From positions 3,968,001 through 4,032,000 of the forward strand of contig NZ_CP059067.1 of the NCBI RefSeq assembly GCF_017795745.1: DNA of 64,000 nucleotides, given 5' to 3'. This document shows positions 1 to 64,000 of the stretch, one piece after another. A model generated the notes under the pieces. It made no database searches, had not been told where the DNA came from, and saw only the letters and a program-made list of their open reading frames with translations. Every line of letters starts with the position of its first letter. The stretch's first letter is position 1. This DNA comes from Rhizobacter sp. AJA081-3 (GTDB taxonomy: Bacteria; Pseudomonadota; Gammaproteobacteria; Burkholderiales; Burkholderiaceae_C). The position numbers and the translations under genes were made by a program.

Positions 1-624
1 CTTCAGATCAACGTCGGACTCGAGCACCGAGTAGTCCCTGAAGCCCTTCTGTAGCGCGGTCTCCAGGTGAGTCAGCGCATCGCCGCTCTTGGACTGCTTG
101 AGGCTGAGAACGGCCTGATTGACATAGATGAGCGGCTCATCGGCGAACTCCGCCTTCGCCTTGTCCAACTGCACTTGAGCGTCGGCCCACTTTCCGGCTT
201 GCATCAAGGGGATGGCAGCCTTGATGAACTCACGTGCAATGACGACCCGCTGGTCCGTCGCCAGCGCGCCAGCCTTGATGGATGCATCCACGCCTTCCTT
301 GGCCCTTGCGAGCTGGCCGGCGTCCGGTGCGACCCCGGACGCCGTGGCCCGCGGTGCCGGAGCAGGCGGTGCAGACGAGGTAGAGACTGGCTGGGCCTTC
401 TTGGTCATCCAGAAGCCGCCTCCCGTCAAGAGTGCAGCGGCCATAACACCGCCAACGATCAGCACCAGCTTCTTCTTGCTGCCCCCCTCGGGGGCCTCGG
501 ACTCAAGCGGCTTGAGCTCGAATCCACACTCGCAGATCGGCTCCGCTCCGGGCGCCAGTTCGATCTCCTCCCGCGCGTCGGCCTTGGCGCAGCTCCCGTA
601 GTTGCGGCAGATGTACTTACCCAT
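1..624 (-). CDS. Zinc-ribbon, single-TM, helical-repeat protein (3-prime end beyond window)
   Basis: The frame is open on the minus strand from an ATG at 624 to the window edge, so the C-terminus is missing. A GAGGGAC ribosome site lies just upstream. The protein starts MGKYICRNYGSC, with further cysteines in ICECGFEL, which together look like a small zinc ribbon (residues 5-35). A basic patch (KKK) and a Gly/Ala-rich hydrophobic segment follow (about 52-70), then an Ala/Pro linker, then amphipathic helices with TPR-like spacing (AGKWADAQVQLDKAKAEF, ALTHLETALQKG). It would be a bitopic membrane protein with a cytoplasmic zinc ribbon and a periplasmic helical-repeat domain. It lies 73 bases downstream of the tubulin-like gene on the same strand, so the two probably share a transcript. 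The family is not named with certainty. Confidence 0.75.
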   Translation of the reverse strand, partial: MGKYICRNYGSCAKADAREEIELAPGAEPICECGFELKPLESEAPEGGSKKKLVLIVGGVMAAALLTGGGFWMTKKAQPVSTSSAPPAPAPRATASGVAPDAGQLARAKEGVDASIKAGALATDQRVVIAREFIKAAIPLMQAGKWADAQVQLDKAKAEFADEPLIYVNQAVLSLKQSKSGDALTHLETALQKGFRDYSVLESDVDLK

Positions 625-697
625 TTAGTCCCTCGCCTATTAAGTTCGTGGAATCGCGCCCAACACCCCCATGAGGTGCATGTGAGCCCGGCTCGGT

Positions 698-3600
698 TCA
701 AGCAAGCTTGAGCAATCGGCTCTTTGCCTCCTGGCCGTCCTGACGCAGCTTGAGGTATTCGCTGCTGCTGGCATCGCCATGCAAGATGCTGTCCTTGTAG
801 CCGTTGATGAACGCAACCGCCTTCTTGTAGAGCGCCTCACGCGCCTCAGCCAGGCGGAACTCTTCAGAGGCGAGCATCTCCTCCACCCGCCGCTTGATCA
901 GTAGGGCGGTCTCTGAAGGGATCTTCGCCAGAGCTTCCTTCTCGCTAGCGCCCACCGATACCCGCACCTCATACCCGTCACTGTCGGTATAGGTGCACAC
1001 GATCTCCTCACGGCCAGTGGTCGCATTCTTGGCCTTGTGAAGAATTTCGGCCGCGAACGCAACCAGGAGATGAGGCACGATCGAGGCCGTCAGCGCCGTG
1101 GCCGAAGGAATGAACAGGGGTGCGAAGTCTCGAAGAGCGCCTTCGCCATGTACGAAGTACGCCGCCGAAGGATTGTTCTTGGTGAGCAGGTTGTACTTGT
1201 CCCGGAGGAACGCTGTGTGAGACAGCCAACGCACCGGATACAGGTTGTGGATCTGGTAGATCGTGACCTCGTTGTCCGGCACCCCGGTGTCATGGACCCG
1301 AACCGACTCGATGGAGGGCGGAAGCTGTCCGCGGAAAGTGTCCACCAGCGTGGACCGGAATGCACTGGCGTTGGCCGACGCCGGAACAGCGATGACGCAA
1401 GTCTCCTTCACTCCCTGACCCGGAGTGCTTGTACCGCCTCCAACCTTGGACACCTCACTCTTGTCAAAGGTGCCGTACGGAGCCGATGCCGAAACCTTCT
1501 CAAGGACGAAGTTCATCAGTCCACTGTCTTGAGCGCTGTAGGTCTGCGACAGTTTCTCGACGATGTTGGGCGTCAAAGTGGCACGTTGCGGAGGCGGCAA
1601 CTGCTCCACCGCCCTGGCGGCAGCGGTGTCGCACATCGTCTCAAGCTTCTCCATCAGCGCCCCCTCCGGGAAGCGCGAAAGGAATGTAGAGAACCCCGCA
1701 TCGCCCCCTAACTCATTGAAGATCGCGTCGCGAAACAGTTGTGCATCAGCGTTCTGCCGCGACTGATCGGCCAATAAGGTGTCGCGAATCGACTGCAGCG
1801 GTGTCAGATCAAACAGCTTTGTCTTGTGTTCATATGCCTGCGGATCCACCGCTGCACGACCCGCTTGCGACTGCAAGCGGGCGTTGAACTGTTGCTCGAA
1901 CTGGCTTCCAGTGCGCTGCATCCTCGCATAGAGCTCGGTTATGTCGGACAGCAGTCCGTTTAGCTCCCGAAGAACCAAAGGCAAGAGAGACTGGGCAAAG
2001 GTCCAGCCCTCAGCATTGGTACGGTGAATGTGCTCGACGGTGAGATGCTCCTTTGCCGCGTCGAACAAGGCTTCCCGCTTGTTGCCCAGGTACTTTGACA
2101 GCAGGCCCACGCCCGAATTCTCTTGAATGACGGCTGCAAGGGCCTTGCGACTCTGATCGGCTCTATCGGTCAGCGTCGCCACGGCGCCTGGCGCGGCCTT
2201 GAGCTTTCCGTCCACGTGGCGAATGAGCGCCTCAAGCAGGGCCTGTAGATCTGCTATGCCGTACTGGCCGTTGCGCCAGGTCGTGAAGAGCTCCTTCTCG
2301 ACAGCGCCTCGCACCTGAGCGGCCATCTGCGTGACGGCCTGGCTCTTCTGGAGAAAGAAGTTTGCGATGCCTGCCGATCGGAACCCTTGCGCCTGAATCT
2401 GGTTGAGTACCGCCTGCAGCGCCGTGATCCAGCCCTCCTGCTTGGTGTCACTGGCCTTGATGTCCATGGCCGCAGCATTGGCGACTGTGGGCCAGAACTG
2501 CACGAACGGCTGCCAAGTCTGACGCCCCGCCGGATTGATGCCGTCAGTGGGCAATATCGGGCGAGAAAGCGTCAGATGCTCGTCAGACAAAAGCCATCCG
2601 CCCAGCTTGGCGGGGTCGGAGACTATGGCGTTGAAATCGATGTTCTGCTTGCGATCGATGTAGCCAATTCCATTGGCCCAGTGATTGAACAGGAACTGCC
2701 TCGACGCACGATGAGCGTAGTGGTAAGTAAAGTACTCGTGAATCTCTTCAGTGGGAACGACGAGCCTTTGGATGCCGAAGGTCAGGAATCGCTTGGATCG
2801 CTCATGTTGGTTTGCGCCGTCGACGGACGGTTCGTCGGCAAAGTCACCGTTCTCGGCGTTCTCCGCTCTGAGGACCTCGGAGGTCTGTGCCGAGACGGTC
2901 TTGTGAAAGATGAAGTCCGCAATGATCTGCGGCATGGCGTGCTCTGCATCGATCACTCGGCCTGCCATATTGCGGTTCTGAACTAGGTAGGCTCCGTTGA
3001 ACGCCGGTTGGGCAATATTGATCGGGCTTCCGTCGCCAGCAACATCTGCTGGCCGATAGGTGCCAGCAACCATCGCGTTGAGTTCCACCAGCGATGCAAA
3101 GCCGTTGGCATGGTAGAAGCCAGAGTCCCACCCCCCAGGCGGCAACTGTTCGGGCAACACCAGGTAGAGCAACACACGGTCATCTGAGATCTGATCGCCG
3201 CGGGTGCTGCTGCCAGAAAGCGCATTGGACGCTAAGTGTTTGCGCACTTGTGCCACGGCGTCGACGATGGCTCCGCCGCCGGTACCGCCAGCGATGCCGC
3301 AGCAAATGTGGACGGTGATCTGCTCCTGTCGGGAGGCGGTGGACAGCGCACGCTTGAGTTGCTGACAGGCGCGGATGAAGTCAGGAGCGCTGTGGGCGAA
3401 GAGAAGACGGCCGTAGCGCCGGCGCTGTGCAGCAGCCTGCGGATTGACGTTGTCGTCCAGGAACTTTCGCATCTGAGCCATGTCGCCGAGCCATGACTTC
3501 AAGTTCGGGTAGGAGTCCAGATCCTCAAGGATCGGCTTTGTCGCCATACCGCCAATCTTCAATGTCTGGCGACGCTCCAACTGAACAGACTTCCCGAGGA

Positions 3601-3775
3601 CACGCCAGGACGGGTCGTCCGGCTTCATCAAGGCGCCGTCGCTGTCGACGTAGAGAAACTCGAAATGCGTGCCGGCCAGCCTGTCCTGCGGCGTACTCGC
3701 GAGCGTCTTGCGGATCTCGCGAATGATTCGGCCACCAGTGCCCCCCAAGCCGACGATCAAGTGATTTCCGGGCAT
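698..3775 (-). CDS. Tubulin/FtsZ-like GTPase domain protein (Tubulin_2-like)
   Basis: This is a 1025-aa cytoplasmic protein. The ATG at 3775 is chosen because the next residues, MPGNHLIVGLGGTGGRIIRE, form the first beta strand and glycine-rich nucleotide loop typical of tubulin-like proteins; the frame stays open upstream without such sequence. A second signature, CGIAGGTGGGAIVDAV (about residues 158-173), matches the tubulin/FtsZ G-rich T4 loop. The C-terminal 600 residues are mostly helical and of unknown function. Large bacterial proteins of this class (Tubulin_2) have been proposed to act in membrane remodelling, usually with envelope partners. Here it sits between an exported DUF4384 protein (77-base gap) and a zinc-ribbon membrane protein. 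GTP binding is likely from the motifs; polymer formation is not shown. Confidence 0.85.
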   Translation of the reverse strand: MPGNHLIVGLGGTGGRIIREIRKTLASTPQDRLAGTHFEFLYVDSDGALMKPDDPSWRVLGKSVQLERRQTLKIGGMATKPILEDLDSYPNLKSWLGDMAQMRKFLDDNVNPQAAAQRRRYGRLLFAHSAPDFIRACQQLKRALSTASRQEQITVHICCGIAGGTGGGAIVDAVAQVRKHLASNALSGSSTRGDQISDDRVLLYLVLPEQLPPGGWDSGFYHANGFASLVELNAMVAGTYRPADVAGDGSPINIAQPAFNGAYLVQNRNMAGRVIDAEHAMPQIIADFIFHKTVSAQTSEVLRAENAENGDFADEPSVDGANQHERSKRFLTFGIQRLVVPTEEIHEYFTYHYAHRASRQFLFNHWANGIGYIDRKQNIDFNAIVSDPAKLGGWLLSDEHLTLSRPILPTDGINPAGRQTWQPFVQFWPTVANAAAMDIKASDTKQEGWITALQAVLNQIQAQGFRSAGIANFFLQKSQAVTQMAAQVRGAVEKELFTTWRNGQYGIADLQALLEALIRHVDGKLKAAPGAVATLTDRADQSRKALAAVIQENSGVGLLSKYLGNKREALFDAAKEHLTVEHIHRTNAEGWTFAQSLLPLVLRELNGLLSDITELYARMQRTGSQFEQQFNARLQSQAGRAAVDPQAYEHKTKLFDLTPLQSIRDTLLADQSRQNADAQLFRDAIFNELGGDAGFSTFLSRFPEGALMEKLETMCDTAAARAVEQLPPPQRATLTPNIVEKLSQTYSAQDSGLMNFVLEKVSASAPYGTFDKSEVSKVGGGTSTPGQGVKETCVIAVPASANASAFRSTLVDTFRGQLPPSIESVRVHDTGVPDNEVTIYQIHNLYPVRWLSHTAFLRDKYNLLTKNNPSAAYFVHGEGALRDFAPLFIPSATALTASIVPHLLVAFAAEILHKAKNATTGREEIVCTYTDSDGYEVRVSVGASEKEALAKIPSETALLIKRRVEEMLASEEFRLAEAREALYKKAVAFINGYKDSILHGDASSSEYLKLRQDGQEAKSRLLKLA

Positions 3776-3852
3776 TTCGAGACTCGCTTCTTTGCGTTGT
3801 GGATTGATAGGACACTGCGACGAGAGCAGATGCCCTCGTCGAGTCAGCAAGA

Positions 3853-4596
3853 CTACTGGTGGTCGAGCACGAGCCTGACCATGACCTTCGGCTTCGCGGG
3901 CGTGCCACCGGGCTTCATGGCGCTTGGCTTGACGGAGGCGTAGGCCGCTTCGCTGTCTTCCTCGAACACGAGGTCCTTGCCTGCGAATTCGTTCGCCACG
4001 CTGGCCACCGATTGCTGAACAGGTGTGGATCCCTCAGCCCGTTGAACTTGGGCAATTCGACCCTCGCCCAGGTCAATGGCAGTCAACGGCTCGTCGGCCA
4101 GGACGGCCCACAACACCTCCTTGCCGGGAGCTCCGTCAAACTTGAAGTAGCCCGTGGGCGAGGCGGGATACTGGTACCGGTACCCCGCTTCCAGGGTCGC
4201 GGGCTCCCCACGCCTGGGCGCAAGGATCTGTACCTTGCCGGACGAACCGACCGTTGCGAGATAGAAGAACCCGGACCGGTTTGCCGCAAAGGACAGCTTG
4301 ATCCGATCTCCGGTCTTGAAGGCGTGGCTCGGCTTGACCTCTCGGGTGCCACCATCGGCCGCCACCAGGAGCACTGATGCTCTCAGGGCGAGCACAGGGG
4401 GTGCCTTGCGAGGTGCTGCGACAACTTCCTTCGGGGGCGCCGACGTCTTGCTGGGGACGCTGACCACCGCCCCACTGGCGTTGTAGAACAGCGCCTTCGC
4501 ACCCAGATCATCGGTCGCCTGCTGGGCCAGACCCGCCACGGGAGCCAGCGTGATGCCAGAAACCAGCAGCGCGGCCAGAGTTTTCAGTGTCGACAT
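3853..4596 (-). CDS. Exported DUF4384 domain protein
   Basis: This is a 247-aa protein starting at the ATG at 4596. The first residues, MSTLKTLAALLVSGITLAP with an AxA-type cut near GLAQQ, form a Sec signal peptide; a longer frame upstream lacks this property. Residues 85-185 carry the DUF4384 pattern: a FKTGDRIKLSFAANRSGFFYL core, then GKVQILAPRRGE and a later ELPGKEVLWAVL-like strand. In other bacteria DUF4384 is often found next to or fused with caspase-like, kinase or OmpA-type proteins and is thought to be an envelope-associated beta domain. It lies 60 bases after the OmpA-like gene and 77 before the tubulin-like gene. Its function is unknown beyond that context. Confidence 0.8.
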   Translation of the reverse strand: MSTLKTLAALLVSGITLAPVAGLAQQATDDLGAKALFYNASGAVVSVPSKTSAPPKEVVAAPRKAPPVLALRASVLLVAADGGTREVKPSHAFKTGDRIKLSFAANRSGFFYLATVGSSGKVQILAPRRGEPATLEAGYRYQYPASPTGYFKFDGAPGKEVLWAVLADEPLTAIDLGEGRIAQVQRAEGSTPVQQSVASVANEFAGKDLVFEEDSEAAYASVKPSAMKPGGTPAKPKVMVRLVLDHQ

Positions 4597-4656
4597 GGTG
4601 TGCTCTCCAAATTGATGCTCTCGTGGGGTGCTGTCGCCATGCCAACAGTTCAATCG

Positions 4657-5241
4657 TCAGTCGATGGTTTCAAACTGAACCCTCCGATTGACCGCACTGC
4701 GGGGGTCCGAGGGATCCAACAGGTCATCGGCACCCTTGCCGAGGGCGGCGAGTCGCTCGGCTTCGACGCCATGGCGGGCGACCAGATACGTGCGAACGGC
4801 CTCCGCCCTACGCTTGGAGAGTGCCAGGTTGTAGTCGGCACGGCCCGCAGCATCGGAGTGCCCACTAACTTTGAAGCGGGCCGTTCGGAGCGCGGTCGAC
4901 TGCAACGCACTGCCTACTGCGTCAAGCTTGGCCAGCGCATCGTCCGTCAGCCGTGCCGAGTCGAACTCGAACTGCAGTTGGATGGACAGCGCGCGTCGCG
5001 GCGGCGGAGTTTCGGGCGCTGCGAGCTGCCCGTCGGCAGCAACAACCGCTAAGCCTCGCTTCTTGCGGGTTGTCCCGGAGCTCGAGGCCGCCGCGGGCGC
5101 GGTCAGGGCGTTGACCACGTCCTGAGAGGTGAACGCTCGATCGCGGAGGTCGACCACCCCTGTCTGACTCGACTCCGCCACTACCCCGGTTGCCAGGCAA
5201 CAGGTCAAGCAAACGAGCAGAAAATGACCAGATAGTCGCAT
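4657..5241 (-). CDS. OmpA-family peptidoglycan-binding protein
   Basis: This is a 194-aa protein. The ATG at 5241 has an AAAGGTG ribosome site 5 bases upstream and opens a signal peptide (MRLSGHFLLVCLTCCLATGVVAES); a TTG at 5262 is possible but worse. The C-terminal 110 residues are an OmpA_C domain. It begins at LQFEFDSARLTDDALAKLD, has the peptidoglycan-contacting stretch VSGHSDAAGRADYNLALSKR, and ends with GAVNRRV-like AVNRRVQFE. The domain binds meso-diaminopimelate in the cell wall. No beta-barrel is present, so it is a periplasmic or anchored wall-binding protein. As the first gene of the minus-strand operon with the DUF4384 and tubulin-like genes, it probably ties the complex to peptidoglycan. 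Confidence 0.88.
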   Translation of the reverse strand: MRLSGHFLLVCLTCCLATGVVAESSQTGVVDLRDRAFTSQDVVNALTAPAAASSSGTTRKKRGLAVVAADGQLAAPETPPPRRALSIQLQFEFDSARLTDDALAKLDAVGSALQSTALRTARFKVSGHSDAAGRADYNLALSKRRAEAVRTYLVARHGVEAERLAALGKGADDLLDPSDPRSAVNRRVQFETID

Positions 5242-5857
5242 CGGTAGCACCTTTTGGCTCAAAGGAGCCTGCTACCTATGTGGTGCAGACTGCCCTCCCA
5301 CAGTTCACCCTGAGTGCGTCAAGGCGACATTTGTAGCAGAGTATTGCGGCTAGGCGCCAGATTGGGAACTCCCTCAATTCAGCGATGCCCAGGGCAAACC
5401 CTGGGGCGTGTTCTTGCTCAGCCGGCACTGGGGGAAAGTGCAGCCCTGTACCGTTGCGTGGCCGTGGAGACGCAACTTGCGCCCAACGTGTATCGCTAGC
5501 GGATTCCACACCGCGCGTCTCAGGTGAATCCCGGGGTGGGTGCGTCGCATAAAGTGACTTAAGGGAGATCGGCTCCCGTTGCCGACAGTTCTCGGTGCGG
5601 TGCACCATGAGGAGCCTTTCGGCGTGCGTCAGGGACCCCGACATGGGGCCGCCACTGGGCTCTCGGTGCACGTTCGTCGGTTGAAGCGTCCAACTGCAAC
5701 CCCGGGGCCGGGCTCCTTCAGTCCCAAGGCAGTTCAGCAGCCTGTGGCGATCGATGTGCCAATGCCGACAACCGATTGAGGGGTGGGCCAGGGCAAGGGA
5801 ATGCTGCATGATCCAGCGTCAATGTTGGCTATTTGTTGCCTGAAGGGGGGGCGAAGC
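5242..5857. other. Divergent intergenic region between OmpA-like and caspase genes
   Basis: About 615 bases separate two divergently read genes and must hold both promoters. Open frames exist on both strands (for example minus 5276-5809), but they show no recognisable protein, no ribosome site and a Pro/Arg/Cys-rich composition, so I treat them as non-coding. No confident -35/-10 pair or terminator was found. Confidence 0.5.
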
Positions 5858-7783
5858 ATGATGACTGAGCGTCTGAAGTCGAGCGCATCGCTTACGGTGC
5901 TGGCAACTCTGCTTGCGGGATGTGTCACTCCGGCCAAGGGGCCTACGGCTGAGGTACAGATTTACACCGCCCCTGTCGATGCTCACGTGGCGGCAGTCAA
6001 GTCGATCGCTGTAGTGCCGTTTGAGCGCGATCAGTCTGAAGCCTTCAGTCGGTCCGTGGAGACCGCGATCGCCAATGTCGCGTTGACCGACAAGAGCCAA
6101 TCAAGACAGAACACCGTATCCGTTGTCGGAGCGGACCGGACACGCTCTGTCGCTCGCAGCATTGGCGATCAGGCTGGTCTGACGAGCGCTGCAAAGCGAC
6201 TCGGCGTGGACGCAGTACTCGCAGGTGAGGTCGCATCTGCCTTGAGCAAGTCCGAGCCTTACAAGGAAACGAAGTCTGTATGCGCGCGTGAAGTGACCAA
6301 GCAGGACAAGAAGGGGCGCAACTATCAGGAGTGCCAGAGCTACACGGAGGTCGCGGTACCTTGCGTCAAGAACTCCGCCTCGGTCACAGTGAACTACAGG
6401 CTGACGTCTGCCACTGGCGAAGTACTTATGAGGAAGACAGTACAGGCGAACGATGCTGACTATGCTTGTGAGGGAAAGCGAGTCAGACCGCAGGCTACCG
6501 AGGGAAATTTCTTAGACCGGTTGGCGGCCAATCTAAACCGTAACATCGGCGGCCCGATTACGAGTCCGGCGGACTTGCTCAGCAACGCCTATCGGTTGGC
6601 AGGTGAACAGATCAAGGACCAGATTGTCCCGGGACAGAAAACGGTCAAGATCGAATGGCTGTCGAACGGCGATGGCATCAACGATGCCCGGGCCAAGGAG
6701 AAGTTCGATGGTGCGATCAAGTTTGCTGCCGCCGGACGCGCTGACCGGGCTTGTCAGGCGTTCCGCGATGTGTACCTGCAGGAGCAGCAGTCAGTCTCGT
6801 TGCACTACAACGTCGGACTGTGCGACGAAATAGACGGGCAGCCTGAGTTGGCGTTCAAGCGGTATTCGACCGCGGACAAGATGTTGACCTCGCCCAACCA
6901 AGCCGTATCGGCCGCGGTCCTTCGGGTCCAGCAGCAGGTTCGAACGATTGATGTCCTTGCGGACAAAAGGCCTGACCTCCTCGATGCGACGGCCGTGCCG
7001 CGGACTGGTTCACGAAAGACTGTGAACCCGATTGCGGCCAGTGCAGCGGGCATCGATCCGAAGATCCTTGCGGCGATGCAGTCGGAACGCCGAATCGCAC
7101 TGGTTATTGGCAACAGTCAGTACCGCAGTGTTCCTGTGCTCCGCAATGCATCAAAGGATGCGCGGGACATCGAGGCTGCACTGAAGTCGCTTTCATTCAA
7201 TGTCATCAGCGGCTATGACCTGAACCATGTGCAAACACTCCAACTGCTGAATCGATTCAAGAGCAACCTTCGCAAGGGTGATGTGGGTCTGGTCTATTTC
7301 GCGGGGCACGGCATCTCGATCGAGAACAGCAACCTGTTGCTGCCCATCGACTTTCTTTCGAGCTACGCCAAGGATGGGCAGCTGGCGCGCAGCAAGGCAC
7401 TCGACATTGAACAGGTCCTCGCACCAATGATGAAGTCAGCGGGTACACGGTTCTCGATGATCGTCGCTGATGCGTGTCGAGAGGTGCCTCAGATCGCCAG
7501 TTCATCGCGCTCGATTGCCGCTGGCCTGACGGCGCCCAAGACCGTGGCGACTGGGTCGCTGATCATCTATGCGGCTGGCGCGAACCAGACGGCTGATGAT
7601 GGTGATGGGGAAAACGGTCTCTTCACAGCCAATTTCCTCAAGGCCATCAAGACGCCCAATGTCAACATCAAGAACGCGATGGAGTGGGTGGCGAGTGCTG
7701 TATCCGCAGAGACGAACGGCCAGCAAGTGCCGTCCATCTACGCGGAACTGACAGGCGAGTTCTACTTCGCCGTCCAGCCGTAG
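5858..7783 (+). CDS. Lipoprotein with C-terminal caspase-like (peptidase C14) domain
   Basis: This is a 641-aa protein. The ATG at 5858 has an AAGGGGGG ribosome site 7 bases upstream, and the sequence then gives a lipoprotein signal with lipobox LLAGC (Cys at about 22). Residues 40-250 include VKSIAVVPFERD, resembling the first strand of CsgG-like outer-membrane lipoproteins. Residues 280-370 look like TPR helices (ALHYNVGLCDEIDGQPELAF-type spacing). From about 405 a metacaspase/caspase fold begins with RRIALVIGNSQY. The catalytic dyad is visible as His484 in YFAGHG and Cys540 in VADACRE, so the peptidase should be active. It would sit lipid-anchored in the periplasm. It faces the OmpA/DUF4384/tubulin operon divergently, a neighbourhood in which C14 and DUF4384 proteins often occur. 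The substrate is unknown. Confidence 0.9.
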   Translation: MMTERLKSSASLTVLATLLAGCVTPAKGPTAEVQIYTAPVDAHVAAVKSIAVVPFERDQSEAFSRSVETAIANVALTDKSQSRQNTVSVVGADRTRSVARSIGDQAGLTSAAKRLGVDAVLAGEVASALSKSEPYKETKSVCAREVTKQDKKGRNYQECQSYTEVAVPCVKNSASVTVNYRLTSATGEVLMRKTVQANDADYACEGKRVRPQATEGNFLDRLAANLNRNIGGPITSPADLLSNAYRLAGEQIKDQIVPGQKTVKIEWLSNGDGINDARAKEKFDGAIKFAAAGRADRACQAFRDVYLQEQQSVSLHYNVGLCDEIDGQPELAFKRYSTADKMLTSPNQAVSAAVLRVQQQVRTIDVLADKRPDLLDATAVPRTGSRKTVNPIAASAAGIDPKILAAMQSERRIALVIGNSQYRSVPVLRNASKDARDIEAALKSLSFNVISGYDLNHVQTLQLLNRFKSNLRKGDVGLVYFAGHGISIENSNLLLPIDFLSSYAKDGQLARSKALDIEQVLAPMMKSAGTRFSMIVADACREVPQIASSSRSIAAGLTAPKTVATGSLIIYAAGANQTADDGDGENGLFTANFLKAIKTPNVNIKNAMEWVASAVSAETNGQQVPSIYAELTGEFYFAVQP

Positions 7784-8534
7784 CCCGGGGTGCGCGCTCG
7801 GGCCGCGACGTATGGTCGTTCAGCCATGGCAGCCATGGCGTAGCCTTCCTTAGGCTTGCCTAGCGGTAGTTGGCACCGACTGCCGTAATGCAGCGACCCA
7901 TGTGCGGCGTATTGGAGCCAGCAACAGGTGGGTAAAACAGCTTCAGATTGCGTGCCACACTAGTTTATGAGACCTGACGGCGAGCTGTCGAACGGCAAGG
8001 TACGGGAGACGCGGGGGCGGTGCGCCACGCGCTAGTCGTATTGATGGGGCGAGTCAGAGATTCCTACGTCCGACTAAGTACAGGCTGATCTGCATCAGCC
8101 TACCGGGCGGCGAACGATCATGAGGGGGCCCACGACCCACCCGCCCCCAATGCCTACAACCTGCACTGCGATGGTACGCAGTCAAAAAGGCAGCTTGGCT
8201 TGTTCTGCTCACGCTCGAATCGCCTCCCCTCGTGTCACCGCTGGTCCGAGAGCTCCAGAGTTCACCAAAGGGCGCCGTGTTCTCGCCCGGCGCCATAGCA
8301 CGAGTACGGTCAGCACACGCTTGCGGCCGTCGGAGCCTTCCAAACTTCTAAGCGGTCGGAATTGTGGCTCCGAAGACCGCCAAGCTTCTTAGATTCGAGT
8401 GGCCGAGTGCCTCTGGCGTCCGATGACGGCTCACATCCAGCGCCCTCATCGTGCGGCGATGGGTTTTACAGATCCACGCCGATGCCAACCAACCTTGCGT
8501 GCACTGCGACTTGGGAGCACTCCAACTCGCCGAC
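7784..8534. other. Convergent intergenic region, no gene seen
   Basis: About 750 bases lie between the 3-prime ends of the caspase gene (plus) and the lysozyme/M23 gene (minus). Short open frames on both strands overlap one another, lack ribosome sites and match no family I recognise. Base composition is slightly less GC-biased than the flanks. No strong terminator hairpin with a T-run was found. Confidence 0.5.
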
Positions 8535-9923
8535 CTACGGCGTCGCGATCGTCCAGCCTGTAGCGGTGACGATATCGAAGGCCTTTTTTGTCGCTTCCTT
8601 GACCAACGAAAGATGCAAGTGAGTGGATGCAACGTTGCAAACAACGATATCGCAGTTGTAGCCGGCATTTCCGCTACAGCCAACACGTCCAAGGACCGTA
8701 CCGGATAGGACGCTCTTCTTGTCGTTGGCGAGTTCTGCGGCAGTGAAGTCCTGTAGATGTCCGTAGAGGAAGAACCAAACGTCGGCCCCGTTCTTGAAGA
8801 CTAGCGTTACGCGGTTGCCAAACTCAGAACCATCATCCTTGTAGTAGTAAGCTGTCCCTTTCAGCACAGCAACCACCTTAGTTCCGACTGGCGCATACAA
8901 GTCAACGCCATCGTGATCCTTTGGACCTGGCCGAACACCTTGTCCAAAGGTCGAGTAACTCGGTTTCCAAACACAGCCTTGGTACATAGCCCGATACTCG
9001 CCGGCATTGTCTGTCGGCAGTGCACCGCCTGATTGCGACAGGGGAAGAGCCTCGAACGGCGTAGCTCTGACCGCGACGGACGGGGGGGGCGCTGGGTCCA
9101 CCGCGTATGTCGGCACGACTCGCCCACTCGACAGCATCTCCGGCTCGTCGAAGCTCAATTCACTTGCCTTCCTCCGACTGCTCTCTGTCAGCCCAGAAAG
9201 ACGAACACGAGCGCTGGTCGCCGTAACCTCAACTTCAATTGAGCCACCTTCAGGCATTACGACGCGCCACGCGTCAATGCCAGTTTCGATACCTGCCGAG
9301 AGGCTTCTGATCGCCGTGCGTAGAAGCGACCCAGCGCTTAGAGATAGTTGCCGAGGCTGCTCGAACGCGAGCATGGCGGCGGCGCTTTCAAAGAGGGCGC
9401 GAATCTCGTCGTTTCGGGCTGCCGGCACCCCATTGCGGTCGGATTCCTGCGCCGCGGTTGTCCAATCCAGCTTTCGGCATGCGTCTACCAGGTTCGTAAA
9501 CCTTAGCAGGCCAGCCTTGCCGAGGTTGAAACACAGATCGACAAGTGCCTCCTTGGCAGGATTCGGGAAGTCTCGATAGTCGGCGAAGATCGACTTCAGG
9601 CTCGTTTCGCTCCCGCCCAAATCGGCAGTCAGCACACTCTCCATATCGGTAGCCGACATCTCAAGAGTTCGAAAGGTCTTGTAGTAGCTGGCTGGTTTAC
9701 CCGGAGTCTGCTGCAACATCAGCGCATGTTCTGCCTCAATCTGAGCGACAGTGGCCGCCTTTCCAACGGCGACAACGCTGAAGGGAAGCTTGGCCGCTGC
9801 CGCCGCCGACGGCAACATATGTCCCGTCCCGACGGTCACTTTCCCAGCGGTATCGAGGTACATGTATGGGACAGTACCCTCGAACTTCTGAGCGCGTTTG
9901 GTCATCTCGTTGGTGATGGTCAT
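8535..9923 (-). CDS. Bifunctional peptidoglycan hydrolase: T4-type lysozyme (GH24) fused to M23 endopeptidase
   Basis: This is a 462-aa protein from the ATG at 9923 (CTGGAGA ribosome site). Residues 5-170 are a phage T4-type muramidase. KFEGTVPYMYLD and KVTVGTGH place Glu15, Asp24 and Thr30 with exactly the spacing of the T4 lysozyme catalytic residues Glu11, Asp20 and Thr26. LVDLCFNLG follows, as in the family. A beta-rich linker spans about 190-300. Residues 320-455 are an M23 (LytM) domain with the zinc-binding signatures HDGVD, YGHLQD and THLHLS. It should cut both glycan strands and peptide bridges. There is no signal peptide or TM segment, so it must be released by lysis, carried by another apparatus, or act on incoming material. 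It is the last gene of the minus-strand group, 111 bases after the protease-like gene. Confidence 0.9.
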   Translation of the reverse strand: MTITNEMTKRAQKFEGTVPYMYLDTAGKVTVGTGHMLPSAAAAAKLPFSVVAVGKAATVAQIEAEHALMLQQTPGKPASYYKTFRTLEMSATDMESVLTADLGGSETSLKSIFADYRDFPNPAKEALVDLCFNLGKAGLLRFTNLVDACRKLDWTTAAQESDRNGVPAARNDEIRALFESAAAMLAFEQPRQLSLSAGSLLRTAIRSLSAGIETGIDAWRVVMPEGGSIEVEVTATSARVRLSGLTESSRRKASELSFDEPEMLSSGRVVPTYAVDPAPPPSVAVRATPFEALPLSQSGGALPTDNAGEYRAMYQGCVWKPSYSTFGQGVRPGPKDHDGVDLYAPVGTKVVAVLKGTAYYYKDDGSEFGNRVTLVFKNGADVWFFLYGHLQDFTAAELANDKKSVLSGTVLGRVGCSGNAGYNCDIVVCNVASTHLHLSLVKEATKKAFDIVTATGWTIATP

Positions 9924-10034
9924 ACGTGGTTCTCCAGAGGTGGCTCGGCTTGGCCGAGATGGTCAAGGCGCAGTTCTGCCCGAAGTGAAATTGAACCGGT
10001 GCGAACTCCTGTTGGTAGTCCAAATCGTCTGTGA

Positions 10035-11189
10035 TCAGGGCGGCCGAGGGTGCGCCGCGCGGTAGGGCGAGGAAGGCGCGTTCGCATCGGCGCTGAAGTC
10101 CTTGCGCGGCTTCAAGGTGTAGGTCGTCTTCACATCCGGCAACGAAACCCATGGGCCAACTCTCTGCGGGTTGGCGATGAAGTCCTTCAGCGTCGAAGCG
10201 ATAGTTGAGTGTTCGGTGACCGGTGGTGTCTGCACGTGGGCGGTGGACAAGTACGTTATTTGCTGGTCAGGACCCGGACCGCCCCAGAGCGCCGCAAGTA
10301 GGGGCCGCCGATGGTCGGCAAGGACGATTCCGCTTCCGGCGAGCGCATCGGCGTCGGAACCCGACCTGGCTGCGCCGAAGTCGCCGCACCACTGCCACTT
10401 CGGTGGACCCACAATGCCTGAAGGGGCACACGTGTTGGGAGTCGTAGTTGTCCAGGCCGCCGTGAGCGGCACGGCGTGCCGCATGTAGATGACTGCATTC
10501 CTCGTCGTTCGTTGTGCCCACCTCACGAACTCAAACGGCACGAGTCGTTTCGGCGCGTCACCCCCCGGCGCAAGCGACTCAAGCAGGCGTTCGTTGGGTT
10601 CGGCACCGAGCACTCCGATGTGTTCATTGCTGTGGCTCACGCTGTGGTCCAGCTCGAGCACAGCGAGATCGGCGCTGCTCGGCGGCGTGACGACCGGCTC
10701 GAGTCCTTCGGCGATGTCCTCCTGCTCGAAGGCAGGCTTCTTCCAGCAAGCCCGCGGCGGCCCGCCCGGCCTCTCGTGGTAGACCCACGCCCCTGTCACC
10801 GGTACAGATTGGCCGTAACGGGAACCAGTATTTTCGCGAAGGAACGCCATCATCTCGGGCAGCTTCAACGAGGCGCCGCACACACAGGAAGCCGCGGTCA
10901 ACACCCAGCGCTTCGCAACCAGTGTTCCCTGGCAGAACGCTCCCATACGAACCGAACCGGCCCACGGGACGAGCAGCGTGACGTGCCAAGGCTTATCGTG
11001 TGCGAGCAGCGGAACGTCATTCGGTTCAGCTTCGAAAACGACCAAAGGCTCGCCAGTGAGCATGCGGCTCACCGCCGCGCGCCACGGCAGCGGCTCTGGC
11101 AAAGTAGGCGGCTCCTGCGCGTTCGCCGTGGCACGTGCGATGACAACGAGGACCAACGCCTCAAGCCGCAGGAGCTGCGCGGCCCTCAC
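10035..11189 (-). CDS. Secreted trypsin-like (S1) serine protease homologue, catalytic His replaced
   Basis: This is a 384-aa protein. The start is the GTG at 11189, which overlaps the stop of the upstream giant gene by four bases (GTGA), pointing to translational coupling. The N-terminus (LRLEALVLVVIARATANAQ) is a signal peptide. Residues 60-110 follow the chymotrypsin fold opening, with GAFCQGTLVAKRWVLTAASC. Active members have TAAHC, so Ser101 takes the place of the catalytic His. The Asp region is kept (ADLAVLELD, about 172). A Ser in LAGSGIVLAD (about 280) may be the nucleophile, but the usual GDSGGP context is lost. It is probably a catalytically dead or altered homologue that binds rather than cuts, located in the periplasm or outside. 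Confidence 0.75.
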   Translation of the reverse strand: MRAAQLLRLEALVLVVIARATANAQEPPTLPEPLPWRAAVSRMLTGEPLVVFEAEPNDVPLLAHDKPWHVTLLVPWAGSVRMGAFCQGTLVAKRWVLTAASCVCGASLKLPEMMAFLRENTGSRYGQSVPVTGAWVYHERPGGPPRACWKKPAFEQEDIAEGLEPVVTPPSSADLAVLELDHSVSHSNEHIGVLGAEPNERLLESLAPGGDAPKRLVPFEFVRWAQRTTRNAVIYMRHAVPLTAAWTTTTPNTCAPSGIVGPPKWQWCGDFGAARSGSDADALAGSGIVLADHRRPLLAALWGGPGPDQQITYLSTAHVQTPPVTEHSTIASTLKDFIANPQRVGPWVSLPDVKTTYTLKPRKDFSADANAPSSPYRAAHPRPP

Positions 11190-14100
11190 AGAACCTCGCT
11201 GAGAAGAAGCCTGTCGCTGAACACCAGGCGGTTCGAAACGCTTCCGCCGGGTGTGCCGCCGCCCGGCGGATCGGCGCGTCCGAATTCAAACTCCTGCACC
11301 ACCACCGAGTAGAGGCAGTCTGGGCGCATAGCATAGGCGCGTCGGATGTCTTCGGCCTTTTGCCTCCATTCGCCACCCACACGCTCCAAAACCATCGAGG
11401 TGTGCAACTCGGGAACCCAGGCCACACCGTGGACCCCGGCATCGCCAACCACCGCCGACCGAAGCGCCTGCCAACGCTCGCTTGGCAGGTACTCAAGATG
11501 TGCGGTCACTCGGGTGCCGCGCCGATGCAGCGCGGTCAGCGGAGGCGCCGGCTGCACGCCGGCGAGCGACACCCTCACTTCGAGGTGACCCGACACTAGC
11601 GGCCGGGCGGCAACTGAAGCACGGCGGGACGGTGGCAGTTGCACAAACTCCTGCACGGTCAGCTCAGACAGTTCGTAGCCGGGCAGCGCGTTTTCCTGGT
11701 AGCGCGCAAGCGAAAGCCTTACGAACGGGAAGTAGGTGTAGCGCTCGTCGATTTGCACATCGACGTAGTACCTGCGGCTCGGTGGGTCGTATTTCGGCTC
11801 GTAAAGTACGAGTGCCACCTTGGCCGACTCGCTGCGATAGCTGGCAAGATGATCTTTCATCGAGACTGCCCGGCGTAGGTCAACGACTGGGAAGCACGCG
11901 CTGGCGCGCGCGTTCTGCAGGTCCGAGATGCCGTCGCATGTATGCTTTCGGAAGGCCTCAACGGGGATCGATCCGATACACGCATTCGACTCAGCGACAC
12001 CCCACAGCGGGTCGAGGCCCCATCGCGTGATGAACGGCTCAAGGAAAGCAGGCGGATCGTTGTTGATGCCGCAGAGTCGCGCGATGGCGCTCGCGGCGCG
12101 GCGCCGCATCGAAGCTCGATTGAAGTCCTCATCGGGCCAGCAGACGATGGCGAGCTTTTCGCCGAAGCCCGAGGAGAACCACGGGCGCCGCAGCCAGATG
12201 CGAAAGCATCCACCAACCCGCTCGTGTGCCGAATGGTTAGGCCCCGACTCGAGCCAGAGGTACTGCGGCATCACATAGTCCACATCAGGCCGCGGCGGTA
12301 CGGCCGAAGACGGCACTACAACGTGCCGCAACACACCTGGCGCCGACAGGAATTCAGCCGGCGCGCCTTGGAATTCGGAGGCGAATCGCGACTGCGCTGT
12401 GATCTCGACATCGACTTTCCGAGCGCGCGAGTCGCCGAAGTCGGCGCGCAGCTCGCCGCCCTTTAGATCCTCGTTGGTGACCCGACTGAGGGAAGTGCGT
12501 ACGCCGTTTAGGAGTACCAGGCGATCGTCCTCGGCCATCGCGGGAGCGGGCAGCGCGTTCGGAGAATGCGCTGCGCCCGGCACACTCAGCGCGTGCGGCA
12601 GATGGTCTAGGGAGACGAGTGCCGTCTTCGCGTGTTCCTGGGGCGGCGCAGTACCCGGGATGTCGTCAGTATCGGACCACGCAAGCTTGATGTCGATGCG
12701 CGCCGTGGTGGCGCGCTCGATCTCGAGGTCGCCGGCGAGTAGAGCATCGCTGCGGCCCGGCTCGCGCACAAATCGGAAGGTCTCCTCTCGTGCGGTGAGG
12801 TTCACCGCGGGCAGCACCCGCACGTCGCGGTCTGCGGCGTTGGGCGCGAGCTCTGCAGGTGGCAGCCCAGACCACAGCAGTCGCGGTGCGGCAGGCTTGT
12901 CGACGGCGTGAACAACTCGCAGCACTTGGCTCGGGTTGAGCATACCGAACGAGGTGAGATTAGTCAGGCCGTCCGCCAGCAGGTCCGCAGTCTGCGCGCG
13001 CAACGGGTGGTCGCGCATCTCCTGCCAGTGCGCCAGCCGATCCACGAGACGCCGCCAGACGGTGAGCCAGTTGGGAGCCTCGTCCTTAGTCAGCAGCTGC
13101 AGCACCATCGCCGTTTCGATACCATCGGGCGTCTGCAGGAAGTCGACCAACGCGTCCACGGTGGCCGATTGCTCGAGATGGTCGATGCGCATCTCGTGCC
13201 ATAGATGCACGTCTAAATCATCACCGGCCGCAACGCGAAGCCGAATAGTGGCCCGGTCGTTGGCGTCCCTCTCGAATACAGTGCGCGGCCCTGGCACGCG
13301 GCCGTCATCCGCGCGAAGGATCTCCAGGCGCAGTGCGCGGCAGTCGGGCCAGCCGGCTGCACCGCGCCCTTCGTAGTAATCGTGAAACGAAAATGCCACG
13401 GGCCGCCCGTCGCTGCGACGGTGCGCGGCGAGGACCACGCGCCGCGCCCAAGGGTCAGGCAGGTACGGAATGACTGGCCGCCGGGCGAAGGCGGATCGGC
13501 GGTAGATCGTGTCCGAGTTGTCGTGTCGGTGCGGACGCCCTTCGCCGCCCATGCCGGCCACGGGATTGGAAGTGTTGGGGAAGCGGCCCGATGGGGTCAG
13601 GCAGATTCCCTCAAAGGCGCTTTGTGGAGGGCCGGCGCGCATGCCCTTGCGATCGTAGGCACCGAGCATCACCGCAAGCTCCAGCGAGATTGGCGGCGGC
13701 ACGATCCAGCGCACCTCACGTCGATGCACGCGAGCAACATCTCCGGAACTCGCCAGCACGACCTTGCCGCCCGCCTGCTGCGGCAGCTTGTCGTAGTCCG
13801 GACGGTCCCCCAGATGCACGTCGGGCGGAGCGATGGGTTCGAAGCGCTTGAACGGGAAAAATTCATCGCACGAGCGGCCGAGTGCCGCCGAGTGGCAAAT
13901 GTTCCCCGTCTCGACGGCCTCGTACATGCCCGCTCGCACCACGTCGTCGAGCGAGGGGCCGAAGCCGTCGGCATACACGGCGCGCACGCCAAGCCTGTAG
14001 TCGCTCCCAACCCGTAGCGCAGGAAGCCCGCCCGCGGTGACGAGGCGGACCTTCAGCCGCCCGATTTCCAGTTCGGAGGTCGCCGAACCATAGCCCTCAC

Positions 14101-15754
14101 CGCCGGGGTCGGGCAGTGGCACCGCCAGAGACCAGCCGTCCCACGCGAAGAGCGACTGGCTAATCACCGCCTGCCCTTGGCGCGCGTCAGACACCACGCG
14201 CTGGGTCGGAGCAAGCAGGCATTCGCCCGCGGAAACGTTCCCGAACCAATCACTGATGTCCTCATTGTTGATCCGGGCATCAAGCACGCGCCATCCCATG
14301 AGCGAGCGCCAGGGCGCCGTTCCATGCGCAGGCTTCGTTGGCAGCGGGGAGTTGTGGCGCTGAACGTCCACGCGCATGCCGATCATGATCTGATGTGCGT
14401 AGAGCGCTTCGTCGATTGAGCGGTTGTCCAACGCTCTCTCTGGCTTAGAGGGCGCCCGGGTGTCCAGCAACGAAAGACTCAGCGTGCGTTGCGCGGCGAA
14501 TTCGTAGCTCTGCTCGCCTCCGCTCGCTCCGGCAGCCCGTTGGGAGAGGTAGCCCTTTATGCCGACCACAAACTTGTTGAGGGCTCCTTGCTGGTCGAAT
14601 TGCGTGACCACGTAGCGCGGCTTGCCGTCGCTGCGCGCAACCGACAGGTCGAACACGCCTTGCCGCAACGGGATCGGCGACTTCTCGTCATCGGGCAAGT
14701 CGTCAGGCGCGTCGAGGGGCCGCCCATCCCCGTCGATCGCAACGACCCCAGGCAGGAACTCCTTCTTGAGATCGTGCTGCCCGTCATCCGCGAGCGCCGA
14801 CATGTCCACTTCGAGCTCCACCACCAGACCCAGGTGGCGCATCAGCCAGCCATGCTGGCCGAGCTTCTTCACCTCGTCCGCGAGCTTTAGCGATTGCGCG
14901 ACAGGTCTCGTCTCCAGCAGCTTCTGCAAATCCTGCGTCGTGCTGTCCGTTTCGGAACTCGCGGCGATAATCTCGTTCAAGACGTCAAAATCCTCCGCGC
15001 GCAGGTCCTTGACATCCTTGGATGCCTTGAAGCGCGAATCTCCATCGATCACCCGATCGGACCATCTGGTCTGCTCAAACGTGGACTCTCTGGGCGGCGG
15101 AGACGAACGGCGATCGGCCGGCGAGGTGAGAGACTGGGCAAACCGATCAAGGCGCGCGGCCAGTTTCACCGCATCGCCCGCCAGCTCGCGCGGTGCGCGC
15201 GCGAAGTCGAAAGCCTCGTGCCCGGCCAAGTCTGGCCGGATGCCCGGTGCGCGAAGCGACTTGGCAAGCGCAAGCGCATGAAGACCACCGTGTAACGCGG
15301 TGAGATATTTTTCATTGCCAGCGCGGTCGACAAGCCACCCGGACTTTGTTGGAATTGGCCCGTAGATTTCGCGCGGCGTGCCTGGATCGGGGAAGGCCGC
15401 ACGCCAAATCTTGCCCACACGTTCGCGCTGCTCGTGAAGCGACCCGCCCAGACTCCCGAGATACATGCGGTAACCTGCAGCGAGTGTGGCGCCAGAGGCC
15501 GGCACCTGCCGAGTGCCGCGCCGGGTGTACACACGCAGCGCGAGAGCTGCGTCCCCTTCGGCAACGCAGCGCGGCCAGTCGGCGAACACTCGACCCAGCG
15601 CACGGCATTCCTCCTGCGACATCTTCATGTCCTTGTCCTGGCGGAACATCAGCCTTGCGCGGAAGCGCTGCTTGCCGTCGGCCCTGCCACAAGGCACCAG
15701 CAGCCAGCCGCAATACTTGTTGAACGCTTGGCTTTGCTCCTGTGTGAGCTTCAT
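11186..15754 (-). CDS. Very large protein of unknown family (1522 aa)
   Basis: The ATG at 15754 (MKLTQEQSQAFNKYCGWLL) has a GAGAGG ribosome site and lies 10 bases after the stop of the 2275-aa gene, so the two form an operon. No signal peptide or TM segment is evident. The sequence is a long run of mixed beta-rich regions with many Trp, Pro and Asp residues and no motif I recognise. Examples are DLDVHLWHEMRIDHL around 900 and WLRRPWFSSGFGEKLAIV around 1220. The last 120 residues end in a beta-rich tail. The C-terminus overlaps the start of the serine-protease homologue by four bases. Length and composition recall structural or toxin-like surface proteins, but I assign no function. Confidence 0.8.
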   Translation of the reverse strand: MKLTQEQSQAFNKYCGWLLVPCGRADGKQRFRARLMFRQDKDMKMSQEECRALGRVFADWPRCVAEGDAALALRVYTRRGTRQVPASGATLAAGYRMYLGSLGGSLHEQRERVGKIWRAAFPDPGTPREIYGPIPTKSGWLVDRAGNEKYLTALHGGLHALALAKSLRAPGIRPDLAGHEAFDFARAPRELAGDAVKLAARLDRFAQSLTSPADRRSSPPPRESTFEQTRWSDRVIDGDSRFKASKDVKDLRAEDFDVLNEIIAASSETDSTTQDLQKLLETRPVAQSLKLADEVKKLGQHGWLMRHLGLVVELEVDMSALADDGQHDLKKEFLPGVVAIDGDGRPLDAPDDLPDDEKSPIPLRQGVFDLSVARSDGKPRYVVTQFDQQGALNKFVVGIKGYLSQRAAGASGGEQSYEFAAQRTLSLSLLDTRAPSKPERALDNRSIDEALYAHQIMIGMRVDVQRHNSPLPTKPAHGTAPWRSLMGWRVLDARINNEDISDWFGNVSAGECLLAPTQRVVSDARQGQAVISQSLFAWDGWSLAVPLPDPGGEGYGSATSELEIGRLKVRLVTAGGLPALRVGSDYRLGVRAVYADGFGPSLDDVVRAGMYEAVETGNICHSAALGRSCDEFFPFKRFEPIAPPDVHLGDRPDYDKLPQQAGGKVVLASSGDVARVHRREVRWIVPPPISLELAVMLGAYDRKGMRAGPPQSAFEGICLTPSGRFPNTSNPVAGMGGEGRPHRHDNSDTIYRRSAFARRPVIPYLPDPWARRVVLAAHRRSDGRPVAFSFHDYYEGRGAAGWPDCRALRLEILRADDGRVPGPRTVFERDANDRATIRLRVAAGDDLDVHLWHEMRIDHLEQSATVDALVDFLQTPDGIETAMVLQLLTKDEAPNWLTVWRRLVDRLAHWQEMRDHPLRAQTADLLADGLTNLTSFGMLNPSQVLRVVHAVDKPAAPRLLWSGLPPAELAPNAADRDVRVLPAVNLTAREETFRFVREPGRSDALLAGDLEIERATTARIDIKLAWSDTDDIPGTAPPQEHAKTALVSLDHLPHALSVPGAAHSPNALPAPAMAEDDRLVLLNGVRTSLSRVTNEDLKGGELRADFGDSRARKVDVEITAQSRFASEFQGAPAEFLSAPGVLRHVVVPSSAVPPRPDVDYVMPQYLWLESGPNHSAHERVGGCFRIWLRRPWFSSGFGEKLAIVCWPDEDFNRASMRRRAASAIARLCGINNDPPAFLEPFITRWGLDPLWGVAESNACIGSIPVEAFRKHTCDGISDLQNARASACFPVVDLRRAVSMKDHLASYRSESAKVALVLYEPKYDPPSRRYYVDVQIDERYTYFPFVRLSLARYQENALPGYELSELTVQEFVQLPPSRRASVAARPLVSGHLEVRVSLAGVQPAPPLTALHRRGTRVTAHLEYLPSERWQALRSAVVGDAGVHGVAWVPELHTSMVLERVGGEWRQKAEDIRRAYAMRPDCLYSVVVQEFEFGRADPPGGGTPGGSVSNRLVFSDRLLLSEVL

Positions 15755-15764
15755 GGCTTGCCTC

Positions 15765-18700
15765 TCATCTCGCAACCTCATCCAAGTCAGCGAATGCACC
15801 GACGTATGCCAGCCAGGCGGAGCCTTCAGCTAGGCCGGGATGCAGCCTTCCAGTCGCAGAGGCCGCCTCAATGAAATCGGCGACATGGTCAGCAGTGTCC
15901 GGCGCGGAACCATCACCTCGTGCCCGTGAAGCGGTATCGCGCGTTGCGTCGAGGTTGCGCCGCGCAACAGCCAGCCGATTGATCGCATCGGCCGTCGTGC
16001 CGGCTGGTTGCTGCGGGCGTTGTCCGTCCGCGGACTCCGTCATGTTGCCGCCGCCACCCTTCGTGTAGGAAACTGAAACGGAATACGAGTAGTCGACTAA
16101 CCCAATCGAGAACGAGAACGTGTAGACCGCCAGGCCCGCCATGCTATTGCCCGACCTCCTCAGGCTCACCAGCAACTCGCCGCCCGCACGGAAGATCGAG
16201 GCGATGGTGAGCGCTCCACTTGCGCAGAAGAAGCCGGTGATCTCGTCGCGCACGCCCAGCGCGAGATAGACGCCCGCGGTGATCTTGCAGGTGCCGCGCG
16301 CGAGACCGCCGCCGAACTCGACACCGGTGACACCGCCGTACTCGAACGAGGCCTCGATCAGCTCCATGGTGTCCGCGCGCATCGTGAGGGCAGCGAAGAA
16401 GCCTCCGCCGTAGATGCCGACGGAAGCGAGGATCGGCTTCTGCCGAGTGCCCACCGCGACTTTGAAGCGCGTCGCCGAGTTGTCGAACGGCAGCAGCACC
16501 GCCACCGAGAACGACACGTTCTGCAGCGTCATCGCGGCCAGCTGGATGATGTCCTTGTTGAAGCGATAGCCGACCTCGATGCCGGGGCGGCCCTGCAGCA
16601 GTTGGACGTAGAAGCCAGAGTCGGCATTGAGCAGCGCCGCGAGTTCGTTCACGAACTTGAGCGCTTGGCCGAACCGCACGTTTTCCAGCCTCACGTCGAA
16701 CTTCATGGGCTGATTCGAGCCGGCCTGAAACGTGATGGGATGGAAGTCAAGGATCAGGAACGGTGCCGACCCGAACAGGTGCAGCGAGAACGCATCAAGC
16801 CGGCCGGTCACGGAACCGGACGTTCCGTTGCCTCGCAGCGAGACTTCGTTGCGTGAGGCGATCGTCAGCTGCGGGCTACCGCCGCCTCCGCTGCCGCGCC
16901 CTGGCACCGGGCGGAACACCGCACCGCCGCCGCGCGGAAACTCGTCGATGTCGCAACGCCAGTCGTAGCTGATGCGCAGCTTGGAAGGAACGCCGATTTC
17001 GGTGAGCACTTTCTCGGCGATGCCCCGCACGTCCACTAGCCCGCCAAGATTGCCGCCGCCGATCATGTCCGCAAGGTAGGCCACCAGTGTGGAGACCTCC
17101 TGGAACAACGCGGATGCGACGTACGCGGCGCGCATGGCCTGGGGGCCGTTCTTCTTTCCCGTTGAGGGCCACGCATCCCCGAAGTCGCGGATCCCGCCAG
17201 CGAGTCGCTTCAAGCGCGCCCCGAAGTCCTCTGACAGGTAAGGCTCGACGCTGGAGAGGTCGATATCGCTGACCTGCCCAAGCAGACCGCGCAATTTGTC
17301 GAGCGGCGTAGCGAGCCGGACAACCGCGGCGTCGAGTCTCGCCTGGACCTGCTCCATATGAGACATCAGTTCCGCCGCCTGCGGCAGCAAGGCGGAGGCC
17401 GCCGCGTTCAAGCGCACGGAGAGTTCCTCCATGACTGCCTGCCTCAGGTTGGCGAGCAACGCCTTGAAATCGTTATCGGAGGCATTGCGGACCTCGACTG
17501 CAAATCTAAGCGCGGTGGCAATGGCCTCCTCCACTTGGTCACGTGCATCGCCGAGCAGCCCCGGTAGGTCGTTCTGCAGGCGCTGGAGTTGCGCGCCCAG
17601 GTCTGTCTTCTTTAGCGCGTCGAGGAGCCCGCGTTGGAAATCGACAAGAACATTCAGGTCGCGAAGATGCCGATGCAACTCCGCGCCGGTGCGCAGGAGC
17701 ACGTCGTAGGCTTCGAGATACGAGCGTGCAATGCGTACGACGTTCAGTGGAGAAGCCTGCTCGAGCTTTACGCGCTGTTCGGCGACCGCGGCGAAGGTTA
17801 TCAGTCCTTCACGCAACTGAACCACCGACTGCAGCGCGTCTTCGATTGCGCGACGCTTCGTCGCATCCGCCGCCGCTGAAAGCTGTGTATTCAGTCGGTC
17901 CACGACGCCGTCGGTGCGCGAGAGTTCGTCGAGCGTCGCGTCCACGCTCGACCGGATGTCCTCGAGCTGGTCGTTCGCTTCGAAAGCCGCGGCAACAAGG
18001 GGGATCACTTCTTTCAGGGCCGCATTCGTAGCAACTTCGGCCGCGAGCTCGGCCCAGCGCTGGAGCGCAAGCATCGGTTGCAGCAGTTCGCCCATGACGG
18101 CGGCGGCACGGTCCAGCGCGGCCTGCATCGCTGCTCGCTCTAGGGCGTTCAGCGTCGCCCGCAGCGAGGTCACGACGTCCTGCAGCGCGCGATACTCCGG
18201 TTGCGACACGACGAAGGACTCGAGCCGCGCGACTTCCGCAGTCAGCGCCGCCATTGCTTCGCTCCAGAAGAGGCGAGGCAGGTCGTCGAGTGCCGTGCGC
18301 AGGGTCTGCAGGTCGCTCAGGACCTTGCGCGCGGCAGCGAATGCCTGTGCTACAGACGGCGGCAGCAGCGCGACCGGGTTTTCCGCCAAGTTGCGCGCAT
18401 CGTCGAGGAACTGCTTCAGGTGCGAGTAGGCGCCGCTGACGGCTGCACCTACTGCCGCCGCGTCGGTCGGAGAAACTCCCAGTCCGGCGCGCGCCACGTC
18501 GATCGACCTTCGCGCAGCGTTGATGGATGGCCGCAACTTCTCGAGGGCAGAAGCCGGCAGGCCAGACTTCTCCAATGTTTCGGCGAGTGCCTTCAGCACC
18601 GTTGCGGGTCCACTCGAGGCGTCCTGAAGCACGGGACGCAGCAATTCCACGAGGTCGTCGAACACCTCTTGCTGGTTCAGCTTGGGGACTTGAGTGCCTG

Positions 18701-21700
18701 AGACGGCAAGCGCCGTCTTCACCACGTCAACTATGCGCACGCAGCCAGCGATCTTTGCGTCGCCCATCTTCTGCGCGAAGTATTCAACCGGGTCGGACAG
18801 CCCTTTCATGAACTTGGCAACCGGGTCCGAGTCGCTTGCCCCCGCTAGGGACTTGAAGTGCGCGCGAGCCTGGTTCGTTACGTCGCCTTTCATCGCGCCG
18901 CCGATGGGACCGTGCTCACGCGCGATCGCCATTACTTGCGTAGTGGGCGCAAAGGGACCGCCGCTGCGAGTGGTGTCGCCGCCGAAACCGAGCTCCGCAC
19001 CCCCGTCGACAAACCGCAGGAACACCTGACCCTTGTTGTCAGCGGGGTCGAAGCCGCGCAGTACGAACGTCCGGTGGTAGGCAACTATGTTGCGCTGCGA
19101 CGGGTTGCCGGACAGTTGTGACAGTAGCGACATTGAAACCCGCGCTTGGGACATGCGCGGGTAGAACGGGGGCTGCTTCAGTCGCTCACGCTCGCGGTTG
19201 AACTTCAGGTCGTCTACGCTCACCGGGCCCTCGTCTTCGATCACCGGGTCTGCTGCGGGAAGGGCGACGCCCAGCACGAAATCGAGCGTTCCGTGGCGGC
19301 TGTTGCGGCTGCCCGCCCCGGGCAGGAATTCGATTTCGCCCCGAGTGAGCGTTGCCAGGGCCATGCTTGACTTGTAGGCGCCACTGCGCATCTCCTCCTT
19401 GCGCGCGCTTACCTCCACCACGTATGCGTCAAGCACTGCTTTGAGCGTTTCCGGTGTATGCGCAACCTGGTTGTCGACAAACACGAGTGGCACCCGAAAC
19501 TCCGTGGCGCCACCCTTAACAGTGAACTCGAAGAGTTGGCCGGCCGCGCAACTCTGGGTCGGTGCTGCCGCGGGCACTGCAGGCCAGAACGCTTGCCGTC
19601 CCGAGCGCGGCAACACTTCTGTCTTCTCGGGTGGAAGCAGCGGTGGTGTCTCGGGCGGGTCGACCCGCAGCTTTCGCAGGAACCAATCGCGCGCCTCGAA
19701 GGGGTGACCGTAAGCCGGAAAGCTGAACTCGCCGGGTTCTACGCGGATCGAGAAGCGCTGCACGAGGACAGCGCGGTAACTCTCCGAGTTAGTCCGGCCG
19801 GACCGCTTGAACTCGCGGGTCGTGCGCTTTATGAGCACAGCCGGAATGCCGAGCGGCAACAGGAAGCCCTTGTACTCGACCGTCACCGAGGTGTCGCGGC
19901 GCAGCCGGGCTTGGTGCTCCCATTTGCTAATCGTGAGCGCGCCGGGGCGTTCGGAATCTGGCACTGCCGCTGGGGGATCCCAATTGCCCAGGAAATCGAA
20001 GCTTGCCCCGAACGGGGTGAGGAGGAGGAGGCTGGCGTGAAAGGGTTGTGAGACGAACTCACCTACCTCCGCCTTCGGCGCGGCGATGACTGATCCGCTG
20101 CCAGCGAGTGCCTTCTCGCCGAAGCTGCCTGTAAGCCCAACAAGATTGTGGCGGTCGTGGGCGTCCAGAGATGCGCGAAACTTGGAGGGGTCCTTCGAAG
20201 AGTATGGCTTTGGAGGCTGAAAGAAGTTCTCTCTGTTGAAGTCATCGGAGGCGAGCGCGCGCATCGGCAGCGCCCCGCCATGGACGTCACCCGCACGTAC
20301 ATGCCAAAGGTTGTTCGGCACTCCCCACGACCGCGTGGGTTCCGGCAGCGCCCGCCAACGCGACGGGGTGGGTTTGTTCCACACGGGCTTGAGCAGCGTG
20401 ACCGACAGCCGATACGGCAACTCGAGCCCGGTGACACCCTCCTCTTCCAAACTCTGGCCGGTGTCTTCTCGTAGACGCTCGGCGATGTCACGCTCGTGTA
20501 CGGCGTCCGTCGTCACTGCACGGAGCGAGAGCGATTCGTAGAAGCGCACCGGCGCACCACTCTCCGGTTCGGCGCTCCATCCGAGGAGCGAAGCCATCGA
20601 CAACGGCAACGCCGCGCCGCGGTCGAACGCTACCGTGAAGACGAGCCGGCTCGGACCCGACTCCACCGCCTGCGGCTCGAAATTCCGGAAGTAGTCCGGG
20701 TCGTCGTTGTCCTTGTATTCCTCTGCTCTCTGCTCGATCGCCTTCACCGCCGCGGGATCCGCCGTGCGAACGTCCTCATAGGCGTCGCTCAACTGTTGGC
20801 CAAACTCCTGCGTTAGGTACCGGAGAAACCATTTTGGCAGCGGCGCGCCAATGACCTTCAAACTCCCGAGAAATAGCCAGTCAGCGGAGCGAGTGCCATC
20901 CTTCTGGACGACCTGCGCGAACTGTGAATGAAGCTTGTCGCGAAACCGTTGGAGAACTTGGCGCACCGCGTTGTCGACTGGCGTCGACCAGTCCTTGAGC
21001 ATTGCGACGTCCGCGATCACCGCCAGCACGCGCGCCTCCTTCGACCGCATCGGCGCGCAGATGACCTCTTCGCTGGCCTTGCTGTTGCCCGACGCTGATG
21101 CCGAGTAGATGGACTCTTCCTGCAGGTGCTGGGAGGCTAGTTCGAACGATAGCTCGCCCGACGTACCCGAATCCGGCACGAGGACCCAGCCGCGCAAGCG
21201 CGGCTCGAGCTTGAGTCCACGAAACCGGAAGATTGCCGCGAACCCGTCGATCGTGCGGCGCACGATCAATCTGTATCCCTTGAGCGGAATCGCCCGCAGC
21301 CTGACGATCGTCGAGTCCCACCGAACCAGGTCCTCGGAAGCCGCGTCCTCTGCCTTCTCAAACCAGGCGACGTCAGCGCCCACAAAAGGCACGACGAAGC
21401 GGTGCGCGAAGACACCGTTGACGACCGCACGCGCGACCTCGGCGCCCTGGTATGCCTGCACGCATGCACCCGGCCCAGCGCTCAGCTCGTAGCTCGCGTT
21501 CGCGACATCCACCCAGTGGGTACCGAAGGGCACTGCGTCGAGGTTCTTGCACGCGCCGCGGCCGAAACTTTCGTCGATCCTCAATGCCGAGACAGGGAGC
21601 GGCGCGCCGCCCGCCTGCGCGACGAGCACGCCGGCCGCGCTACTCGAACGCCAGGAGGCCATCGCATGCATTGCCCGCGGGTTCGCCGCATGACGCGTGA

Positions 21701-22592
21701 ACTCGGCAATCAGCTGCACGTCGGGTTCGAACTGCGGCTGCAACCCAGCTACCGGCGGCACAAGCGCGACAAGCGCATCGCTTCTAAAGACAAGCTGGGC
21801 GCGCCGCAGCACACCGAGTGCTGCGCCAGCCGGCTCGAGCGAGCCCCGCGAGTCTGCCTCAGGTGCGACGACCACCGTGACGTGAGAGCAGGGCGCGGCG
21901 CCTTGCCTCAGCCGGATAGTGGCAACGTCCTTGCCGTGGAAGTCGAGCCGCCAGTCGCTGCGCAGTACTAACGTTGCGGTTCCGGCCAGGAGCACCTCCA
22001 AGTCCCTCGTGCCGCCATCCGTCGAATCGATCTTCACCGCGCAGCTGATGGACTCGCCTCTTTCGAGCCAGGTGAGAAGATCGCCGCGCCCGCGCGCGCG
22101 CAAGTGCGGGAACTCGATGTCAAATGTCCACAGGCGGCGCACCTTCCTCGCGGCCATCTTGAAGTCGCAACGCAGGCGAGTGCCGGTCAACAGTGCGCCG
22201 GTAAGCGCCAGCTCGAAGCTATCGTCGGAAGTGGAATGTAAGAGCTTCGGCCGACCATCGAACCAAGCCGTGTCGACGCGCCACGCGGGCTCGCCGTCTA
22301 AGCGAAGGCAGAAACTGTGGTCATCGCCGCTGAACGAGACAGCGCGCGCGCGATTCGACGTATGAGATGCCGCTGCGGCACTACCGACACCAGTGACGCC
22401 CGCGAGAAGGACGCGGCGGCGACTTAGCCGCACGTTGCGGAAAGGCGAGCCGGCGACGGCGTCTCCCTCCGCGAGTCCATTTGCGGCGGCGTCATTCTCT
22501 TCTCCCGCAACTCCACCCCGCGGCGAATCGAGATCCTTCACGGCACGCCTCCGATTCGCGGCGAACATAGTCCAAAGCAGTGAACTACGCAT
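15765..22592 (-). CDS. Giant protein (2275 aa) with Tat-type signal, coiled-coil middle and beta-rich C-terminus
   Basis: The ATG at 22592 opens a long N-region followed by a twin-arginine motif and hydrophobic stretch (RLSRRRVLLAGVTGVGSAAA, residues 55-74), which looks like a Tat export signal. A later internal start before this motif is possible, since no good ribosome site precedes 22592. Residues 80-1200 are beta-rich with many Arg-Phe-Val strands. Residues about 1250-1850 are Leu/Ala-rich helices with heptad character (for example LQRLQNDLPGLLGDARDQVE), probably coiled coil. Residues 1900-2200 are again beta-rich with repeated Gly-aromatic strands (FEYGGVTGVEFGGGLARGT). The protein would be exported folded, perhaps with a cofactor or partner. 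No homologous family is recognised. It heads the operon with the 1522-aa protein and the protease homologue. Confidence 0.8.
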   Translation of the reverse strand: MRSSLLWTMFAANRRRAVKDLDSPRGGVAGEENDAAANGLAEGDAVAGSPFRNVRLSRRRVLLAGVTGVGSAAAASHTSNRARAVSFSGDDHSFCLRLDGEPAWRVDTAWFDGRPKLLHSTSDDSFELALTGALLTGTRLRCDFKMAARKVRRLWTFDIEFPHLRARGRGDLLTWLERGESISCAVKIDSTDGGTRDLEVLLAGTATLVLRSDWRLDFHGKDVATIRLRQGAAPCSHVTVVVAPEADSRGSLEPAGAALGVLRRAQLVFRSDALVALVPPVAGLQPQFEPDVQLIAEFTRHAANPRAMHAMASWRSSSAAGVLVAQAGGAPLPVSALRIDESFGRGACKNLDAVPFGTHWVDVANASYELSAGPGACVQAYQGAEVARAVVNGVFAHRFVVPFVGADVAWFEKAEDAASEDLVRWDSTIVRLRAIPLKGYRLIVRRTIDGFAAIFRFRGLKLEPRLRGWVLVPDSGTSGELSFELASQHLQEESIYSASASGNSKASEEVICAPMRSKEARVLAVIADVAMLKDWSTPVDNAVRQVLQRFRDKLHSQFAQVVQKDGTRSADWLFLGSLKVIGAPLPKWFLRYLTQEFGQQLSDAYEDVRTADPAAVKAIEQRAEEYKDNDDPDYFRNFEPQAVESGPSRLVFTVAFDRGAALPLSMASLLGWSAEPESGAPVRFYESLSLRAVTTDAVHERDIAERLREDTGQSLEEEGVTGLELPYRLSVTLLKPVWNKPTPSRWRALPEPTRSWGVPNNLWHVRAGDVHGGALPMRALASDDFNRENFFQPPKPYSSKDPSKFRASLDAHDRHNLVGLTGSFGEKALAGSGSVIAAPKAEVGEFVSQPFHASLLLLTPFGASFDFLGNWDPPAAVPDSERPGALTISKWEHQARLRRDTSVTVEYKGFLLPLGIPAVLIKRTTREFKRSGRTNSESYRAVLVQRFSIRVEPGEFSFPAYGHPFEARDWFLRKLRVDPPETPPLLPPEKTEVLPRSGRQAFWPAVPAAAPTQSCAAGQLFEFTVKGGATEFRVPLVFVDNQVAHTPETLKAVLDAYVVEVSARKEEMRSGAYKSSMALATLTRGEIEFLPGAGSRNSRHGTLDFVLGVALPAADPVIEDEGPVSVDDLKFNRERERLKQPPFYPRMSQARVSMSLLSQLSGNPSQRNIVAYHRTFVLRGFDPADNKGQVFLRFVDGGAELGFGGDTTRSGGPFAPTTQVMAIAREHGPIGGAMKGDVTNQARAHFKSLAGASDSDPVAKFMKGLSDPVEYFAQKMGDAKIAGCVRIVDVVKTALAVSGTQVPKLNQQEVFDDLVELLRPVLQDASSGPATVLKALAETLEKSGLPASALEKLRPSINAARRSIDVARAGLGVSPTDAAAVGAAVSGAYSHLKQFLDDARNLAENPVALLPPSVAQAFAAARKVLSDLQTLRTALDDLPRLFWSEAMAALTAEVARLESFVVSQPEYRALQDVVTSLRATLNALERAAMQAALDRAAAVMGELLQPMLALQRWAELAAEVATNAALKEVIPLVAAAFEANDQLEDIRSSVDATLDELSRTDGVVDRLNTQLSAAADATKRRAIEDALQSVVQLREGLITFAAVAEQRVKLEQASPLNVVRIARSYLEAYDVLLRTGAELHRHLRDLNVLVDFQRGLLDALKKTDLGAQLQRLQNDLPGLLGDARDQVEEAIATALRFAVEVRNASDNDFKALLANLRQAVMEELSVRLNAAASALLPQAAELMSHMEQVQARLDAAVVRLATPLDKLRGLLGQVSDIDLSSVEPYLSEDFGARLKRLAGGIRDFGDAWPSTGKKNGPQAMRAAYVASALFQEVSTLVAYLADMIGGGNLGGLVDVRGIAEKVLTEIGVPSKLRISYDWRCDIDEFPRGGGAVFRPVPGRGSGGGGSPQLTIASRNEVSLRGNGTSGSVTGRLDAFSLHLFGSAPFLILDFHPITFQAGSNQPMKFDVRLENVRFGQALKFVNELAALLNADSGFYVQLLQGRPGIEVGYRFNKDIIQLAAMTLQNVSFSVAVLLPFDNSATRFKVAVGTRQKPILASVGIYGGGFFAALTMRADTMELIEASFEYGGVTGVEFGGGLARGTCKITAGVYLALGVRDEITGFFCASGALTIASIFRAGGELLVSLRRSGNSMAGLAVYTFSFSIGLVDYSYSVSVSYTKGGGGNMTESADGQRPQQPAGTTADAINRLAVARRNLDATRDTASRARGDGSAPDTADHVADFIEAASATGRLHPGLAEGSAWLAYVGAFADLDEVAR

Positions 22593-22882
22593 CCCCTAAG
22601 TTGTCGACGAGTGGTGCAAGGGCCATCTGGACATTGCCGTCGGGTTGCCGATCGGCGTCTCGTCTTCGGGCTCTAGATCGAAGCGCTACCAAAGCCGGGG
22701 GACAACGCACCGCGAGCGGTCGCCATAAACGACAGCGATGAGGGCCAGAGCCTGACTGGCGGTCCCAGTCAGGCTCTGGTCCAGGACGTGGGCGGCGACA
22801 TGCCGACGGACAATCGGCGTGACTTCAACTGCTGGGGCATCCAGTGCCGGCGCTGTTCTGCTGACTTGTTCACGCGTCCCGA
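22593..22882. other. Intergenic region with strong hairpin
   Basis: This 290-base gap lies between the 3-prime end of the 22883-24148 gene and the 5-prime end of the 2275-aa gene, both minus strand. It contains the perfect inverted repeat listed separately and must hold the promoter of the giant-protein operon. No gene was seen. Confidence 0.5.
22745..22779 (-). terminator. Perfect 15-bp stem-loop, likely transcription terminator
   Basis: CCAGAGCCTGACTGG and its exact reverse complement CCAGTCAGGCTCTGG flank a 5-base loop. It lies about 100 bases beyond the stop of the minus-strand gene at 22883 and before the start of the giant-protein operon, where a terminator is expected. There is no T-run on either side, so an intrinsic terminator is not certain. 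An RNA-processing site or protein-bound palindrome is also possible. Confidence 0.5.
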
Positions 22883-24148
22883 CTAACTCGGGTCTTGGCT
22901 GTCGCCCGCGAGGCCCTCGGCCTGGAAAACAGCTCGCCCCCACGCAAGCACCGCAGGAGAGATTGGCTGAAGCCGTCTCCCCGACCATTCCTGTACTTCG
23001 TTCCTCGGCGACGCCGCGAACCTCATGATCGCAGGCGTGCTCGCGATCGCGTGGAAACTGAACTGCACATTCCCGACAGCGACGTAGATGGTGCCGCCAG
23101 CTTGCACATAAAGGCGCACCCCATCGATCGGATCTTCAGCCAGCTCCTCAATCCAATGACAGACTCGTTGCTTGAACGCGTATGTCTCCTTCGGTAGCAT
23201 CTGCGATCCCCTGTAGAACCCGGCACGCTGATTCGTTGCGGCGTTCAGAAGGTTGGCAGCGGCAAAGGCATAGGCTGCCTCGCCGCGCGTTCTGATCTCA
23301 ATGCCGAGCGCAGCACGTGCCTCCCTCAGCTGGCTCGTTGCGATCTCCTGAGGCTCAGTGGCCGCCGCCAGATTGGCTGTGGCTTCGTCCACGGACTGCC
23401 CCAGGGGCGCGCCCGACTCCGCCAGGCGCATATGATTCGTAAGAAACCGAATCTGCGGCAGATGCCTCCGGCCAGTTCCCCCAAGGTCTGCCAACTCGAA
23501 CAGCGATACGACCTTTGTGCTCTCCGAGCGACTGCGGTGGTGCGGCGCAAATGTAGGGTGGCAGAAGACCGCGACTAGCTCCCGGCACTGGCCTTCGCAA
23601 TAGAGCGCCTGACGGTGTGCCTTTTCTTCTGTGAATCTGTAGATTAGCCAATGATCACGCCCGGCAGAGAGGAACGGCACGATTGGCCGCGCGTCTGACC
23701 GGTACTGCGCATGAGGAAGGTACCCGTCGCGAGTCGGCTCGCCGCCACTTGAAAATGCGACGTGACGCTGCCAAGGCGCTAGCGGAGCGGCCAATTCACC
23801 GACAAGCGTGCGGAATAGAAGCGCTGCCCAGGGTAGACAACGCTTCGCTTCCAACCGCTGGAACCTACCCATCATGAAGTCCATGAGAGCATCCTTAGCG
23901 GGATCTTCCTTCCGCGTGAACAGCGTGATGAAGTGACCGTCATTGGAGGCAACAAGAACGAAGTCATCGGCCCACCGCCCGCTGCGCCACATGACTCCCT
24001 GCGATGTCCCAGCGGTCTCCAGTCTCACGCGGATTTCAGTGCGGCCCTCGTTCTTGCCGGCCCGCTTGTCAAGCACGGTTAGAACATAGTCACCTATGAG
24101 CTGCTTCTCACGGACGGTCGCATCGTGATAGTCGGCCTCGGCGAACAC
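22883..24148 (-). CDS. Hypothetical protein, third gene of PLD-containing operon; 5-prime end probably frameshifted
   Basis: The 421-aa frame begins at a GTG at 24148, but coding-like sequence (SFETWCANHDDSHRARW, then CRELYPWQ) continues in the same frame upstream to a stop at 24278-24280, with no start codon. A TTG at 24395 in another frame overlaps the stop of the preceding gene as TTGA and opens MNWRRFYAVGCAWLLALS. A one-base indel near 24250-24290 would join them into about 503 aa. The C-terminal part (LPKETYAFKQRVCHWIEEL, then GTIYVAVGNVQFSFHAI) is alpha/beta and well formed. No domain is recognised. The gene follows the 560-aa gene in what is probably one operon with the PLD-like gene and the BREX remnant. 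Confidence 0.65.
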   Translation of the reverse strand: MFAEADYHDATVREKQLIGDYVLTVLDKRAGKNEGRTEIRVRLETAGTSQGVMWRSGRWADDFVLVASNDGHFITLFTRKEDPAKDALMDFMMGRFQRLEAKRCLPWAALLFRTLVGELAAPLAPWQRHVAFSSGGEPTRDGYLPHAQYRSDARPIVPFLSAGRDHWLIYRFTEEKAHRQALYCEGQCRELVAVFCHPTFAPHHRSRSESTKVVSLFELADLGGTGRRHLPQIRFLTNHMRLAESGAPLGQSVDEATANLAAATEPQEIATSQLREARAALGIEIRTRGEAAYAFAAANLLNAATNQRAGFYRGSQMLPKETYAFKQRVCHWIEELAEDPIDGVRLYVQAGGTIYVAVGNVQFSFHAIASTPAIMRFAASPRNEVQEWSGRRLQPISPAVLAWGRAVFQAEGLAGDSQDPS

Positions 24149-24391
24149 CTGCCACGGGTATAGCTCGCGGCACCACCGAGCTCGGTGACTGTCATCGTGA
24201 TTGGCACACCACGTCTCGAAAGAGAGGGCGCGAACGGACTGTGCGAGCAGATTGGCCTCCGATGTCTTGTGAGGTCCTTACGGCGGGATGAAAGCAATTC
24301 CCTAGCAGCGCCGGGCTAAATGCACCAAGCGCCCGGCCGCGGGAAAGCGCCAGCAGCCACGCACACCCCACGGCATAGAACCTTCGCCAGT

Positions 24392-26074
24392 TCAACCCTT
24401 GGCATCACCTGACAGCGCTCCGGTCAACCGAGCCTTTCCTCTCCTCGTCAGAGTGTAGCCACTGGCTGTGTCTCGCAGCAGACCAGCTTGCTCACAGAGC
24501 ATGAGCGCATGGTTCAGCTTGTCTTCTGACCGAGCTGGTAGGGGTAAGCTGGCCAACTTGTCGAATCGTTCCAGACCGTAGTCGCCCATCACGAATCGGA
24601 AGCGGTTCTTGCCGTCGTTCCTCAAGGACCGATCGCGGGCAACCGTGAAGTGCCGGAGCACTACCCAGTCCTTGACGAGGCGACTTAGGAAGTCCGCCAC
24701 ACTCATCGACTGGGAGCGATTCACCAAGTCATGCAGCGACATCAGCGAGCAGAAGTCCGAATCGCTGCGCAGAATCTTCAGCGCTTGGGGATACCTGGCA
24801 AGGTTTCCCACCTCAATGGCGCAAAGCAGAAGACCAATGTAGGCATCGGCAACCGCGTGACACTTGCTGCCAAAGTCCAGTCGGCTCTCGTCCTCAAGTC
24901 TGTCGATGAGTAAGAAGATGTCGGCAACGTTCTCAGTCTGCTGCTCCAATCGCATTGCGGCACTTGCCGCGGCCGCGTACATCGATTCGAAGTTGCCCTG
25001 CTGTCCAGCCAGCGCAACAAGCTGCTGTGCGACCTTTGCGCGCATGACTCTCGGAAGGCACGCGACGCCAGCCGCTGCGACGTCAGCGCAGCAGTCATCA
25101 ATCGCCTGGCTCCCTCCCCCGACCTCCTTGTCGTGGATCCAGCGCTCCACCGCGCAATAGAGCGCCTCAAGGCAGAGCCGCTGCAATTGGCGAACCTGCA
25201 GAACAGCCCATCTCGCCTGACTGGGAATCAAATCTGGCTCAACGATCGACGCACCATCGACTGCCATACCTCGCGCCATGCAGGTGCGCACTTCATCGGC
25301 GTCCGCTGCAGCGGCGTAACCCAATGCTTTGTTGGCAACGGAAACAGCATTGACGGCCCGAAGCGCCAGCTGCAGCGTTAGCCACCTCCGTCTGTCCTCG
25401 CTGGAGGCGCCATCATCCAATCGCTGTGGGAAGAACCGCTCGAGGAAGGCGTCCTGCTCCTCCTTGGATGGTGACGTGACGTCCAGCGCGCCATGAAGCG
25501 CATCAATCTGCGTACGCTTGCTGGTGGTCTTATCCGTCGACTTCAGCCACCTGTATCCCGAAAGATGCTTGACGGCACTGTCGTAGGCAGAAGCCAAGCG
25601 CTCACCCGCCTGGAGACAGCCGTATATCGAGTATTTCCGCTTCTCTAGGAAGCCCAGCCCGGTGGTCAGGCTCGGCCTGTAGGTCACCGCCTCAAACAAG
25701 GTCGCCTCGCTCGCTCCGAATGTCGAGAATGCGAGTTGCACACTCTTGTTGTCCTCTGGGAACTTCCGACGCATACCAGCCAGCTGTGGCTTCTTGGGAT
25801 TCGCCCACACGATTGCAAGCTCCATCTTTTCGAAAGCACCTTCGAACAGCGCCCTGGCATCGCGTGACTTTTCCGCGGCGCCGCCTTCGAGGGCCTTCTC
25901 CACCTGGACCGCTGTCCAACAAAGTGCCGAGTAGACACGGATGTACCGAACGTAGTTGTTGAAGCCCGGTAGCGCCCCGTTGTATAGCCGCTCGTTCGTT
26001 GCCGCGAGACCCAACGGGTCATCGCCGACGAAACCCCGCTGCACAGGGGTCACGAAGACTGGAGCGTCAAGCAT
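24392..26074 (-). CDS. Hypothetical protein (560 aa), second gene of PLD-containing operon
   Basis: The ATG at 26074 overlaps the end of the preceding PLD-like gene by eight bases, and the stop overlaps a TTG of the next gene by four, so the three genes are coupled. The protein is almost entirely helical (many Ala, Leu and Arg), opening MLDAPVFVTPVQRGFVGDDP. The final 70 residues (GLERFDKLASLPLPARSEDK, then LCEQAGLLRDTASGYTLTRR) have the look of a winged-helix domain. No catalytic motif or membrane segment is visible. The location inside a decayed BREX locus suggests a defence role; this is context only. Confidence 0.75.
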   Translation of the reverse strand: MLDAPVFVTPVQRGFVGDDPLGLAATNERLYNGALPGFNNYVRYIRVYSALCWTAVQVEKALEGGAAEKSRDARALFEGAFEKMELAIVWANPKKPQLAGMRRKFPEDNKSVQLAFSTFGASEATLFEAVTYRPSLTTGLGFLEKRKYSIYGCLQAGERLASAYDSAVKHLSGYRWLKSTDKTTSKRTQIDALHGALDVTSPSKEEQDAFLERFFPQRLDDGASSEDRRRWLTLQLALRAVNAVSVANKALGYAAAADADEVRTCMARGMAVDGASIVEPDLIPSQARWAVLQVRQLQRLCLEALYCAVERWIHDKEVGGGSQAIDDCCADVAAAGVACLPRVMRAKVAQQLVALAGQQGNFESMYAAAASAAMRLEQQTENVADIFLLIDRLEDESRLDFGSKCHAVADAYIGLLLCAIEVGNLARYPQALKILRSDSDFCSLMSLHDLVNRSQSMSVADFLSRLVKDWVVLRHFTVARDRSLRNDGKNRFRFVMGDYGLERFDKLASLPLPARSEDKLNHALMLCEQAGLLRDTASGYTLTRRGKARLTGALSGDAKG

Positions 26075-27697
26075 GCTGGAGCTCCCGCAGAATGGCCGTC
26101 AATCGGCTACGGTTTGCGGAAAAGATGACCAGGCCGCGGCACATCAGATTCTGATGGACTAAGTAGTGCTTGCTCCTCAGTGCCTTCAACTCGTCCTTGT
26201 CGAGCGACCTATTGCAAAGGGGGCAGGCGCTCCTGGCAATTCCGGCAGTGTCCAGGAGACCCTGTGTCAGTGGAAGTCGACTGTGCGTGCGCATCGCTTG
26301 CGCCACTTGCGCGACCTCTTGATCGGCTTGTCCACGCCCCCGTGATGGCCCGGTTGCTGCCATTCTCAGCAGGGCAATCAGCGCGTCGTCGACAGTAGCA
26401 GCGCTCACGATTCGGGCGGCCGTATCCGCTAACCGTTGCCGCTCATCCATCGTCAGCCTTGAGAAGAGGTCGCGCTCGAAGCCCTCCTTCGCAAGAGAAG
26501 CGAATTCCTCGACATTAAGGCTCGTTCCGCTGGCTCGGTCCACTGCTTCTTTGAACGACGACAGCGGCACCGGCGAGCCGATAGCATCAAGCCGCGACAT
26601 GGCATAGACCGCCATTGCTGCCGCAATCTGCGCAACTCTAGCCCGCGCTGGGGCGGCATACCCAAAACTGGAGTATTGATCGAGCCAGGATACGCATGGC
26701 TCTACGAACGCTGGCTGCCGAATAGTCCGATCGACAACCCGGGATGCCACTACCTCAGCAAGGAGTCCCGCATCGGCGCGATCAGGTTGCTCATCCAACT
26801 TCTTCGGGATGCCTTCACATAGACGATCAAGCAGGACGTACATCTCGGTCATAGACAGGTCCTGACGTCTCCGGTCACGAGCGTCTTCGTTCCGGCCATC
26901 GCTCAACTTCTTCTTTACCGGCGGGGCCTCGTCCTCGCCTTCGTCGATCTCCTCGTCATCCGTCTCAGCTTCGTCGCTCTGTGAGTTCAGCCAGTGATTC
27001 AATGCGGTCAGCGCCTTGTCATATCTGCGCCGTTCGGAACTGGTCTTAGCGCGCTTCTCGCCGCTTTCAAGCCAGCTATCGAACAAGAAGTCCTCATCCA
27101 GCTCTTCGGCCGGTTGGGGCTCCGGAGTCTTTCCCCTTGACTTCCCCGCTACGACGCCGGCCTGAGAAGCCAAGATCTGAATGACCTGTGCGACGTCATG
27201 AAGGCTGAAGTTCCCCTGAAGGACACGGCTGATCGCCGCGCGGCGTTCGCGCTCTTGCGCTGAGATCTTCAGTTCTTCGCGAAGGTTGAGCCAGCAAGTC
27301 GCTTCCATGCCAACGCAAGAGACTTTGAGTTGCACCGCAGAACTCGTGTCGAAGGCAGGAACATGCCGGATAGCGAAGCTCCCGCCCTTCAGCTCAGCAT
27401 GACCCTCATGGACGGTCACCTGGTCACGTTCAATTCGAACGTCAATGACCGCGGGCAGTTCAGCCCGGGAGGTCACCAAGCCTTCCAGGCAGCGCTCCTC
27501 CGTTAGCCAAGCATCCACAAACAAGGCAGCCTGGGGCTCAAACTCGTCGGGATCAATGGTGACCTCGAAGCCTTTTGTCTCCACCGTCTTCCAGGCGAAC
27601 GGACTTTCGCGGAGCCATCTTGCGAGCGAAATCTCGACGTTCTTTCTCGTCTCAAGGCTCTGATAGGTTGCATTGACGGACCCTGTCACCACCAGCA
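26067..27697 (-). pseudogene. Phospholipase-D-like protein, front end lost at a junction with brxC
   Basis: The frame reads DVLVVTGSVNATYQSLETRK, the second half of a PLD-family HKD nuclease motif (GSxN), directly at its left end. The expected HxK half is absent. At about 27697 the sequence passes abruptly into brxC in another frame, so the first part of the gene is gone. The open frame extends artificially to 27788. The remaining 540 residues include an acidic low-complexity linker (about residues 265-300 of the open frame) and a C-terminal zinc-finger-like CPLCNRSLDKDE with His and Cys following (KHYLVHQNLMCRG). With HxK missing the nuclease would be dead, and no start codon with a ribosome site is evident. 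The downstream genes are coupled to it. Confidence 0.6.
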
Positions 27698-27961
27698 CGT
27701 CATGAGCTTGGTGTTCTCGGCGATGTACTGACCTACCTCGTCGACGAAGAAGTTCAGCCGAAAGTTGGCGGGCTTCTGATCCAGCCACGCCTTCACCTGG
27801 TTGCCGAAGTCCTCGATCGACACGCTGTACTGCGCCCTGTACTTGTCCAGGATGCCTTTGGCGTGTGCCGCGTCCTCGCCAGTGACCTCGCCGTATGCGC
27901 GAGCCACATTGCCGGCTTCAAGCAGTGCCTGCTCTCGACCCTTCTCCCAAGGCTTGTTCGC
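27686..27961 (-). pseudogene. brxC: Internal fragment of BREX ATPase gene brxC
   Basis: A 91-codon frame reads ANKPWEKGREQALLEAGN, VARAYGEVTGEDAAHAKG, ILDKYRAQYSVSIEDFGNQ and FRLNFFVDEVGQYIAENT. This is the highly characteristic Walker-B region (FFVDE) of BrxC/PglY, the roughly 1200-aa AAA ATPase of BREX phage-exclusion systems. It starts without a start codon right after brxB sequence in a different frame. It breaks off after TKLM (where BrxC normally continues) into PLD-like sequence, ending TCWW then stop. Both flanks are therefore deletion or recombination junctions. It cannot function. Confidence 0.88.
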
Positions 27962-28079
27962 AACGCGTTGGTAGGTCGTTGTTGAGACCCCGCATCTGCA
28001 AGAAGCGCTCTCCGGCGATCACACCCACGAGGTGCTCAAATCGCTTGGCGAACGGCTGTTGGCTTAGCTTTGTGCTCAT
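27918..28079 (-). pseudogene. brxB: 5-prime stub of BREX gene brxB
   Basis: The ATG at 28079 overlaps the brxA stop as ATGA, the normal brxA-brxB arrangement. Residues 1-37 (FAKRFEHLVGVIAGERFLQM, then RGLNNDLP) resemble the N-terminus of BrxB (DUF1788). The reading then crosses into brxC DNA out of frame and stops after 53 codons. About four fifths of brxB is missing. The brxB assignment rests on remembered family character and position. Confidence 0.6.
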
Positions 28080-28687
28080 TGCAGCCACCGTTGGATGTCC
28101 TTCTCGGATGCGGGAAACACGAGCAGGTCACGACGACCTTGCCTCGCAAGAATTTGGGTGAGCTCTGGGCCCAGAACCGCCGGCAGGATCAGTTCCGCCT
28201 CGGACAAGAGATCTGCCTCTCGCAACATGCGGAAGAGGTTCTGGCGCAGCTTATGCTGGGTTGAAACTGCCAGCCCGTCCAATTCGGAGTGCCACAGCGC
28301 CTTGCTGTTGTAGAAGGCCTCGTAGTCATTGAATGTCAACTGCCTCTTCAGATGGAGGTGATTCTCACGCAGGACCTCGGTGGCGAACTCGCGAATGAAG
28401 TCATAGCGTCGGCAAGCGGCAACCCACAGGAGACTTGCTCTGTCGTGGAGGTTGACAGTGAGCAGCGCCTGCAACTCCACATCGTCGAGGTGCTCAAGCC
28501 GTGCCGTGACTTCTTTGCTCACGCGAGTCGCCGCGGCCGCGGTGCGGACCTGCAGGAGGTTCTCTTGGCGGGTCTGTGCGCGCGCCTTCGCCCAGTCCTT
28601 CGTCGCAAGATACGCCGCAGCAACCGATGCTGCTTCTTGGACGAAGAGTCCTCCTGTGGTGAAGGAAAGACGGTAGCGACTAGCCAT
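28076..28687 (-). CDS. brxA: BREX protein BrxA (DUF1819)
   Basis: This is a 203-aa protein, the usual length for BrxA. The ATG at 28687 has a GGGAG site upstream and starts MASRYRLSFTTGGLFVQEA, the conserved BrxA opening. The conserved helical segments ALWHSELDGLAVSTQHKLR and QNLFRMLREADLL are present. BrxA is a small helical component of type 1 BREX phage defence. It overlaps the upstream regulator fragment by 8 bases and brxB by 4, as in intact operons. It looks complete, but its partners (brxB, brxC, pglX, pglZ, brxL) are broken or absent here, so the defence activity is almost certainly lost. Confidence 0.9.
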   Translation of the reverse strand: MASRYRLSFTTGGLFVQEAASVAAAYLATKDWAKARAQTRQENLLQVRTAAAATRVSKEVTARLEHLDDVELQALLTVNLHDRASLLWVAACRRYDFIREFATEVLRENHLHLKRQLTFNDYEAFYNSKALWHSELDGLAVSTQHKLRQNLFRMLREADLLSEAELILPAVLGPELTQILARQGRRDLLVFPASEKDIQRWLQ

Positions 28688-28850
28688 CTGTTCTCGCTCC
28701 CGAAGTCGACGGCTGATAGCCAGGCGCGATCGCCGCACTCTTGACACCGTAGAGCGCCAGATGATCTTGCAACCACAGACGATGCTCTGGCCCATTCAGG
28801 GCGTGATCCGGTGAGCAGTCAACGCTCCACCGACGCAGGACATAGTCGAA
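28680..28850 (-). pseudogene. C-terminal fragment of WYL-type BREX regulator (BrxR-like)
   Basis: The minus frame ending in TAG at 28680 reads YVLRRWSVDCSPDHALNG, then PEHRLWLQDHLALYGVKSAA and IAPGYQ. This is the typical C-terminus of WYL-domain helix-turn-helix regulators found upstream of brxA. It overlaps the brxA start by eight bases. The frame is closed by a stop at 28853-28851, and the rest of the regulator (about 250 residues) is not present, because transposase coding sequence on the other strand begins there. The piece lies too close to the transposase gene for an ordinary transposon end to fit. Confidence 0.65.
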
Positions 28851-28916
28851 TCATCCAACAGTGCGCCGCCGAAATACTTCCGGATCACGCACGTCTTCGA
28901 GAAGAACGCGTACTGG

Positions 28917-31055
28917 ATGCGGGTCGGCTCTCCCGAAGAAGCGCGAGATGCCCGGCGTCCAATCGCAATCCCCCTGCGGACGCTGAAGTCGCTGCTGGCT
29001 GAGGCTGCAGGCGCGGCAACCTGGGGCCAGCTGCGCCTGCCCGACGCCATGACCGAGGCCGACGCCGAGGACGCGGATCACCGCGCAAAGCTGGATGCAG
29101 CGTGGGAGATGATCGAGCCGCTCGTTGCCGCGTTTTGCGACGAGGCGAACCTTGCCAGATCCAGGTTCAGGCAACTCATTCAGCTTCGCGCCGAGCAACT
29201 GGGGGCATCGCAGACGACTCTGCGCCGACTTGTACAGCGCTACTACTATTTCGGCGGACTGCGTATCGCACTCCTGCCACTGCCCAGGGGACGCAAGCCC
29301 CAGTACCGGTACACCCGAGAGGACGGGACCTCGGCTGATTCGGTCCGTACGAGACCCATGCGTCGGCGGGGCCGACAGTCAGCGCTGGCGGCCAAGTACG
29401 GCGAGAACCACTTCCTGATCGGCGAGGACGACGTCGCAGACATGCTGGCCGCTGTGAAGCGGCTGCTGAGGAGTGGGCCGACCTACATCTCCGATGCACA
29501 CGAGGAGTACCTGAGAAAGGACTTCGCCAAGCGGCACCCGGAGTTGCACAAGGCGTATACCGAGGGCGAGCACGCAGAGCCTGTGAGCCTCAGGCAGTTT
29601 CGGTACCACGTGAATCTGAACCTCGTACTCAACAACAACCTGAGCAGCAACCTGCGCCTGCAGCGCGATGCCAGAGACAAGTCCGGCTCCCTGCACTCGA
29701 TCGGGCCGGGCGATCTCTATGAAATCGACGCAACGCTTGGCCGAGTGCACCTGGTGTCATCGACGCAGCCACATGTGGTTCTTGGCACGCCGACCATCTA
29801 CCTGGTCATCGACCGTTGGAGTCGATTCATCGTGGCGGTCTACATCTCGCTGCGCGCACCGGCGTGGGAAGAGTTGCGCCAGGCACTCCTGGTCGCCTTC
29901 ACCTCGCGCAAGCAGAGGTTTCGCAGGCTGAAGGTACTCGTCGACGACAAGACATGGCCGCGCGCCCCGATCCCCGCCGCCCTGTGTGCCGACCGCGGGT
30001 CCGATTTCATGAGCGAGGCAACGCGCAACGCCGTGGTCTCGAACCTGCGCATCGAACTGACCCCGTTGCCTCCGGGATGCCCGGACGGCAAAGCCATCAT
30101 CGAGCGCTTCATTCGCGAGCTGAAGAAGCGGATGAAGTCGTCCGGCGCCAAAGGCGTCTATGCGGAACGCCCGATGACCCGCGAGGCCAAGATTGCCGCC
30201 AAGCGAGCGGCCAAGGGCGCAGCGCATTCGCTCGCGGACATGTACCGTCTCCTGGTACAGATCGTCGTCGATCGGAACAACGCCGCCCACAGTCAACTGC
30301 GAAAGTACCGTGAGCTGACTCGCGCAGGGATTGCACCTACCCCTCAGAACGCTTTCAAGTGGGGTCTGGCGAACATCACTGGCCACCGTTCTCCCCCGTT
30401 GACGGAGCAAGACTACTGGCGCTTGCTGCTCAGCCAGGACACGGCTTCGGCAGCCCGCAGCGGATTGAAGTACCGCGGACGAGACTATGTGCCCGATGGC
30501 GAAGCTGCCGAATCGCTGCTCAGGCAATTGCCAGCCAAGCGAAAGTCCGTGCAGATCCGGCTCGACAAGCTCGATCCGGGCGAGATCTTCGTTGTCAGCG
30601 CCGGGCTGCCCCGCTGGGCAAAGTTCGTTCTCAAGGAAACGAACGCTCGCAACCTCGGGACCGTGACACTGGAAGAAGAAGAGCTCATGGAAGAGGCATC
30701 CAATCGCCTCTGGGTCGAGGCCGAGCACGACAGCCGGCGCGACCGAGTGAAGGCGGATCGTCCGGTTCCGACCAAGCGCCCGCAGGGACGCACCGGCCCT
30801 TCGTCTTCTTCGCCCCATGAGCTCACTGAACGCGAGCGACGGGCCGAGCGCGACCGTGAGACGTCTTCGATCAAGGCAGCACTTCGTCCGAAGGGAGTGG
30901 GCTCCAGCGCTATCTCTGGGCAGCAAAGTCCGGCCCGAAAGACCGAAAGATCCTCGGTACCTGACGGTAGTTCTGACTGGCGCAAAGACGATGAAAGGCG
31001 CAGGATGGAGATGGTTGAAGCAATTCGGCGCAAGCGCAGGCCGGCCAAGGAATAG
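28917..31055 (+). CDS. tnsB: Tn7/Tn5053-type DDE transposase (TnsB/TniA)
   Basis: This is a 712-aa protein if started at the ATG at 28917. The integrase-core triad is visible: Asp271 in LYEIDATLG, Asp359 in CADRGSDF and Glu396 in KAIIERF, spaced as in Mu/TnsB transposases. The N-terminal 230 residues are helix-turn-helix-rich. A basic C-terminal tail follows the beta-barrel. Coding character continues in frame upstream of 28917 (PPKYFRITHVFEKNAYW), back to about 28848, but offers no ATG, GTG or TTG, so the true start seems lost or non-standard. The next genes are TnsC-like and TniQ-like. It catalyses strand transfer; with no TnsA in view, replicative (cointegrate) transposition is expected. 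Confidence 0.92.
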   Translation: MRVGSPEEARDARRPIAIPLRTLKSLLAEAAGAATWGQLRLPDAMTEADAEDADHRAKLDAAWEMIEPLVAAFCDEANLARSRFRQLIQLRAEQLGASQTTLRRLVQRYYYFGGLRIALLPLPRGRKPQYRYTREDGTSADSVRTRPMRRRGRQSALAAKYGENHFLIGEDDVADMLAAVKRLLRSGPTYISDAHEEYLRKDFAKRHPELHKAYTEGEHAEPVSLRQFRYHVNLNLVLNNNLSSNLRLQRDARDKSGSLHSIGPGDLYEIDATLGRVHLVSSTQPHVVLGTPTIYLVIDRWSRFIVAVYISLRAPAWEELRQALLVAFTSRKQRFRRLKVLVDDKTWPRAPIPAALCADRGSDFMSEATRNAVVSNLRIELTPLPPGCPDGKAIIERFIRELKKRMKSSGAKGVYAERPMTREAKIAAKRAAKGAAHSLADMYRLLVQIVVDRNNAAHSQLRKYRELTRAGIAPTPQNAFKWGLANITGHRSPPLTEQDYWRLLLSQDTASAARSGLKYRGRDYVPDGEAAESLLRQLPAKRKSVQIRLDKLDPGEIFVVSAGLPRWAKFVLKETNARNLGTVTLEEEELMEEASNRLWVEAEHDSRRDRVKADRPVPTKRPQGRTGPSSSSPHELTERERRAERDRETSSIKAALRPKGVGSSAISGQQSPARKTERSSVPDGSSDWRKDDERRRMEMVEAIRRKRRPAKE

Positions 31056-31102
31056 TCAAAGTCATTAGTTATCCTTGTCCGAACGGCGTTGCCGGGCGAA
31101 AC

Positions 31103-32494
31103 ATGATCGAAATCGAGCCAGACGAGTTCACTGCGGCGAACTACCAGGCCACTGGAGTCAGCCGGTTCAAAGGCAATCCATTCATCGAAGCCTTGCCGCA
31201 ACTCGAGGACCGCAAGCTGGACTTCCTTGAAGCGCTGGCGCACTACCCGGAAATGCCCACCGCCGCCACCCGCAAGTCGGGCGAGATGATTCGCCTGATG
31301 GAGATGAACCAGATCAACGATATCGTGGTTCCTTTCGCGGAGTACGAGCAGACTGCCGTTGCGATGGCGAACATGCTGCGCGATTCGTATGTCGCCCGCC
31401 ATCCCGACTCGCCCAGCGACCGACGGCGACGGCATGCCCTTGCGACCCAGGGAAGGAGCCAGATGCCCTTCCCCTCCGATTGGCGTACCTCGGGTTCGGG
31501 TCACCTGCTCATCGCGATCAGCGGGATGGGAAAGACCACGCTGGCGAAGGCATTCCTGCTGCGGTATCAGCAGCTCATTGTTCACCAGAGCTACTGTGGC
31601 AAGGCACTGAGGTGCGTTCAGGTTCCGCACCTGTCGCTGCGAGTTCCCCACGACGGGACTCTGCGAGGCTTGTGCCTGCAGTTCTTCGATGTGGTCGATC
31701 GCTTGCTCGGGACGGAGTTCAGGAAGGAGGCGCTGGCACTGCGGTCCATTGCGCCGATGGCACTGCAGATGACCAAGGTTGCCAGCGCGCTTTCGCTTGG
31801 ATTGCTGGTGATCGACGAGCTTCAGAACCTGCGGTACGCCATGGGAAAGAACGCCGAGTACGTGCTAAACCTGATCAGCGACCTCATCGAGCATGCCGGC
31901 ACCAGCGTGCTGACCATCGCCACACCGGCAGTGCAGCCGGTCATCGAAGGAAGCATCCGCAATGGCCGAAAGATGGCCTCGGCGGGACAGACGGTCCTGC
32001 GTCCAATGACGCTTGGCGACCCCCAATGGAAGCTGTTCTGCGAGACCTACTGGGACTATACGTACACCAAGCGCAAGCCGCGGCTGTCCAAGGAAATCCT
32101 CAAGGCGTGGCATCGCGTCAGCGCGGGCAATTCAGCCTTTGCGGCCACGGCTTTCGGGCTTGCACAGCGACACGCTATCGGCACGACGGAGTGCATCGAC
32201 GAGGCAGCCTTCTTTCGTGTGGCCGAGAAGGAAATGGCCTTCCTGCAGCCCGCGATCGAGGCGCTGAACAGCGGCAATCCGTCGAAGCTTCGCCAGTTCG
32301 ATGACCTGGTCTTCAGCGAACGATTCCGCGCCTTGAGGTCCCAACTCGGGGTAGCGACCCCGCCAATCAACGAACCGGTTGATGACGAGTTCGACGATAT
32401 CCCAGAAGAAGAAGCACCCGAGCCGGCCGCACGAAGCAGGCAGACCAGGCCAAGCGGAAATCTCAAGACGGAGGAACCCCGCGAGCTCAACTAG
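31103..32494 (+). CDS. tnsC: Transposition AAA+ ATPase regulator (TnsC/TniB)
   Basis: This is a 463-aa protein from the ATG at 31103. Walker A is ISGMGKTTLAKAF (Lys144) and Walker B is LGLLVIDELQNL (Asp238, Glu239), followed by the sensor stretch SVLTIATPAV. TnsC-family proteins form ATP-dependent filaments on target DNA and link the target selector to the transposase. The last 60 residues are an acidic, Pro-rich tail (DDEFDDIPEEEAPEPAARS). The gene begins 47 bases after tnsB, in the same direction, and 249 bases before the TniQ gene. Confidence 0.92.
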   Translation: MIEIEPDEFTAANYQATGVSRFKGNPFIEALPQLEDRKLDFLEALAHYPEMPTAATRKSGEMIRLMEMNQINDIVVPFAEYEQTAVAMANMLRDSYVARHPDSPSDRRRRHALATQGRSQMPFPSDWRTSGSGHLLIAISGMGKTTLAKAFLLRYQQLIVHQSYCGKALRCVQVPHLSLRVPHDGTLRGLCLQFFDVVDRLLGTEFRKEALALRSIAPMALQMTKVASALSLGLLVIDELQNLRYAMGKNAEYVLNLISDLIEHAGTSVLTIATPAVQPVIEGSIRNGRKMASAGQTVLRPMTLGDPQWKLFCETYWDYTYTKRKPRLSKEILKAWHRVSAGNSAFAATAFGLAQRHAIGTTECIDEAAFFRVAEKEMAFLQPAIEALNSGNPSKLRQFDDLVFSERFRALRSQLGVATPPINEPVDDEFDDIPEEEAPEPAARSRQTRPSGNLKTEEPRELN

Positions 32495-32743
32495 CCCAGG
32501 CAAGCGCGGCAATCACATCGGGCGGCTCTCGCGGCGGGCCGCCCCAGGGTCGGGCGGCACCGAGGACACCGAGGACTCCAAGGGTTGGCCAAGGGAGAAA
32601 GGCAGGAGTCTGGGTGCGATCCAGCCAGCCGGCTCCCAAAGCTCTGAAGCGCAACTTTCAGCCAGTTGCATACAGCGCTGGATGAATCGACACATGTCGA
32701 TCACCCTACTTTCGGTCGTTCATGCGGCGAGTAGGGTTTGGGC

Positions 32744-34711
32744 ATGCCCTGGCCAAACTCGCCGCCGCTGCTTTCTTCTCCTGCGCTGGAGCCCGATGAG
32801 TTGTTCTCGAGCTGGCTGGCCAGGTGCGCGGCGTCCAATGTGCTGGATTCCGAACACGCAGTGCTCAGGTCCGTCTACGGCCTGTCGGGCCGCTTCCTGC
32901 CGAGGCTGAACGAGTTCGCGCTGAAGCTGGGGGCCTTGTGCGGGTACCTCGGCCCCTGGTCGCCCGGCCTCGACTCGGACGACTGGATCTTGCGCGCCAC
33001 CGTCTACCCCTACTTCCGGCCGTTCATTTCCTGCGCAACTGACGCCCGCGCACGCGCGATCATGGCCAGCGGCAGTGGATCCGGACTCAAGACTCTTCTG
33101 GGGTTAGTGGCTAATCGCTTTGGGGCATCGACGCGTCCTCGCTTGTGCCCGCTGTGTGCCAAGGAGGACCTCCAGCGTATTGGTTTCCCATATCTGCGGC
33201 GCTCCCACCATCTTGCGGCCGTCACTCGCTGCGCCATTCACGGATCACGTCTGCAGGAATTGCCGGCTTCCAGCGAGGCATCAAATCTGTTTGCCTGGCT
33301 GTGCAGGAATCCCGAGGCGGCCCCCAAGAAGCGCTCACGCAACGCCTTCGACCAGAGCCAGTCCATGGACAGCCTGAGCGCGCGCCAGGAGCACTGGTTC
33401 GCCCGCATTTCTTTGGCGCTGTTGACGGCCGGACTCGCACCACAGGATCCGTCGGCGCGTGGCCGCGCCTACGGCGCCGCGGCCAGGCTGCAAGGACACG
33501 GGATCCGCAATGGCCGCGTCGACCATCGATCCTTGGCTCAAGGGATCCGCGCCTACTACCGGGAATTCTCGTTCCTGAGTTGCAAAGAACGGCTCTTGCA
33601 GCCCTCAAGCAACCCATCTGCGTGGGTTCGGAGCTTGATCGCAAGACCTGATCGAACCGCTCATCCCATCTGCCACATCCTGGCCATCGGCTACCTGTTC
33701 GATAGCGTCGAGAGCTTTGCACAGGCCGTGCAAGATCAGTCGCGTGCTTCCTCGAGCATCCATGTCGTCGCATCGCAAGAGGCCGAGCGGCCAACCTCGC
33801 CAATCGCTTCGCCGGGTGCTTCGCGACTTACATCGACACTGCCCGCGCCGAGACAACGCGAAGTCGATGCACCCAGCCAGCATGGAGTGCTACTCGACGC
33901 TTCAGTGTCCTGCCGGGAGGCCGCACGCCTTCTCGCCGTCTCGATCGACAAGGTTGCGTGCGCCAGACTCGCAGCGGGCATCCCGGTCGCGCAACGGCCA
34001 CAGAAGATCAACTCGACACTCGCAGCCAGCTTGCTCGACCGGATGGCCCAAGGCCTCTCCCTGCCCGAGATCGCCGAGTTCAACCAGGTTTCGCTGTCCT
34101 CGCTGTATCGGCTGCTGGAATCCCATCCGCAAGCTGCGGCCACGAGAGCACACGCAACGTTCGAGAGTGATCTGCACATGCATCGAGACGCATGGGAAGA
34201 CGCGGTCCGACGCTCGGCAGGACGCGGGTCGAAGCTTGCTCGAGCGCTTGCACCGGCGGCGTATGCTTGGCTCTATCGACACGACCCGACCTTTGTTCGC
34301 TCGCACAGGCCGGCACCAAGGCCGTCACGCTCGCCAGTCGTCGATTGGAATCTCCGTGACTCCATGCTCGTCCGCAGACTTGCGCTTTTGGCGCAGTCGG
34401 CACCTGAGGTTTCGCTGGACCGGCGCCGAACCGCTACGTTCTGGATGAACTGCCTGGGCTCCGGAGCACCCCATCCTGCGCGCCGGGAACGCTTCCCACA
34501 GACTATGAACTTGGTTCGTGAACTGGCGGAAAGCGACTTCAACTTTCGCCTCAGGCGCGCGAGGGGCGCGGTAGCCGAATTGAGCCGCAGGGGGCAGCCT
34601 CTCGAGTATTGGCGCGTGCATCGGGCGGCCAGCCTCCGAGATCTGCCGAAGGCGGCATACCTCAAGGCGCTCTCGCAAGTCGCGAATCGCGGGCACTCGG
34701 CGCGAAGTTGA
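32744..34711 (+). CDS. tniQ: TniQ/TnsD-family target selector
   Basis: This is a 655-aa protein. The ATG at 32744 with an AGGG ribosome site starts MPWPNSPPLLSSPALEPDEL, then FSSWLARCAA, the standard TniQ opening (LPDELLSSWLxR). A zinc-binding set follows: CPLCAKEDLQRIGFPYLRR, then HHLAAVTRCAIHGSRL. The second half has two helix-turn-helix-like segments (VSCREAARLLAVSIDKVACA and GLSLPEIAEFNQVSLSSLYR) and an Arg-rich C-terminus. It is longer than Tn5053 TniQ (about 400 aa) and in the range of TnsD, which binds a specific chromosomal site. It probably directs insertion to one site through the HTH domains. The actual attachment site is not identified. Confidence 0.88.
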   Translation: MPWPNSPPLLSSPALEPDELFSSWLARCAASNVLDSEHAVLRSVYGLSGRFLPRLNEFALKLGALCGYLGPWSPGLDSDDWILRATVYPYFRPFISCATDARARAIMASGSGSGLKTLLGLVANRFGASTRPRLCPLCAKEDLQRIGFPYLRRSHHLAAVTRCAIHGSRLQELPASSEASNLFAWLCRNPEAAPKKRSRNAFDQSQSMDSLSARQEHWFARISLALLTAGLAPQDPSARGRAYGAAARLQGHGIRNGRVDHRSLAQGIRAYYREFSFLSCKERLLQPSSNPSAWVRSLIARPDRTAHPICHILAIGYLFDSVESFAQAVQDQSRASSSIHVVASQEAERPTSPIASPGASRLTSTLPAPRQREVDAPSQHGVLLDASVSCREAARLLAVSIDKVACARLAAGIPVAQRPQKINSTLAASLLDRMAQGLSLPEIAEFNQVSLSSLYRLLESHPQAAATRAHATFESDLHMHRDAWEDAVRRSAGRGSKLARALAPAAYAWLYRHDPTFVRSHRPAPRPSRSPVVDWNLRDSMLVRRLALLAQSAPEVSLDRRRTATFWMNCLGSGAPHPARRERFPQTMNLVRELAESDFNFRLRRARGAVAELSRRGQPLEYWRVHRAASLRDLPKAAYLKALSQVANRGHSARS

Positions 34712-35359
34712 GGTCTCGATTTGCGAGGCCTGGTCGTTCCCGGTGGCTGCAACACTGGTTGGGTTCAGCCCTTTGTTCCCACCACCTCCTGGGGCATCCA
34801 CGGGAAGACGGTCATGCCCGCCTCATGACCCATTTGGCGGAAGCTGGGCCTATGGCCCCATGAGCGCGAGCTCCGCCAGTCGCATCATCTCCTAGGCCAA
34901 GAGATGAGAAACTCTTTTATAATCAACAAGTTGACTCACAAACCCCGTCGACCAACGATGCTCACCGACATAGACCTGCGCCACCGCGGCGGCCGGTTCC
35001 CGGGGGTTGCTCGCGACGCATCACCGGTGCAGCCGTGCACTGCCCATCCAAGAGTGACGCCTTCTGGGGAGCCCGTAGGAACCACACGATCGAGGGAGCC
35101 CAAAGGGGCCTCGAACAGTGCAGAGTCCTGCAAGCCGAGGCATCAAGGTCTCAAGGTCGCGACTGCAATGTCGAAGCTACAGGTCAGCGAGAGTGTTGCT
35201 TGCGCGTCGCGTTTGCCCGCCGATTCGGGTGGCCCAGGTTGAAATCCAAGGGTAAACGCTTACATAATCTTCGGTTAGGAGCAAGATACTCCGGCGCCAA
35301 CACCGTTGACAAACGGTGAAGAGGGTAGCCGAGGGCTGCTCCGTGAGGAGAGAACGAAT
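34712..35359. other. Intergenic region after the transposition genes
   Basis: About 650 bases contain no convincing gene. A TATAAT-like hexamer occurs at 34918-34923, and a promoter for the next gene near its right end is listed separately. Cargo or a transposon end could lie here, but no terminal inverted repeat or repeated transposase-binding site was recognised by eye. Confidence 0.45.
35239..35268 (+). promoter_or_regulatory. Putative sigma-70 promoter of the coiled-coil gene
   Basis: TTGAAA (35239-35244) and CATAAT (35263-35268) are separated by 18 bases. The pair lies 91 bases upstream of the ATG at 35360. A 7-bp inverted repeat (CACCGTT-GACA-AACGGTG, 35301-35318) lies between promoter and gene and could be an operator or leader hairpin. 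Confidence 0.5.
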
Positions 35360-35752
35360 ATGGAACGGTCTGAATTCGCGGGCTCCTCTGCCGTGTCGGC
35401 GGATGATCTGCGAGCCCTGGTGCGGGAGATCACCGAGTCGGTGTCGGCAGGTGTGCATGCATCGATGGCTCAGCAGTTCGCGGAGTTCGGCGGACGCATG
35501 GAGAGCCTAGAGGCCAGCGTCGAGGCGCTGCGGTCGGACTACGGCCGCAAGTTGGAGACGCTAGCCGATGCGGTGGCGCGCGCCGAACGTCGCCTCAGCG
35601 ATATCGATTCGATGATGGCGCGCTACGACAAGCGGCTGTCCTCCATCGAAACCTTCCCCCGCCTGCCAATCAATCAGCCGTCACGGCTGTACGCCACGCA
35701 GGTGCAGTCGGTCAGCCACCCGAAGCGGGTTCGCGTCGGCTACGCGGGCTGA
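35360..35752 (+). CDS. Small coiled-coil protein of unknown function
   Basis: This is a 130-aa protein. The ATG at 35360 is preceded by a GAGGAGAG ribosome site. Residues 20-100 form a predicted coiled coil with regular hydrophobic heptads (GGRMESLEASVEALRSDYGR, then LETLADAVARAERRLSDID). The C-terminus is short, basic and aromatic (RLYATQVQS, KRVRVGYAG). No TM segment or catalytic motif is seen. It is a single-gene unit with its own promoter and a classical terminator. It could be a structural or anti-host protein; there is no evidence for a function. Confidence 0.75.
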   Translation: MERSEFAGSSAVSADDLRALVREITESVSAGVHASMAQQFAEFGGRMESLEASVEALRSDYGRKLETLADAVARAERRLSDIDSMMARYDKRLSSIETFPRLPINQPSRLYATQVQSVSHPKRVRVGYAG

Positions 35753-35807
35753 ATAAGCGGAAGGACGCACTGGCGGACACCCACGACTGGCATCGCCTGC
35801 TGCACAG

Positions 35808-35838
35808 GGCCGCACTCGAAGTGAGTGCGGCCTTTTCG
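35808..35838 (+). terminator. Rho-independent terminator after the coiled-coil gene
   Basis: A perfect 10-bp stem, GGCCGCACTC and GAGTGCGGCC, with a GAAGT loop is followed at once by TTTTCGTTT. It lies 55 bases beyond the stop codon at 35752. Confidence 0.9.
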
Positions 35839-35959
35839 TTTCTAGCCGCAGACGACGATGGGGCTCTCTTTGCTCGCACCAGGTGACGAGCCTCGGTCAC
35901 TAGTCGTGTAACAGGCGGTGTATGCTGCGCCCAAACATGGGAGCAGGTGAGGCAGGCGG

Positions 35960-37138
35960 ATGCTTATCGCCAAACTGAAGGCAGAGGAGAACTTTGGTCT
36001 GCCGCGAAGTGCGGAACTGGTTGACCTTCCGCCGAACACGCCAGCCTCCACCATCCGGCTGACCATCCACTTCGCCGGACTGGGCGAAGTCTTCGGCGCC
36101 TGGCTTTCCAGCGAGCGCACTCGCAACGCCCGCGCAAGCACCGGTCGGATCCAGACCAGCCCGGTCTCCAGATCGAAACGGAGCACCCTTCGCATCCTCG
36201 CGCCATGGTTGGCGGCACTGCTGCCCGTGCTGGCGATAGCCGCCGATGTCTTCGCGCGCGAGGTTATGGGTACGCCGCACCTGCTCGAGAGTGCAGCGAC
36301 ATTGCTCCTGCAGGCCCTGAAGGCACATTCGCAGGGCTTGGTGTGGTTGTGCCTTTGCGGACTGGCCTGGCTGCTGTCATTCCGGCTGCTACGGCGCACT
36401 GCGCTATGCACGATCCACATCGTGCTGTTGCGACCGCACGAACCCCTGCCCCCAATCCCGCCCTCGCTACTGCGCAGACGCAACACGCACGTGTTTGCCG
36501 TCAGAGCACTTGGGCATGACGCGCGCCAGAAGTTCTTCGGTTTCCTGGAACGCCGCGCAGGGACGCCGAAGACATACGAGTCCACGTCCTGGGAACTGTG
36601 CGAACCGGTTCGGGGCAAGCGGATGCAGCAGGTGCCATGGCGCGACTACTGGTCACTCGTGCGCTGCTGCCTGACCTACATGCTGCCGCAGAACACCGCC
36701 GAGCCGGAGTTCGGCGTCGCATCGAGCTTCACCGCGAAACAGCACCGCTCGCTGCTTCGCTTCTACCTCTTCCTCATCCTGCTGTCCGTGTTGCCCTCGA
36801 TCGCGCAGCACCTTGGTCTGCTCAGCGAGGTGCCCAAGGAGCTCAAGCAGTATCTGGCCGCGGCCGCGATTGGCTGGGTCACGGTGGGAATCATGCTGCA
36901 CCGTCTGGTCTCGCTGCACCTGCGCCGCTGGGAGAAGCACACCCGGACCTTTCCGTTTCGCGGCAGCCCCATCCTCAAGAGGATCGAGGATGCCGACCCC
37001 CACCAGTGGGTGGAAGTGCCCACGGACACGTATGAGTTGCCGATGCGCACCTTCGGCATGAGCTACGCGCAGCTCCAGCAAATCGTCCTGGCAGTGCTGC
37101 TCGTGATCTTCCTGACCCTCCTTCAGCTGATCGGTTGA
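35960..37138 (+). CDS. Integral membrane protein, partner of the HExxH protein
   Basis: This is a 392-aa protein starting at the ATG at 35960. Four hydrophobic segments are visible: about 78-97 (LRILAPWLAALLPVLAIAAD), 123-141 (GLVWLCLCGLAWLLSFRLL), 270-292 (FYLFLILLSVLPSI) and 372-391 (IVLAVLLVIFLTLLQLIG), with a further weak one near 310. The roughly 120-residue loop between segments 2 and 3 is hydrophilic and probably cytoplasmic. No catalytic motif is recognised. The stop overlaps a TTG of the next gene (TTGA), so the two are translationally coupled and probably form a membrane complex. Confidence 0.8.
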   Translation: MLIAKLKAEENFGLPRSAELVDLPPNTPASTIRLTIHFAGLGEVFGAWLSSERTRNARASTGRIQTSPVSRSKRSTLRILAPWLAALLPVLAIAADVFAREVMGTPHLLESAATLLLQALKAHSQGLVWLCLCGLAWLLSFRLLRRTALCTIHIVLLRPHEPLPPIPPSLLRRRNTHVFAVRALGHDARQKFFGFLERRAGTPKTYESTSWELCEPVRGKRMQQVPWRDYWSLVRCCLTYMLPQNTAEPEFGVASSFTAKQHRSLLRFYLFLILLSVLPSIAQHLGLLSEVPKELKQYLAAAAIGWVTVGIMLHRLVSLHLRRWEKHTRTFPFRGSPILKRIEDADPHQWVEVPTDTYELPMRTFGMSYAQLQQIVLAVLLVIFLTLLQLIG

Positions 37139-37140
37139 CC

Positions 37141-40100
37141 ATGAATGTCATGAGAGGAGCATCCGCCACACATCTGGAGGCACTCCTGTGGGTGCTGTTC
37201 TCGGACGCGAATTCGCGCTTCAACACCCTGATCGAGGAGTGCGCACATCTGCAGGAGACCATTCAAGGCCTCATCGGCAAGTCCACGCTGGTCAACGAAG
37301 TCATCGCACTGACACGCTCGGACGATCTGCCGCAAGGCTTCGAGCGTCCGGTAGCGTGCGACCCCAAGTCCGACCCCCGCTACTATGACATCCCCGTGCG
37401 CGATCGCGCCTTCCTGAGCCTTTGGAACGCGCTGGGAGCGCAGATCATCGGGTTGCATCACAACCAGACCACGCACCGCAGCTCCTACGAGCTCCTGGTG
37501 TGCGGCGAGGTGGGTTCGGACATCGGAAGCTCGCAGCGCCTGTACTGGTATCTGAGCCAGCGCGCGTATTTCCTGCAACCCGTGTTCGAGCACTACACGC
37601 GGATGCTCGAGCACGCGCACGAGAAGCTCATCCAGATGCTGGAGAACCAGGCCGGCACGCTCCCGCAACCGATCCTGCTGAGGCGATGGAACTCCGCAGC
37701 CTACGGCGAGTTTCTCTCCGAGTACAGCCGCCACGTCAACTGGGAGTCCGGCGAGCTGGTCCGGCGACTGTGGCCGCGCTCGAATGGACCGCATAGGTCA
37801 GGCTCGCAACGCGACACAGCGCGATCTGTCCCGCCGGAGTCAATCTTCCCGGATGCCATTACGCACACCTGGTCTCATCAGCCCACCAGCTACGCCAGCA
37901 GTTTCGACGTGCACATGGCCAGGGCAGGCGTCACCCGGTCCAAGCGATTCGGGATCATCCGCAGCGCCTATTTCTACCTCGAGCAGCCACTGCTTTTCCC
38001 GCTCCTCTATCACGAATGCGCACACCTGAACTTCCCGTCCAATGACAGCTTCATGGACGTGCCCGACTCCTTCTTCGGGAGCCGGCTGATAGCTGTGATG
38101 TCCTTGCGGCACGCGCAGTTCACGGTGACCGACCCGGGGATGACGTACGAGAACTTCTGGGATCACTTCACCGAGGAGGTGTGGTCGGACGCGATCTCCG
38201 TGGCGCTGGGTGGCCGCGCCTACCTTCTCGCGCTGGCGTTGCAGTTGGTCGGGCAGTCCGGCGAGCAGGAGTTCAGCCACTATCGGATCGAGGAAGACAC
38301 GATCTATCCCCTTGATCAGCTCGGAAAGGTGCCCTACCGCAAGTACGAAGCCAAGTACCCCGAGCTTTCCATGTCCACCTTCTGGGAGGCACGGCTGGCC
38401 ATCGCCTGCGCAGTGCTCAAGTCGCTCAAGGGCGACAACGCTCAGAAGGAGGACCTGCAGCTCATCGCTGCGTTGGAAGAACTTCAGACGGCGTGGATCG
38501 ACAGCGGCCATCACGCGTTCGATGCCTACGGCACCTCCGAGGGGCATGAACAGCTGTGGGACCACAGGATCGAATTGAACGAGTGGGTGCAATCGACGAT
38601 CTGGGCCCACCTGAACGAGCACATCCAAGTTCTGGCGGAATGTTCGAGGATCAACTCGACCTACGTCCTGAACTCACCCAACACGGCGGAATGGATCAAC
38701 CGCAGCGTGGCTGAGCAACGGCAGACCACCGTCGGAGCCGTTCCATCGGACGAGTTCAAGATGCCCGCCACGTTCCGCCTGGAAGAGGTGGCGCTGGACG
38801 TCCGCATGCGAATCGCACGCGACATCGCCGTGCAACTGTCTGGGCAGGCCGAGCAGTCCGGGCGATGGACTGACAGCTTCGCCAACTGGACGCGCGGAGA
38901 CGGGGCCCTAGCATTTCGCATCGCGCTCGAGTTCAGCACACTGCGCCGCTCTCTGATGGAGGCGCTGGCCGACATCTGCGATCGGCGCCCGGGCGAGGAC
39001 GCTGGAACGTTCCAGCCGTTCGACGACACGCCCATCTCGCAGCGCTTGCGAGCGCTGGCCGGACGGCTGCCCACCGACAATCGCTACTGTTCCGACTTGC
39101 TGAGGAAGAAGGAACTCACGAACTGGACCCGGCCGAGTTCGGTGAACATCAAGCTCGAGACAGAAATACTTGCCGAGCTCAATTCCATCGCAGACCAGAT
39201 CATGGCTAGCAATCGGAACGGACCGATTGCAACGGCAGCACAGGCAGGCACGCTGACCTTCGGCGTGGTGCGCCCAGGGGAGTACGCGGCAATAACTGAT
39301 GGGACATCTCCGTATCTGAAGGTCGGAGAGCGACTCAAGAATCAGGTCGTTGAGTCGGCGAAGTGGCACAGCACCCTGTGCAAGTCCGGCATCGACGCCG
39401 ATCCAGACCCCACCGCTGTGTCCACGTCGCTGCTGTCGCTGGTCGGTGAGTACCAGTACCTGACCTACGTGAAAGGGTCGACGCCCGTCGAGCGCGATGC
39501 GCACGTCCATGCGGAGGTCTCCAGGCTGCTGGTCAAACCCAGGCTCGTGTTGAGCGTCGGCGGCAAGCCGCTGGACGAGGCGATAGAGCAGTTCGCGGCT
39601 ACGCACTACGCCCGCGTATCGTTGATTAGGTACCGATACCGATGGCAGTGGAGCGAACTCAGGGCGCTGCTGGACGAAGACTTGCGTCTGGCCAAGCCGT
39701 GGCTGAGCGGCTATTCGCTGCTGCTGTCCAGCGCCTGGGAAGACGCGATTCTGATCACCTGGCATCGGCACTCGGATGATTTGTGGGAATCGAGCAACCG
39801 CGCGCTGAACGTGACCTACGGATCGGCCGACGTGCAGTCCAACTTTCACGTCCCAGACCAGGTCACGGCCTCGGCGCTGGCGCAACAGCAGATCGGCAAT
39901 GCGCTTGAGCCGGCCGCCACGCCTTCCAACGACTGGTATCAGACTTTCGCGACCTGGGCGGAACAGTCTGGCCTGGTGCGAAGGATCTACGGCCGCTCCG
40001 GCAGGTACGACTACACCGTGGTTTGGGCTCAACCGTCTCAGGGCGACAGTGTCCCGGCAGGGTCAGCACTTTCGGCCGGTGTAACTGCGGCGGAATCGTC

Positions 40101-40308
40101 GTCGCTCGATGCCTGCAGCATCGGCCTGGCTTCACTGCCTCACTCCGCGTGGCGGGGGCTGGCGAGCTTCATTACCTCCTTCGAGAAGCGGACCTTCGCC
40201 CTGGACCCGAGGGGGCAACCGCATCACGACAGCGAGCATGGCGGCCAACCGGCCCGCTACAAGGCCGTGACGCACTTCGCCCTGCGCGACCGCGAACTGC
40301 CGCCTTGA
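37141..40308 (+). CDS. Large protein with HExxH metallopeptidase-like motif (1055 aa)
   Basis: The ATG at 37141 comes just after the stop of the membrane-protein gene; a coupled TTG at 37135 is an alternative. The mostly helical sequence holds LLYHECAHLNFPSND (His291, Glu292, His295), a zincin HExxH motif. About 50 residues later EEVWSDAISVALG could supply the third ligand and the ExxxD pattern of gluzincins. No signal peptide or TM segment is present, so it is cytoplasmic and perhaps recruited to the membrane partner. The C-terminal 250 residues hold a second, mixed alpha/beta region (VSLIRYRYRWQWSELRALLD). No family name is known to me. The two-gene arrangement and accessory setting make a defence or stress role plausible, but this is inference. 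Confidence 0.78.
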   Translation: MNVMRGASATHLEALLWVLFSDANSRFNTLIEECAHLQETIQGLIGKSTLVNEVIALTRSDDLPQGFERPVACDPKSDPRYYDIPVRDRAFLSLWNALGAQIIGLHHNQTTHRSSYELLVCGEVGSDIGSSQRLYWYLSQRAYFLQPVFEHYTRMLEHAHEKLIQMLENQAGTLPQPILLRRWNSAAYGEFLSEYSRHVNWESGELVRRLWPRSNGPHRSGSQRDTARSVPPESIFPDAITHTWSHQPTSYASSFDVHMARAGVTRSKRFGIIRSAYFYLEQPLLFPLLYHECAHLNFPSNDSFMDVPDSFFGSRLIAVMSLRHAQFTVTDPGMTYENFWDHFTEEVWSDAISVALGGRAYLLALALQLVGQSGEQEFSHYRIEEDTIYPLDQLGKVPYRKYEAKYPELSMSTFWEARLAIACAVLKSLKGDNAQKEDLQLIAALEELQTAWIDSGHHAFDAYGTSEGHEQLWDHRIELNEWVQSTIWAHLNEHIQVLAECSRINSTYVLNSPNTAEWINRSVAEQRQTTVGAVPSDEFKMPATFRLEEVALDVRMRIARDIAVQLSGQAEQSGRWTDSFANWTRGDGALAFRIALEFSTLRRSLMEALADICDRRPGEDAGTFQPFDDTPISQRLRALAGRLPTDNRYCSDLLRKKELTNWTRPSSVNIKLETEILAELNSIADQIMASNRNGPIATAAQAGTLTFGVVRPGEYAAITDGTSPYLKVGERLKNQVVESAKWHSTLCKSGIDADPDPTAVSTSLLSLVGEYQYLTYVKGSTPVERDAHVHAEVSRLLVKPRLVLSVGGKPLDEAIEQFAATHYARVSLIRYRYRWQWSELRALLDEDLRLAKPWLSGYSLLLSSAWEDAILITWHRHSDDLWESSNRALNVTYGSADVQSNFHVPDQVTASALAQQQIGNALEPAATPSNDWYQTFATWAEQSGLVRRIYGRSGRYDYTVVWAQPSQGDSVPAGSALSAGVTAAESSSLDACSIGLASLPHSAWRGLASFITSFEKRTFALDPRGQPHHDSEHGGQPARYKAVTHFALRDRELPP

Positions 40309-40871
40309 GCGGGCCGTCGTAGCCGGCCTCGATTGGCGAGCCGAGCAGGCCGGCAGCCTGGGCAGGCTCACGCGATCTGCATCGCCAAGCGCGAAGTTCG
40401 GATTGGCGCCCTTATTCGCGCAGTTCGTCACGCTAACCTCTCGTCGTGCCCCGCTGGCGCAATCCGTTGCGCACTGGCGCTCCGAAGCCAGCGTCGCCAG
40501 ACGCAAGTCTTGCCTAGCTACACCCGCCGCCCGTTGATGTGAGGACTTCAGCGGGCAGAAGTGGGACGGTGGCCGGCAGCACCTACTGAGTTTGCGATGC
40601 TGAGCGGTAACCAGAACTCAAGTTCGGCGAACTGCAAGTGAGCCTTCATCTGATACGAGCAACTCGGGGACCGCGACCGATGCAGCGCCGAACACGGCGA
40701 TCAAAGAGACGGCTTGAGATTGGCAGCAGGCTTTCAACAGGAACGGCCCGAATGGCAGCTGCCGCTCAAAACGGTCGATCCATCGAGGCACCTCCCCACT
40801 GTCAGCGCCTAGGGCGCATCTACTGCGGAGGCGCTTAGCCTCCCTCACTAGTAAGTTCACAGCTGCGGAAC
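40309..40871. other. Convergent intergenic region, no gene seen
   Basis: About 560 bases lie between the HExxH gene (plus) and the S33 peptidase gene (minus). They contain only short overlapping frames. A 6-bp stem-loop (GGAGGC-GCTTA-GCCTCC, 40827-40843) may help stop transcription from either side; it has no T-run. Confidence 0.45.
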
Positions 40872-42104
40872 TCAAGCTCTGCTACGCACCAGGTCGAGCA
40901 GACGGCCCACGATGCGCTCGCCATCGGCGCGCAGCCCGTTGTGGGCGTACTCGTTGGTGATCCAAGCGCGCAGCCCACGAACCCGACGCGCGGTGTCCTC
41001 GGCGAATGACCGCTCCACATATGCGTCGTCGACGTACACCGTCGCGGCCACCGGCACCTCGTTGAGCGCCAGGCGATCGTCGTCGTACAGGCGCGGCCAG
41101 GGGTGGTGTGCGAGCAGTTGCGCTGCTTCGCGATGCGCGTGCAGTCCTGCGTAGTCATCCCACATCCAGGGAAAGACATGCTCGGCGCCGAGTAGCTCGC
41201 CGCTCACTGCGTCGTCAGGGGCCGTGCGCTGCGCCGACCAGCGCGTGGCGCCGCCATCGGCATACGAGGACTCGTGCAGCGTCGCGTAGATCGGATTGCG
41301 CTCCCAGGCCGAAGCCTCCTGCGCGTCCCAGAGAAACGCGGCCGATGCGAAGGGCAGCTCGAGCAAGTGATGCAGCCGTTCGAATCCGGCGCTGTCACCC
41401 AGCCACATTCCGACCTGACGGAAGCGACGCGCCGTGAGACGGTCCCCGCTGGGCAGGCGAACGTCCTCGTCGTCGAGCCGGCGCAGGATCGTGCGCAGAC
41501 GCGCCAAGTCGCCTGGATAGCGTGCGTGGTAGCGCTGGTTGGCTTCGCGTACGCGCACCCACGTGGCCGCGTAGACCTCGTCGACGGGCCGGTTCGTCAC
41601 CGGCGCCAGGCCCCCAGTGATCAGCACCTCTCGAAGGCTTTCGGGCGCCACCGACAGGTAAGTCAGCGACGTGAAGCCACCAAAGCTCTGGCCCAGCAGG
41701 CTCCAGCGCTTGACGTCCAGTTCCGCGCGGATCCATTCGAGGTCGCGCACGATGGAGTCCGCGCGAAAGTGAGTGAGGTATTCAGCCTGCTCCGTCGGCG
41801 TTGCACCAGGCAGGACAGGTCCGACCGGCGTGGAGCGGCCCGTGCCTCGTTGGTCCAGCAGCAGCACACGAAAATCGGCGAGCGCTCGTGCCAGCCACCC
41901 GGACGGCGGGCTCGTGGGCCGCGTGGCCTCGAAGCCTGGTCCACCCTGCAGGAACACGAGGTAAGGGCGGTCGCGGCCGTCGGGCGCTGCCACCTCACGG
42001 GTGAATACAGTGATGCTCCCGCGCTGCGGTTCGCCATGGACCAGCGGAACCAGGTGCTCGCGCTCGGTCAAAACCGCACCGGGAATGATGTAGGTCGTGC
42101 TCAT
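40872..42104 (-). CDS. Alpha/beta hydrolase, proline iminopeptidase-like (peptidase S33)
   Basis: This is a 410-aa protein. The ATG at 42104 (MSTTYIIPGAVLTEREHLVP) gives the usual family start; the frame is open further upstream with low-quality sequence. Conserved features are the oxyanion-hole stretch LVFLQGGPGFEATRP, LLLDQRGTGRSTPV, the nucleophile elbow WSLLGQSFGGFTSL, and a C-terminal His region (NEYAHNGLRADG). These are typical of S33 aminopeptidases that release N-terminal proline or hydrolyse small amides. No signal peptide is present. It stands alone between unrelated accessory genes. Confidence 0.88.
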   Translation of the reverse strand: MSTTYIIPGAVLTEREHLVPLVHGEPQRGSITVFTREVAAPDGRDRPYLVFLQGGPGFEATRPTSPPSGWLARALADFRVLLLDQRGTGRSTPVGPVLPGATPTEQAEYLTHFRADSIVRDLEWIRAELDVKRWSLLGQSFGGFTSLTYLSVAPESLREVLITGGLAPVTNRPVDEVYAATWVRVREANQRYHARYPGDLARLRTILRRLDDEDVRLPSGDRLTARRFRQVGMWLGDSAGFERLHHLLELPFASAAFLWDAQEASAWERNPIYATLHESSYADGGATRWSAQRTAPDDAVSGELLGAEHVFPWMWDDYAGLHAHREAAQLLAHHPWPRLYDDDRLALNEVPVAATVYVDDAYVERSFAEDTARRVRGLRAWITNEYAHNGLRADGERIVGRLLDLVRSRA

Positions 42105-42594
42105 ATCGACACGATACCCGCGGCGCGCCGACACCGAAGCATTGCTTGGCGCGTTGTTCGCGGATCTCGTTTCCGGCCTGGCTGATACGAAGCTTTGGCG
42201 AACCGGCTTGACCGCGGACGTCACGGATGGAACCCGGAGAGCGCTCTCAGTTAGCAATGCACTATCGACTGCTGTCTGCGCCTGACCATCTCCTGCGCAC
42301 AGAAAGAAGCTCCAGCAGAAAGAAAAACGCCGACCGAAAGCCGGCCGGCGCTCCTCAAGCAGTTGCCATGAATTGAGGAGAGAACGTCCTCGAGCGCAAT
42401 GCCACTGGTCGATGCCACGGTCGTGCGCCTTCAAACGCCGCGGATGGTACTCGCTGCGTTCTGTGAGTGGGTTGCTTTAGTGAGCGTTGATGCTGTCCGC
42501 CGCAAGGACATTCATGCGAAATCTCACGGCGCTGGGCACAGTGAATGCGAGCGCAGCGCTCGCGCGGATATCGACGCAATCGATCAACCGGAGC

Positions 42595-43053
42595 TCAGCG
42601 TGCGCTCTTGAGTTCCGCAAGTCGCGCTGCCGCTTCCTTCTTGCCGATGCCACGAAGTTCGACGATTGCGGACAGGCTCGTGGTCCGAGGCTGGGCCTTG
42701 CCAGCTTCCCAGTGATAGATCGACTGCCCTGACGCACCTACTAGCAGTCCGAAATCTGCAGCTGAGAGCCCAAGCCTGCGACGGTTTGTGGCCAGGCCCT
42801 TTGCGCTGAATCGAACGCGGCCTCCGGACTCTTCAGCGTTGCCCTTCTCGGCGGTCTTCGCCTTCGCGCTGGGGGTTCGCCCGCGCGACACTGTCTTCAG
42901 CAACTTCTCAAGATCGCGAACTTGGCGCTTGAGCGCCACGAGTTCTGTCCGATGGGCAGCAAGCGTCTTCTTCAATCCGTCGGTCGCTGTACGCAATTCC
43001 TTGCGTGCGAGGCGCGCAATCTCGGACTTCAATACGGAGGCAATGTTGGGCAT
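42595..43053 (-). CDS. Helix-turn-helix (Xre-like) regulator
   Basis: This is a 152-aa protein. The ATG at 43053 starts MPNIASVLKSEIARLARKEL, the usual opening of this small family; an ATG three codons earlier is possible. Residues 5-55 are a basic coiled-coil region. Residues 85-150 carry a helix-turn-helix (LATNRRRLGLSAADFGLLVG, then ASGQSIYHWEAGKAQPR) of Cro/C1 type. It probably binds DNA as a dimer. Its target is not evident; the next gene is yedK, read divergently about 150 bases away. Confidence 0.82.
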   Translation of the reverse strand: MPNIASVLKSEIARLARKELRTATDGLKKTLAAHRTELVALKRQVRDLEKLLKTVSRGRTPSAKAKTAEKGNAEESGGRVRFSAKGLATNRRRLGLSAADFGLLVGASGQSIYHWEAGKAQPRTTSLSAIVELRGIGKKEAAARLAELKSAR

Positions 43054-43200
43054 GTCTGGCATTCTGCACTTGTCGCTCGAACCAAGCTCGATCACGGCTA
43101 TTGGACGGTATGCAGACCGCCAAGATCGAATATGGCAATAGGCGTCTGCCGATTGAGCACACCGACAGGCAAGTCATCTCAACGAAGATACAGTGCGCGC

Positions 43201-43854
43201 ATGTGCACCCGCTACGTCTCCCCTGAGGCTGCCGCCATCGAACGTGCCTGGCACATCGGACGCCACACGCCCTGGCGTGGAGCGGAAGTGTTCCCCCAAA
43301 AGCAAGGGGCCTTCATTCGGGCTGCGAGAGATTCTTCGGAGGCCGATCGGGAACTGGTGGTGGGCCAGTTTGGCCTTGTGCCGTGGTTTGCCAAGACGCC
43401 AAAGCTGACGTATTCCACGTGCAATGCACGAAGCGAAGAGCTTGCGCAGAAGGCTACGTTCAAGGATCCGTGGAAGTACGGCAAGCGGTGCATCGTGCCG
43501 GCCGAGTCCTTCTTCGAGCCATGCTGGGAGACCGGGAAGAACGTGTGGTGGCGCTTTCGGCGCGCGGACGGAGAACTCTGGGGTCTCGCCGGCCTATGGA
43601 ACACCTGGACTGACAAGGAAACTGGAGAAGTGGTCGAGAGCTACACGATGCTCACACTCAACGCCGACCATCACCCGCTGTTCAATCGAATGCACCGCCC
43701 CGACCCGAAGCGCCCGCCCAACATGCAAGACAAGCGATCAGTCGTTCCCGTCCAGTTCGAAGATGTGGACCAGTGGCTTCATGGGACCCAGGAAGAAGCG
43801 AAGGCCTTGATCCGGTTGATGCCCGCAGAGGGTTTTGACGCCGGACGAGCCTAG
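43201..43854 (+). CDS. yedK: SOS response-associated (SRAP) protein YedK/HMCES
   Basis: This is a 217-aa protein. The ATG at 43201 puts the catalytic cysteine at position 2 (MCTRYVSPEAAAIERAW), as required after Met removal. Further family marks are VPWFAKTPKL, the Asn-Ala-Arg of TCNARSEEL, and RCIVPAESFFEPCW. SRAP proteins form a stable thiazolidine crosslink to abasic sites in single-stranded DNA and so protect stalled forks. The gene ends 21 bases from the convergent antitoxin gene. No LexA box was noticed at its start. Confidence 0.93.
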   Translation: MCTRYVSPEAAAIERAWHIGRHTPWRGAEVFPQKQGAFIRAARDSSEADRELVVGQFGLVPWFAKTPKLTYSTCNARSEELAQKATFKDPWKYGKRCIVPAESFFEPCWETGKNVWWRFRRADGELWGLAGLWNTWTDKETGEVVESYTMLTLNADHHPLFNRMHRPDPKRPPNMQDKRSVVPVQFEDVDQWLHGTQEEAKALIRLMPAEGFDAGRA

Positions 43855-43875
43855 TCGATGGCTGGGAGGGCCTTG

Positions 43876-44394
43876 CTACGTGTAGACGCCGTACTCGAGC
43901 CGCATGAGGAACTCCTCTACGACCTCCGTGCCCGGAACGGTCCGAAGCATGTCGATAGGGCGCTGCACGTCGAGACCCAAAGCGGGACGGATCATCCAAC
44001 GCTGTGCCTCTTCCGCACCGCCGAGGATGTGCTCCGCCAAGGCCAGCACTTCCGCAAACCTCCACGTCGCACTCGCCAACTGGGTCGGCATGTTTCGCTG
44101 AGGGGTGTTCTCTTGGCGCTGGAGCGTACGTGCGCTGATCCCCAAAACGGCTCCAACATCGGAAGCTCTCAGCGCCGGAAACGTGCGCATCAAGTGCAGC
44201 AAAGAATCAAAGGGGACGCCCTTTAGGATGGCGTTGTGGACTTCTTGAGGACTGCAGGGCTGGGGGCCGAATCGCTTTGCGCCGCCCAGAATCAGCCAGG
44301 CAGCACGGTACGTGTCCGCCTTGAGGTCGGCCGGTTCGCGGACGGCGGCTGGCGGCAATCGCTTGGCGCCAACGGTGGAACCTGAGTGCAGCAA
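43876..44394 (-). CDS. Xre/MbcA/ParS-type antitoxin (DUF2384), no toxin partner
   Basis: This is a 172-aa protein with a TTG start at 44394, as no ATG or GTG fits. Residues 65-100 hold a helix-turn-helix-like stretch (RASDVGAVLGISARTLQRQE). The C-terminal part (FAEVLALAEHILGG, then LGLDVQRPIDMLRT and LMRLEYGVYT) is the toxin-binding DUF2384 domain of the RES/Xre toxin-antitoxin family. A RES toxin gene normally follows directly. Here the next 20 bases lead into convergent yedK, so the toxin is missing. It could be a relic or act as an antitoxin in trans. Confidence 0.82.
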   Translation of the reverse strand: MLHSGSTVGAKRLPPAAVREPADLKADTYRAAWLILGGAKRFGPQPCSPQEVHNAILKGVPFDSLLHLMRTFPALRASDVGAVLGISARTLQRQENTPQRNMPTQLASATWRFAEVLALAEHILGGAEEAQRWMIRPALGLDVQRPIDMLRTVPGTEVVEEFLMRLEYGVYT

Positions 44395-45115
44395 TCTCGG
44401 TCAGCGGTAGTTCGTATGCGCACAAGCGTCGTCCAGATCTGGACACCTTGTCAAGCCAGCATTGGGTGCCAGCGGACCCTGAGAGTGGGATCCGACCAAT
44501 AGCCAAGTGCGAGAACTTCGGCAGATGGCAGCCATTGAGACAGACATCTGCCGGCCATTTAACTTGGCATTCCTCTGTTTGGACCTCCAGCCGCTGCGCT
44601 TCGGAACTGACCAGCAATTTGACTCTGGCCGATGACGCTGCCCTCAGGCTGCAGGCTATCCGCGAGTGACAGCTTCCACTGGATACGAACGGAGACTGTC
44701 GACCCCAAGCAGCCGCTCGACGCTCTGATCGGTTTGCCCAATTCCTGTCGCTGCAGTCGTTCCGCCGACATCGGCCGGATCCGGATGAGTGTCGAGTCCA
44801 CGCCGCGTGATGAAGGTGTGATTTGCACGGCTTCCGGCAGTTGAGCCTTTCCTGGCGGAATGCGACCGCTCCTCCTGCTCGTTGAAGCGAGAGAGACGCC
44901 GACGTTCGACCTACGGCGTAGGCATTCTGGAGTGCCAACGATGTGGTCGAACTCAACATGTGCTGGTCGCACTGCAAAGGGCAAGCGTGGCACTGGGCTG
45001 CTGGTCTGGTTCGAGCGGACCGGGTCGGTCGCGATAATGCTGGTGGTGAAATACACCAGAGGCAGTAGCGAGAACCTGCCGCCGGCGTCCTTGAAGCGGC
45101 AGAAGGAGCACTTCG
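44395..45115. other. Long non-coding stretch, probable gene debris
   Basis: About 720 bases hold several overlapping frames on both strands, none with a ribosome site or a recognised full domain. A minus-strand piece near 44950 reads AHVEFDHIVG, faintly like an HNH-nuclease core, and could be a relic. I see no insertion-sequence ends. Confidence 0.4.
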
Positions 45116-45394
45116 ATGGCTGAAGCGATCAAGTTTCTGGTTTGCGGCTTGGAACGAGGGCTCGTCAAAGGCAAGGCAAGGCAGGCGGGTAAGCCGCAAT
45201 CGCCCGAGAGTGTCGAGCCTACGCGCGCCGGTCGGCCCCTTGGCTTGAGGACTAAGCACAGCAAGCAACAGGTGAAACTGCGGCTCGAACCGGGTGTGCC
45301 TGAGGCTTCGCGCGCTTGCGGCGACCGCTGGCAGACGCGCAGAAAACACATACTGCAGGCGGCGTTGCGGTTGGCGGGGCAGTTGCCTGGCTGA
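45116..45394 (+). CDS. Small basic protein upstream of the STAND nuclease gene
   Basis: This is a 92-aa protein. The ATG at 45116 has an excellent ribosome site (GAAGGAG, 9 bases upstream). The stop (45392-45394) is one base before the ATG of the 1386-aa gene, a spacing that implies coupling. The sequence is rich in Lys, Arg and Gln (LVKGKARQAGKPQSPE, then RTKHSKQQVKLRL) and ends LQAALRLAGQLPG. No domain is recognised. It could be a nucleic-acid-binding partner, a regulator or a translational leader. Confidence 0.5.
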   Translation: MAEAIKFLVCGLERGLVKGKARQAGKPQSPESVEPTRAGRPLGLRTKHSKQQVKLRLEPGVPEASRACGDRWQTRRKHILQAALRLAGQLPG

Positions 45395-45395
45395 C

Positions 45396-48300
45396 ATGGT
45401 CGATCCAGTGCCCGACGCCGTCGCTATTCTGCTCGACGCCTATGCGCAGGCCCAGCCTCGCCGGGCGTCTGGCGGCATCCATGCCATGGCCGGATTTGCC
45501 TATCAGGCGGAGGTAGCAATCTACCGGGCCGTCACCTGTCTTGTCGCATCGAATGATTTTGGCGAAGCCGGGCGGGTTTTTGTCGAAGCCTTGTCGGATG
45601 TGGCCATTCGCAATGACAACGGGTCGTTGGTCCTGCTCCAGGTCAAGCGCACGCTGACGGCCGCGGCACTCGACAGTGCGGCAGAAGAAATGGCTGCCAT
45701 CGAAGCGGTAGACGCCACACTGGCCCAGCCGGTGAGACCGTCCTACGGCGTGGTGTGCCAGCACCGAAGTATCGAGCTCGACTGGGCGCGATTGCCCGGC
45801 TCATCACTGCACGTCGGACTGGTGAATCGCTTGCGGCTCGAAGGCCGTCTTCAGTTGCCCCAGCAACTTCCCAACCCCCGTTGGCAGGCGCTTGCCGCGT
45901 TGTGGGACTGCCATTCAGACCCATTTGGATTCCTCCATTTTGCCTTGGACCGCATCGTGCATCGGCGGGTCGATGTGGGCGATGCCGCGGCCTGCTGGGA
46001 GGTACTGGCCGAGCGTTACCAGCAAGGCCGCGTGCAGGCAGCCGACTGCGGGCACCACCTCGATGTCGCCGATGTGCTCATAGCAGAACAGGCTGCACAG
46101 CACCTGGAAGTGGGCAAGCGCGTCACCTGGGACCGCTGGCGTCGCGGCCAGTACATGCCCCGGCCCGTGTTGGCCGACGATGCCGCTCGCCGCGCCCTGG
46201 CGCTGCGCGAACAGGCCGTGCAGTCGTCCGCGGCCGAACTGAGCGTGTACTGGCTGGCCGGCCGCTCCGGGGCAGGTAAGAGCGTGGTGTTGCTCAACTG
46301 CGCGAGCGCCCTGGTGCAGGCGGGGCACAGCGTGCTTTGGCTCAAGCCGGAGGAGTTAGAGCCCGCACTGGCGCGGATTGCCCGCGGCGAAGGCTGGGCC
46401 ACGCCCGACTTTCTGGCCGTAGACGACATCTTCGACCCGGATGCGCGGGACAGGATCGACCTCGGCCGCATCAGCATTCTGGTCGACGAACAGGGTGCAC
46501 GCGATTGGCCGGTACTGCTGACCTGCGGGCCCAGCGAATTTTCAGACGACTTTGCGGAGCAGAGTCGCTTCCAAGGCTTCTCAGTTCATGCGCATGAGGT
46601 GCCGTTGCTAGACCGCGCGGAAACCGAGAGATTCGTGGTATGGGCAGCGCCGCACCTAGGCACCAGCGATCCGACTGTGGCGGCCGATCGCTGGGCCGGC
46701 CTGGCCTTGTCGCAGGGTGCCCAGGGGCAGGGCTTGATCGTCTCGGTGGCTACCGAGCTCGCCAGCGGCGACATGCGACACTTTGGGCAGCGTTTTGCAG
46801 ACCGCTTGCGCCACCATGGCGACCCTTTCGCGCTGCGCATACGGCTGTGCCTGGCCGTCAACCGCCTGTACCTGCGTGCGCCGGCCGCTTGGCTAAGCAG
46901 CGAAGACCGGGCGCACCTAGAGGACATCAACCGCGACGGCGACTTTGCGTTGGAAGCGGCCGAGGCCGGGCAGGACTGGTTACGTCTGACGCACCCGCAT
47001 TTGAGCGATGCGATCTACCCGCATTTGCTGCAACCGGCACGACCGCGCCTGTTTGCCGACGACCTGGGCGATGCCTTCCAGCGAGCCCTTGCGGGTGGGC
47101 ACGATGCACTGGCCCAGCGTCTGTTGTTGACCTTCTCCGCCAACGGGGGGCACGCCCGCGCGCAGCGCATGCAAGCGGTCGAGGAGCCACGGCTGGCCGA
47201 GCGCTGTGTCCAGGCCTGGCGTGCACACCCTGCTGGCGGCGATATCCGGCTGCAGGCCGGCATGCGCGTCAGCCTCGCCTGCTGGCCGGCAGCCCTCCCT
47301 TGGTTGGACAGGCCGATCGACAAACTGATCGCCGACGCCTTGCGTGGCATCGACCAGGCGGAGGCCCAGTTCGCTGGTCTGGGCTGGTGGCCGACTTGGT
47401 GGAACCGCCTCTGGTCCTGTCACACTGACCACACGGCACTGGTCGATTGGGCGGAGTCCCGGTTGGCCGGCAGCGCGGGTGCGCCCGAGGCGGCCTGGTC
47501 CCACGTCTGGGAAGCGGTATGGCGCGGCACGCGGGGCGAACGTCGCGAGTCCATGGCGATTGCCGCCCGCCAGTGGCTCAGTTCCCAAGGTCATAGAGCC
47601 GACTGGCACTTCGTCTGGAAGGCGCTGCGCGGCGCCTCCGATGCTGATCGGCCGTTGCTAGTGAATCTGCTGGCCACTGCGCTGCCGCACAAGGACGGCG
47701 GTCACTGGCCCCACATCTGGCAGGAGGCGCTACTTGGCCCCCCGGAAGGGCAGGATCTGGCCGGCCTGATCGCGCAGGGCTGCGACTGGCTGGGCGGGCG
47801 GGAAGACAAGGACCAGTGGGCGTACGTCTGGGAAGCGCTGCTGGCGCGGACGCAGACCTTGCCCGAGGGCTGGACGGAACTGAGCCTTGTCAAGCTGGGC
47901 TGCGACTGGCTGGGCGGGCGGGAAGACAAGGACCAGTGGGGGTACGTCTGGCAAGCGCTGCTGGCGCGGACGCAGACCTTGCCCGAGGGCTGGACGGAAC
48001 TGAGCCTTGTCGAGCTGGGCTGCGACTGGCTGGACGGGCGGGAAGACAAGGACCAGTGGGGGTACGTCTGGCAAGCGCTGCTGACGCGGACGCAGACCTT
48101 GCCCGAGGGCTGGACGGAACTGAGCCTTGTCAAGCTGGGCTGCGACTGGCTGGGCGGGCGGGAAGACAAGGACCAGTGGGGGTACGTCTGGGAAGCGCTG
48201 CTGGCGCGGACGCAGACCTTGCCCGAGGGCTGGACGGAACTGAGCCTTGTCAAGCAGGGCTGCGACTGGCTGGGCGGGCGGGAAGACAAGGACCAGTGGG

Positions 48301-49556
48301 CGTACGTCTGGGAAGCGCTGCTGGCGCGGACGCAGACCTTGCCCGAGGGCTGGACGGAACTGAGCCTTGTCAAGCTGGGCTGCGACTGGCTGGGCGGGCG
48401 GGAAGACAAGAACCAGTGGGCGTACGTCTGGGAGGCGCTGCTGGCGCGGACGCAGACCTTGCCCGAGGGCTGGACGGAACTGAGCCTTGTCAAGCAGGGC
48501 TGCGACTGGCTGGGCGGGCGGGAAGACAAGAACCAGTGGGCGTACGTCTGGGAAGCGCTGCTGGCGCGGGCGCATACCTTGCCCGAGGGCTGGGGCGAGC
48601 AGAGACTGCTCAGTGTTGGGCTCATGAATGCCGAGGGTGCCGCGAATGCAGACTTAGTTTTGCCTATCCTCAAGGCCGTCCTGCTCAGTCGTGGGCAACT
48701 TGAAGTTGCCGAGCAACGACGTGCAGATACGCTTGTCGTCCGCTGGCTACCTCAGCTTGCTGAGCTCGCGCCAGGACCTGCCAGCCATGCGCTTGAGGCG
48801 ATGCTCGACGCTCGCATGACGGCCCTACCTGGCGTCCATGATGCTGTGCGAGCATGGTGTACCGGCCATCGGAGCCATAGATCTTGGCCATTGTTGCTGG
48901 TTAAGGCGCTGACCGCTTGGCCGGAGGATCAGGCGCTTCTTGACTTGGCCGCTGAGTTGGCACTGATCGTTGAAGCACATCCAAACGCAGGCTGGCTCCA
49001 CAAGGCAGAACGTATCCTGGATCCAGTCGAGGTTGGGGACTCGCCACCGGCGCTGAGGCAATTGCTTCTGTGCATTCGCGGCCGCAAAGAAAGTCCGGCC
49101 TGGCAGGAGGTCAACCGCTGGATCGACAGCGGGCAAGAGGTGACCGCTACCGTTGTGGCTGTTGGGCGCCAAGTCGTGGTGGAGCTTGCAGGAGGCATGT
49201 TTGCGGTGCTGGCCCGACCGGGCAGCAGCCTGCGCGTCCGAGATCCAGTACGCGTGGTTGTGGCGAGCGCCAATCGAGTCATCGATCGTGTCTATGTGCG
49301 TCGGGCAGTGACTCGAGCAGAACTGCCTTGCATAGGCGAAGTGATCGAGTGCACGATCAACGGCTTCGCGCAGTACGGCGTTTTCGTGCGTGTTAACTCG
49401 GTGTCTGGTTTGATCTTGGCCCGTGAACTTCCTGCCGATCCGCAGGCGTGGGAGCAACTGCTCCCGATCAGATCGCGGTGGATGTTGCGCATCACCAATC
49501 ACACGGCAAGGGGATTCAATGGGGCGATCGTCGATCCGCCATGGGCGCTTAGTTGA
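45396..49556 (+). CDS. STAND-like NTPase with Cap4-type nuclease, tandem-repeat solenoid and S1 domain (candidate antiphage sensor)
   Basis: This is a 1386-aa protein; the ATG at 45396 follows the small gene by one base. Residues 25-110 resemble the Cap4/DUF4297 nuclease of the PD-(D/E)xK class: GFAYQAEVAIYRAV, then VEALSDVAIRN and LLQVKRTL, giving Asp and QxK active-site positions. Residues 285-470 are a P-loop ATPase with Walker A YWLAGRSGAGKSVVLL and Walker B FLAVDDIFD. From about 690 a helical solenoid begins with divergent W-x-VW-x-A repeats. It passes into seven nearly identical 40-residue repeats (795-1074, GCDWLGGREDKDQWAYVWEA). Residues 1310-1350 (GEVIECTINGFAQYGVFVRV) are an S1 OB-fold. 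This matches the effector-ATPase-sensor layout of Avs-type antiviral STAND proteins, except for the S1 end. Confidence 0.85.
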   Translation: MVDPVPDAVAILLDAYAQAQPRRASGGIHAMAGFAYQAEVAIYRAVTCLVASNDFGEAGRVFVEALSDVAIRNDNGSLVLLQVKRTLTAAALDSAAEEMAAIEAVDATLAQPVRPSYGVVCQHRSIELDWARLPGSSLHVGLVNRLRLEGRLQLPQQLPNPRWQALAALWDCHSDPFGFLHFALDRIVHRRVDVGDAAACWEVLAERYQQGRVQAADCGHHLDVADVLIAEQAAQHLEVGKRVTWDRWRRGQYMPRPVLADDAARRALALREQAVQSSAAELSVYWLAGRSGAGKSVVLLNCASALVQAGHSVLWLKPEELEPALARIARGEGWATPDFLAVDDIFDPDARDRIDLGRISILVDEQGARDWPVLLTCGPSEFSDDFAEQSRFQGFSVHAHEVPLLDRAETERFVVWAAPHLGTSDPTVAADRWAGLALSQGAQGQGLIVSVATELASGDMRHFGQRFADRLRHHGDPFALRIRLCLAVNRLYLRAPAAWLSSEDRAHLEDINRDGDFALEAAEAGQDWLRLTHPHLSDAIYPHLLQPARPRLFADDLGDAFQRALAGGHDALAQRLLLTFSANGGHARAQRMQAVEEPRLAERCVQAWRAHPAGGDIRLQAGMRVSLACWPAALPWLDRPIDKLIADALRGIDQAEAQFAGLGWWPTWWNRLWSCHTDHTALVDWAESRLAGSAGAPEAAWSHVWEAVWRGTRGERRESMAIAARQWLSSQGHRADWHFVWKALRGASDADRPLLVNLLATALPHKDGGHWPHIWQEALLGPPEGQDLAGLIAQGCDWLGGREDKDQWAYVWEALLARTQTLPEGWTELSLVKLGCDWLGGREDKDQWGYVWQALLARTQTLPEGWTELSLVELGCDWLDGREDKDQWGYVWQALLTRTQTLPEGWTELSLVKLGCDWLGGREDKDQWGYVWEALLARTQTLPEGWTELSLVKQGCDWLGGREDKDQWAYVWEALLARTQTLPEGWTELSLVKLGCDWLGGREDKNQWAYVWEALLARTQTLPEGWTELSLVKQGCDWLGGREDKNQWAYVWEALLARAHTLPEGWGEQRLLSVGLMNAEGAANADLVLPILKAVLLSRGQLEVAEQRRADTLVVRWLPQLAELAPGPASHALEAMLDARMTALPGVHDAVRAWCTGHRSHRSWPLLLVKALTAWPEDQALLDLAAELALIVEAHPNAGWLHKAERILDPVEVGDSPPALRQLLLCIRGRKESPAWQEVNRWIDSGQEVTATVVAVGRQVVVELAGGMFAVLARPGSSLRVRDPVRVVVASANRVIDRVYVRRAVTRAELPCIGEVIECTINGFAQYGVFVRVNSVSGLILARELPADPQAWEQLLPIRSRWMLRITNHTARGFNGAIVDPPWALS
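47778..48617 (+). repeat. Seven in-frame 120-bp tandem repeats inside the STAND gene
   Basis: Each unit encodes 40 residues starting GCDWLGGREDK and ending LSLVK. Units 1-6 differ from one another at only eight positions; unit 7 degenerates at its end. Seven of the eight variable positions change the amino acid (Ala/Gly, Glu/Gln, Ala/Thr, Lys/Glu, Leu/Gln, Gly/Asp, Asp/Asn) and one is silent (GAA/GAG). Older, strongly diverged copies of the same W-VW-A pattern lie just upstream (about 47480-47770). Confidence 0.97.
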
Positions 49557-49922
49557 AGATTAGCCGCTGCGCGGCAACTGACCCCCGACTCGAACACGGC
49601 GCAGGTGATCTGGCCCAGCTGACAGTAGCGCACCGCGTCCATCAACACTGCCAACACGCTGCCGTTGTCGATCACGGCTTGCTGATGGTGCTGCAGTTGC
49701 CGAGGGAGCCCGGCCCATGGCGGACCGGCCAGTCCTCCTCCAGCATGCCGAGAAGCTGTCAGTCACCAACGACTGTTCATGGCCGACAGCGTGAGTAGGC
49801 GACCGTGCCGGAAAGCTGACCTCGGGCGCGCGGCCCGGCATGCCGCGACGTCGATCCGCGGCAAGGAGTAAGACCTCGCGAAGGAGCATCGTTGTCGACC
49901 CTCAACTTGATGGGAGTCCATC
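49557..49922. other. Intergenic region before the recombinase, no gene seen
   Basis: These 366 bases contain a minus-strand open frame (49560-49889) without ribosome site or recognised domain. The region could hold an attachment site for the recombinase, but no direct repeat partner was identified in the window. Confidence 0.4.
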
Positions 49923-50546
49923 ATGGGATCCAACGTCAACGCTGTTCATCGCGAGCCGTGGAACAAGGGCAAGATCGTCGGTCAGAAAGCGCCGTTCAAG
50001 CTCAAGGACATCTGGGCTCTTCGTGTTCGTCTCCAGATGGAAAGCCGGGTGCGCGAGCTTGCCCTCTTCAACCTCGGGATCGACAGCAAGCTGCGCGGCT
50101 GCGACCTCGTCAGCCTCAAGGTCCGGGATATCTGCCACGGTGACCAGGTGGCGACACGCGCCGTGGTGATGCAGCACAAGACTCAGCGACCGGTGCAGTT
50201 CGAAATCACGCCGGCAACCCGCGATGCTGTTCAGAAGTGGATCAAGCAGGCCGGGCTGAAGGCCGAAGACTTCGTGTTCCCGAGCCGCATCCACGACTCA
50301 CCACATCTGGGAACGAGGCAGTACGCTCGAATCCTTGGTGGCTGGGTTGAGGAGCTCGGCCTCGATCCCGCCGAGTACGGCACGCACTCGATGCGCCGCA
50401 CCAAGGCCACATTGATCTACCGGCGAACCAAGAACTTGCGGGCCGTGCAACTGCTGCTCGGCCACTCCAAGCTCGAGTCGACGGTGCGGTACCTCGGCAT
50501 CGAGGTCGACGACGCGCTGGAGATCTCTGAGCAGACCGAGATCTGA
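49923..50546 (+). CDS. Compact tyrosine recombinase (phage integrase family)
   Basis: This is a 207-aa protein. The ATG at 49923 has a GGGAG ribosome site. It consists of little more than the catalytic domain. The active-site residues can be placed: Arg in DSKLRGCDLVSLKV, Lys in MQHKTQRPVQFEI, His-x-x-Arg in GTHSMRRTKATL, His in LLLGHSKLES, and the nucleophile Tyr in TVRYLGIEVDD. The N-terminal core-binding domain of larger integrases is mostly missing (about 30 residues). It may mobilise a small element or resolve dimers. It marks the right border of the accessory zone before the catabolic cluster. Confidence 0.9.
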   Translation: MGSNVNAVHREPWNKGKIVGQKAPFKLKDIWALRVRLQMESRVRELALFNLGIDSKLRGCDLVSLKVRDICHGDQVATRAVVMQHKTQRPVQFEITPATRDAVQKWIKQAGLKAEDFVFPSRIHDSPHLGTRQYARILGGWVEELGLDPAEYGTHSMRRTKATLIYRRTKNLRAVQLLLGHSKLESTVRYLGIEVDDALEISEQTEI

Positions 50547-50734
50547 TCGGAGAGTGCCGCGGGCCGGCCGGGCGGCTTTTCCAGCCGAACGGCCAGCCCG
50601 AAAGTCCCGAAAGGCGGCTCTCTGGAGCAGCCACGAACTGGAGCTCTCGGCCATGAGCGGACGGTGGGTCCTATGCCCGATAGCGGTCCCTCAGCGACAG
50701 ATCTTCGAGTGCCAGGGCAGACACTTCCTGCGTC

Positions 50735-51532
50735 TCACTCGTCGACCCGACGCGATATCGCACTCACGATCGCTTCTCGGAGTTCGAGCAGAGGAGCCCT
50801 CAGCGCATCGACTACGGCTTCCACGCGCTCAACGCTCGACACGCTGACATTCAACGAATAGCAGGTCTCCCCCAATGCGATGGGGGCGGCGAGGGCAACC
50901 ACTTCCGGCTGCCAGGAGGCGGCGCAGAAACCCGAGTCGCGCACGCTCATGATGGACTGCTCGATCTCCGCCAACAGCGGCGGCCATTGCTTTCCTCGCC
51001 GCGCCTTGAAGACTTCGTACAAAGCCTTGCGCCGCGCCGTCGAGGTCGTGGCCAGGTAGACACGTCCGAGCGAAGTCAACTCCATGGGCACGCGCTGACC
51101 AGACACGACGTTGCGAAACGCGACCCGGCGGCTGTAGCGGATGGATTCCAGGTAGACCATCTCGTCCCGATCCGGTGCGGCCAGACCGACATTGATGCGC
51201 TGACTCTCGGCAAGCGCCCGCATCAGCGGCGCGGCGATCTGCAGGATCGTCGATCCGGATCGCATGGCATGCGCAAGGCTCAGCACGGCCGGCGCCAGTC
51301 GGTAGCCCTTGCGCAGCGGTTCCTGCTGCAGCATCCCCATGCCCACGAGTGTTTGACTCAAGCGGCTGACGGTTGCCCGCGACAAGCCGGTGCGGTCAGC
51401 CAGTTCGCCGTTGCCCAGAAGATCCGAACCGGGTCGGAAGGCGCGAAGGATCTCAACGCCGCGCTCCAGAGAACGATTGGCCGGCGAGGTGCCGGGCTTG
51501 TCAGTGGATGTCCTCTTCGGCTCCGTGGGCAT
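50735..51532 (-). CDS. IclR-family transcriptional regulator
   Basis: This is a 265-aa protein. The ATG at 51532 has AAGGGG upstream. Residues 20-80 are the winged helix (SLERGVEILRAFRPGSDLLG, then ADRTGLSRATVSRLSQTL). Residues 95-260 are the IclR effector-binding domain (NVGLAAPDRDEMVYLESI, TSLGRVYLATTS, AAPIALGETCYSLNVS). It is divergent from the catabolic operon, which it most likely controls. A perfect palindrome lies in the shared control region. PcaR/PobR-like members respond to aromatic or dicarboxylic acids. Confidence 0.92.
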   Translation of the reverse strand: MPTEPKRTSTDKPGTSPANRSLERGVEILRAFRPGSDLLGNGELADRTGLSRATVSRLSQTLVGMGMLQQEPLRKGYRLAPAVLSLAHAMRSGSTILQIAAPLMRALAESQRINVGLAAPDRDEMVYLESIRYSRRVAFRNVVSGQRVPMELTSLGRVYLATTSTARRKALYEVFKARRGKQWPPLLAEIEQSIMSVRDSGFCAASWQPEVVALAAPIALGETCYSLNVSVSSVERVEAVVDALRAPLLELREAIVSAISRRVDE

Positions 51533-51585
51533 CGGTGTTCCCCTTGAAGTTATCTGCTGCCGCGAAGACAGACGCAACGCCGCCT

Positions 51586-51604
51586 ATTTCCATTCTATGG
51601 AAAT
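51586..51604. promoter_or_regulatory. Palindromic operator candidate for the IclR regulator
   Basis: ATTTCCAT, a TCT spacer and ATGGAAAT form a perfect 8-bp inverted repeat. It lies 54 bases upstream of the iclR-type start and 115 upstream of the receptor gene. TTTCC/GGAAA half-sites are common in IclR-family operators. Confidence 0.6.
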
Positions 51605-51718
51605 CAAAGGCAGACATCGCTGCCCCCTCCGCCTACTCTTCGGATCACGCAGACGCCACTCGAATCGAAGTGCCCCAGCACTCCGGCAGATGCACGGTCC
51701 ACTCATCAGGAGACAGTC

Positions 51719-52696
51719 GTGATTGCACGCAACACCGTCCTGCGGCGGCTCGCCGCCTTCGTCTTCGCCAGCGCGGCGTTCGCATCGACCCACGCTGTCG
51801 CGGCCTATCCCGACAAGCCCATCCGCCTGGTCGTGCCGTTTGCCCCGGGCGGCGGCACCGACCTGGTCGCCCGCACGCTTGCCGTCGGTATGGGCAAGGA
51901 ATTGGGACAGCAGGTCATCATCGACAACAAGCCCGGTGCGGGCACGATCATCGGCACCGACAGCGTCGCCAAGAGCCCGGCGGATGGCTACAGCATCGTC
52001 ATCGCGACCTTCGCCCATGCCGTCAACCCGAGCCTGATGGCGAAGCTGCCGTTCGACACCAGCAAGGCCTTCGCACCGATCTCGCTGATTGCCAAGGGAC
52101 CGAACGTCCTGGTCGTGCGGGCCGACAGCCCCTTCAAATCGGTCAAGGACGTGATTGCAGCGGCCAAAGCCAAGCCTGGCAAGCTGACCTACGCCTCGCA
52201 GGGCAACGGCACCTCCGCGCATCTGGCGGGTGAGATGTTCACCAACCTGGCCAAGGTCGAGATGACCCACGTGCCCTACCGCGGCGCGGGCCCGGCCATC
52301 ACCGACCTGCTCGGTGGCCAGGTCGACATGATCTTCGGCACGGCCGCCGCCGTTGCGAGCTTCGTCGACAGCGGCAAGCTTCGGGCGATCGGCGTCACCT
52401 CCGTGAGCCCCTCCCCGGCGCTGAAGGGCGTGGCGCCCATCGGCCAGGACGTGGCGGGCTACCAGGTGGAAAGCTGGTATGGCCTGTACGCCCCGACCGG
52501 CACCCCGGCCGACGTGATCGCCAAGCTCAGTTCTGCTGCCAAGAAAGCAGCCGCGAGCCCCGACTTCGCCCAGAAGATCGAGCAAGAAGGTTTGACGATC
52601 GTCGCGAGCGACCCTGCCGAACTCGACCGCTACGTGAAGGCCGAAGAAGTGCGCTGGAAAAAGATCGTCAAGGAGAACAACATCAAGTCGGAATGA
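51719..52696 (+). CDS. Tripartite tricarboxylate transporter receptor (Bug/TctC family)
   Basis: This is a 325-aa protein. The GTG at 51719 has an AGGAGA ribosome site and opens a Sec signal peptide (RRLAAFVFASAAFASTHAVA). The mature start AYPDKPIRLVVPFAPGGGTD is the hallmark of Bug proteins, followed by IDNKPGAGTIIGTD and MTHVPYRGAGPAITDLLGG. These periplasmic receptors capture carboxylates. The membrane partners (TctA/TctB) are not in the window, so the receptor probably works with one encoded elsewhere or in sensing. It is the first gene of the catabolic operon. Confidence 0.95.
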   Translation: MIARNTVLRRLAAFVFASAAFASTHAVAAYPDKPIRLVVPFAPGGGTDLVARTLAVGMGKELGQQVIIDNKPGAGTIIGTDSVAKSPADGYSIVIATFAHAVNPSLMAKLPFDTSKAFAPISLIAKGPNVLVVRADSPFKSVKDVIAAAKAKPGKLTYASQGNGTSAHLAGEMFTNLAKVEMTHVPYRGAGPAITDLLGGQVDMIFGTAAAVASFVDSGKLRAIGVTSVSPSPALKGVAPIGQDVAGYQVESWYGLYAPTGTPADVIAKLSSAAKKAAASPDFAQKIEQEGLTIVASDPAELDRYVKAEEVRWKKIVKENNIKSE

Positions 52697-52728
52697 GACG
52701 GCTCGCTGAATTCGATTCGGAGAACACC

Positions 52729-53526
52729 ATGAGCTTCACCTTGATTGACCTGAAGGTCGAATCCGCGATCGCGACGATCACCCTGAACCGCCCCGACAAG
52801 CGCAACGCGATGAGCGACGCGATGCGCGGCGAGTTCATCGAGGCGCTGGAGATGGTCGCGGCCGACAAGGCCATCAAGGCCCTGGTGCTGACCGGCGCCG
52901 GCAAGGGCTTCTGCGCCGGCGGCGACATCAGCGGCATGGAGAAGCGCATGAACGCGCCAGCAGGCGAGGTGGGCTTCAACGGCTGGCACCGACAGCAGCG
53001 TGTGCACCACACGCAGGCCCTGCTGCACACGATGCCCAAGCCCGTGATCGCGGCGGTCAACGGCGCAGCGTCCGGCCTGGGCGCCGACACGGCGCTGGCC
53101 TGCGACTTCATCATCGCCAGCGAGTGGGCGAACTTCACCTGGTCCTACATCCACCGCGGGATCATCCCGGACGGCGGTGGCATGTACTTCCTGCCGCGTC
53201 GCGTGGGCTTGGCCAAGGCCAAGGAACTGATCTTCACCGGCCGCAAGGTCGATGTGGACGAAGCCCTGAAGCTGGGCATCGTCGACCGCAAGACCTCCGG
53301 CGACACCCTGCTGCAAGACGCTCAGGCCTGGGCGGCCGAACTCGGCAAGGGCTCGTCGACCGCACTGGCGCTGACCAAGACCATCCTGAACCAGAGCTTC
53401 GAGTTGTCTTCGCACGACGTGTTCGCGCAGGGCAGCCAGGCCCAGGGCATCTGCTACACGAGCACCGAGCACCGCGATTCGGTGATGGCCTTCCTGGCGA
53501 AGTCGGCACCCGCCGCGCAGGAGTGA
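52729..53526 (+). CDS. Enoyl-CoA hydratase/isomerase family protein
   Basis: This is a 265-aa crotonase. The ATG at 52729 has a GGAGA site; an ATG at 52693 overlaps the receptor gene but gives an untypical start. The two oxyanion-hole segments are visible: LTGAGKGFCAGGDISGMEKR and NGAASGLGADTALACDFIIA, followed by HRGIIPDGGGMYFLPRRVGL. Substrate selection cannot be read off. It hydrates or isomerises an unsaturated acyl-CoA in the pathway of the following genes. Confidence 0.93.
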   Translation: MSFTLIDLKVESAIATITLNRPDKRNAMSDAMRGEFIEALEMVAADKAIKALVLTGAGKGFCAGGDISGMEKRMNAPAGEVGFNGWHRQQRVHHTQALLHTMPKPVIAAVNGAASGLGADTALACDFIIASEWANFTWSYIHRGIIPDGGGMYFLPRRVGLAKAKELIFTGRKVDVDEALKLGIVDRKTSGDTLLQDAQAWAAELGKGSSTALALTKTILNQSFELSSHDVFAQGSQAQGICYTSTEHRDSVMAFLAKSAPAAQE

Positions 53527-53531
53527 AAAGG

Positions 53532-55640
53532 ATGGATGCGATCTCTCGCCTTCTTCAGCCCCGGAGCGTCGCCATCATCGGCGCCTCGGCCGACCCGACC
53601 AAGACCGCCGGCCGCCCCGTGGCCTACCTGCAGAAGCACGGCTATGCCGGGCAGATCCTGCCGGTGAATCCCAAGGCCGACCGCATCGGCGATCTGCCTT
53701 GCTACGCCGACATCGCCTCGCTGCCCGTGGTGCCCGACGTGGGCATCGTGCTGCTCGGCGCCGAGCGTGCGCATCTGGCCGTGCGTGACCTGGCCGCACG
53801 CGGCACCGCTGCCGCCATCGTGCTGGCCAGCGGCTACACCGAGACCGGCGAAGACGGCGCGCGCCGCCAGCGGCAACTGATCGAAGCGGCCGGCTCGATG
53901 CGCATCCTGGGGCCGAACACCATCGGCCTGGTGAACCTCACCGACAAGATCGTGCTGTCGGCCACCGGCGCCCTGGAGATGGACCACTTTCCCGTGGGCG
54001 GCATCGGTGTCGTGTCGCAGAGCGGCGGCATCCTCGGCTCGCTGCTGTCGCGTGCCTCGGCGCGCGGCATCGGCCTTTCCAAGCTGATCTCCACCAGCAA
54101 TGAAGTCGACCTGGAACTGGCCGACTTCATCGACCACCTGGCCGACGACGACGCCACCAAGGTCATCGCTCTCTACGTCGAGACGGTACGCAACCCACAG
54201 AAGTTCCGCGCCGCTGCGCTCAAGGCCGCCCGCGCAGGCAAGCCCGTCGTTGCCTTCAAGATCGGCCGCTCGGAAGCCGGCGCCGCCGCCGCGGTGTCGC
54301 ACACCGGCGCCATGGCCGGGGCCGACCGCATGTACGACGCGCTGTTTCGGCAGACCGGCGTGATCCGCGCACAGAGCTTCAGCGATTTGCTGGACATCCC
54401 CGTCGCACTGGCCACCGGCCGCAAGCTGCGCGGCAACCGCGTGGCCATCCTCACCTCCACCGGCGGAGCCGGCACGCTGGTCAGCGACGACCTCGGCCTG
54501 CACGGCTTCGACACCCCGCCACCCGACGCCGCCACCGCCGAGGCGCTGCGCGCCCTGCAGACCGGCAGCGAGGCGGTGCTCGACCGCAACCCCATCGACG
54601 TGACGCTGGCCGGCCTGCGGCCGGATCTGCTGCGTGGCGCCATCACCGCGCTGCTCGCCAGTCCCAGCTACGACGCGCTGACCATCATCGTCGGCTCGTC
54701 GAGCCTCGCGCAGCCGGAGCTGATGGCCGGCGCGATCCAGGACTGCCTGCCGCTGACCGACAAGCCGGTATTGGCCTACATCAGCCCGCATGCGCCCGAG
54801 GTCGGCGCGCTGCTGACCCAACGCGGCGTTCCTGCGTTCGCTGCCGCAGAGAGCTGCACCGCGGCCTTGGGTGCCATGCTCCAGGCCGGTCGTTTCGTCG
54901 CTCCCGACGAGTCGCAGACCGCGGTTCCGGCCGTGTCGGTGGACGACTTCACGCCGGGCTCGATGGACGAAGCACAGGCCAAGCAGCTCTTCGCACGCTT
55001 CGGCGTGCCCTGTGCAGGCGAAATCATCGTGCGTTCTCCGACTGAAGCCGAGGCGGCTGCGCGCAAGCTGTCGGGTCCGAGCGGTGGGCGCGTGGTGCTG
55101 AAGATCCTGTCTTCGCAAATCACGCACAAGAGCGATGTCGGCGGCGTGGCTGTCGGCCTGACTGCCGAGACCGTGGGATCGCGCCTGACGCAGATGGCAT
55201 CCGAGGTCGAGACCAAGGCCGGTGTGCGCCCGCAGCGTTACCTGGTGCAGGAAATGGTCGGCGGCGGGACCGAACTCATCCTCGGCATGCACCGCGACCC
55301 TTTGGGCACGGCCATCCTGCTGGGCATGGGCGGCGTCACGGCGGAACTGTTCAAGGACACGACGATGCGCCTGCTACCGGCCGACGCCAACGGACTCGCG
55401 ACGCTCAGCCGCGCCGAGGCCCTGAGCATGGCGAAGGACCTGAAGACCTGGCCGCTGCTGGACGGATTCCGCGGGCGAGCCAAGGCCGACGTGGAAGCAC
55501 TGGTCGACGCCATCGTGGCCTTCTCGCGCATGGCCGCGCAGCTGGGCGAGCGCCTGGTCGAAGCCGAGATCAATCCGGTCTTCGTGCTGCCGCAAGGGCA
55601 AGGCGTGCGCGCCGCCGACGGCGTGGTCGTGCTGGCCTGA
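53532..55640 (+). CDS. Acyl-CoA synthetase, ADP(NDP)-forming
   Basis: This is a 702-aa protein. The ATG at 53532 has AGGAG 8 bases upstream; the longer open frame upstream is the shadow of the hydratase gene. Domains in order are a CoA-binding Rossmann domain (PRSVAIIGASADPTKTAGRP), a succinyl-CoA-ligase-like domain with the phospho-histidine loop AVSHTGAMAGADRMYDALF, and a C-terminal ATP-grasp domain (about 475-702, KQLFARFGVPCAGE, VVLKILSSQITHKSDVGG). It activates a carboxylic acid to its CoA thioester with ADP and phosphate as products. In this operon it supplies the substrate for beta-oxidation. Confidence 0.93.
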   Translation: MDAISRLLQPRSVAIIGASADPTKTAGRPVAYLQKHGYAGQILPVNPKADRIGDLPCYADIASLPVVPDVGIVLLGAERAHLAVRDLAARGTAAAIVLASGYTETGEDGARRQRQLIEAAGSMRILGPNTIGLVNLTDKIVLSATGALEMDHFPVGGIGVVSQSGGILGSLLSRASARGIGLSKLISTSNEVDLELADFIDHLADDDATKVIALYVETVRNPQKFRAAALKAARAGKPVVAFKIGRSEAGAAAAVSHTGAMAGADRMYDALFRQTGVIRAQSFSDLLDIPVALATGRKLRGNRVAILTSTGGAGTLVSDDLGLHGFDTPPPDAATAEALRALQTGSEAVLDRNPIDVTLAGLRPDLLRGAITALLASPSYDALTIIVGSSSLAQPELMAGAIQDCLPLTDKPVLAYISPHAPEVGALLTQRGVPAFAAAESCTAALGAMLQAGRFVAPDESQTAVPAVSVDDFTPGSMDEAQAKQLFARFGVPCAGEIIVRSPTEAEAAARKLSGPSGGRVVLKILSSQITHKSDVGGVAVGLTAETVGSRLTQMASEVETKAGVRPQRYLVQEMVGGGTELILGMHRDPLGTAILLGMGGVTAELFKDTTMRLLPADANGLATLSRAEALSMAKDLKTWPLLDGFRGRAKADVEALVDAIVAFSRMAAQLGERLVEAEINPVFVLPQGQGVRAADGVVVLA

Positions 55641-55649
55641 GGGACAGTG

Positions 55650-57707
55650 ATGCGGCAGCAGCGCGTGCGCCTCGAGCGTGACGGTGACATCGCCGTCATC
55701 GTCATCGACAACCCGCCCATCAACGCCGGCTCGGCGGCGGTGCGTGAAGGCCTGATGGCCGCCATCGCGACCCTCAAGTCGGATGCCAGCCTGCAGGGAG
55801 CCGTGCTCATCGGTGCCGGCAACACCTTCATCGCGGGCTCCGATCTGCGCGAATTCGGCCAGCCCCTGGCCGAGCCCCAATTGCCCACCGTGATCAAGGC
55901 CATCGAAGACTGCAGCAAGCCCGTGGTGGCGGCGCTGCACGGCGCAGCTCTCGGCGGAGGCTTCGAGCTGGCCCTGGGCTGCGATGCCCGTATCGCAGCG
56001 CCCGGCACCGTGGTGGGCCTGCCGGAAGTGACGCTGGGCATCATCCCTGGTGCCGGCGGCACGCAGCGGTTGCCGCGCATCGTGGGCATCCCGCGCGCCA
56101 TCGCCATGATCTGCAGCGGCGAGCGTGTGGGCAGTGCTGCGGCCCTGGCCGCAGGTTTGATCGACGCCGAAGCGGAAGGCGACTTGCGCGCTGCGGCGGT
56201 GGGCCATGCGCGCCAGCTGACCGGCCGCAAGCAGCGCCTGCGCGACCGTGCAGTGCCAGCGGCAGGTGCCAGCGCCATCGCCGACGCCTCGGCCGCCGCG
56301 CTCAAGGCCGGCAAGCGCCGGCCCCAGGTGCAGGCCGCCATCGACGCCATCGTGGCCACGGCCAGCGTCGCCATCGACGACGGCCTGGCCGACGAACGTG
56401 CCGTCTTCCAGCGACTGCGCGTGTCACGCGAAGCCTTAGCACTGCGCCACCAGTTCTTCGCCGAACGCGACAGCGCCAAGCATCCGACATTGGAGGCTGC
56501 GAAGCCGCGCGACATCCGGCACATCGCCGTCATCGGCGCCGGCACCATGGGCTCCGGCATCGCCATCGCCGCGCTGGACGCCGGATACGAGGTGCTGTTG
56601 CTGGAGCAGGAAGCGGCGGCGCTGGAACGGGGCGCGACCCGCATCCACGAGCACTACGCCAGCCGTGTCAAGGGCGGCAAGATCAATGCCGCCGTGGCGG
56701 CGGCCTGCGAGGCCCGCCTCACCACCAGCCTGGACTGGCCGCGCATCGCCGAGGCCGACCTGGTCATCGAGGCCGTGTTCGAGGAGTTGGGCGTCAAGCA
56801 GCAGGTCTTCCAGCGCATCGACGCGCTGTCCCGACCCGGCGCCGTGCTGGCATCGAACACGTCCTATCTCGACCTCGACGCGATCGCTGCGGCAACCTCG
56901 CGCCCGCAGGACGTCATCGGCCTGCACTTCTTCAGCCCGGCCAACGTGATGAAGCTGATGGAGATCGTGCGCGGCAAGGCCTCGGCGCCTGACGCCCTGG
57001 CCACCGGCCTGGCCGTCGGCCGCAAGCTGAAGAAGCTGCCGGTACTCACTGGCAATGCCTTCGGCTTCGTCGGCAATCGCCTGTATGCCGCCTACCGCCG
57101 TCAGTGCGAGTTCATGGTGGAAGAAGGCGCCTCCCCGGAACAGGTGGACGCCGCCCTGGAGGCGTTCGGCTTTGCCATGGGCCCCTTCGCCGTGGCGGAC
57201 CTGTCGGGCCTGGACATTGCCTGGCGCATGCGCCAGGCGCAGGTGGCCACGCGAGATCCGGCGGCGCGCTACGTGCACATCGCAGACCGCCTGTGCGAAA
57301 CCGGCCGTCTGGGCCGCAAGACCGGCGCCGGTTATTACCGGTACCCCGAAGGCGCGTCGCGCCCGCAGGTGGATCCCGCCGTGGCCGCGTTGATCGCGAA
57401 GGCGCGCAGCGACAAGGGCATCGCGCCCCGAGAACTGGTTGCCGAAGAGATCCAGCGCCTGGTGATGCTGACACTGGTCAATGAAGCCGCGCTGCTGCTG
57501 GCCGAAGGCGTTGCCGAGCGGGCTACCGATGTCGACGTGGTGCTGGTCAACGGCTACGGCTTCCCGCGCTGGGAAGGCGGGCCGGTGTTCTGGGCCCGCG
57601 AGCGAGGTGCCGAAGCGCTGCGAGCCGACCTCGACGAATTGGGAGCCTTGAGCGGACCGGGGTTCGTGCGTGGCGATGTCAATCAACTGCTCGACACGAA
57701 AGCCTGA
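55650..57707 (+). CDS. Bifunctional enoyl-CoA hydratase / 3-hydroxyacyl-CoA dehydrogenase (FadB/FadJ-like)
   Basis: This is a 685-aa protein. The ATG at 55650, or a GTG immediately before it, starts the protein 9 bases after the previous stop. Residues 1-190 are a crotonase (GNTFIAGSDLREF, HGAALGGGFELALGCDAR, GIIPGAGGTQRLPR). Residues 290-470 are an NAD-binding dehydrogenase (HIAVIGAGTMGSGIAIAAL, ASNTSYLDLDAI, IGLHFFSPANVMKLMEIVRG). Two helical dehydrogenase C-terminal domains follow (GNRLYAAYRRQCEFMVEEGA and later NGYGFPRWEGGPVFWA). It catalyses two steps of beta-oxidation. Confidence 0.95.
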   Translation: MRQQRVRLERDGDIAVIVIDNPPINAGSAAVREGLMAAIATLKSDASLQGAVLIGAGNTFIAGSDLREFGQPLAEPQLPTVIKAIEDCSKPVVAALHGAALGGGFELALGCDARIAAPGTVVGLPEVTLGIIPGAGGTQRLPRIVGIPRAIAMICSGERVGSAAALAAGLIDAEAEGDLRAAAVGHARQLTGRKQRLRDRAVPAAGASAIADASAAALKAGKRRPQVQAAIDAIVATASVAIDDGLADERAVFQRLRVSREALALRHQFFAERDSAKHPTLEAAKPRDIRHIAVIGAGTMGSGIAIAALDAGYEVLLLEQEAAALERGATRIHEHYASRVKGGKINAAVAAACEARLTTSLDWPRIAEADLVIEAVFEELGVKQQVFQRIDALSRPGAVLASNTSYLDLDAIAAATSRPQDVIGLHFFSPANVMKLMEIVRGKASAPDALATGLAVGRKLKKLPVLTGNAFGFVGNRLYAAYRRQCEFMVEEGASPEQVDAALEAFGFAMGPFAVADLSGLDIAWRMRQAQVATRDPAARYVHIADRLCETGRLGRKTGAGYYRYPEGASRPQVDPAVAALIAKARSDKGIAPRELVAEEIQRLVMLTLVNEAALLLAEGVAERATDVDVVLVNGYGFPRWEGGPVFWARERGAEALRADLDELGALSGPGFVRGDVNQLLDTKA

Positions 57708-57708
57708 G

Positions 57709-59037
57709 ATGCTGGCCACCCAAGTCTTCGCGCGCTTCGCACACGAGGCGTCCCGGCGCGCGCTGCCGTCCGAGGTGCTGCACCACGCGCAGCGCGCCGT
57801 GATCGACTGGTATGCCTCGCTCTATCCTGGCCTGGCCATGCCGGCGGTTCAGGTGCTGGAAGCCACGCTGGCCGAAGACCTGGACCGAGGTCATGCGCGC
57901 CTGGCGCTCGGCCGCGCAGCCACACCGCGCGCGGCAGCCCTGATCAACGGCACGGCGGCCCATGCCGCCGAGGTGGACGACAGTTTCCGCGATGCGATGT
58001 ACCACCCGGGAGCCGCGACCATTGCGGCGGCGCTTGCGGCCGCACAGGCCACGAAGGCAACCGGCCTCGACTTCCTGCGTGCGGTGGTCCTCGGCTATGA
58101 GGTCTCCACGCGCATTGGCGTGGTGATGGGCCGGCCTCACTACAGGTTCTGGCACAACACCGGGACGATGGGCAGCTTCGGCGCCGCCGCGGCGGCAGGC
58201 AGTGTGATGCGTCTGGATGAAGACAGCTTCGCGCAGGCCCTGGCCCTGGCTGCCACGTTCACCGCCGGGCTGCAGCAGTCCTTCCGGACCGAGGCCATGG
58301 CCAAGCCCCTGCATGCAGGCCGCGCGGCCGAGGCCGGCGTGCTGGCCGCGCAACTGGCGGCGCGCGGCATGCGCAGTTCACTGGACGTTCTGGAAGGCGA
58401 GTCCGGCCTCGGCCACGCGATGAGCAACGGCCCCGACTGGTCGCAGGTCGGCGCCACCCTGGGCAGCGACTGGCACATCACCCGACTGACCTTCAAGAAC
58501 CACATCGGCTGCGGCCACACGTTCGCGGCCATCGACGGCGCGCTGGCTCTGCAGCGGGTGCACGGCTTTTCCCACGCCGACATCGAGTCCATGCATCTGG
58601 GGGTCTACCAGCCGACGCTGGACATCGCGCCGCACGTGGATCCACAGAATGCGGACCAGGCCCGCTTCAGCCTGCACTACATGGTGGCCTCGGCGCTGGT
58701 GCACGGCAGCGTGCGCCTGTCCGCCTATGAGCCGGCGCGCCTGAATGACCCGGCCACGCGAGCGCTGATGCAACGCATCACCAAGTCGCTCGATCCGGAG
58801 GTCGACGCCGGGTTCCCGGGTCGGCGCGCCGCCCGCGTGTCGATCACGCTGCTCGATGGCCGCCGGCTGTCCCATCTGCAACCGGACCGCAAGGGCGACC
58901 CCGAACTGCCCCTGAGCGATGCCGACCTGGAAGGCAAGCTGCTCGAACTGGCGGCACCCGTCATCGGTGAAGTCGAGGCGCGCGCGCTGCTCGCGCGAAT
59001 CTGGGCCTTGCCCACCAACGCCACACTACCCACGTGA
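57709..59037 (+). CDS. MmgE/PrpD family protein
   Basis: This is a 442-aa protein. The ATG at 57709 follows the previous stop by one base. Family features include ALINGTAAHAAEVDDSFRDA, MGSFGAAAAAGSVMRLDED, MAKPLHAGRAAEAGVLAAQL and a later KNHIGCGHTFAAIDGA. Relatives dehydrate 2-methylcitrate or isomerise itaconate- or malonate-type acids. The position between the dehydrogenase and thiolase genes suggests action on a branched or dicarboxylic intermediate. The exact reaction is not deducible. Confidence 0.92.
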   Translation: MLATQVFARFAHEASRRALPSEVLHHAQRAVIDWYASLYPGLAMPAVQVLEATLAEDLDRGHARLALGRAATPRAAALINGTAAHAAEVDDSFRDAMYHPGAATIAAALAAAQATKATGLDFLRAVVLGYEVSTRIGVVMGRPHYRFWHNTGTMGSFGAAAAAGSVMRLDEDSFAQALALAATFTAGLQQSFRTEAMAKPLHAGRAAEAGVLAAQLAARGMRSSLDVLEGESGLGHAMSNGPDWSQVGATLGSDWHITRLTFKNHIGCGHTFAAIDGALALQRVHGFSHADIESMHLGVYQPTLDIAPHVDPQNADQARFSLHYMVASALVHGSVRLSAYEPARLNDPATRALMQRITKSLDPEVDAGFPGRRAARVSITLLDGRRLSHLQPDRKGDPELPLSDADLEGKLLELAAPVIGEVEARALLARIWALPTNATLPT

Positions 59038-59047
59038 GCCTGCCGCC

Positions 59048-60253
59048 ATGAGCCAACACGCCTACATCTGCGACGCCGTTCGAACCCCCTTCGGCCGTTA
59101 CGGCGGCGAGCTCTCGAGCGTCCGCGCCGATGACCTGGGTGCCGTGCCGCTGGCTGCGCTGATGGCGCGAAATCCCGGTGTCGACTGGCAAGCCGTCACC
59201 GACGTGATCTACGGCTGCGCCAACCAGGCCGGCGAAGACAACCGCAACGTCGCGCGCATGAGCGCCTTGCTGGCAGGCCTGCCGCTGGAAGTGCCGGGAT
59301 CCACCGTGAACCGACTCTGCGGGTCCGGACTGGACGCGCTGGGCACCGCCGCCCGTGCAATCCGGGCCGGCGATGCCGAGCTGATGATTGCCGGCGGCGT
59401 CGAGAGCATGTCGCGCGCACCGTTCGTGATGCCCAAGGCAGAGAGCGCCTTCTCGCGCGCTAATCGGGTCGAGGACACCACCATCGGATGGCGATTTGTC
59501 AACCGATTGATGAAGGAGCGCTACGGCGTGGACTCGATGCCCGAGACCGCCGAGAACGTGGCCACGGAGTTCAGGATCGAACGCGATGCCCAGGACCGCA
59601 TGGCCCTCGCCTCGCAACAACGGGCCGTGGCGGCGCAGAAGCGAGGGTACTTCGATGCCGAAATCGTTTCGGTGTCGATACCGCAGAAGAAAGGCGAGGC
59701 GATCGTCGTCTCGAAGGACGAACACCCCCGTGACACGAACCTTGAGGCCCTCGCAAGACTCAAGGGCGTCGTTCGTCCCGACGGGACCGTGACAGCGGGC
59801 AATGCCTCCGGCGTCAATGACGGCGCCTGCGCAATGCTGCTGGCCAGCGAGGCAGCGGCGAGCCGACATGGCCTGACCCCGCGCGCCCGTGTCGTCGGCA
59901 TGGCCACGGCCGGCGTGCCACCTCGCATCATGGGCATGGGGCCGGCGCCTGCGACGCGCAAGGTGCTGGCACTCACGGGCCTGACGCTCACGCAACTCGA
60001 CGTGATCGAACTGAACGAGGCATTCGCCGCCCAGGGCCTGGCGGTCCTGCGCGACCTGGGCCTGCGCGACGATGACCCGCGAGTCAATCCGAACGGTGGC
60101 GCGATTGCACTGGGCCACCCGCTGGGCGCATCCGGGGCGCGGCTGGCGACGACGGCGGTCAACCAGCTCCACGCAACCGGGGGTCGCTACGCGCTGGTCA
60201 CGATGTGCATCGGCGTCGGCCAGGGCATCGCGGTCGTGCTCGAGCGCGCCTGA
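59048..60253 (+). CDS. pcaF: Thiolase, 3-oxoadipyl-CoA thiolase-like
   Basis: This is a 401-aa protein from the ATG at 59048. The sequence matches the PcaF/PaaJ subgroup closely: AVRTPFGRYGGELSSVRADD, VIYGCANQAGEDNRNVARMS and DTTIGWRFVNRLMKERYGVD. The nucleophile Cys is in NRLCGSGLDALGTA, His in GGAIALGHPLGASGARL, and the second Cys in MCIGVGQG. It cleaves a 3-oxoacyl-CoA; subgroup members cleave 3-oxoadipyl-CoA to succinyl-CoA and acetyl-CoA. This points to a dicarboxylic acid as the operon substrate. Confidence 0.9.
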   Translation: MSQHAYICDAVRTPFGRYGGELSSVRADDLGAVPLAALMARNPGVDWQAVTDVIYGCANQAGEDNRNVARMSALLAGLPLEVPGSTVNRLCGSGLDALGTAARAIRAGDAELMIAGGVESMSRAPFVMPKAESAFSRANRVEDTTIGWRFVNRLMKERYGVDSMPETAENVATEFRIERDAQDRMALASQQRAVAAQKRGYFDAEIVSVSIPQKKGEAIVVSKDEHPRDTNLEALARLKGVVRPDGTVTAGNASGVNDGACAMLLASEAAASRHGLTPRARVVGMATAGVPPRIMGMGPAPATRKVLALTGLTLTQLDVIELNEAFAAQGLAVLRDLGLRDDDPRVNPNGGAIALGHPLGASGARLATTAVNQLHATGGRYALVTMCIGVGQGIAVVLERA

Positions 60254-60264
60254 GCGAGCCGACC

Positions 60265-60720
60265 ATGGAAAGCCATCACCTCGAAATGACGGTGCTGATG
60301 ACGCCGGACATGGCCAACTTCTCCGGCAACGTGCACGGCGGCACGCTGCTGAAGCTGCTTGATCAGGTGGCCTACGCCTGTGCCAGCCGCTATGCCGGTC
60401 GCTACGTGGTCACGTTATCGGTCGACCAGGTGCTGTTCCGGCAGGCCATCCATGTCGGCGAGTTGGTGACCTTCCTGGCTTCGGTCAACCACACCGGGCG
60501 CACATCGATGGAAGTCGGCATCAAGGTGCTGGCCGAAGACATCCCGAGCCGACGGCAGCGTCACGTCAACAGCTGCTATTTCACGATGGTAGCGGTCGAG
60601 GACGGCAAGCCAGTGACGATCCCCGAGCTGGCACTCGTCACGGAAGTTCAGGCGCGGCGCCATCGCGAGGCGGAGCTGCGCAAGCGCGCGCGTCTGGAAC
60701 TCAGCAAGCAACTCGAGTGA
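60265..60720 (+). CDS. Acyl-CoA thioesterase (hotdog fold, YciA-like)
   Basis: This is a 151-aa protein from the ATG at 60265. Hotdog-fold marks are VLMTPDMANFSGNVHGGTLL and KLLDQVAYACASRYAG with the catalytic Asp, then GELVTFLASVNHTGRTSMEV. It hydrolyses acyl-CoA esters and could release stalled intermediates and free CoA. It is the last gene of the catabolic operon, 11 bases after the thiolase. Confidence 0.92.
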   Translation: MESHHLEMTVLMTPDMANFSGNVHGGTLLKLLDQVAYACASRYAGRYVVTLSVDQVLFRQAIHVGELVTFLASVNHTGRTSMEVGIKVLAEDIPSRRQRHVNSCYFTMVAVEDGKPVTIPELALVTEVQARRHREAELRKRARLELSKQLE

Positions 60721-61065
60721 CCTGCACCGAGCTGACTCGCAGAAGCGGTCATTTGCGGTGCCAAGGGCAGGAAGAACGAGACGAGAAAGATGTCGTCCAG
60801 GCTCGCCAGTTCATCAACAGCCGGGCGCAACCATGCCATGTCGAGCGCGGGCTTCGTACCCGGGCGCTAAGCGGTGACCGACCGCTTCGCTATGGGTCCA
60901 CCGACTGCCTTGGGTCGAAAGATCCACTTCGCGATTTGGAAGAGCGGACGCTCAACCAGAGCCCAAGCATTGGGTATCTTCAGATCCCGAGTTCCCTCAG
61001 TCTGAGCTGCTGGAGCGAGCTGGTTCAGCGAGACCACCTTGCCCAAGCGGACCAATGAAAGCATA
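60721..61065. other. Intergenic region after the catabolic operon
   Basis: These 345 bases contain no supported gene. A 7-bp hairpin, AAGCGGT-GACCG-ACCGCTT (60869-60887), lies 150 bases after the operon; without a T-run it is a weak terminator candidate. Confidence 0.45.
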
Positions 61066-61081
61066 CTGTACGTGCATACAG
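61066..61081 (+). promoter_or_regulatory. LexA (SOS) box
   Basis: CTGTACGTGCATACAG fits the CTGT-N8-ACAG LexA operator used by proteobacteria, with flanking TA and TG. It ends 9 bases before the ATG at 61091, so LexA bound here would block transcription of that gene. Confidence 0.8.
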
Positions 61082-61090
61082 TGCTCTTTC

Positions 61091-61348
61091 ATGGATGACC
61101 TCCGAACCCTCGCCGAACAGTTCCGCATACCGCTGCCAGCCGCACAGCGACTGGCTGCGGCAGTCGCTGAACGCTGTGCGCTGGTCGCCAATCGGTTCGA
61201 GCCGGGCAGCGACGTCGTCGATCTGGGGATCGTTGAGGCAATCGGAGCTGAGATTGGCGCAGCCATCTTGGCGGAGTTCCCTGAGCCTGATCCGCCGGCA
61301 GCGGTTGACCCATCCAGGCTCGGTATCGGCGGACCCCGTCGCCCCTAG
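61091..61348 (+). CDS. Small SOS-controlled protein of unknown function
   Basis: This is an 85-aa protein. The ATG at 61091 is preferred over an ATG at 61055, which lies upstream of the LexA box and would put the box inside the gene. The sequence MDDLRTLAEQFRIPLPAAQR, then VAERCALVANRFEPGSDVVD and EAIGAEIGAAILAEFPE is acidic and helical, with no recognised domain. No Shine-Dalgarno site is visible, so a very short leader or leaderless message is possible. Control by LexA implies a role in DNA damage or in element mobility. Confidence 0.65.
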   Translation: MDDLRTLAEQFRIPLPAAQRLAAAVAERCALVANRFEPGSDVVDLGIVEAIGAEIGAAILAEFPEPDPPAAVDPSRLGIGGPRRP

Positions 61349-61447
61349 CGAGTCGTCTGGTCAATCGTTCTGACGACTTCTACTGAGAACCGCGGATGCC
61401 ACGGAAGGTCTCCTTGGGCGATACTTTTGTGCCCTTGGGAACCCGAC

Positions 61448-61699
61448 ATGATCAAGCCACCGCGCCCCGGAGAGCAACTCCGAGCCATGGTTCAAGTCAG
61501 GCTGATCGCTCAGCCCGAAGTACAGCGGCGCATCGCCGAGTCTCCACGCAATGCTCCAGTGGTGGGTCCAGCGAAGCGACATGAACTCGACGACAAGGGC
61601 CGGTCATGGGACATCGAAGAGCTTTCGGGCGGTGCCGGCCTCGAGCGCACCTTCCGCACCATCGTTGACAGCTTGCGAGACGCCTACGACCTCGACTAG
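61448..61699 (+). CDS. Small hypothetical protein
   Basis: This is an 83-aa protein. The ATG at 61448 has a GGGA ribosome site; the frame is open to 61427. The sequence (EQLRAMVQVRLIAQPEVQRR, then HELDDKGRSWDIEELSGGAG) looks like a coded, soluble protein with no known motif. Its 3-prime end overlaps that of the convergent gene at 61696 by four bases. Confidence 0.5.
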   Translation: MIKPPRPGEQLRAMVQVRLIAQPEVQRRIAESPRNAPVVGPAKRHELDDKGRSWDIEELSGGAGLERTFRTIVDSLRDAYDLD

Positions 61700-61995
61700 C
61701 GGTAGGGCCCGTACCAGCCAATCCACTCGGGGCCAGGCTTCGAGGCTTCGCCGTAGGTACTCTGGTCGATTCGGCTCATGATCTGGCTCCGAATCGCAAG
61801 TTCAACGGGCACTCCCTCGGGGTCGAGCGAGACCGTCCCGTCGAAATGACCGAGCCCGCCGACCCAACCCGGACAGTGCTCCGAGATGACAGCGGTGTAG
61901 AAGACTTCGGTGTCACTCACCGGGCCATAGGCTGCCCAATAGATGACCTCGCGCCCGGTGCCTGCCTGCTTGTGTCGGCCACCAAGGTTTGCCAT
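61696..61995 (-). CDS. Small hypothetical protein
   Basis: This is a 99-aa protein. The ATG at 61995 (MANLGGRHKQAGTGREVIYW) is preceded by AGGATCG. It is rich in Gly, Trp and Tyr (GHFDGTVSLDPEGVPVELAI, GPEWIGWYGPYR). No family is recognised. It is convergent with the 61448 gene. Confidence 0.55.
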   Translation of the reverse strand: MANLGGRHKQAGTGREVIYWAAYGPVSDTEVFYTAVISEHCPGWVGGLGHFDGTVSLDPEGVPVELAIRSQIMSRIDQSTYGEASKPGPEWIGWYGPYR

Positions 61996-62070
61996 GTGAG
62001 CGATCCTATCGTTTCCGCATAGGAGCGGCACACAAGTTCGGAGCCCCGAACTTCGAACTTGCGCCGCAAC

Positions 62071-62523
62071 TCACTGTGCGTCTTTGCAGGCCGCGCACCG
62101 AACCTTCCACCATCCCGATCTTTGGAGGACTCCTGGTGCGCCGCAGCGTTCACAGATGTGGGCACTATCCGTTTCTGCCCTCGCCACTCGCTCCCTCAGT
62201 TTCACGAAGAGCTCATCGACATCATGTGGCGGGATCTGGATTCGCTTGGTTCCATCGGGGAGGAAGAGATCTGCGTTGATCGTCTTCCTGCCGTCCACCT
62301 GGTAGTAGAAGCGCAGAGTGCCGAACTTCTCCTTCAGCTGCAGGATCCTGAAATCGTGCTCGTCGCCGATTAGGGCGTCGATGTCGCGGACCAGTTCTCG
62401 CACCAACGAAACCCATCCGCGGGACAGGTAGGAACCTGAGGGTTGTAGGCCCTTGAAGACCCGCGGGAACTCGTTCACCAGTTGCGCCAGCGCTTCAGGC
62501 TCCTGGTCATCCGTCTCATCCAT
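62071..62523 (-). CDS. Hypothetical protein with C-terminal zinc ribbon
   Basis: This is a 150-aa protein. The ATG at 62523 has a strong GAAGGAG site. Residues 15-110 (GWVSLVRELVRDIDALIGDE, LQLKEKFGTLRFYYQVDG) are a small alpha/beta domain seen in phage-related hypothetical proteins. The tail CERCGAPGVLQRSGWWKVRC, then AAC is a four-Cys zinc ribbon. The function is unknown. Confidence 0.75.
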   Translation of the reverse strand: MDETDDQEPEALAQLVNEFPRVFKGLQPSGSYLSRGWVSLVRELVRDIDALIGDEHDFRILQLKEKFGTLRFYYQVDGRKTINADLFLPDGTKRIQIPPHDVDELFVKLRERVARAETDSAHICERCGAPGVLQRSGWWKVRCAACKDAQ

Positions 62524-62715
62524 GATCGTTCTCCTTCAATTCTGCGATGGGTCATTTCGACCCCGGTTTTGTGTCGCGCAACCGCGCGAAGACCAAGGCG
62601 GCTTGGCCTATGTGCACTGGCCAGCGTAGGAGATTGGGTCGAGACGAAATCGGTGGAATGCGGTCGCACCGCCGGCATTGATCGCGAGTCACCCATTCAG
62701 TGCGCGCGCCGCCCA

Positions 62716-63531
62716 TCACTCGACCTCCACGATCAAGCCGGGATCGAAGGCGCGGTTCTCGAATCCACCACGCAACGGTGTCGGGTAGCCCCTGGGATTG
62801 CAAACGACTCGGCAGTCTCGGACGCGGTAGTCGAACCCTCGGTGCGTGTGGCCGTGGATCCACAGTCTGGGAACTTCGAAGAAGGCCTCAGGCAACTCGG
62901 TGACATAGGCAGCGCTTGTCGGATCGTCTGCGAAGCGCGCGGAAAGCGAGCCGCGATTGGGCGCATGGTGCGTGACCACGACCGTCGGCCCCGCAAACGG
63001 CTCTTCCAGCTTGCGCGCCAACCACGTGCGATGCTGCCGATGAATCGCCAGCGTATCGATCGCGCGCAGCCTGCAACCCGCGCGTTTCGTGACGGTTCGA
63101 ATGAGCTCATAGTCGTTGAGCCACATCTCGCACATGCGCATCGATTCTTCAGTGCGCGGCACCAGCAACCCGTCTTCTCCCGGCAGGCACAGCTCGAAGT
63201 CGGTCCACAGGGTGCAGCCCAGGAAACGGATGCTGTGTAGAACCAACTCGTCGCACTGCAAGAGGTGGAGCCCAGCGCTGCGAGCGAGATCAGCCTCCTT
63301 GCGCATTCGTAGCTCTTCGGCTCGCAGCTCGCGTCCGTAGTATTCGTGGTTGCCTGGCACATGGATCACGTGCCGGCCGCCGAACACGGATCGCCGTGCC
63401 ATCCAGCGGACGGCACTCGAGCCGGGGCTGTGGATGTCCCCTGCGAGGACCACAACGTCAGCGTCCAGGTTCGAAGGCGGAACGAATGTCGCGAACTCGA
63501 CGTGAAGGTCTGAGTAGATTGCAAGGCGCAT
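62716..63531 (-). CDS. Calcineurin-like metallophosphoesterase
   Basis: This is a 271-aa protein. The ATG at 63531 has a GGAG site. All metal-binding signatures are present: YSDLHVEF, LAGDIHS, VPGNHEYYG, VVVTHHAPN and IHGHTHRG. It hydrolyses phosphomono- or diesters; the substrate is unknown. There is no signal peptide, so it is cytoplasmic. It is followed by the zinc-ribbon gene about 190 bases on. Confidence 0.93.
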   Translation of the reverse strand: MRLAIYSDLHVEFATFVPPSNLDADVVVLAGDIHSPGSSAVRWMARRSVFGGRHVIHVPGNHEYYGRELRAEELRMRKEADLARSAGLHLLQCDELVLHSIRFLGCTLWTDFELCLPGEDGLLVPRTEESMRMCEMWLNDYELIRTVTKRAGCRLRAIDTLAIHRQHRTWLARKLEEPFAGPTVVVTHHAPNRGSLSARFADDPTSAAYVTELPEAFFEVPRLWIHGHTHRGFDYRVRDCRVVCNPRGYPTPLRGGFENRAFDPGLIVEVE

Positions 63532-63599
63532 GTTGCTCTGTCTCCTTCAAGTCCGTGAAGAGCCTCTTGGCCCGAGTTCGATCCGTGCCTTGGATTTGC

Positions 63600-64000
63600 T
63601 CAGTGCCTTCTCAGCGCTCGGGCCCATGAGGCGACCGCCTGTTCCGTAGCGACGCGCAGCTGCCTCGCGCTGGTGATCCGCTCCCACGGGAGATCGAGCT
63701 CTCGCATCTCTGGCAGCGCCCACCGATCTAGGCTCCAGCGCTGTGCGGCCTCGGCAATGACGTTCTCCGCGATGGTCGGGAAGTGCTCGGGCTCGGGCTG
63801 ATCCAGCTTCAGAACACGCATGCGCGACACCAAGGGCGCGGCGATCGGCGTCAGCCGATTTGCCGTGGCCAGCCACAGGACGCCGGAGTAGTCGCAAGTG
63901 GTCTTCAGGAACACGTCCGTGTGACGCGAAGCGGTTTCCGGCTCGAGCAACGCCAACAGGTACGACTGCAGGCCCGATCCCTCGCGCTGGTAGTCGACCG
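63600..64000 (-). CDS. AAA+ ATPase, C-terminal part (5-prime end beyond window)
   Basis: The minus frame is open to the right edge and ends at 63600. It reads DYQREGSGLQSYLLALLEPE, SGVLWLATANRLTPIAAPLV and SRMRVLKLDQPEPEHF, then a helical lid. This is the sensor-1 (ATAN) and arginine-finger half of an AAA+ module, in the style of Lon-like or MoxR-like proteins. Walker A and B lie outside the window. Confidence 0.8.
   Translation of the reverse strand, partial: VDYQREGSGLQSYLLALLEPETASRHTDVFLKTTCDYSGVLWLATANRLTPIAAPLVSRMRVLKLDQPEPEHFPTIAENVIAEAAQRWSLDRWALPEMRELDLPWERITSARQLRVATEQAVASWARALRRH

Follow-up and report, generated by a model that had tools for sequence, protein, structure and literature searches.

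The Avs1–4 proteins carry an N-terminal nuclease, a STAND module and C-terminal repeats, and Avs5 (SIR2-STAND, AVAST type 5) joins a SIR2 effector to an nSTAND3 module, the available text on which describes no OB tail (PMC12931631). SAMD9-family proteins, which occur in animals and bacteria, end in TPRs followed by an OB fold (PMC5445408); they combine AlbA_2/tRNase and SIR2-like domains with an OB of the cold-shock type, and their Walker A motif lacks its lysine (PMC5445408, PMC13245274). In fungal NLRs, near-identical repeats with few variable positions occur, and internal conservation is called high when repeats are more than 85% identical to one another across 100 amino acids or more (PMC4986451). 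Here we describe a bacterial protein, P0001, that brings together features of each and ends in a tail resembling ribosomal protein bS1. On balance, we favor the view that it is a single-gene, NLR-like (STAND) nuclease sensor, probably antiviral, with a nucleic-acid or translation-linked input through its tail.

P0001 is encoded within 64,000 nucleotides of Rhizobacter sp. AJA081-3 (NZ_CP059067.1, positions 3,968,001 to 4,032,000 of the forward strand; the window). The gene (45396..49556, + strand, as are all features below) runs from an ATG at 45396 to a stop ending at 49556 as a single ORF of 1386 amino acids with 0 internal stops. A GTG lies 102 bp upstream; in the alignment, the start annotated for the Enterobacter relative falls on the ATG (the starts of the other aligned relatives were our choice). 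ORF analysis, profiles, alignment and an AlphaFold2 model bear out the claim of an earlier note that a nuclease-like N terminus, Walker A and B motifs, a solenoid and a C-terminal S1 fold occupy one chain, and the order Cap4-like, nSTAND5, solenoid, OB, S1 is common to relatives. The near-identity of the repeats and a second, degenerate OB barrel before the S1 domain are additions to that note. A PDB sequence search with full-length P0001 gave 0 matches, none of 50,697 phage records matched it, and 0 of 86 pattern matches in viral contigs were confirmed. A genome-contig scan with P0001 alone as query gave 0 of 18, and E. coli genomes queried with the greater part of the Enterobacter relative's gene returned 0 matches. 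Rfam gave 0 matches over the 64-kb window, a tRNA search found 0, and promoter and terminator scans found 0 and 1, respectively, which is below chance.

The N-terminal region (residues 1–135; 45396..45800) is a predicted Cap4/LmuA-like nuclease of the PD-(D/E)xK type. It matches the PADLOC LmuA model (E 3.3e-6) and Pfam Cap4_nuclease (E 2.6e-5), the latter at 25.0 bits, slightly under the 26.2 cutoff, and the helix-strand order of the model fits the predicted nuclease fold, with fold-search matches spanning only residues 214–535. Relatives score more weakly here, with LmuA matches in four of six and Cap4 matches in 0 of 8. D68, Q82 and K84, which we take to be the catalytic residues, are invariant in all nine aligned members; together with the profile matches, they support the proposal of a Cap4-like N terminus bearing a QxK motif. 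According to Pfam, the Cap4 domain is a dsDNA endonuclease. Neither the AlbA_2 nor the SIR2-like domain of SAMD9 is among the Pfam matches of P0001 up to E 1, Cap4 being found instead. The region is one that P0001 has in common with Lamassu LmuA and Cap4 nucleases. Lamassu requires a separate SMC-like partner, and by Pfam none of five neighboring ORFs in the window, both immediate ones included, encodes an SMC-like LmuB.

The STAND module (nSTAND_NTPase5, residues 214–630; 46035..47285) contains Walker A (residues 289–296; 46260..46283), in which G289, G292, G294, K295 and S296 are invariant in 9/9 members, and Walker B (residues 339–344; 46410..46427), which ends in the equally invariant D343-D344. 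P0001 thus has the P-loop with Walker A and B motifs of a STAND clade by which NLR-like NTPases are recognized. The Pfam match (E 6.9e-8, 32.9 bits) lies just below the cutoff of 34, which is exceeded in all six complete S1-tailed relatives and missed in L014 and L015. Human SAMD9 and Avs5 are the best structural matches of the STAND core, and the neighbors of the model include Avs4, EfAvs5 and SAMD9, with matches spanning residues 214–535; a family missing from the VIA-align structural matches is not thereby excluded. One Foldseek match is Avs4 bound to a phage portal. At the sequence level, SAMD9 chains were absent from the matches of a nine-member profile up to E 10. The suggestion that P0001 is an Avs-like STAND protein holds for layout, with N-terminal effector, STAND module and C-terminal repeats in one chain, and for its structural neighbors Avs4 and EfAvs5. 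It does not extend to any of the named Avs types: P0001 matches none of the PADLOC Avs models up to E 10, and in two of six relatives scanned the Avs2 model gave weak matches to the P-loop only (E 0.041 and 0.079).

A repeat solenoid follows, as the earlier note had proposed. AlphaFold2 predicts paired helices forming an alpha-alpha solenoid, composed of divergent, W-rich helical repeats (47313..47777; from alignment and helices mostly at pLDDT 50–60), an array of seven near-identical 40-aa repeats (residues 795–1074; 47778..48617), the seventh of which diverges at its end, and a C-terminal helical cap (48618..49139). TRF reports the array as 120 bp × 6.8 copies with 97% matches, the sole row in the 64-kb window at score 50. 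Over 30 amino acids of each of the seven units, adjacent repeats have a mean identity of 0.94 (range 0.90–0.97), which places the array within the fungal class of high internal conservation; over all 40 amino acids, six of the seven units match the consensus at 0.90–1.0 and the seventh at 0.78. Because the units are near-identical, yet their consensus is only 50–67% identical to those of relatives, the repeats homogenize within the gene. The pN/pS values did not establish positive selection on the repeats (1.33 in P0001, 0.40 in L007, 0.56 in L013 and 0.33 in G181). Variability was tested in the four of eight arrays that qualified (at least four units at 75% identity), after dropping the seventh unit of P0001 and the units below 75% in L007 (1/7), L013 (1/9) and G181 (3/7); L008 and L011 entered with 8/10 and 7/9 units. 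Repeat positions 15 and 19 vary in 4/4 arrays tested, but the case for shared variable positions weakens from p 0.002 under a uniform null to 0.049 with core positions excluded. On the side facing away from the core, P0001 and L007 show a clear variable stripe, which is weak in L013 and G181, with mean vectors of 0.24–0.38, bar a single position.

The tail is modeled as two OB barrels. The first (residues about 1249–1303; 49140..49304) is degenerate and bS1-like, as judged from the model and a seven-member profile compared with bS1 domains; the second (residues about 1316–1379; 49341..49532) is an S1 domain. The Pfam S1 match is sub-threshold in P0001 itself (15.2 bits against a cutoff of 22, E 0.029), but S1 exceeds the cutoff in 6/6 complete S1-tailed relatives, and these matches and the model support the C-terminal S1 fold proposed previously. 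A six-member tail profile matches bS1 at E 3.6e-18, whereas the P0001 tail alone retrieves bS1 from the PDB only at E 0.15. Since the tails are 24–30% identical to the host's own bS1, they are not recent copies of it. An exact correspondence to bS1 domains D2–D3 was weakened by competing profile scores. BLASTP against the host bS1 placed the top segment in the presumed D2–D3 register for four of seven tails (P0001, L007, L008 and L013), with the L008 tail aligning to bS1 92–222. However, equal-length domain profiles tied for the first OB (D2 46.4, D6 46.3), a three-member two-domain profile scored the D4–D5 register above D2–D3 (97.8 versus 89.5), and, tail by tail, the first OB favored D2 in 2/7 and D6 in 1/7, with nothing above 3 bits in 4/7. 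By sequence, then, the tail is bS1-like and its matching individual domain ambiguous, and we make no claim that the arginines targeted by T4 are conserved.

If the solenoid alone senses, gripping a phage protein as in Avs proteins, the S1 tail might be a ribosome or RNA dock, or a vestigial anchor. We regard this as possible but doubtful. The Avs4-portal complex among the Foldseek matches and the variation of positions 15 and 19 would agree with it, as would a tail that is weak in P0001 and that outgroup members sharing its core either lack or have exchanged, but S1 matches above cutoff in all six complete close relatives, and four S1 copies in the Enterobacter relative, would be odd for a vestige. 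What occupies the tail position varies: one relative (L014) has a Fic domain there, and four have neither S1 nor Fic; in the full 1628-aa frame of G729, neither S1 nor Fic is matched at E values up to 10. Comparison of these sequences indicates that the tail is exchangeable among relatives. The enzyme in L014 raises another possibility, that the tail does not sense but serves as a further effector or reads out targets: after activation it would deliver RNA or the ribosome to the nuclease, and the protein would shut off translation in the manner of SAMD9. S1 folds bind RNA, as the Pfam name states, and SAMD9, a tRNase, blocks translation (PMC13245274). We nonetheless consider this unlikely, as Cap4 is assigned to dsDNA cleavage and no RNase family is among the Pfam matches of P0001 up to E 1.

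How might a nuclease sensor with two such ends work? At rest, the solenoid and tail would keep the STAND module closed. A ligand on the variable face of the solenoid, the S1 tail, or both would open it, ATP-bound molecules would then assemble, and the clustered nuclease domains would cut DNA, stopping infection, probably along with the cell. What the tail responds to would most likely be RNA, mRNA on the ribosome or a phage protein directed against S1; an input linked to nucleic acid or translation has likewise been proposed for the SAMD9 OB. Plant NLRs carry integrated domains as exchangeable bait, and P0001 could be a bacterial version in which a captured S1 piece behind an NLR-like nuclease baits phage proteins that act on S1 by binding or modification, and these in turn set off the sensor. 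A sister protein with Fic in place of S1 would be consistent with such a baited, exchangeable sensor end. S1-type OB folds are targets of T4 ModB, which ADP-ribosylates and RNAylates them (sites R139 and R142 in bS1 domain 2; PMC10468400), and T4 RIII binds bS1, chiefly through domain 5 (PMC9409239). Nevertheless, we judge an integrated decoy quite unlikely; no bacterial example was found in the literature searched, which covered few subscription papers.

P0001 probably functions in antiphage defense. STAND signaling or self-recognition unrelated to phage, such as cell-cell incompatibility or competition between plasmids or mobile elements, seems to us improbable. Fungal NLRs, incompatibility genes among them, typically have homogenized repeats (PMC4986451), one relative is plasmid-borne, and recombinase genes adjoin three loci, but the nuclease-like effector and the SAMD9 and Avs neighbors point to an anti-invader function. 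Next to P0001 lies a short tyrosine integrase gene (49923..50546; PF00589, E 2e-17), a possible mobility gene separate from the protein, whose product is 71% identical to the integrase beside relative L013.

The earlier note also held that an S1 fold after the sensor is non-standard. This remains so for nuclease-STAND proteins, as neither a Cap4-STAND protein with an S1 tail nor any other nuclease-STAND protein with a bS1-like one was found in the literature searched, which covered few subscription papers. However, an OB after a solenoid has a precedent, since SAMD9 also ends STAND-TPR-OB. In models, P0001 shares with the SAMD9 family the order of STAND, helical repeats and C-terminal OB and differs in its Cap4-like N terminus, its S1-type OBs and its intact K295. 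From Avs1–4 it is distinguished by near-identical repeats, the S1 tail and the lack of an Avs model match, and from the fungal NLRs of high internal conservation by a different alpha-alpha repeat. The tail has the linker helix, OB and S1 of bS1, reduced to one degenerate OB and one to four S1 copies. If our interpretation is correct, a bacterial NLR-like defense sensor would end in a gene-homogenized repeat array, as in fungal NLRs, and a ribosomal-protein-S1-like module, giving a bacterial counterpart of the human SAMD9 STAND-TPR-OB layout. It would offer a simple genetic system for the role of the C-terminal OB in such sensors and would allow decoys of phage targets, integrated into bacterial immune sensors, to be tested for directly.

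The gene for P0001, the 1386-aa predicted sensor, is a stop-free frame on the forward strand (45396-49556), and a search of its own genome (one contig, 5.4 Mb) gave one match up to E 10. Pfam placed nSTAND_NTPase5 (E 6.9e-8) and Cap4_nuclease (E 2.6e-5) slightly below their cutoffs and S1 at only E 0.029, and PADLOC reported LmuA (E 3.3e-6). Since these single-sequence scores are weak, relatives were required. One, encoded on an Enterobacter hormaechei plasmid (1569 aa), carries the annotation "S1 RNA-binding domain-containing protein" and shares 35% identity with P0001 across 76% of the query (E 1e-175). With a three-member alignment as query, a pattern-based search of GTDB genomes yielded nine loci. 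Five of them are complete and have the S1 tail: Rubrivivax L007, Pseudomonas L008 and L010, Rheinheimera L011 and Formivibrio L013. L009 is truncated at a contig end, the frame of L012 is broken after 373 aa, and the chain of L015 (Acidobacteriota) stops after the helical repeats.

In L014, the remaining one of the nine loci, whose ORF is the same as that of G181, the tail is exchanged for a Fic domain (Pfam E 2.1e-14; L014:9989-14107, the same gene as L006:7920-12038, reverse strand). The Cap4-STAND-repeat scaffold is kept, with Fic at its end, and it is possible that this protein is a two-effector or swapped-sensor chimera. An additional relative, G729 (1628 aa), has neither S1 nor Fic; distant plasmid proteins of Agrobacterium and Leptolyngbya share the N-terminus and also lack both. 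An ORF of 1495 aa that matches nSTAND5 (L069:2910-7394, reverse strand) may be a bacterial SAMD9-type protein. SAMD9 chains come first among its PDB sequence matches, at non-significant E values (0.027-0.075); by eye, it starts like a kinase and ends in an OB-like part.

The earlier note had assigned P0001 a Cap4-type nuclease N-terminus. The LmuA match, the invariance of D68, Q82 and K84 in all nine aligned members, and a helix-strand order that, in a predicted model, is that expected for the nuclease class fit a putative nuclease. Against this reading, Pfam reported the Cap4 model in none of eight relatives scanned, and PADLOC reported LmuA in 4 of 6.

Arrays contain 7-10 units in eight members. 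Adjacent 40-aa units of P0001 are 90-97% identical (30 of 40 aa compared), whereas its repeat consensus is 50-67% identical to those of seven relatives (50-77% across all pairs), so arrays are homogenised gene by gene. Mean adjacent identity is high in P0001 (0.94) and L007 (0.86), intermediate in L013 (0.82) and G181 (0.74) and low in P0002 (0.48), L008 (0.62), L010 (0.52) and L011 (0.55), so homogenisation is a recurring rather than constant state. In each of the four arrays tested, unit positions 15 and 19 were variable; with core positions left out, the overlap of variable positions was borderline (p 0.049). By helical-wheel geometry, variable positions point away from the core, a tendency that is clear in two arrays and weak in the other two. 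Fungal NLR repeats combine high internal conservation with selected sites that lie on the concave surface (PMC4986451).

Flanking genes, read by eye from ORF lists, appear to differ between loci. The P0001 gene lies between an Xre/MbcA/ParS-type antitoxin gene (43876-44394, reverse strand), beside which no partner toxin was recognised by eye, and a short tyrosine integrase (49923-50546). An integrase of the same type, 71% identical, adjoins L013, the only match among ten relatives' loci searched, and the two sensors are just 37% identical in the aligned N-terminal part. The Enterobacter gene adjoins a different recombinase. These neighbours suggest that sensor genes are, in some cases, integrase-moved cargo rather than part of a defence island. 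About 1 kb upstream of the P0001 gene (44400-45395) holds no convincing gene; the Enterobacter relative has an annotation gap of about 0.9 kb upstream. Also in the window, a Tn7-like transposition module (28917-34711) lies about 10 kb upstream of the P0001 gene. It encodes a TniB-like ATPase and a TnsD/TniQ protein (TnsD E 1.9e-35), together with a 712-aa ORF that drew no Pfam match at E 0.01. Two very large ORFs occupy 15765-22592 (2275 aa, no Pfam match at E 0.01) and 11186-15799 (reverse strand, 1537 aa).

Because the search scores few candidates per genome, the counts of genomes with a match are lower bounds: 1 of 8 in the genus, 1 of 300 in the order, 2 of 369 in the class and 2 of 398 in the phylum, each including the window's own genome. 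The other two matches, G181 and G729, are not S1-tailed. On these lower-bound counts, the family is rare and scattered.

The analysis shows how the domains are ordered, that motif residues are conserved, that the solenoid is homogenised, and that the bS1-like tail can be exchanged for Fic. How might such a protein function? By analogy with STAND proteins (PMC7159879, PMC13245274, PMC12331169), it would be autoinhibited at rest; ligand would open the sensor, and oligomerisation and then nuclease activation would follow. The role of the tail is the most uncertain part of this mechanism. The plain reading is that it binds RNA or the ribosome. A bolder possibility is that it acts as an integrated decoy, a bait for phage proteins such as T4 ModB and RIII, which target S1 (PMC10468400, PMC9409239).

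A Cap4-like STAND sensor that has both repeats of high internal conservation and a C-terminal tail of bS1 type was not found in the literature searched, mostly papers outside subscription. The individual modules are all known, and the public record of the Enterobacter protein is already named for its S1 domain. Descriptions of other conflict systems list S1-like OB folds and REases among the effectors, and TERNS3 effectors carry several S1 domains with OST-HTH (PMC7159879, PMC8195603).
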